Virus record (IMG/VR): IMGVR_UViG_3300010354_007429
Span: 1 to 22,256 of that record
Source of the DNA: a virus
Direction: 5' to 3' (one strand)
DNA length: 22,256 nt
In this document: in pieces, positions 1-22,256 of the stretch
Layout: each line of letters begins with the position of its first letter
How positions within the stretch are numbered: position 1 is the stretch's first letter
Made by a program: the position numbers and the translations under genes
The notes under the pieces: model-generated
Databases searched by the model: none
What the model was told of the DNA's origin: nothing
What the model saw: only the letters and a program-made list of their open reading frames with translations

Positions 1-714
1 GCAGCAGAAACTCATGTTGATAACAGTATAGAAGACAGTGATGATTTTGTTCGAAGTAATATAGATGGTGTGCATAATTTACTTAAACTAATTAACAAAG
101 TAAAAAGAAAAAAACCAATATTATTACATTTTAGCACCGATGAAGTCTATGGCGACATTATAACTGGTAGTCATACTGAACAAGATTTATTAAAACCAAG
201 TAATCCATATAGTGCAACTAAGGCTGCTGCAGATATGCTAATTTTAGCATGGGGTAGAACTTATAATCTTCCCTATATAATTGTAAGACCTACGAACAAT
301 TATGGAATAGGACAATATGTGGAAAAATTAATTCCTAGAACAGTTAAATTCCTATCTTTAGGTAAACCAATAGAGTTACATGATCAAGGTAAACCAGTCA
401 GGACATGGTTACATGCTAGTGACACCAGTAATGCTATTATTAAAATAATTGAATCAAATGTAGTAAATCAAATTTACAATATTTCTGGCAATTATGAAGC
501 ACCAAATATCGTTGTAGTTAAAAAGATATTAAATGTTTTGTATGGCACTGATAACACAGATGGCAAAATTACAGAATTATCAAGAGTGGGTCAAGATATG
601 CGTTATAGTATTGACGATTCTAAAATTAAAAGTTTGGGTTGGAATGCACAGGCAGATTTCGACAGTGAGCTAGAAAATATTGTTAATTATTATATTGAAA
701 ACTTTGTTTGGTAA
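1..714 (+). CDS. rmlB-like: dTDP-glucose 4,6-dehydratase-like SDR enzyme (5' partial)
   Basis: The reading frame is open from base 1, so the N-terminal Rossmann glycine motif lies outside the window. The visible start reads AAETHVDNSIEDS, the classic RmlB segment after the NAD-binding part. It is followed by STDEVYGD and by the catalytic pair YSATK (Tyr-xxx-Lys). NNYGIGQYVEKLIPR and RTWLHASD are also typical of RmlB substrate binding and C-terminal parts. The family oxidises and dehydrates a nucleotide-glucose to the 4-keto-6-deoxy sugar, the entry step to deoxyhexoses of surface glycans. The next gene starts 3 bases after the stop, so this is the first visible gene of a sugar operon. The nucleotide (dTDP, CDP or UDP) cannot be told from sequence. 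The RmlB-like STDEVYG is less like CDP-glucose dehydratases. Confidence 0.9.
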   Translation, partial: AAETHVDNSIEDSDDFVRSNIDGVHNLLKLINKVKRKKPILLHFSTDEVYGDIITGSHTEQDLLKPSNPYSATKAAADMLILAWGRTYNLPYIIVRPTNNYGIGQYVEKLIPRTVKFLSLGKPIELHDQGKPVRTWLHASDTSNAIIKIIESNVVNQIYNISGNYEAPNIVVVKKILNVLYGTDNTDGKITELSRVGQDMRYSIDDSKIKSLGWNAQADFDSELENIVNYYIENFVW

Positions 715-717
715 TTT

Positions 718-1494
718 ATGTATATAATTACAAGTTGTCTTGTTTGCAAATCAGACAATGTAGTCTTTGAGCCTACATTCTTATCAAGATTTATATTAAG
801 TAGGATAGAAGGTAAAATAAGACATATAGATCTGCCTATCTTTTCCATTAAATGTAATCACTGTAGATTTTTCAGCAGTGCATTACGCTTTACTGATGAA
901 GAAATGGAAAAGATTTATAAAGACTATAGAGGTTACGAATACAATAAGATGAGAGTTGCAATAGAAGGGGATTTTTATAAACCACTTATTGGGACATTTA
1001 CAACTCCGGAAGCTATAGAACATAGACTTAAAGGCATTAATGAAATAATTGATAGGTCTATTAATATAGGAAACATACGGAAAGTATTAGATTATGGTGG
1101 AGGGGCTGGCCATTTTATTCCTGGTAGGTTCATATTTGCGGAAAAATTCGTATATGATATAAGTGGAACAATTTTATGCCCAGAAATTAAAAGGTATGAT
1201 CCAGGTAGACAAGTAGAGTGGAATTATATACAATGCTGCCATGTGTTGGAACATGTGTCAGACCCTATCAAATTTTTAAAAGACATGCTAAAATTAGCCA
1301 ATACCAATACTTTAATATATATTGAAGTACCAAATGGTGATGGGCCAAGTATGCATGGGGTGTGGCATGAACACATTAATACTTTTTATGAAGATAGTTT
1401 AGAATACATATTTCAACTAGTAGATTTAACTATTGTTGATCGTCAAACAAGAAATGGCTGTATAGGATTTTTAGCAAAAAAGGCTATAGAATAA
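718..1494 (+). CDS. Class I SAM-dependent methyltransferase with N-terminal zinc knuckle
   Basis: 258 residues. Four cysteines (C7, C10, C46, C49) form a CxxC...CxxC knuckle, as in the putative zinc-binding domain in front of sugar C-methyltransferases. The SAM-binding motif I is VLDYGGGAGH at about residues 123-132. HVLEHVSDP and YIEVPNGDG follow as the expected later motifs of a Rossmann methyltransferase. The usual catalytic C-terminal half of sugar C-methyltransferases (about 400 residues in total) is absent, so the protein is short for that family. It sits between a sugar dehydratase and a sugar 3-dehydratase, with its stop directly abutting the next ATG, which argues for a sugar or lipid-linked glycan substrate. 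The substrate is inferred only. Confidence 0.8.
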   Translation: MYIITSCLVCKSDNVVFEPTFLSRFILSRIEGKIRHIDLPIFSIKCNHCRFFSSALRFTDEEMEKIYKDYRGYEYNKMRVAIEGDFYKPLIGTFTTPEAIEHRLKGINEIIDRSINIGNIRKVLDYGGGAGHFIPGRFIFAEKFVYDISGTILCPEIKRYDPGRQVEWNYIQCCHVLEHVSDPIKFLKDMLKLANTNTLIYIEVPNGDGPSMHGVWHEHINTFYEDSLEYIFQLVDLTIVDRQTRNGCIGFLAKKAIE

Positions 1495-2814
1495 ATGGAA
1501 CATATTTTAAAACAAGTAAGAGAATTTATTGAACAGAAACAGGCCAATCGTAGTTGGGTAGCAGGAAAGGATTTTGTAAATTATGCTGGCGCCTACTTTG
1601 ATGCGGATGAATATGAAGTTGCTGTAGCTAGTCTACTTAAAGGTTGGCTAGTAATGGGCAACGATGCTCTTAAATTTGAGCAAGAGTTTCCTAAACAATT
1701 TGGTAAAACTAAAGGTATTGTTACTAATAGTGGAAGTAGTAGTAATTTACTAATGATGGCTAGTCTAACTAGTAAAAGAGGCTATAATTTCCCCAAAGGC
1801 ACAAAGGTTTTAACACCTATTGCGGGGTTTCCAACTACACTTAACCCGACATTGCAATTAGGGTTTACACCAGTATTTGTTGATATAGAATTAGATACTT
1901 TAAACATTAATTTGGATCATGCAGAAAAGGTTTTAGCAGCTAATCCAGATATTAAAATAATGACTTTTGCCCATGTGTTAGGTAATCCTCCCAACATGGA
2001 TAAGGTTATGGAACTGGTAAAACAATATAAATTGGTTTTATTGGAAGATTGTTGTGATGCATTAGGTACCACATATGACGGAAAGCCATTGGGAAGTTTT
2101 GGTCTTATGGCTAGTTGTAGTTTTTATCCTGCTCATCATATGACCATGGGTGAAGGCGGATATGTTGCCACTGATGACTGCATGCAAGATCAAATTCTAA
2201 GAAGTTTTCGTGAATGGGGACGAGGCTGTTATTGCGTAGGGCCAGAAGCAAATAAACTTAAATGTGGCACTTGTGGAACAAGATTTAAAGAATGGGTACC
2301 GGCATTGCCTAGTGAAATTTTTGACCACAAATATGTATATGACGAAATAGGATATAATCTTAAACCTATTGAGCTGCAATGCAGTATGGGTTTAAAACAG
2401 TTAGAAAAACTGCCTAAAATTCATGAGTTGCGTCGTAGGAATTATAAACTGTTATTTGAAATATATGAAAAATATGAAGAATTTTTCCATTTACCAAGAG
2501 CACAGGCCAAAGCTGATCCTAGTTGGTTTGCTTTTCCTCTCACTATTCGCTCCACTGCTCCTTTTACTCGCAGTGATATTGTTGATTATTTGGAAGAAAA
2601 ACTAATTCAAACAAGGCCATATTTTGCTGGCAATATTATGTTACAACCTGCTTATAGTCACTTAATGGATTCTACTACAGCAAAAACATTATATCCTAAC
2701 AGTACTTTGGCCATGCGCAATAGTTTTTTCCATGGCACAAGTCCTGTTATCACACCAGAACAAATTGCATATATAGGCGAAGTTGTAGATGGATTTATAG
2801 GATTATATTTATGA
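1495..2814 (+). CDS. rfbH-like: RfbH-type CDP-4-keto-6-deoxyglucose 3-dehydratase (PLP and [2Fe-2S])
   Basis: 439 residues, close to the usual RfbH/E1 length of about 437. The fold is DegT/DnrJ/EryC1 aminotransferase-like. At the PLP-lysine position the sequence reads SFYPAHHMTMGEGG, so His214 replaces the Schiff-base lysine, the hallmark of the E1 3-dehydratases. Cysteines at 187, 245, 247 and 257/260 match the unusual iron-sulfur binding pattern of E1. EDCCDALGT and DHKYVYDEIGYNLK are also RfbH-like. Known members remove the C3 hydroxyl of a CDP-4-keto-6-deoxyhexose on the route to 3,6-dideoxyhexoses such as abequose, paratose and tyvelose, and need a separate reductase (E3). No reductase gene is visible in the window. 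The start ATG directly follows the previous stop; the end overlaps the next ATG by 4 bases. Confidence 0.9.
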   Translation: MEHILKQVREFIEQKQANRSWVAGKDFVNYAGAYFDADEYEVAVASLLKGWLVMGNDALKFEQEFPKQFGKTKGIVTNSGSSSNLLMMASLTSKRGYNFPKGTKVLTPIAGFPTTLNPTLQLGFTPVFVDIELDTLNINLDHAEKVLAANPDIKIMTFAHVLGNPPNMDKVMELVKQYKLVLLEDCCDALGTTYDGKPLGSFGLMASCSFYPAHHMTMGEGGYVATDDCMQDQILRSFREWGRGCYCVGPEANKLKCGTCGTRFKEWVPALPSEIFDHKYVYDEIGYNLKPIELQCSMGLKQLEKLPKIHELRRRNYKLLFEIYEKYEEFFHLPRAQAKADPSWFAFPLTIRSTAPFTRSDIVDYLEEKLIQTRPYFAGNIMLQPAYSHLMDSTTAKTLYPNSTLAMRNSFFHGTSPVITPEQIAYIGEVVDGFIGLYL

Positions 2815-3533
2815 AAAATTATTTGTTTGGCTATGCAAGACCTGTTTATAACATTTGGGGACCATGGAAAGGATTTGGGTTAAATCCATCATGGCAGGAA
2901 GATCATAAAGTTTATGAACATATGTATAAACTTAGCAGACTGTCTGCAAAGCATTTTTTACAAGGTGAATGGGAAGAGTTTTGTGTAACATCACCAGTAT
3001 TAGATGCTAGATTACATCAGATTAATGTATGGTATACAATTAAGGAATTATGGCTTAAAGAACCCTGTAACATTTTATGTATGGGTGCAGATACTTTGTT
3101 TATTAAACCAACAGAAGTATTTGGTAGGTATGATAAAATGACAATGTTTAACTATACCGACCCCAAAACACATTCAGAAGTTGTAAATTATTTTAATGAT
3201 GATGTTAGATACTATCCAGCTTCTATGGATCCTAAAGTTTGGGAAATGGGAGAAAAGTTAATGGATAAATGGTTTGCCCATAATGAAAATAATTGGGCAG
3301 CAGGCCAAATTATTCATAACTTACAAATGTGGAGTCAGGGTGTTGAACTTAATGATGTTCATGACCCAAATATGGCCTTTCAAGTTTTATATTTTGATGA
3401 AGAACAAGACAGTAAGTGGAACGGCAGTCCGTTCGAAGATGCCCATATATTACATCTACATGGGAGTAGAGGCATACAAGGAAGACTGCCAGTTATGGAA
3501 GCGATTCTAACTCAATTAGGAATAGAACAATAA
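2811..3533 (+). CDS. Putative glycosyltransferase (GT-A-like), function not proven
   Basis: 240 residues, start ATG overlapping the previous stop by 4 bases. MGADTLFIKP at residues 91-100 resembles the acidic metal and nucleotide-sugar motif of GT-A glycosyltransferases (compare the D-x-D context DADTL of GT8-type enzymes). NDDVRYYPASM (129-139) has the N-x-G/D-V-x-Y-Y-P look of an acceptor-side loop. AHILHLHGSRG (211-221) resembles the C-terminal His-rich motif of some small transferases. No signal peptide or membrane segment is seen. The location inside a sugar operon supports a glycan role, but I do not recognise a characterised homologue. The donor and acceptor are unknown. Confidence 0.55.
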   Translation: MKNYLFGYARPVYNIWGPWKGFGLNPSWQEDHKVYEHMYKLSRLSAKHFLQGEWEEFCVTSPVLDARLHQINVWYTIKELWLKEPCNILCMGADTLFIKPTEVFGRYDKMTMFNYTDPKTHSEVVNYFNDDVRYYPASMDPKVWEMGEKLMDKWFAHNENNWAAGQIIHNLQMWSQGVELNDVHDPNMAFQVLYFDEEQDSKWNGSPFEDAHILHLHGSRGIQGRLPVMEAILTQLGIEQ

Positions 3534-4162
3534 TGTTACATTTAATTTCACAGCGAGAAGGCTTGTGGTGGCCCAAAGAAGATCATGGATGTTGGGACTA
3601 TAATACTAATCATGCACCTAATATTCCCAAAGAACTAGCACAATATGTTCCATATAAAGGAGTTGTAGTACAGGCTGGTGGTAATTGTGGTCAATATATT
3701 GTTCAGTATGCAGACCTATTTGAACGAGTTTATACTTTTGAACCTGATCCGCTCAACTTCCTTTGCCTAACACTTAACTGTCAAAAAACAAATATTTACA
3801 AATATCAAGCTTGTGTAGGCAATCAACGGAATCTAGTTGAACTAGCGGTAAATAGTTCAGATGTGGGTGCTACTCATATAGATCCAAGTAAGCCAGGATT
3901 AATTCCTACCTTGCGTATAGATGATTTAAACTTGGATAGATGTGATCTTATTCAATTAGATACTGAGGGTTTTGAATATTTTGGGATTCAAGGCGCAGAA
4001 GAAACAATTACTAAATTTAAGCCTGTTTTAAGTATTGAGTGGTGGGAACCATGGGCTGCTCGTTATGGAATTACATTAGAAATGTTAGAAAATTATCTTA
4101 GTCGTTGGAATTATGTAATAGCTGGATATCATGTAACTGATAGAGTTTATGTAGCAAAATGA
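3533..4162 (+). CDS. FkbM-family SAM-dependent methyltransferase
   Basis: 209 residues. The start ATG shares a base with the previous TAA (TAATG), a sign of translational coupling. VVVQAGGNCGQY (about 44-55) is SAM motif I, VYTFEPDPLN (67-76) places the acidic residue that binds the ribose, and DLIQLDTEGFE (138-148) is the characteristic FkbM motif. LSIEWW near residue 167 also fits. FkbM enzymes generally O-methylate sugars or similar hydroxylated compounds. The surrounding sugar genes suggest a glycan hydroxyl as the target. The C-terminus overlaps the next gene by 4 bases. Confidence 0.85.
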   Translation: MLHLISQREGLWWPKEDHGCWDYNTNHAPNIPKELAQYVPYKGVVVQAGGNCGQYIVQYADLFERVYTFEPDPLNFLCLTLNCQKTNIYKYQACVGNQRNLVELAVNSSDVGATHIDPSKPGLIPTLRIDDLNLDRCDLIQLDTEGFEYFGIQGAEETITKFKPVLSIEWWEPWAARYGITLEMLENYLSRWNYVIAGYHVTDRVYVAK

Positions 4163-5106
4163 AAACAGTTTTAATTACAGGAGCTACTGGCTTTATAGGG
4201 CATTTTTTAGTTGAAGAATTTATTAAGGACCATAAAATTATCTGTTTAGTTAGGCCTAAGACTAGAAATTTAAAAAGAATAGCAGTCTATACAGACAGAT
4301 TATCCATTATAGAACACGACATTTCTAAAAGTTTAAAACCACTTGTAGATTCTTTAGGCACTATAGACATTATCTTACATGCAGGTGGTAATGCTAGTGC
4401 TGCAGATAGTATTGCCGACCCGGTAAGTGTTATCAATGATAATGTTATAGGTACCATCAATTTATTAGAATTTGCGAGACTACAAAAACTTGAAAGGTTT
4501 GTCTATTATAGTTCTGGAGAAGTTTTTGGTCCTGTTCCTAATGGTTCAGACAGTAAGGAGACAGATCCCTATAATAGCAATAGCCCTTATGCTGCTAGTA
4601 AAGCAGCAGGGGAAGAACTTTGTCTTAGTTACGCTAGTAGTTTTGGTGTTCCGGTAAGTATTGTACATATTAATAATACTTTTGGTCCTAAATGCCAAGT
4701 AAACCGTTTGCCAACCATTATTATAAACAACATTATGAACGGTAAGCCTGTGAATATTCATTCAGATTTAAATGGTAATATTAGTGGTAGACGATGGTTT
4801 TATGCAGGCGATGTTGCATTACATACTAAATTTATTTTAAGCAATCAAAAGTTAAACTGTGAGAAATGGAATAGTGCCGGTAATAAATTTATTAACAATT
4901 TAGAATTCGCTCAGCTTATTGCTCAATCTATGCAAAAGGATTTACAGTATGAACTTATTTTAATTAATAATCCAAACTATAAGTTATGTTTCAGTGTTAA
5001 TCCAAGTAAGCTTTACGATCTTGGGTATAAAGATAAGTTTACTTTAGAAGAAAGAATACAACAAACAACGGCATGGTATAGTAAAAATCCTAGTTGGCTT
5101 TTATAA
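4159..5106 (+). CDS. NAD(P)-dependent nucleotide-sugar epimerase/dehydratase
   Basis: 315 residues, extended short-chain dehydrogenase. The glycine motif TGATGFIG (G8, G11, G14) binds NAD, and YYSSGEVFG followed by SPYAASK (Tyr144, Lys148) is the active site. RRWFYAGDVA matches the family's conserved C-terminal RxxxxVxD segment. The length fits a full-size epimerase or 4,6-dehydratase of the UDP/dTDP/GDP-sugar kind, but the exact reaction cannot be read from sequence. It closes the run of overlapping sugar genes. The next gene begins 8 bases after its stop. Confidence 0.85.
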   Translation: MKTVLITGATGFIGHFLVEEFIKDHKIICLVRPKTRNLKRIAVYTDRLSIIEHDISKSLKPLVDSLGTIDIILHAGGNASAADSIADPVSVINDNVIGTINLLEFARLQKLERFVYYSSGEVFGPVPNGSDSKETDPYNSNSPYAASKAAGEELCLSYASSFGVPVSIVHINNTFGPKCQVNRLPTIIINNIMNGKPVNIHSDLNGNISGRRWFYAGDVALHTKFILSNQKLNCEKWNSAGNKFINNLEFAQLIAQSMQKDLQYELILINNPNYKLCFSVNPSKLYDLGYKDKFTLEERIQQTTAWYSKNPSWLL

Positions 5107-5114
5107 ATATATGT

Positions 5115-5534
5115 ATGTCTATATATTGGCAAGAATATGTTCGTGCTGCTTATGATTTAGTATTAGAAAGTGAAGGCAGATGTAACATTTTTTTGGATCA
5201 TGATGTAGAGGCATATATCGTTCATTTATTTGCAAAAAATTTCAATAGAACTGATATAGGCCAACAGCCTATTGCTATTCAATTAATGCAAGAGATGCAA
5301 AAACCAAAAAAACATGCTAAATATCAACCCATTGCAGATGAATGTTTACTTATAAATAGTTATCCTCTCAAAAGGAAACATTGGCCTAGTGAAACTTACT
5401 ATAGGGACATGGGCTGTATAGCCTATAGTTTGGCAAATTTAATAGAAATAGAAAACAATTTTGAAAATGCAACTAAGATTTTACATAGAATGTTTTTAGG
5501 TTTGAACAATAACGGAGTTGACTTGAGTCTTTAA
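5115..5534 (+). CDS. Conserved-looking protein of unknown function
   Basis: The longest frame starts at a TTG at 5094 inside the preceding gene. I prefer the ATG at 5115, which gives 139 residues beginning MSIYWQEYVRAAY and avoids a 13-base overlap. No strong Shine-Dalgarno lies in front of it. The box TATAAATA at 5102-5109 sits just upstream (see findings). The protein is soluble, with no signal peptide or membrane segment, and is mostly predicted helical. LLINSYPLKRKHWPSETYYRDMG is a polar, aromatic-rich stretch spanning about residues 77-99, given here only as a landmark. I recognise no family. It is the last gene before the short gene at 5569. Confidence 0.65.
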   Translation: MSIYWQEYVRAAYDLVLESEGRCNIFLDHDVEAYIVHLFAKNFNRTDIGQQPIAIQLMQEMQKPKKHAKYQPIADECLLINSYPLKRKHWPSETYYRDMGCIAYSLANLIEIENNFENATKILHRMFLGLNNNGVDLSL

Positions 5535-5568
5535 TTAATATATAATAATTACTACTCAAGGAGCAATC

Positions 5569-5730
5569 ATGTTTGAAAATATCGAAATTAGAAAAGTTGC
5601 AAATGGATTTATTCTTACCATTACCACAGAAGACGACACCAAAGAATTTGTATATGACACCAGTCGGAAAGCTTTGCGTGTTATTAAACAATACATTGAT
5701 GCAAGTAATAATAATAAAGATTCTGAATAA
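5569..5730 (+). CDS. Small hypothetical protein, 53 residues, ahead of the radical SAM gene
   Basis: ATG at 5569 follows a strong Shine-Dalgarno (CAAGGAG at 5557-5563, 5 bases of spacing). The frame encodes MFENIEIRKVANGFILTI and continues through TEDDTKEFVYDTSRKALRVI to the stop at 5728-5730. The pattern of short beta strands followed by a helix suggests a small folded protein rather than a leader. The next ATG lies 2 bases after the stop, so the radical SAM gene is probably translated by coupling. I know similar small proteins as hypotheticals in marine T4-like phages, but the function is unknown. Being next to a radical SAM enzyme, it could be a partner or substrate; that is speculation. 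Confidence 0.75.
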   Translation: MFENIEIRKVANGFILTITTEDDTKEFVYDTSRKALRVIKQYIDASNNNKDSE

Positions 5731-5732
5731 TA

Positions 5733-7097
5733 ATGGCGAATGAAGCTAAATTTATTACAGTCTTCAATAATTTAAAAAATAAATTAGATACAGTAAGTCC
5801 ATCATTTTGTGCTGCAAAATGGAAACAAGTATCTATATTATTAAATCAGGGAAGAACTCATAGTTGTCATCATCCAGGCACACACGAGATTCCTTTAAGT
5901 GAGTTAAAAAATAATAGCAGTGCACTTCATAATACTAATTATAAAAAACAACAGCGTCAATTAATGTTGCAGGGTTCAAGACCTAAAGAATGTGACTATT
6001 GTTGGCGAGTTGAAGATAGTAATACTGATGGTTTTAGTGATAGATTTTACAAAAGCATCACACAATGGGCAGATATAGATAATACTATTTTAGAAATAAA
6101 AAAAAATGAATGGGATTACGATGTAGTGCCTAGTTACTTAGAAGTCAGTTTCAGCAGCCTATGTAATTTTAAATGTATATATTGTGGTCCGAATTCCAGT
6201 ACAAGGTGGCAAGATGAAATGCGTACCTATGGCAATTACCCCTTAAAAAATATGCCTTTTAATAGTAATAATTACAATAAAACTGATGAAATAAGAAATT
6301 TATATATTGAAGCTTTTTGGGAGTGGTTTCCTAATATTGTACATAAATTGTATCATTTAAGAATTACAGGAGGAGAACCTTTATTATCTGACGAAACCTT
6401 TAAAGTTTTAGATTTTTTAGAAAACAATCCACAGCCTAATCTTATTTTTAATATTAATACAAATTTATGTGTACCAGATTATTTGATAGAAAAATTAGTT
6501 AAAAAATTAGTTTATTTACAAAATAATAACTGTGTGAAAAATGTTACTATATTTACAAGTTGTGAAGCAACAAAACAACAATCAGAATATATACGATTTG
6601 GCATAGATTATATGCAATGGTTAAAAAATTGTGAATATCTGGCAGGTAATATTCCAAATGTAAAAATAACCATAATGGCCACATACAACATTTTAAGTGT
6701 CTTTACATTTACTGATTTTGTTAAAGATATGATTTGCTTAAAACAAAAATTTACCCAGCCAAAAAACTTTTACATTGACATACCCTATTTAAGACATCCA
6801 GAATTTTTAGCAGTATGGAACATTCCTGATAAATTTTTTCATTATATAGAAGATACTATAAGTTTAATGTCCAGTCACATAAAAGATGAATATTTTACAA
6901 TTGCAGAAGTGTCAAAAATTAAAAATATTCTTGTACTGTGTAAAAGCTATAACGAAGACCCAACTAAACAAGATGTCTTAAAACATAATAGGCGTAATTT
7001 CGGTCTTTATGTTCAAGAGCTAGACAGACGACGCAATACCAATTTTGTAGAAACCTTTCCTGAACTTGCTCCTTTTTTGTCTGATTGGCAGGCTTGA
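5733..7097 (+). CDS. Radical SAM protein with extra N-terminal cysteine cluster
   Basis: 454 residues. The radical SAM cluster motif CxxxCxxC is CNFKCIYC (C144, C148, C151), and GGEP at 213-216 is the SAM-binding motif. Before the barrel, C26, C45, C87 and C90 (with HHPGTHE and ECDYCWRVED) form a second cysteine group, in the style of auxiliary [4Fe-4S] 'twitch' or SPASM-like clusters but placed at the N-terminus. Such proteins occur in marine T4-like phages; their substrate is unknown. The family makes a 5'-deoxyadenosyl radical and modifies peptides, nucleotides or sugars. The gene starts 2 bases after the 53-residue gene, and its TGA stop lies inside the -35 box of the next promoter. Confidence 0.88.
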   Translation: MANEAKFITVFNNLKNKLDTVSPSFCAAKWKQVSILLNQGRTHSCHHPGTHEIPLSELKNNSSALHNTNYKKQQRQLMLQGSRPKECDYCWRVEDSNTDGFSDRFYKSITQWADIDNTILEIKKNEWDYDVVPSYLEVSFSSLCNFKCIYCGPNSSTRWQDEMRTYGNYPLKNMPFNSNNYNKTDEIRNLYIEAFWEWFPNIVHKLYHLRITGGEPLLSDETFKVLDFLENNPQPNLIFNINTNLCVPDYLIEKLVKKLVYLQNNNCVKNVTIFTSCEATKQQSEYIRFGIDYMQWLKNCEYLAGNIPNVKITIMATYNILSVFTFTDFVKDMICLKQKFTQPKNFYIDIPYLRHPEFLAVWNIPDKFFHYIEDTISLMSSHIKDEYFTIAEVSKIKNILVLCKSYNEDPTKQDVLKHNRRNFGLYVQELDRRRNTNFVETFPELAPFLSDWQA

Positions 7098-7122
7098 CAA
7101 AAAATCAATTATTTCTTATAAT
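7094..7122 (+). promoter_or_regulatory. Sigma70-type promoter P1
   Basis: Perfect -35 TTGACA (7094-7099) and perfect -10 TATAAT (7117-7122) with a 17-bp spacer. The expected start of transcription is near 7129, about 27 bases before the gene at 7156. The -35 box contains the TGA stop of the radical SAM gene. This is the first of a series of such promoters and marks the start of the early-type block. Its leader lacks the shared sequence found in later ones. Confidence 0.85.
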
Positions 7123-7155
7123 AGCTATCCTTACAATGTAATTTTTTAACAAATT

Positions 7156-7410
7156 ATGAAACTTAAATATTACACTGATCCTGGACATGGTTGGATTGCA
7201 ATTAAGCGTAAAGTATTAAACGATCTAGAAGTGGCAGATAAAATTACAGTTTTTAGCTATCAAAAAGGCCAAACTGTATATCTAGAAGAAGATTGTGATG
7301 CTTTTTTGGTTATGCAGAAACTGTCTGAAAAAGGTATTACTGTTACTTTTGATCGTAAACACACCAACAACCGTAGTCCTATTAGAAACTATAATCGTTT
7401 CGATAAGTAA
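7156..7410 (+). CDS. Conserved phage hypothetical protein, 84 residues
   Basis: Starts MKLKYYTDPGHGWIAIKR and contains YQKGQTVYLEEDCDAF. I recall this pattern from hypothetical proteins of many tailed phages (PGHGW followed by YLEEDCD), without a known role. The end is basic (RKHTNNRSPIRNYNRFDK). No Shine-Dalgarno is evident before ATG 7156; the leader is AT-rich. It is driven by promoter P1 and followed 11 bases later by the next gene. The small size and strong promoter are consistent with an early takeover function, which is inference. Confidence 0.8.
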   Translation: MKLKYYTDPGHGWIAIKRKVLNDLEVADKITVFSYQKGQTVYLEEDCDAFLVMQKLSEKGITVTFDRKHTNNRSPIRNYNRFDK

Positions 7411-7421
7411 GGAATTACAGT

Positions 7422-7682
7422 ATGAACAGCCAACAAATTTTGAGTCATATTGAACAATGGGCATCTACTAAAGGTTTTAATGCTCCATATGGAATTCTTA
7501 CAGGTTCACATGTAAACAAAAAAGGTAACAAGTACCTTTCAATTACTTTTGGTCGTGCCCGAACATTAGATGCCACAGTAGAAATTTATAACAGGAATTT
7601 CATTGTATTGCGTACAAGTAGATCGGGAAGTCAAGTCTTTAAATCTGTTACAGATTTACAACAAGTTTTGGATCAACTATAA
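7422..7682 (+). CDS. Small hypothetical protein, 86 residues
   Basis: ATG at 7422 lies 8 bases after an AAGGA ribosome binding site (7409-7413) that overlaps the stop of the preceding gene, so both are likely cotranscribed from P1. The protein starts MNSQQILSHIEQWASTKGF and has a mixed alpha/beta composition with a basic middle (KKGNKYLSITFGRARTL). No family is recognised. The stop TAA is followed 4 bases later by the -35 box of promoter P2. Confidence 0.75.
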   Translation: MNSQQILSHIEQWASTKGFNAPYGILTGSHVNKKGNKYLSITFGRARTLDATVEIYNRNFIVLRTSRSGSQVFKSVTDLQQVLDQL

Positions 7683-7686
7683 TTTG

Positions 7687-7715
7687 TTGACAAATATGCG
7701 GCAATTTTGTATAAT
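7687..7715 (+). promoter_or_regulatory. Sigma70-type promoter P2
   Basis: TTGACA (7687-7692) and TATAAT (7710-7715), 17-bp spacer, both perfect. Downstream lies the first, slightly diverged copy of the shared leader (ACAGTAAACAAA). The distance from the -35 to ATG 7745 is 58 bases, matching the 59 bases seen in other cassettes. This supports ATG 7745 over ATG 7739 for the next gene. Confidence 0.88.
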
Positions 7716-7744
7716 GTTTTTACAGTAAACAAACTGAGATGAGC

Positions 7745-7945
7745 ATGAAAACTTACAAAGAGACAATCCGAAGAGAAGCGACGGGAGTGGTGGCTGGTAT
7801 GTTCTCTGGTGGTGGCAGTTATGCTGATAGTCAGGTGGTACATTGTATTGCTCGCATCTATGAAGTGTCTGCCAGTAGGGTAGATGCAGACATCAAGAAG
7901 CTTTTAAGTAGTCCAAAGTTTATGCGTGAAGCAAAGGGGTGCTAG
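7745..7945 (+). CDS. Small hypothetical protein, 66 residues, relatively GC-rich
   Basis: Two ATGs are possible, 7739 and 7745. I choose 7745 because a GAG core at 7735-7737 then has normal spacing and because the position aligns with the start codons in the other promoter cassettes. The protein begins MKTYKETIRREATGVVAGMF, then a glycine-rich turn (SGGGSY) and a helical C-terminal half (HCIARIYEVSASRVDADIK) that looks like a small helix-turn-helix fold. Function is unknown. Base composition is clearly richer in G+C than in the sugar genes, suggesting a different origin. Confidence 0.75.
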   Translation: MKTYKETIRREATGVVAGMFSGGGSYADSQVVHCIARIYEVSASRVDADIKKLLSSPKFMREAKGC

Positions 7946-7946
7946 T

Positions 7947-8207
7947 ATGGACAAGGCAATCCACATTATAGAAGGCGTGGGCGAGTACGGTCTTGATGTA
8001 GATCACAGTCCAGGCGTAGGCGGATACTATGTCAAGCTCTACGATGGATCCTACGATTCGTCGGGCTTCGACACAGAGCGGGAAGCCCGTGAAGAACTAG
8101 AATACTTGGTTTCGATGAAGAAGAAAGAACCGCAGTCCTATCGCCCTGCTTATTATGATGCCGAGGGCGGATCTATGTGCAATGGTATAGGACGGGACTA
8201 TTTTTAA
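7947..8207 (+). CDS. Small hypothetical protein, 86 residues, GC-rich
   Basis: A longer frame reaches back to GTG 7926, but ATG 7947 has a good AAAGGGG ribosome binding site (7933-7939) and starts just after the preceding stop (7943-7945). The protein begins MDKAIHIIEGVGEYGLDV, has a glycine/tyrosine-rich centre (GVGGYYVKLYDGSYDSSGF) and a charged helix (TEREAREELEYLV). It is rich in aromatic residues and appears compact and soluble. No family is recognised. G+C is near half, well above the roughly one third of most of the window. Confidence 0.78.
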   Translation: MDKAIHIIEGVGEYGLDVDHSPGVGGYYVKLYDGSYDSSGFDTEREAREELEYLVSMKKKEPQSYRPAYYDAEGGSMCNGIGRDYF

Positions 8208-8210
8208 CGG

Positions 8211-8239
8211 TTGACATTAAATCGGTTTGCTGTTACAAT
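8211..8239 (+). promoter_or_regulatory. Sigma70-type promoter P3
   Basis: TTGACA (8211-8216) and TACAAT (8234-8239), 17-bp spacer. The leader carries a variant of the shared sequence (AGAGTAAACGAAACGGAG), and the -35 to ATG distance is 59 bases. This is the most diverged full member of the cassette family. Confidence 0.85.
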
Positions 8240-8269
8240 AGTGGTAGAGTAAACGAAACGGAGTTAGAA

Positions 8270-8428
8270 ATGAAAGTTGCTGTTTATAGGTCTCAGTCTT
8301 ACTATGTTATTTCTACTATGGGCGAAAGCATCGAATTGGCTCTTACACCGCATGGTGCGGGATCTTTTATTGTTCATCAAGATTTTGTCAAGTTTATTGG
8401 TGAATGGGTAGCACCCAGTACAAAATAA
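8270..8428 (+). CDS. Small hypothetical protein, 52 residues
   Basis: A longer frame begins upstream at 8177, but its first 31 codons cross promoter P3 and the leader. The true start is almost certainly ATG 8270, which follows the GGAG ribosome binding site at 8259-8262. The product starts MKVAVYRSQSYYVISTMGES and ends EWVAPSTK. It is likely a small beta-rich protein. Function is unknown. The stop is 4 bases before the next -35 box. Confidence 0.75.
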   Translation: MKVAVYRSQSYYVISTMGESIELALTPHGAGSFIVHQDFVKFIGEWVAPSTK

Positions 8429-8432
8429 ACGA

Positions 8433-8461
8433 TTGACAAATAATCCGATATTTAGTATAAT
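8433..8461 (+). promoter_or_regulatory. Sigma70-type promoter P4 with inverted repeat
   Basis: TTGACA (8433-8438) and TATAAT (8456-8461), 17-bp spacer, both perfect. Expected transcription start A8468 coincides with the first base of the shared leader ACAGTAAACAAAACGGAG. An inverted repeat with arms CCGATATT (8445-8452) and AATATTGG (8459-8466), one mismatch, straddles the -10 box. Across 54 bases P4 differs from P5 at only two positions. Confidence 0.9.
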
Positions 8462-8491
8462 ATTGGTACAGTAAACAAAACGGAGTAAAAC

Positions 8492-8683
8492 ATGAATGCA
8501 AATGATCGTCATAATCTAAAGTTTCTTCGTAGTCTTTCTGCCGATGCACTTGAAAATTTTCTTAGCCAAGCATCAGAAGATGATGTTCAATATGCTGAGG
8601 AACTTCTTGCAGCTTGGGAACAAGAACTGAACGCAGAACTTTTTGGGTTCGAAAGTAACTTTAACTCTGCAACTATGCACTAG
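8492..8683 (+). CDS. Small acidic hypothetical protein, 63 residues
   Basis: ATG 8492 follows the shared leader with its ACGGAG ribosome binding site. The protein begins MNANDRHNLKFLRSLSADAL and is largely acidic and helical (SQASEDDVQYAEELLAAWEQEL). It resembles many small phage acidic proteins of unknown role; no family is recognised. It is followed 8 bases later by another very small helical, acidic gene. Confidence 0.78.
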   Translation: MNANDRHNLKFLRSLSADALENFLSQASEDDVQYAEELLAAWEQELNAELFGFESNFNSATMH

Positions 8684-8691
8684 GACAAAAT

Positions 8692-8826
8692 ATGCCTAAT
8701 AATTTCAATGTAGACGAACTGAATTCTTTGCTACAAATCGAAGCAGAACAAGAGCAGGATCTCGTAATTCAGGCAGCATATAGTGAGTTTCTGCAGGAAA
8801 TGTTTCGCAAGTGTTATTCTGATTGA
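8692..8826 (+). CDS. Very small acidic hypothetical protein, 44 residues
   Basis: ATG 8692 opens a 44-codon frame reading MPNNFNVDELNSLLQIEAEQ and continuing as an acidic, glutamine-rich helix to the end FRKCYSD. A weak AGGA lies at 8682-8685. Its TGA stop (8824-8826) falls inside the -35 box of P5, so gene and promoter share bases. Codon use is like its neighbours and it fills the space between 8683 and P5 exactly, which supports it as real, but the evidence is positional only. Confidence 0.6.
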   Translation: MPNNFNVDELNSLLQIEAEQEQDLVIQAAYSEFLQEMFRKCYSD

Positions 8827-8851
8827 CAAATAATCCAATATTCAGTATAAT
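8823..8851 (+). promoter_or_regulatory. Sigma70-type promoter P5 with perfect inverted repeat
   Basis: TTGACA (8823-8828) and TATAAT (8846-8851), 17-bp spacer. Arms CCAATATT (8835-8842) and AATATTGG (8849-8856) are perfect reverse complements separated by 6 bases, and the -10 box lies across the centre and right arm. The expected start A8858 lies downstream of the dyad, so it would act as DNA, not as an RNA hairpin. The shared leader ACAGTAAACAAAACGGAG follows. Confidence 0.9.
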
Positions 8852-8881
8852 ATTGGTACAGTAAACAAAACGGAGTAGCAA

Positions 8882-9277
8882 ATGGAATGGAACTCAATCA
8901 TTGATACCAAAGAAGGACTGCGTTTGATGCTGGGCCAGACCTTTGTTAGAGTGAAGGGTGCTGTAGGCGACCATGAGATGATCTTTGAAACTACCAACGG
9001 CGAACGCTTCGTATTTACCCACTTCCAGGATTGTTGCGAGAGTGTAGACATCAATGACATCGTTGGTGATCTGCAGGACCTGGTGGGTGAGCCCTTGCTG
9101 GTTGCAGAAGAAGTTCAGGGTGAAGTGCCTGCAGACTTTGAGGATGAGTACACCGAGTCCTATACCTTTACCTTCTACAAGTTCGCTACCCGCCGGGGCT
9201 ATGTTGATGTTCGTTGGTTGGGTGAGTCAAACGGTTATTACTCTGAATCGGTCGATCTGTGTCATATCAAGGGCTAA
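8882..9277 (+). CDS. DUF7448-like phage protein, 131 residues
   Basis: Starts MEWNSIIDTKEGLRLMLGQT. The motif HFQDCCESVDINDIVGDL followed by VGEPLL, and WLGESNGYYSESVDL near the end, match what I remember as the DUF7448 family of phage hypotheticals. The role is unknown. G+C is near half, clearly richer than the flanking early genes, and codons such as CTG, GGC and ACC are common. With its own almost identical promoter cassette upstream (P5) and another downstream (P6), it looks like an exchangeable gene unit. Ribosome binding site ACGGAG is part of the shared leader. Confidence 0.82.
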   Translation: MEWNSIIDTKEGLRLMLGQTFVRVKGAVGDHEMIFETTNGERFVFTHFQDCCESVDINDIVGDLQDLVGEPLLVAEEVQGEVPADFEDEYTESYTFTFYKFATRRGYVDVRWLGESNGYYSESVDLCHIKG

Positions 9278-9295
9278 AGCACTTCTTAGAAACGG

Positions 9296-9324
9296 TTGAC
9301 AAATAATCCAATATTCGCTATAAT
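9296..9324 (+). promoter_or_regulatory. Sigma70-type promoter P6 with inverted repeat
   Basis: TTGACA (9296-9301) and TATAAT (9319-9324), 17-bp spacer. Arms CCAATATT (9308-9315) and AATATTGA (9322-9329) keep 7 of 8 pairs of the dyad seen at P5. The shared leader ACAGTAAACAAAACGGA follows, and the -35 to ATG distance is again 59 bases. Confidence 0.9.
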
Positions 9325-9354
9325 ATTGATACAGTAAACAAAACGGAACAGAAA

Positions 9355-9768
9355 ATGGCCTACATTAGTCAAGAACGCAAAGCTCAAATCGCCCCAGTTG
9401 TCAAAGCTATTTGTAAAAAGTATGGCATCAAAGCCAGCCTCAAAGTAGATAATCATAGTACTCTTGTTCTAAATGTTAGTCAAGGCGACATTGACTTTAT
9501 TTACAATTTCAATAGAACTGTGGGCGAATACAATCGCAGTCTCAATAAAGTTATGGAGCAAAATACTTCCGGAAGTATTAGTGTGAATCCCTATCACTTT
9601 CAGAAGCATTTCAGTGGACAAGCTTTGAGCTTCCTCGAAGAAGTCTATGCTGCTATGATGAACGGCAATCATGACAATTCTGATATTCAATCTGATTACT
9701 TTGATGTAGGTTGGTATGTGAATATCAATATTGGTCGTTGGAATAAACCCTATGCTCTTGTAAAATAA
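9355..9768 (+). CDS. Conserved phage hypothetical protein, 137 residues
   Basis: Begins MAYISQERKAQIAPVVKAIC and continues with KYGIKASLKVDNHSTLVLNV. It ends in SDIQSDYFDVGWYVNINIGR followed by WNKPYALV. I recall this family from many unrelated tailed phages as a conserved hypothetical, without a named role. Predicted mixed alpha/beta, soluble. It is expressed from P6 with a GGA ribosome binding site in the shared leader. The next short gene starts 14 bases after its stop, so the two may be cotranscribed. Confidence 0.82.
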   Translation: MAYISQERKAQIAPVVKAICKKYGIKASLKVDNHSTLVLNVSQGDIDFIYNFNRTVGEYNRSLNKVMEQNTSGSISVNPYHFQKHFSGQALSFLEEVYAAMMNGNHDNSDIQSDYFDVGWYVNINIGRWNKPYALVK

Positions 9769-9782
9769 CAAGAGACAATTTT

Positions 9783-9950
9783 ATGTTCGATAAATTTGAA
9801 CTTTTGGTAATGCATAATTTGCTGGTAGAATCCCTTGCAACGGAATACCAAGATCGTGTTGATAAGGGATATTCTGCTAGTGAGATAAAGCCGCAATTGC
9901 ATGGTTTGTATCAACTATTAAATAAGTTAAATGGAATGCTAAGTGAATAG
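9783..9950 (+). CDS. Small hypothetical protein, 55 residues
   Basis: ATG 9783 opens a 55-codon frame: MFDKFELLVMHNLLVESLAT, then a charged helix and the end LNKLNGMLSE. A weak purine run (AAGAGA) sits about 8 bases upstream. It overlaps the next gene by 8 bases at 9943-9950. It is probably all-helical. No family is recognised. Confidence 0.65.
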   Translation: MFDKFELLVMHNLLVESLATEYQDRVDKGYSASEIKPQLHGLYQLLNKLNGMLSE

Positions 9951-10125
9951 ACTTTCTATTGAAAAAACTGCTCAGGGCACTTTTGTACGAGGTCCTGTAA
10001 GCTCTACAATTCCGTCTCTAGTAGCATACGCTAGAGCAAGTGGACTGTCATTCAATACTTATAAAGTGGTATCTGACCCATTTACTAGTAAATTTAGGAC
10101 TTTTGGTATCCAAATTATTGGTTGA
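9943..10125 (+). CDS. Small hypothetical protein, 60 residues, GTG start
   Basis: GTG 9943 overlaps the end of the preceding gene; a GGA at 9934-9936 offers a ribosome binding site with 6 bases of spacing. The product starts MNRLSIEKTAQGTFVRGPVS and ends KFRTFGIQIIG, likely a small beta-rich domain with one helix. Its TGA stop (10123-10125) lies in the -35 box of P7, repeating the compact arrangement seen at P1 and P5. Function is unknown. Confidence 0.65.
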   Translation: MNRLSIEKTAQGTFVRGPVSSTIPSLVAYARASGLSFNTYKVVSDPFTSKFRTFGIQIIG

Positions 10126-10150
10126 CAAATAATCCAACCATTGCTATAAT
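10122..10150 (+). promoter_or_regulatory. Sigma70-type promoter P7
   Basis: TTGACA (10122-10127) and TATAAT (10145-10150), 17-bp spacer. The first 14 bases equal those of P5 and P6, but the dyad and shared leader have diverged; the ribosome binding site is CAGGAAG. The -35 to ATG distance is 61 bases. Confidence 0.9.
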
Positions 10151-10182
10151 ACTTGAATAGTTTAACAACACAGGAAGCAGAA

Positions 10183-11202
10183 ATGACTCAAGCAACTATT
10201 CGTATCCGTCAAGGTTCGTATCGTAACCGCTCTGTGGATGGTATGACTTTTGAACTGGTTACGCAATTTACCAAAACTGCCAAAAATAGTTTTGTTACTG
10301 TACGCAATGGTGGAAATTTTCCCAACATGCCTGAAACCATTCGTGTAAATGTATCTAGTCCTGCAGATTATGAGTTTGTGTCTGGTGCAGTGATTGAACC
10401 TACTGCAGTAGAAAATACTGTGGAAACAGATCAACAAGTTATGGAACGAATCCGTGAACGATTCGAAATCCTTACGGACATGACTAAGGCTGCAATCAGT
10501 GGTGAGATTCGTGCTATGATTGTTAGCGGGCCACCTGGTGTTGGTAAAAGTTTTGGCATTGAGCGTGAAATTGAAAAAGCTACTTTGCTAGATCAACTTG
10601 CTGGCCGTCGTCTTCGTGCAGAGGTTGTAAAAGGTAGCGCCACTGCTCTAGGCTTATATTGCACCCTTTACAAGTATAGTGATCCTAATTGTATTTTGGT
10701 TTTTGATGACTGTGATAGCATTCTTCTGGATGATGTTGCCTTGAACTTGCTTAAAGGTGCACTAGATTCAGGCAAGAAGCGTAAAATTTCTTGGCTTAGT
10801 GATAGTAATATGTTGCGCCGTGAAGGAGTGCCCGACACTTTTAACTTTAATGGTAGTGTGATTTTCATCACTAATCTTAAATTTGACCAGATGAAATCAC
10901 AGAAACTTAGAGACCATCTGGATGCCTTGCAAAGTCGCTGTCACTATCTGGATCTAACTTTGGATACCATGCGGGACAAAATTCTACGCATCAAACAAAT
11001 TGCTAAGGACGGTGAATTGTTTGAAGGATACGATTTTGATCCAAGTGTGCAAGAAGAAATTATTGCATTTATGGATACCAATAAGAACAAACTGCGTGAA
11101 ATGAGTTTGCGTATGGCACTGAAGATCGCAGATCTTCGCAAAAGCTTTCCTAAGCGTTGGGCTGCAATGGCTTCTAGTACTTGTATGAAACCTTCTGTAT
11201 AA
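10183..11202 (+). CDS. AAA+ ATPase
   Basis: An in-frame TTG at 10153 would start inside the leader at the transcription start; ATG 10183 after an AGGAAG ribosome binding site is the right choice, giving 339 residues. An N-terminal region of about 100 residues of unknown fold is followed by Walker A GPPGVGKS (116-123), Walker B ILVFDDCD (171-178), a sensor-1-like IFITN (227-231) and a candidate arginine finger in LQSRCHYLDL (near R252). Similar AAA+ proteins occur in large tailed phages with no settled function; they may remodel DNA or protein complexes early in infection. It is the largest gene of the early block. No downstream helicase motifs are present, so it is not gp41- or gp44-like in an obvious way. 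Confidence 0.85.
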   Translation: MTQATIRIRQGSYRNRSVDGMTFELVTQFTKTAKNSFVTVRNGGNFPNMPETIRVNVSSPADYEFVSGAVIEPTAVENTVETDQQVMERIRERFEILTDMTKAAISGEIRAMIVSGPPGVGKSFGIEREIEKATLLDQLAGRRLRAEVVKGSATALGLYCTLYKYSDPNCILVFDDCDSILLDDVALNLLKGALDSGKKRKISWLSDSNMLRREGVPDTFNFNGSVIFITNLKFDQMKSQKLRDHLDALQSRCHYLDLTLDTMRDKILRIKQIAKDGELFEGYDFDPSVQEEIIAFMDTNKNKLREMSLRMALKIADLRKSFPKRWAAMASSTCMKPSV

Positions 11203-11214
11203 TAGGAGATAAAA

Positions 11215-11655
11215 ATGGGACTTGATCAATATGCATATGTAACCCTACAGGCAGGCGAACGAGATAGTTATTTCCAGAGCAATGATGGTGCTTTTGTAAA
11301 CGGTGAATGGGTAGTACCTAATAAATCCAAACCTCGTGAGTTAGCATATTGGCGTAAGCATCCAAATCTTCAAGGCTGGATGGAAAATTTATGGTATAAT
11401 AAAAATGCTAGCCATGAAAGTTTGCAAGAAGGAGAAAATCGTTACAATTTTAATGGTATCGAACTTGAACTTACACGAGAAGATATAGACAAACTTGAAC
11501 AAGATGTATTGAACGGCAAATTACCCCTTACTGAAGGATTCTTTTTCGGTCAACCTTCTGATGACTATTATAGAGAACAAGACTTAAAATTTTGTCGTGA
11601 GGCTCGTGCAGAACTATTCCTAGGACTGAAGGTATTCTATAACAGCAGTTGGTAA
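11215..11655 (+). CDS. Conserved phage hypothetical protein starting MGLDQYAY
   Basis: 146 residues. The opening MGLDQYAYV, RELAYWRKHPNLQGWMENLW in the middle and GFFFGQPSDDYY later are features of a family seen in many phages, sometimes labelled phosphoglycerate kinase in error; nothing here supports that enzyme. A strong AGGAG (11205-11209) precedes ATG 11215. It lies 12 bases after the AAA+ gene, probably in the same transcript from P7. Role unknown. Confidence 0.82.
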   Translation: MGLDQYAYVTLQAGERDSYFQSNDGAFVNGEWVVPNKSKPRELAYWRKHPNLQGWMENLWYNKNASHESLQEGENRYNFNGIELELTREDIDKLEQDVLNGKLPLTEGFFFGQPSDDYYREQDLKFCREARAELFLGLKVFYNSSW

Positions 11656-11661
11656 ACAGTA

Positions 11662-11988
11662 ATGACCATTGGATATAGTGTCTACCAAAGACTTCAACAA
11701 CTAGAGCTTAGAGCTAAAAAACTTGGCTTTAAGATTGGAAAATCGCAATATTCAGATTTTTTTGCTTTAGCGCCAGGTGACCCAGACTGTTTACCTTTTT
11801 ATACACGAGAGGTAGAAATTTATACAGGCTCTTTGCAGGATCTGGAAACATGGCTATTAGGATATGAGCAAGCTTTCTTCTATCTTAAATTAATTAAAGC
11901 TACTACAGACAGCAAAATTCAGAAGTGTGAAGAAAAAGTAAAACATGAATTATTGCTCACTATTCTAAAACAAAATAACTCTGCTTAG
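11662..11988 (+). CDS. Conserved-looking phage hypothetical protein, 108 residues
   Basis: Starts MTIGYSVYQRLQQLELRAKK and contains PFYTREVEIYTGSLQDLETW and LLGYEQAFFYL. This arrangement (YxRLQxLExRAKxLGF, then a tyrosine-rich strand, then a WLxGxE helix) is familiar from hypothetical proteins of marine T4-like phages. It ends in a charged helix. Its last three codons and the stop form the left arm and loop of the intrinsic terminator that closes the transcript. Confidence 0.78.
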   Translation: MTIGYSVYQRLQQLELRAKKLGFKIGKSQYSDFFALAPGDPDCLPFYTREVEIYTGSLQDLETWLLGYEQAFFYLKLIKATTDSKIQKCEEKVKHELLLTILKQNNSA

Positions 11989-12002
11989 GCAGAGTTTTTT
12001 TT
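11977..12002 (+). terminator. Intrinsic terminator with the stop codon in the loop
   Basis: Perfect 8-bp stem AACTCTGC (11977-11984) and GCAGAGTT (11989-11996), tetraloop TTAG, followed by a run of eight T (11995-12002). The TAG in the loop is the stop codon of the preceding gene. The T run also supplies the first two bases of the next promoter's -35 box. Confidence 0.92.
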
Positions 12003-12029
12003 GACTTACTGTGTATACTATTATATAAT
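12001..12029 (+). promoter_or_regulatory. Sigma70-type promoter P8, probably giving a leaderless mRNA
   Basis: TTGACT (12001-12006) and TATAAT (12024-12029) with a 17-bp spacer. The usual start 7 bases after the -10 would be A12036, the A of the ATG of the next gene. The -35 box overlaps the terminator's T run, so one transcript ends exactly where the next begins. Confidence 0.8.
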
Positions 12030-12035
12030 AGCCTT

Positions 12036-13076
12036 ATGTGGAAATATGCAGAAGATATTATAGAATTTATTGCAGGATATCGCGAAATATCCGGTAAACT
12101 TTTACAGCCTTGGGAACGAATTCCAAGTCCACTAAGTTTAGCTAGATATGATGTGCAAATTTTGGATAGTTTAGCATTACAAACGGTAGATAATTCACGA
12201 GCCTATACACAAAAGCAAAGTGAACTAGCACTTAAGATCATTCACAAATACCGCAAACAGTTAAACAAGTTAGGTCTTATAATAGATGGGGATGTTCAGG
12301 AATTAAAGTTTAAATTAGGTATAAGGTTTGTCGATCAATCTAAAACCATTTGTCTTAAAGACGGGAAAATACAAGTAAAGTTTCCTTATAATACAGAATG
12401 GATTAATAATATAAAGAGCATTGCTACAAATGGATATGGTAAAGTAGAATTTGACCATGAAAATAAAATTTGGAATTTAGGGTTAACAGAATACATTGTA
12501 AATTATATTGTAGCATTTGGCAATTTGCATCAATTTAGTATTGACCCTACACTAATTTCTGCAGCAGAAAAAATTATAGAAATGGAAACAATTCCTTATA
12601 AAATAGAACTTACTCAGGTTGATGGTCAGTTAATAGTGTCGCATGCTCCAGAAAGTTTATTACATTATCTTAAAGAAAATGTAGGGGAACTATCAATAAA
12701 TAATTTATACAAGTTAGTTGATTATAGTAGTGTGTTGGAATATACTGTAGATCAACAACTAATTAATTTGTTAGCACAAAGTGTAAGTGAGGATGAAATA
12801 GAGTTGCTTACCAAGCGTAAACTAGAAGCACAAAGTTCAGAACAAAAAATTGAACATATTATTAAGTATGCAGAAAAGACTGATAGGTTGCCAGTATATG
12901 TTTATGATACGGGCACGCCTAAAAAGGATACAGAAAAAATTGTATATCTTAATACAAAAAAAACTAGTAAATTTATAGGTAAAATAAAACTTATGGTGTC
13001 AATGACTAATGTATTGGTTGGATACAAAAAGCAGGACTGGATTAGACGAGCAGAAAAGGTAATTTTTCTTAAATGA
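12036..13076 (+). CDS. UvsW-adjacent protein of unknown function (possible HARP-like segment)
   Basis: 346 residues, ATG 12036, no upstream ribosome binding site because of P8's position. A helical N-terminus (to about residue 80) precedes a segment KIQVKFPYNTEWINNIKSIA (111-130) and VEFDHENKIWNLGL (137-150). It resembles in outline the HARP-like substrate module found with SNF2-type annealing helicases (hydrophobic strand, 'DxxxKxW' turn, helix). That likeness is inference from pattern only. The C-terminal end (KLMVSMTNVLVGYKK followed by RRAEKVIFLK) looks like the last strand-helix of a helicase-like domain, but no Walker motifs are seen. The 4-base overlap with the UvsW gene and its own promoter suggest a working partnership with it. 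Confidence 0.6.
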   Translation: MWKYAEDIIEFIAGYREISGKLLQPWERIPSPLSLARYDVQILDSLALQTVDNSRAYTQKQSELALKIIHKYRKQLNKLGLIIDGDVQELKFKLGIRFVDQSKTICLKDGKIQVKFPYNTEWINNIKSIATNGYGKVEFDHENKIWNLGLTEYIVNYIVAFGNLHQFSIDPTLISAAEKIIEMETIPYKIELTQVDGQLIVSHAPESLLHYLKENVGELSINNLYKLVDYSSVLEYTVDQQLINLLAQSVSEDEIELLTKRKLEAQSSEQKIEHIIKYAEKTDRLPVYVYDTGTPKKDTEKIVYLNTKKTSKFIGKIKLMVSMTNVLVGYKKQDWIRRAEKVIFLK

Positions 13077-14527
13077 AATGCAAACTAATTATACGAGACG
13101 AAGTAAATGTAAAGCTAGAGGGACTAGAGTTAAGCCATAGAAAAACCTTAACAAATAAATTCAAGTATGAAATTCCTGGAGCTAGATACAGCCCAAGTGT
13201 GCGTTTAGGCAGATGGGACGGCAAGGTTGGTTTTTTTACCTTAGGTGGAAGTACCTTTATTAATTTACTGTCAGACATTCTGCCCTTTCTAGAGCAAAAT
13301 AATTATGACATTGACATAGAGGATTTAAGGGACTATACAACAACCTTTAATTTTAACGCGGTTAAAGAGGATAGTTTTGCACATATAAATTGGCCAGACA
13401 AACATCCACAAGCTGGTAAACCTATACTATTAAGAGACTATCAGTTAGATATTGTCAACAGGTTTTTAGAGAACCCTCAATGCATACAAGAAGTTGCCAC
13501 TGGTTCGGGCAAAACTATTATGACTGCAGTAATGTCCGCAAGTGTGCAAAACTACGGTCGTAGTATTGTAATTGTGCCAAATAAAAGTTTAGTGACACAA
13601 ACAGAGTCTGACTATATCAATGTAGGACTTGATGTGGGTGTATATTTTGGTGATCGTAAGGACTATAACAAACAACATACTATCTGTACATGGCAAAGTC
13701 TTAATAATTTATTAAAAGACACAAAGAATGGCGAGGCAGTGTGTACAATTGAAGAATTTATTGAAGGTGTGGTATGCGTGATAATTGACGAAGCTCATAT
13801 GGCTAAGGCTGATTCTTTGAAATTGTTATTAAGTTCTGTGTTTAGTAAAGTGCCACTTAGATGGGGGTTAACTGGTACTATTCCTAAAGAAGAATATGCA
13901 TTCATGGCCTTAAAATGTTGTATTGGAGAAGTAGTGGGCAGATTGAGTGCAAGTGAACTTCAAGAGGCAGGGCATTTGGCTCAATGTCATGTGAATATTT
14001 TGCAACTTACTGATTTTACAGAGTACAAGACTTATCAACAAGAGTTGAAATATCTATTAGAGAATAAGGAAAGGCTAACCTACATTGCAAAAACGGTAGA
14101 AAAAATAAGGCAATCTGGTAACACATTAGTATTGGTAGATAGAGTTGCTGCAGGTAAAGAATTAACGGGCCAACTAACAGATGCAGTTTTTGTTAGTGGC
14201 ACGACAAAAGCAGCTAGTAGAAAAGAGGAGTATGACCAAGTAGCAACCAGTGAGAAAAAAATAATTGTAGCAACCTATGGTGTTGCTGCGGTGGGTATTA
14301 ACATCCCACGAATTTTTAACTTAGTTTTACTAGAACCTGGTAAAAGTTTTGTTAGAGTAATTCAAAGTATTGGTAGAGGTATTAGGAAAGCAGAAGATAA
14401 GGATCATGTAGAAATTTGGGATATTACCAGTACTTGTAAGTTTAGCAAACGACATCTTACCAAACGCAAAGCTTTTTACAAAGACGCCAATTATCCTTTC
14501 AGTGTGGATAAAGTAGAATGGCAGTAA
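13073..14527 (+). CDS. uvsW: UvsW-like superfamily 2 recombination helicase
   Basis: 484 residues. Motifs in order: RDYQ (121-124, Q-motif-like), Walker A ATGSGKT (142-148), DEAH (239-242), LTGT (266-269, motif III), VATYG with GINIP (399-412, motif V region), and QSIGRGIRK (431-439, motif VI). The N-terminal 110 residues with LGRWDGKVGFF form the small UvsW DNA-binding domain. T4 UvsW is about 587 residues, so this version is shorter, as in other marine T4-like phages. The enzyme unwinds R-loops and moves branched DNA, switching origin-dependent to recombination-dependent replication. The start overlaps the preceding gene by 4 bases. Confidence 0.92.
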   Translation: MKCKLIIRDEVNVKLEGLELSHRKTLTNKFKYEIPGARYSPSVRLGRWDGKVGFFTLGGSTFINLLSDILPFLEQNNYDIDIEDLRDYTTTFNFNAVKEDSFAHINWPDKHPQAGKPILLRDYQLDIVNRFLENPQCIQEVATGSGKTIMTAVMSASVQNYGRSIVIVPNKSLVTQTESDYINVGLDVGVYFGDRKDYNKQHTICTWQSLNNLLKDTKNGEAVCTIEEFIEGVVCVIIDEAHMAKADSLKLLLSSVFSKVPLRWGLTGTIPKEEYAFMALKCCIGEVVGRLSASELQEAGHLAQCHVNILQLTDFTEYKTYQQELKYLLENKERLTYIAKTVEKIRQSGNTLVLVDRVAAGKELTGQLTDAVFVSGTTKAASRKEEYDQVATSEKKIIVATYGVAAVGINIPRIFNLVLLEPGKSFVRVIQSIGRGIRKAEDKDHVEIWDITSTCKFSKRHLTKRKAFYKDANYPFSVDKVEWQ

Positions 14528-14545
14528 AGAACACAAAACATAGTA

Positions 14546-14574
14546 TTGTTTTATGAAAAAAAATATAGTATAAT
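14546..14574 (+). promoter_or_regulatory. Possible sigma70 promoter P9
   Basis: A perfect -10 TATAAT (14569-14574) lies 17 bases after TTGTTT (14546-14551), which matches only part of the -35 consensus. The expected start is near 14581, giving a short leader before ATG 14595. It is weaker than P1-P8, but it occupies the only real gap in the replication block. Confidence 0.55.
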
Positions 14575-14594
14575 AACAACTTAGAGAAATTTAT

Positions 14595-15098
14595 ATGCGA
14601 TTGCTAACTTTAGATAATACAGTTTATGATTTAACAAGTATACCCGAGGAAGTGGATGATGTAAGATTTTGTGTTTTGGACAACAGTGATCCTAAAGATC
14701 CAGACTATTTTTTTATCCCTTTAATTTTTTTAGAAAGTTTTAATAGTCCAGCCTTAGTATTGCGTATAGGTCCTCATGAAATTACAATGCCCATAGATTG
14801 GCAGCTTTTAATTGGCGAACATGATTTAGGAGATCTAGAAGTAGTGCCACTTACTAGTTTAAATGATAGAGGATTCAGTGCATTTGGGTTTAACCCACTT
14901 AGCAGTTTTAGACCCACATTTTATCCTATAGAAGTGGTGGATATTTATCAAGATGTAAAATGGTATTTTCCTAAACTAAAGCCAGGACAGTTATTGGCCA
15001 TACCTTTAGAAACCACTGGAGCAAAACCATTATGTGTTTATTTTGTAAAAGATATTAGTAGACAGAGTGAAGTTATAAATTATAATAAATGTTGGTAA
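14595..15098 (+). CDS. Conserved marine T4-like phage protein of unknown function
   Basis: 167 residues. PEEVDDVRFCVLDNSDPKDP, DYFFIPLIFLESFNSPALVL and FNPLSSFRPTFYP are extended segments I recall as strongly conserved in marine T4-like phages next to replication genes. The protein is beta-rich and soluble, with conserved prolines and aromatics. The near-invariance of long segments argues for a structural or complex-forming role, but none is established. An AGAGA precedes ATG 14595 at about 9 bases. The next gene begins 1 base after its stop. Confidence 0.75.
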   Translation: MRLLTLDNTVYDLTSIPEEVDDVRFCVLDNSDPKDPDYFFIPLIFLESFNSPALVLRIGPHEITMPIDWQLLIGEHDLGDLEVVPLTSLNDRGFSAFGFNPLSSFRPTFYPIEVVDIYQDVKWYFPKLKPGQLLAIPLETTGAKPLCVYFVKDISRQSEVINYNKCW

Positions 15099-15099
15099 C

Positions 15100-15366
15100 A
15101 TGAACACCATTTATGTAAATAATAATACTATATATGAAAGTCCTGACGGGGGAACAACTGTCTATGCTAGAGAAATGCAAAGTACAGAACGCACATTAGT
15201 ATATGAAAATATGTCAGTTCGTATTGATCCTATGAAAGGATTGAAATATAATATATCATATGCTAATTTCCTTGAAATACTTGAAATGGCAGATAGAAAT
15301 CCAACATTACGGGATTATGTTGATCAAATGATTTCTACTTATAATTTATTGAAGACTCATGGATAA
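15100..15366 (+). CDS. Small conserved-looking hypothetical protein, 88 residues
   Basis: ATG 15100 lies 1 base after the preceding stop. The N-terminus MNTIYVNNNTIYESPDGGTT, with YESPDGGxTVY, is a motif known to me from hypothetical proteins of marine T4-like phages. The second half is helical (NFLEILEMADRNPTLRDYVD). It overlaps the gp62-like gene by 8 bases. Short size and location might suggest gp33, the late-transcription co-activator, but the sequence lacks the patterns I would expect, so I leave it unnamed. Confidence 0.7.
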   Translation: MNTIYVNNNTIYESPDGGTTVYAREMQSTERTLVYENMSVRIDPMKGLKYNISYANFLEILEMADRNPTLRDYVDQMISTYNLLKTHG

Positions 15367-15820
15367 GTTAAGTATTAAAAACGAAATGTATCAACTTGAT
15401 ACAAAAAATCGTAATTTTGTTGATGAGTTAAGTGAAGCAGAGCGTAAAAAGTTTAGCACATATATCATGCTGAAATATTGCGCAAATGTGGACGGTGGTC
15501 CAGATTTACAAGAATGGTATTTAAGGGCCACAAATGAGCGTGTGAACATCAACTTTTTTGATCTTGGTCGACATGAAAAATTGCAGTGGTTATTATGCAC
15601 TACAGTAAGTCCAGATATGGGCAGTCAACGCCATTATTGGCAACCAAGTAAGAAAAAAGAAGGTAATAATAAAATTTACAAGTTACTTGCTTCCCAATAT
15701 CCAGAAATGAAAACTAAAGACATTGAAGCACTGGTCAATGTTACATCTGAACAAGACTTAAAAGATTACTTAATTAGTTTAGGCATGACAGACAAAGAGA
15801 TTAAAAAGGTATTAGATTGA
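15359..15820 (+). CDS. gene 62-like: Probable sliding-clamp loader small subunit (gp62-like)
   Basis: 153 residues, starting inside the previous gene. The pattern RNFVDELSEAERKKFSTYIM, then LRATNERVNINFF, then LQWLLCTTVSPDMGSQRHYW and a helical C-terminal end (ASQYPEMKTKDIEALV, then LISLGMTDKEIKKVLD) agrees with how I remember the gp62 proteins of marine T4-like phages. T4 gp62 itself is longer (187) and very divergent. With gp44 it loads the gp45 clamp. A point against is that gp44 and gp45, usually adjacent, are not in this window. The role is therefore a family-pattern call, not a proof. Confidence 0.58.
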   Translation: MDKLSIKNEMYQLDTKNRNFVDELSEAERKKFSTYIMLKYCANVDGGPDLQEWYLRATNERVNINFFDLGRHEKLQWLLCTTVSPDMGSQRHYWQPSKKKEGNNKIYKLLASQYPEMKTKDIEALVNVTSEQDLKDYLISLGMTDKEIKKVLD

Positions 15821-16500
15821 ACTTTACTTGCCAATTTTGTAAAAAAAGCTATACAAAAGAAAGCACATTATTGTCACATCTTTGTGAACCTAAACGCCGC
15901 CACAATCAACAAAATGAGCAAGGAGTTCAGATAGGGTTCAATGCTTATCTAAGATTTTATGAAAAAACACAAGGAAGCGCAAAATTTAAAACCTACTCTG
16001 ACTTTTGTAATAGTAATTTTTATATTGCTTTTGTTCGTTATGGACGCTATCTAGTTGATTTAAGAGCTATCAATGTTGTAAGTTTCACTGACTGGTTATT
16101 GTCAAATAATCATAAATTAGATCACTGGACCAAAGAAAAGTTATACAACACATGGTTGTTGGAGTATTTAAAACGAGAACCTGCTCAAGATGCCATGGAA
16201 AGAGCATTAAAGGAGATGCAAGAATATGCAGACAGTAATGAAAAATTGGAAAACAATTTCAGTAATTATTTTAAGCTTGGTGCTTCTAATCTCATATGTC
16301 ATCACATATCAACTGGACGCATTAGCCCTTGGGTTATTTATAATTGCGACAGTGGAATTAGATGGCTTAATGACATCAATCAAGAACAGCTCAATATCAT
16401 AATGCCATGTATCGATCCAGACCACTGGAGTAAACGATTTAAGGACTTTGTTGCAGATGCAGAGTGGTGTAAACTTATTCTTAAAGAAGCAGGACTATAG
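15817..16500 (+). CDS. Zinc-finger protein, candidate helicase loader (gp59-like)
   Basis: 227 residues. The start is TTG 15817, overlapping the previous TGA; an AAAAGG lies about 7 bases upstream, and no ATG occurs before a well-conserved N-terminal zinc-finger motif. C5, C8, H21 and C23 (CQFCKKSYTKESTLLSHLC) form a C2H2-like finger. The rest is helical: GFNAYLRFYEKTQGSAKFKT, then YIAFVRYGRYLVDLRAINVV and SFTDWLL, and LICHHISTGRISPWVIYNC near 178-196. The all-helical architecture and the outline of conserved positions resemble T4 gp59, which loads the gp41 helicase, but T4 gp59 has no zinc finger. The neighbouring replication genes support a replication role. Confidence 0.6.
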   Translation: MNFTCQFCKKSYTKESTLLSHLCEPKRRHNQQNEQGVQIGFNAYLRFYEKTQGSAKFKTYSDFCNSNFYIAFVRYGRYLVDLRAINVVSFTDWLLSNNHKLDHWTKEKLYNTWLLEYLKREPAQDAMERALKEMQEYADSNEKLENNFSNYFKLGASNLICHHISTGRISPWVIYNCDSGIRWLNDINQEQLNIIMPCIDPDHWSKRFKDFVADAEWCKLILKEAGL

Positions 16501-16853
16501 TGAGCAGTAAAATTGTAAAAAAAGCCTGGGGAAACGAAACTATATGGGCCGATAATGACAAATATTGTGCCAAGTTTTTAAACTTTACTAAAGGATCAAA
16601 ATTTAGTATGCATTTTCATGCAGAAAAATTGGAAACTTGGTATGTGCTGTCAGGTAAATTTTTTTTAAAATGGATAGATACTAAAAACGCTAAACAATAT
16701 GGTCAAACATTGGAGATAGGACAGACATGGACAAATCTGCAATTGGTCCCACATCAACTATTTTGTTTGGAAGAAGGCACAATAATTGAAGTTAGTACAA
16801 AAGACAGTGAAGAAGATAATTATAGAGTATTGCCTGGTGATAATCAATCATGA
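16500..16853 (+). CDS. Cupin-fold protein (sugar isomerase-like)
   Basis: 117 residues, GTG start 16500 sharing a base with the previous TAG. It has a single cupin barrel with metal-ligand candidates H38, H40, E45 (MHFHAEKLETWYVLSG) and H85 (VPHQLF), which matches the HxHxxxxE...H pattern of small mannose-6-phosphate isomerase-like cupins. The gene starts the heptose block and overlaps the HldD-like gene by 4 bases. It could isomerise or bind a phosphosugar, perhaps filling a step not otherwise encoded; this is inference. Confidence 0.78.
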   Translation: MSSKIVKKAWGNETIWADNDKYCAKFLNFTKGSKFSMHFHAEKLETWYVLSGKFFLKWIDTKNAKQYGQTLEIGQTWTNLQLVPHQLFCLEEGTIIEVSTKDSEEDNYRVLPGDNQS

Positions 16854-17623
16854 ATATTTTAGTTACAGGATATAAAGGATTTATAGGGCAAAACTTTGTA
16901 AGTGCCCTAGCACATCATAATATTAAATTGTATGAGTGGGGAGAACCACTGCCAGATTTTAACAATGTTGAATTAGTTATTCATTTAGGAGCAATAACTA
17001 ATACTCTTGAGCGTGACATTCATAAAGTCATGTTACAAAACTATGAGTTCAGTTGCTGGTTATTTGAAGAATGCGGAAAGCGTAATATCAAACTACAATA
17101 CGCAAGCAGTGCAAGTGTGTATGGTGCAAGTAAAACTTTTCGCGAAACAGATATGCCTCAACCACAAAGTGTATATGCATGGAGTAAGTTTTTATTTGAA
17201 CAATATGTAGCAAAAAATCTTTACAAATATCCAAACTTAGTAGCACAAGGTTTTAGATATTTTAATGTGTATGGTCCACACGAACAACATAAAGGTGACC
17301 AAGCTAGTCCTTATCACAAGTTTTTAAGTCAAGCTATACATAATCGCGAGATTGTATTATTCCTAAATTCTGAAAATTATTTACGAGATTTTATACCAGT
17401 AGAGCAGGTAATAGAAATACAAACAAAATTTTTTAGTAAACAAATATCTGGTGTGTGGAATGTAGGAACAGGAAAACCCCGAAGTTTTAGATCTATTGCT
17501 GAGCAAATTGCATCTAGAACTGGTGCTACTATTAAATATATACCTATGCCTGATAGTTTAAAGACACAATATCAATCCTATACTTGCGCTAATCTTGAAC
17601 TATTAAGAAGTGTCCTTGAATGA
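16850..17623 (+). CDS. hldD-like: ADP-heptose 6-epimerase-like SDR enzyme
   Basis: 257 residues, shorter than bacterial HldD (about 310). NAD motif TGYKGFIG (G7, G10, G13), active-site YASSASVYG (84-92) and YAWSK (Tyr109, Lys113). The segments LGAITNTLERD, GFRYFNVYGPHEQHKGDQAS and SENYLRDFIPVEQV, and IPMPDSLKTQYQSYT near the end, are specific to ADP-L-glycero-D-manno-heptose 6-epimerase rather than to general sugar epimerases. Its position next to HldE-type domains supports that assignment. The enzyme converts ADP-D-glycero-D-manno-heptose to the L form used for lipopolysaccharide inner core. The overlap with the next gene is 4 bases. Confidence 0.88.
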   Translation: MNILVTGYKGFIGQNFVSALAHHNIKLYEWGEPLPDFNNVELVIHLGAITNTLERDIHKVMLQNYEFSCWLFEECGKRNIKLQYASSASVYGASKTFRETDMPQPQSVYAWSKFLFEQYVAKNLYKYPNLVAQGFRYFNVYGPHEQHKGDQASPYHKFLSQAIHNREIVLFLNSENYLRDFIPVEQVIEIQTKFFSKQISGVWNVGTGKPRSFRSIAEQIASRTGATIKYIPMPDSLKTQYQSYTCANLELLRSVLE

Positions 17624-18033
17624 AAAAAGTTATTATAAATGGATGTTTTGATATGTTACATCTGGGACATGTCAAGTTATTGGAATTCGCTAGCCTAATT
17701 CCATTTAGTTTTGTGTATGTGTTAATAGATAGTGATAGGCGGATAAAGGAATTAAAAGGGCAAAGTAGACCAGTATATGGGGAACATGAGCGGGTTTTTT
17801 TACTGCAAAGTTTAAAGTATGTAGATAGAGTAGAGGTGTTTGATTCAGACTTAGAACTAACTAATAAGATTAAAGAGTTTGCACCAGACATTATGATCAA
17901 AGGTAGTGATTACAAAGATAAGCCTATAATTGGCAAAGAATACTGTAAAGAGATAATATTTTATGAAAGAATCGACCAATATTCAACCACTAATAAAATT
18001 CAAAGTATTATTGATTGGGGAAAGTTGTATTGA
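17620..18033 (+). CDS. hldE2-like: Heptose 1-phosphate adenylyltransferase (HldE C-terminal type)
   Basis: 137 residues, a single nucleotidyltransferase domain. GCFDMLHLGH (8-17) carries the HxGH motif, KGSDY (94-98) is the family's nucleotide-binding loop and STTNKI (122-127) the C-terminal ISSTxxI-like motif. The domain corresponds to the adenylyltransferase half of bacterial HldE, which joins AMP to D-glycero-beta-D-manno-heptose 1-phosphate. Here it comes before the kinase, the reverse of the fused bacterial order. Its last 71 bases also encode the start of the kinase in another frame. Confidence 0.88.
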   Translation: MKKVIINGCFDMLHLGHVKLLEFASLIPFSFVYVLIDSDRRIKELKGQSRPVYGEHERVFLLQSLKYVDRVEVFDSDLELTNKIKEFAPDIMIKGSDYKDKPIIGKEYCKEIIFYERIDQYSTTNKIQSIIDWGKLY

Positions 18034-18757
18034 CAGGTATGAGTTCTGTCGTGTTATAAAAATAAGTGAAGAAGCGCCTATACCTGTAGTAAGAAATACC
18101 AAAATTTATGAAAAAAAGGGTATGGCAGCAAATGTAAATTTAAATTTGCGTATGTTGGGGATTTATCCAGACTTTGTTACTTGTACTGAACAAATATATA
18201 AAAAAAGAATTGTAGATGAAAAGACTAATCAAAAACTTTTGCGCATAGATTATGACCCACCTGTAGCAGTTTGGAATAGGCAGTTGCCCACTAGTATAAA
18301 AAATTATGATGCTATAATAATTTCTGATTACAATAAAGGGTTTTTAGACTATGCCAGTATTTGTTATCTTATTGAAGAGTCTAATGGTTTAGTATTCATT
18401 GACACTAAAAAACACGATCTTAAACAATTTTATTCTGACCGTGTATTTGTAAAAATAAATGAGTTAGAGTATCGAAAAACCACAAGTAAACCTAAAAATT
18501 TAGTGGTGACTAGAGGCAGTAATAATGTATTGTACTTTAATGATGGTAAGCAAGTATATTCACCTTTCCAAGTACACAAACAAGAAATAACAGATGTTTG
18601 TGGTGCTGGAGACACATTTTTAGCAGCATTTTCGGTAAATTATTTACAAACATCAAACATAGAAAATGCTATAATGTTTGCTAATAAAGCATCAGCCGTA
18701 ACTGTACAACACTTTGGTAACTATGCACCAAGTTGGGAAGAAATCGACAATGCCTGA
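17963..18757 (+). CDS. hldE1-like: PfkB-type heptose 7-phosphate kinase (HldE N-terminal type)
   Basis: 264 residues, versus about 318 for the HldE kinase domain. SEEAPIPVV (35-43) is specific to HldE-type kinases, and DVCGAGDTFLAAF (211-223) carries the catalytic Asp217 of the PfkB family. A stretch after LRMLGIYPD, where bacterial HldE has the lid and a further strand, is shortened by about 25-30 residues. The only start that keeps the first beta strand (KVLLIGE) is ATG 17963, giving a 71-base out-of-frame overlap with the adenylyltransferase. The kinase would phosphorylate heptose 7-phosphate at C1 to supply the adenylyltransferase. The stop overlaps the next start. Confidence 0.85.
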   Translation: MKESTNIQPLIKFKVLLIGESCIDRYEFCRVIKISEEAPIPVVRNTKIYEKKGMAANVNLNLRMLGIYPDFVTCTEQIYKKRIVDEKTNQKLLRIDYDPPVAVWNRQLPTSIKNYDAIIISDYNKGFLDYASICYLIEESNGLVFIDTKKHDLKQFYSDRVFVKINELEYRKTTSKPKNLVVTRGSNNVLYFNDGKQVYSPFQVHKQEITDVCGAGDTFLAAFSVNYLQTSNIENAIMFANKASAVTVQHFGNYAPSWEEIDNA

Positions 18758-19331
18758 TATTGATCTAGATTTAGCAGATAGAACAAAAATTTTAAGTAAA
18801 ATTAAACATATAAATGCTGCTATTATAAATGACGATAAAATAAGCCAACATAATACTGGCATATATTGTCAGGACATTCCATACAATGCCATAACAAATA
18901 CTGCCAATTTAGACTATAAAGTTGCAGAATCTCGTGGGTATTTCAAGTTAGATTTTCTCAATTTAAATTTATATCAACAAGTAAAAGATGAGCAGCATTT
19001 AAATAGTTTACTCAGTAAAGAGCCTAATTGGCATAAATTATATGACAAAGAATTTTGTTATAGGCTAATACATATAGGCAATCATTATGATACATTAATA
19101 GCAATGCCTGAGGCAGTAACTGACATCAACAAAATGGCAATGTTTTTAGCTGTTATTCGTCCTGCAAAGCGTCATTTAATAGGCAAATCTTGGGACGAGG
19201 TTGCTAAGACCATATGGATCAAACCATCAGACAATAGTTATTATTTCAAGCATAGTCATAGTGTTGGGTATGCTCATTTAGTGGTAGTAAATATGAATCT
19301 ACTGGAAGAATCAGACCATTCTTCTAACTAA
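18750..19331 (+). CDS. Miniature DnaE-like (family C polymerase core) protein, 193 residues
   Basis: A longer frame begins at TTG 18714, but ATG 18750 starts exactly at the conserved motif and overlaps the kinase stop by 8 bases. MPDIDLDLADRTKIL matches MPDFDVDF of bacterial DnaE, with D5 and D7 at the positions of its catalytic D401 and D403. SQHNTGIY resembles the KHAGGVV segment, SRGYFKLDFLNL (62-71 region) matches AGLVKFDFLGL with D68 at the third catalytic Asp, FLAVIRPAK (132-140) matches ALFRPGP, and YFKHSHSVGYAHLVVVNMNL matches the GFNKSHSAAYALVSYQT segment. The PHP, much of the fingers (including the MGKK region), beta-binding and OB parts are absent. I recall similar unnamed proteins in marine T4-like phages. 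Polymerase activity is unproven and unlikely without the missing parts. Confidence 0.8.
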   Translation: MPDIDLDLADRTKILSKIKHINAAIINDDKISQHNTGIYCQDIPYNAITNTANLDYKVAESRGYFKLDFLNLNLYQQVKDEQHLNSLLSKEPNWHKLYDKEFCYRLIHIGNHYDTLIAMPEAVTDINKMAMFLAVIRPAKRHLIGKSWDEVAKTIWIKPSDNSYYFKHSHSVGYAHLVVVNMNLLEESDHSSN

Positions 19332-19685
19332 AGTAATACTTCTTCTTTTGCTTCTTTTATGGCCTGTATCTTTCAGGCTCACTGCTGGACCGTATTTCAA
19401 GCATACATCTTTGCTATTTAATGTTTTAAGAATAGGTCTAAATTCAGCCCAATCGCCTTTAAGGAAAAGGTTAATGGGTATCATTCTATTACTTTCCCAC
19501 CACCAGCTTTCAGCCAAAGCCAGAAATCTTTTCTTTTGATCTTCTGTTTTCAGCATACCGAAGTCATAAATGCTAGTAATAACATCGTCTTGATTTTGAA
19601 TTATACCTATATATTCGTTCGTACTATAAGTTACAAAGCTTAAAAACGGGTATTGGTCTAATAAAGTTTTAATATAATTATCCAC
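19311..19685 (-). CDS. Conserved-looking phage hypothetical protein, minus strand
   Basis: 124 residues, GTG start at 19685, the only clear minus-strand gene. Contains KKRFLALAESWWWESNRMIP, INLFLKGDWAEFRPILKTLN, and SKDVCLKYGPAVSLKDTG, with a basic end (KRSKRRSITLVRRM). The WWWESNRxIPINxFLK signature is familiar to me from hypothetical proteins of marine T4-like phages, often near virion genes. It converges with the DnaE-like gene and overlaps its end by 21 bases. The upstream box AATAAATA (plus-strand 19691-19698) is a late-promoter-like sequence. Function is unknown. Confidence 0.8.
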   Translation of the reverse strand: MDNYIKTLLDQYPFLSFVTYSTNEYIGIIQNQDDVITSIYDFGMLKTEDQKKRFLALAESWWWESNRMIPINLFLKGDWAEFRPILKTLNSKDVCLKYGPAVSLKDTGHKRSKRRSITLVRRMV

Positions 19686-19690
19686 AAGAT

Positions 19691-19737
19691 TATTTATTGG
19701 TTGAGCAAATGGATACTAGCAATTTGCTAAATACCAT
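19691..19737. promoter_or_regulatory. Divergent late-promoter-like boxes (tentative)
   Basis: The 52-base gap between the divergent genes holds AATAAATA on the minus strand (plus coordinates 19691-19698) and CTAAATAC on the plus strand (19727-19734). T4-like phages use a -10-only late box of the TATAAATA kind. Both boxes are very near the start codons, so their use would give very short leaders. Such boxes are common by chance in AT-rich DNA. Confidence 0.3.
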
Positions 19738-20259
19738 ATGCAACAAATCACAAGCTATTTATATGATAATGTCGTATTGGTTCAATTTGATTTGGATCCT
19801 GAAATTAAGCAAAGGAACAGAGTAGTGTATACAAAGCCCTTACAAATATACAAAGGTATAGACAATGTCTTAAAAGTTAAAGTATTAAATAGCGATCAAA
19901 AGCCTGTTAATGTAGCAGCATATACAATGACCTTCAACATTGTAGATGATTATGTTTTTACTAATGCAAATACAGTTTTAAGTAGTAATATAACTGTAGT
20001 TAATGCTAGTATAGGATTAGGCACAGTAACTATATCGCAATTAGACATGGTCCAACTAGATAGGGAAAGATACACTTTTAATGTAAAAATAAATGACGGA
20101 TCTGCTAATGTAGCGGCATATGTTGATGACAATTATGGAGCCGCCGGGCAGGTAATTGTAAGTAGTGTTGCATATCCTGTTCCTCCACCTGCTAATTTAG
20201 ATTTAGGGTTAGTAAGTGATGGGGTAACCAGTGCAATATTTGACTTTGGGAACATATAA
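19738..20259 (+). CDS. Probable virion structural protein, 173 residues
   Basis: Starts [20 protein letters not shown]. The sequence is beta-rich ([20 protein letters not shown], then [16 protein letters not shown]), has no cysteine, and resembles the N-terminal beta-sandwich domain of phage baseplate and tail accessory proteins (BppU-like). The assignment rests on composition and on its TAATG coupling with the tail-fibre gene. It is the first gene of the virion module. No catalytic motif is seen. Confidence 0.7.
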
Positions 20260-22256
20260 TGAGTAAAACAGTACAATGGAAAAGAGGTAATACCACAGTT
20301 AATTCTACTTATGTGGGGGCACAGGGTGAAATTACCGTTGACACTACAGATTGGAGTTTGTATGTTCATGATGGTGTTACCCCAGGCGGATATAAAATTA
20401 GCCATGATATCGATTCTAATGTCAATATTGGCAATTTAAATATTGTAAATCAAACTATATCAGGGTCTCAAGCTGATCAAGATATCGTATTAGATCCACT
20501 AGGTACTGGTAAAGTAAGTGTTGGTGGTAATGTTTCTGCAACTTATTTCTTAGGCAATGGTGCTTTACTCACCGGAATTATAGATTCTGTAGGCGCAACT
20601 GGTGCTACAGGTGCAACTGGGGTAACAGGCAGTACAGGGGCTACAGGTTTTAATGGGGCTACAGGGGCTACAGGACTAGATGGCGCAACTGGTGCTACAG
20701 GATTTAATGGTGCAACTGGTGCAACTGGAATAGGAACCAATTATAGTAATGCAAATGTTGTAGCCTACGGACAAGTTGGATGGGATGGTAATATATTACC
20801 CGCAGCAAATGCAACCTATAGTTTAGGCGGACCAAATTTACAATGGGCTAATTTATGGGTAGCAAATAATACAATTTATTTTGGTAATATTGCAGTGGGG
20901 TTAGATGGCAATAATATATTAACAGTTAATAGCCAACCAGTTTTAACCAACAATGCAGAAACTTCTATCAATCTTGCTGCCAATTTTACAGCAGGAAATA
21001 TAAATGCCTATAACATAGTGGCAGATTATCAAATTACATCAGGACAGATAGTATCTGGCAACATAATGCCAAGTGCAAATGCAACCTATAGTTTAGGATC
21101 ACAAGATTTACAATGGGCTAATTTATGGGTAGCAAATAATACAATTTACTTTGGCAATGTTCCAGTTGGATTAAATGCTAATAATGTATTAACTGTAAAT
21201 AATGAACAAGTTTTAGTGAATAATGCTGAGTCTCCTATTAGTTTAGCAGCGAACTTTACAGCGGGCAATGTAGATGCCTATCAAATAGTAGCAGATTTTA
21301 AAGTAACTGCTCAAAATTATGTTGTAATAAATGCCATAGAAGCAGATATTAGTAGTAGTCCAGCACCATACATAAGTGGTTTTAGCTCTATATCTACTAC
21401 TGCTAATGGTAATATAACTGCAGATGGTAATTTAATAGCAAATGCAAATGTACATGGTGATTATTTCCATAGTAATGGAGCAAATATAGGTTATCTTACA
21501 TTAGATGAAGATACTATTAAAGGTACTAATGATTACCAATATACATTTGCCACAGATGGTTATTTTTCTGGTTCTACTAATTCAGAAAGTACAAATTATT
21601 TTTTCGTAACCAGTAATGTAACTAATCAAATGATTGCTGTAGGTTGGACAGTTGTAGGTACTAATTGTGACACCACAGTGGATGGTACCTTATATCCTGT
21701 ACCTGGATATCCTGGAGTAATACAAGTTAATCTCGCAACTCCAGCAAGTAGTACAATAGGTTTTTATCCTGTTGTAGTTTCAAGTCCAGATAGATTACAG
21801 GTAGAAATTCAACCTGATCCTACAAATAATGACAAGTATACATTTACTAGCGGAAACTTAACTGTACCAAGCGGCATAATTGTAACTACAGGAATTAACG
21901 GTGCAGACACCAGTCCAGCACCTTACATAAATGGATTTAGTACAGCAGAGTTTTCCGGTAATGTAACAGCAGCATATTTTATAGGTAATGGCTCACAACT
22001 TACAGGTATCTCTGCGGGCAGTAATTATACTGATAGTAATGTTATTTCATTGATGGCTTCTTTTGGTTCAAATACAATTACAACAACAGGAAATATAACT
22101 GGTGCGAACATTATTGCAACAGCTAATCTGCTAATTAACGGTTACGGTAAATTTGCAGGAACTTTTGATGAATCTATCGGTTCTAATCAAGGCGTGGTAC
22201 TAGGATATGCAGGAGGAACTCCTAGAATTTTATTTGGTACAGGAAATACGCAACAA
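20259..22256 (+). CDS. Tail fibre protein with Mtd-like N-terminus and collagen-like repeats (3' partial)
   Basis: ATG 20259 shares a base with the previous TAA. The frame stays open for 666 codons to the window end. The N-terminus ([11 protein letters not shown], then [20 protein letters not shown]) resembles the major-tropism-determinant N-terminal domain, which anchors tail fibres to the baseplate. Residues 112-159 are collagen-like Gly-X-Y repeats. A 75-residue unit occurs twice (residues 183-257 and 273-347), with [17 protein letters not shown] as its core. Later come SPAPYI and [12 protein letters not shown] motifs common in marine phage fibres. Host recognition is the expected role. 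The C-terminal tip, and so the receptor-binding part, lies beyond the window. Confidence 0.88.
20592..20735 (+). repeat. Collagen-like Gly-X-Y repeat tract
   Basis: Sixteen Gly-X-Y triplets, mostly Gly-Ala-Thr, encoded by a near-repeat of GGT/GGC/GGG-GCA/GCT-ACT/ACA codons, with GFN and GLD interruptions. Collagen-like tracts in phage fibres promote trimer formation and can change length by recombination. Confidence 0.9.
20805..21299 (+). repeat. Duplicated 225-bp fibre module
   Basis: Unit 1 spans 20805-21029 and unit 2 spans 21075-21299, offset by exactly 270 bases (90 codons). Both begin ANATYSLG, contain [17 protein letters not shown] and end with AxxIVAD. The copies are similar but not identical at both DNA and protein levels, so the duplication is not very recent. 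Confidence 0.85.

Follow-up and report, generated by a model that had tools for sequence, protein, structure and literature searches.

Cassette series at the locus

The analysed DNA (the window; 22,256 b) is a complete IMG/VR record and thus a fragment of an uncultivated phage, predicted from its sequence to be T4-type but distant from cultured phages. Relatives of its phrog_1250 ATPase occur in T4-like and PA5oct-like phages (33–42 % identity among the matches listed), and a UvsW_N/helicase is encoded at 13073–14524. Directly upstream of the ATPase gene lies a variable array of small genes (Table 1).

Perfect matches to TTGACA-17-TATAAT occur at six + strand sites (7094, 7687, 8433, 8823, 9296 and 10122), a count not reached in any of 100 dinucleotide-shuffled versions of the window (shuffle mean 0.09). 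The leader ACAGTAAACAAAACGGAG is present exactly at 8468 and 8858, with one mismatch at 9331 and with two mismatches at 8246, compared to a mean of 0.03 per shuffle when up to 3 mismatches are allowed. Five of the perfect promoter sites plus the weaker site at 8211 are followed by the leader (full or partial) and a start codon; the proteins encoded downstream belong to different families. A blind repeat search also recovers this cassette family (59–64 b). An earlier note on this DNA had described six such cassettes before unrelated genes, and their number is indeed well above shuffle expectation. Likewise, the distance from -35 to ATG is as described there (58 b in P2, 59 b in P3–P6 and 61 b in P7), and P4 and P5 are identical at all but 2 of 54 positions while preceding unrelated genes (for an unknown protein of 63 aa and a DUF7448/phrog_2650 protein, respectively). 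The interval 8433–9354, in which the note had placed the series, comprises P4–P6; the whole series spans 7687–10182.

Table 1 Cassettes and genes of the array (window coordinates)
Feature	Position	Strand	Remarks
Promoter match, perfect sigma-70-type, without leader, upstream of gene 7156	7094..7122	+	
P2 cassette, TTGACA-17-TATAAT and partly diverged leader	7687..7744	+	Event 1 left crossover partner; junction with P4 in G060/G061/G003
Genes behind P2 (7745–7945; second ORF ~7950–8207)	7745..8207	+	Absent from near-identical relatives; G+C 47.5 %
P3 cassette, diverged, TTGACA-17-TACAAT	8211..8269	+	Spacer has AAATCGGTTTG
Gene behind P3, 52 aa	8270..8428	+	
P4 cassette	8433..8491	+	Event 1 right crossover partner
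Genes behind P4: 63 aa (8492–8683), 44 aa (8692–8826)	8492..8826	+	
P5 cassette	8823..8881	+	Event 2 left crossover partner; dyad CCAATATT-N6-AATATTGG over -10
Gene behind P5, DUF7448/phrog_2650, 131 aa	8882..9277	+	Missing in five near-identical contigs; G+C 48.5 %
P6 cassette	9296..9354	+	Event 2 right crossover partner
Gene behind P6, phrog_10415, 137 aa	9355..9768	+	
P7 cassette	10122..10182	+	
AAA ATPase, phrog_1250	10183..11202	+	Conserved anchor gene closing variable array

The 5' half of P7 has the version typical of the window, but its 3' half (ACTTGAATAGTTTAACAACACAGG) differs from the other window cassettes and is closer to cassettes preceding the ATPase genes of other phages. The gene behind P3 has an orthologue of 92 % identity in G010 that is preceded by G010's own cassette version, and P3 itself is possibly an immigrant cassette that arrived with its gene. 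The P3 spacer (8211–8239) has AAATCGGTTTG in common with the G059/L115 version (CAAAATCGGTTTGGTAC).

A DNA similarity search with positions 7000–12000 yielded a single match of 99 b, located in the P5 gene (9158–9256; 75.8 % identity to Bacillus phage vB_BauS_KLEB27-1). Together with the presence of P5 protein relatives in Pseudomonas and Bacillus phages, this match suggests that the P5 gene family is widely exchanged. The array is flanked by sugar-modifying genes (1495–2814, 4159–5106 and 16850–18757) encoding a DegT aminotransferase, NAD-dependent epimerases as well as cytidylyltransferase- and sugar-kinase-like ORFs; a radical SAM protein (PF04055, E 2e-10) is encoded directly 5' of the array (5733–7097). 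A 9-b periodic repeat (GGTGCTACAGGTGCAACTGG..., 20574–20737), which would be collagen-like Gly-x-y if in frame, is followed by a 252-b direct repeat (78 %, 20786–21307); both probably lie within a fibre-like gene.

Indels against near-identical contigs

Contig G060 (14.4 kb, about 97 % identical) aligns across window positions 616–16230 with exactly two gene-scale indels: (i) event 1, 746 b from the start of P2 to the start of P4, and (ii) event 2, 473 b from the start of P5 to the start of P6. Aligned segments between the window and G060/L004 abut only at P2|P4 and P5|P6, with overlaps of 47 and 63 b. In place of P2, its genes, P3, its gene and P4, G060 has a single hybrid cassette, the 5' flank of which equals P2 and the body and gene of which equal P4. 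The single cassette at event 2 is likewise a hybrid, identical with P5 as far as the leader and with P6 from GGAAC onwards. The two junctions are found again in contigs of other metagenomes: both in G003 and G061, and P5|P6 in L019 and G062. Since the G+C contents of the window-only genes behind P2 and P5 (Table 1) exceed that of the whole window (34.3 %), with the P5 gene ranking in the top 0.7 % of windows, these genes appear to have been gained in the lineage of the window.

Cassettes in other phages and survey of breakpoints

The search for the cassette in related phages, proposed in the earlier note, was positive in many contigs. The exact leader was retrieved from 16 viral contigs, in most cases with the promoter directly 5' and an ATG 6–9 b 3' of it. 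ATPase relatives contributed 80 further loci and relatives of the P5 or P6 gene 160, and two promoter patterns retrieved 39 stretches. About 25 cassettes are present in the 154-kb contig G004, about 14–24 (depending on stringency) in G002 and about 8–12 in G007. In many large relatives, only one or a few cassettes of the window-type pattern were found, which counts against the mechanism proposed below. Many uncultivated T4 relatives carry the same predicted promoter-leader block before unrelated small genes. A window-type cassette was not found at the ATPase of the cultured relative PA5oct, and the promoter matched nowhere in the stretch examined of Cronobacter phage S13. That the cassette derives from a host or a prophage was considered and rejected, TATAAT-N6-AYAGTAAACAAAACGGAG being without match in genome contigs. 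In G002 (18238–34990; L128–L129), about 20 cassettes have the leader ACACTAACACAACGGAG or ACATGATGAACACAACGGAG in common, but the spacers are variable, and several of them yield G+C-rich hairpins that differ from one another (GCGGGCTCAATGCCCGC, GAGAGGTCAAAAGACCT).

Breakpoints were surveyed in 258 IMG/VR contigs (170 groups), defining a clean indel as 120–3000 b flanked by ≥250 b of ≥88 % identity, and a cassette site as promoter plus Shine-Dalgarno site. Junctions fell into cassette sites in 17 of 30 indels, although such sites make up 2.8 % of bases (P about 3e-19); since the loci were gathered near cassette-associated genes and some events have a contig in common, the set is enriched for events, which are not entirely independent. 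After deduplication, 16 of 29 indels had their junction in a cassette, against a stricter expectation based on the 23 % of gene starts with such a site (P 1.8e-4), while the other 13 lay away from cassettes. The repeat overlap at cassette junctions was mostly 35–76 b. In at least nine cases the hybrid is visible base by base, with the 5' flank equalling the left and the 3' flank the right cassette (e.g., G060, G061, L038/L043, L194/L192, L311/L313, L283/L288, L278/L288, L227/L230 and L204/L227). Gain and loss between close relatives have breakpoints inside cassettes, as the earlier note had proposed to check, and the hybrid cassettes are their footprints.

In the comparison of L038/L046 with L043, flanks are about 100 % identical and the junction is a hybrid. 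The extra ORF of L043 (L043:5254-5568), situated between two cassettes and absent from L038 and L046, shows weak likeness to GIY-YIG endonucleases (E 0.003, under the curated cut-off). A 645-b insertion in L100 (8008–8664) with an SDR-like dehydrogenase ORF is not located at a cassette; its site corresponds to window junction 14527/14543, between the gene for the UvsW-like helicase and its neighbour.

Phage-specific cassette dialects

The cassette version (dialect) differs by phage: TTGACAAATAATCCAATATTCAGTATAATATTGGT in the window, TTGACAAATATTCCATTATTTCTTATAATATTGGT in G007, TTGACCCATAATTCATTTAATTGTATACTAGTAAT in G037 and TTGACCAATAATTCCCAAAATGCTATAATAATGGC in G046/G047. Orthologues from different phage groups (protein identity ≥50 %) were compared with unrelated genes of the same phage. 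In 934 of 1118 pairs, the best cassette of an unrelated same-phage gene was closer in sequence than that of the orthologue; in 140 it was less close. As several cassettes compete here with a single orthologue, the count is biased in favour of dialects; the ATPase family makes up the bulk of pairs (880 of 1043). A mean-based paired test (0.544 vs 0.472, Wilcoxon P 4e-4) and the gradient described below are free of this bias. The P5 gene illustrates the pattern: protein identity to its orthologue in G002 is 80 %, but the cassettes of the two genes are only 9 % alike (spacer and discriminator), as against 91 % within the window. The ordinary promoter of a groES-like gene, used as control, behaves oppositely and follows descent (0.52–0.96 between orthologues, 0.17–0.35 within phage).

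Crossovers inside the cassette predict a gradient, with the upstream half belonging to the phage and the leader end to the gene. Across 92 phages and 61 gene families (one record per group), same-phage minus orthologue identity amounted to +0.146, +0.120 and +0.109 in the successive spacer thirds (intervals above zero), +0.062 in the discriminator and +0.066 in the leader, and then fell to -0.013 at +7..+12. The predicted promoter spacer follows the phage and the leader end the gene. Within G004, distance and likeness of cassettes show a weak trend (Mantel p 0.07). The notion of a mobile or homogenised unit put forward in the earlier note is supported by these data, the within-phage likeness being independent of the gene driven and hybrid cassettes being present at gene indels.

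Stem-loops and leader structure

The earlier note had regarded the cassettes as devoid of a stem-loop. For terminators this is correct, and for the leader RNA largely so (no structure in P4 and P6, weak pairing in P5), but as a whole it is only half right, since the best copies carry an 8-bp dyad across -10. The dyad is perfect in P5 (CCAATATT-CAGTAT-AATATTGG) and near-perfect in P4 and P6; the read-through strand of P5 can fold a weak 8-bp hairpin over -10, with broken versions in P4 and P6. No terminator-like site was found at the window's cassettes, nor within 80 b 5' of the cassettes of the window and its nearest phages (0 of 29 in the four closest). Across 502 cassettes such sites amounted to 8 % (2 % in shuffled sequences; T4 control 2 of 13). 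Spacer/-10 dyads with arms of at least 7 b are enriched across the cassettes compared (8.0 %; 1.8 % shuffled). With respect to a stoperator-like array of operators for a phage repressor, dyads are thus frequent, but their base pairs vary between copies, and no regulator was identified. A stem-loop as general defining feature was rejected, the mean fold z being -1.3 in T4, compared to about -0.9 in both the window and G002 and roughly 0 in G004. It is possible that, in some lineages, the dyad serves a regulator or forms a hairpin blocking read-through translation, the latter being proposed on account of the spacer-leader complementarity in T4. For RegB, which cleaves early leaders at GGAG and was considered as a reason for the conserved leader, PF10715 matched none of 23 records; the control search was equally without match, so that this negative is uninformative.

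Proposed mechanism and alternative explanations

Very probably, the predicted sigma-70 promoter/ribosome-binding units double as recombination sockets for accessory genes, in a PeSL-like manner (PeSL, promoter early stem-loop). Each cassette would constitute a full expression-start unit preceding a small accessory gene of an uncultivated T4-type phage, with a consensus sigma-70 promoter, transcription beginning at the A of ACAGTAAAC, a leader that is short, rich in A and unstructured, and a Shine-Dalgarno site. Such units are expected to be active as promoters early in infection, with transcripts starting at the predicted A. As same-phage copies are alike over ~55 b, homologous recombination between two of them, by a recombinase presumed to act there, could delete or insert the intervening gene with expression undamaged. 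After the exchange, the 5' part of the cassette and the upstream neighbour would remain, while the gene would bring its own leader end. Repeated exchange would homogenise the upstream half per phage, yielding the dialect, with the leader end going along with the gene.

Selection alone is a conceivable though rather doubtful alternative: within-phage likeness would suit one trans-acting factor, i.e., the given host's RNA polymerase or a phage regulator binding the spacer/-10 dyad, and indels would end at cassettes merely as gene boundaries. Compatible with this are the enrichment of dyads, the equal within-phage likeness of the immobile ATPase promoter, and the extension of dialects over tens of kb (G007 cassettes from ~41 to 69 kb, most with the spacer start AATATTCC or AATAATCC). 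However, junctions exceed the gene-start expectation and are hybrids with mostly long repeats, the dyad is not conserved (pair broken in P4, P6 and G007 alleles), and a change from phage-like to gene-like along the cassette would be unexpected for a binding site.

Entry of the genes through homing endonucleases or transposition of their own, with the cassettes as passive neighbours, is quite improbable. The weakly GIY-YIG-like protein of the L043 insert would fit, but no mobility gene was recognised in the window inserts (DUF7448 in the P5 insert, small unknown genes in the P2–P4 insert), and inserts without endonuclease genes also have hybrid junctions inside the cassette. Least probable is an assembly artefact, in which short-read assemblers merged near-identical repeats and lost the gene between them. 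All genomes are metagenome assemblies, and repeats of ~55 b, being close to k-mer sizes, could in principle collapse; as a general cause this is unlikely, since the same junctions are present in independent assemblies from several metagenomes, private substitutions occur and the extra genes are of foreign composition. Moreover, the cases are many and independent, and a difference of ~3 % throughout marks the members of the pairs as different phages. Returning to cassettes as recombination sockets, a speculative extension, itself rather unlikely, would view the dialect as a recombination passport: incoming genes would cross over within the leader of a resident-like cassette and have their upstream half quickly converted to the resident dialect, so that phages of different dialects would be partly isolated in gene exchange and those of the same dialect would draw on a common accessory pool.

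Comparison with known systems

According to Arbiol et al. 2010 (GBE 2:140) and Comeau et al. 2014 (GBE 6:1611), PeSLs of T4-type phages reportedly combine a promoter with a stem-loop/terminator, and indels between close relatives are said to occur at them. Early promoter activity and mini-circles arising from the exchange are further traits of PeSLs. The parallel drawn in the earlier note is apt with respect to promoter, repetition and breakpoints: in both cases sigma-70 early-type promoter units are repeated among small non-essential genes of T4-type phages, and indels between close relatives run from cassette to cassette. The window cassette differs in that it lacks a terminator and reaches through the leader to the start codon, and in that its sequence dialects differ per phage. 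Because of the missing terminator, the cassettes are called PeSL-like and not filed as PeSLs, the role of which in T4-type phages is cited in PMC4503421.

T4 early promoters are strong, conserved beyond -35/-10 and possess a conserved leader up to the GAGGAG site (PMC2988021). The cassettes resemble them in the extended conservation and the conserved leader, but there is no sequence likeness, the T4 promoters being TTTACA/TACTAT, TG-extended and followed by the leader ACAACTATCAACTAC, with spacer-leader hairpins in some copies. Looser parallels than PeSLs are the SAS/ESAS of cluster K mycobacteriophages, short repeats at the starts of unrelated genes with subcluster-specific consensus (PMC3203893), and a TATA-like motif of the archaeal myovirus HGTV-1, which precedes most ORFs of a genome arm and was proposed to aid shuffling (PMC3950731). 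SAS is a 13-b element (GGGATAGGAGCCC) of unrelated siphophages for which no sigma-70 promoter is described, and differs in sequence from the window cassette, ESAS being 17-b inverted repeats; the HGTV-1 motif is an archaeal promoter with an inverted repeat, and the available part of its text contains no breakpoint evidence. The literature search yielded no other described repeated-promoter shuffling unit besides PeSLs.

The cassettes provide a simple finder of accessory genes in uncultivated phages, many of them without known function and some likely serving host takeover or counter-defence, and the dialects a sequence handle on which phages have a common gene pool. The concept is known from T4-type phages; added here are the terminator-free promoter-leader form, the per-phage dialects with their spacer-to-leader gradient, and many breakpoint footprints from wild populations, a direct record of how accessory genes are exchanged among T4-type phages, with their expression predicted to stay intact. 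The principle is thereby extended from promoter-terminator PeSLs to a terminator-free promoter-leader unit.
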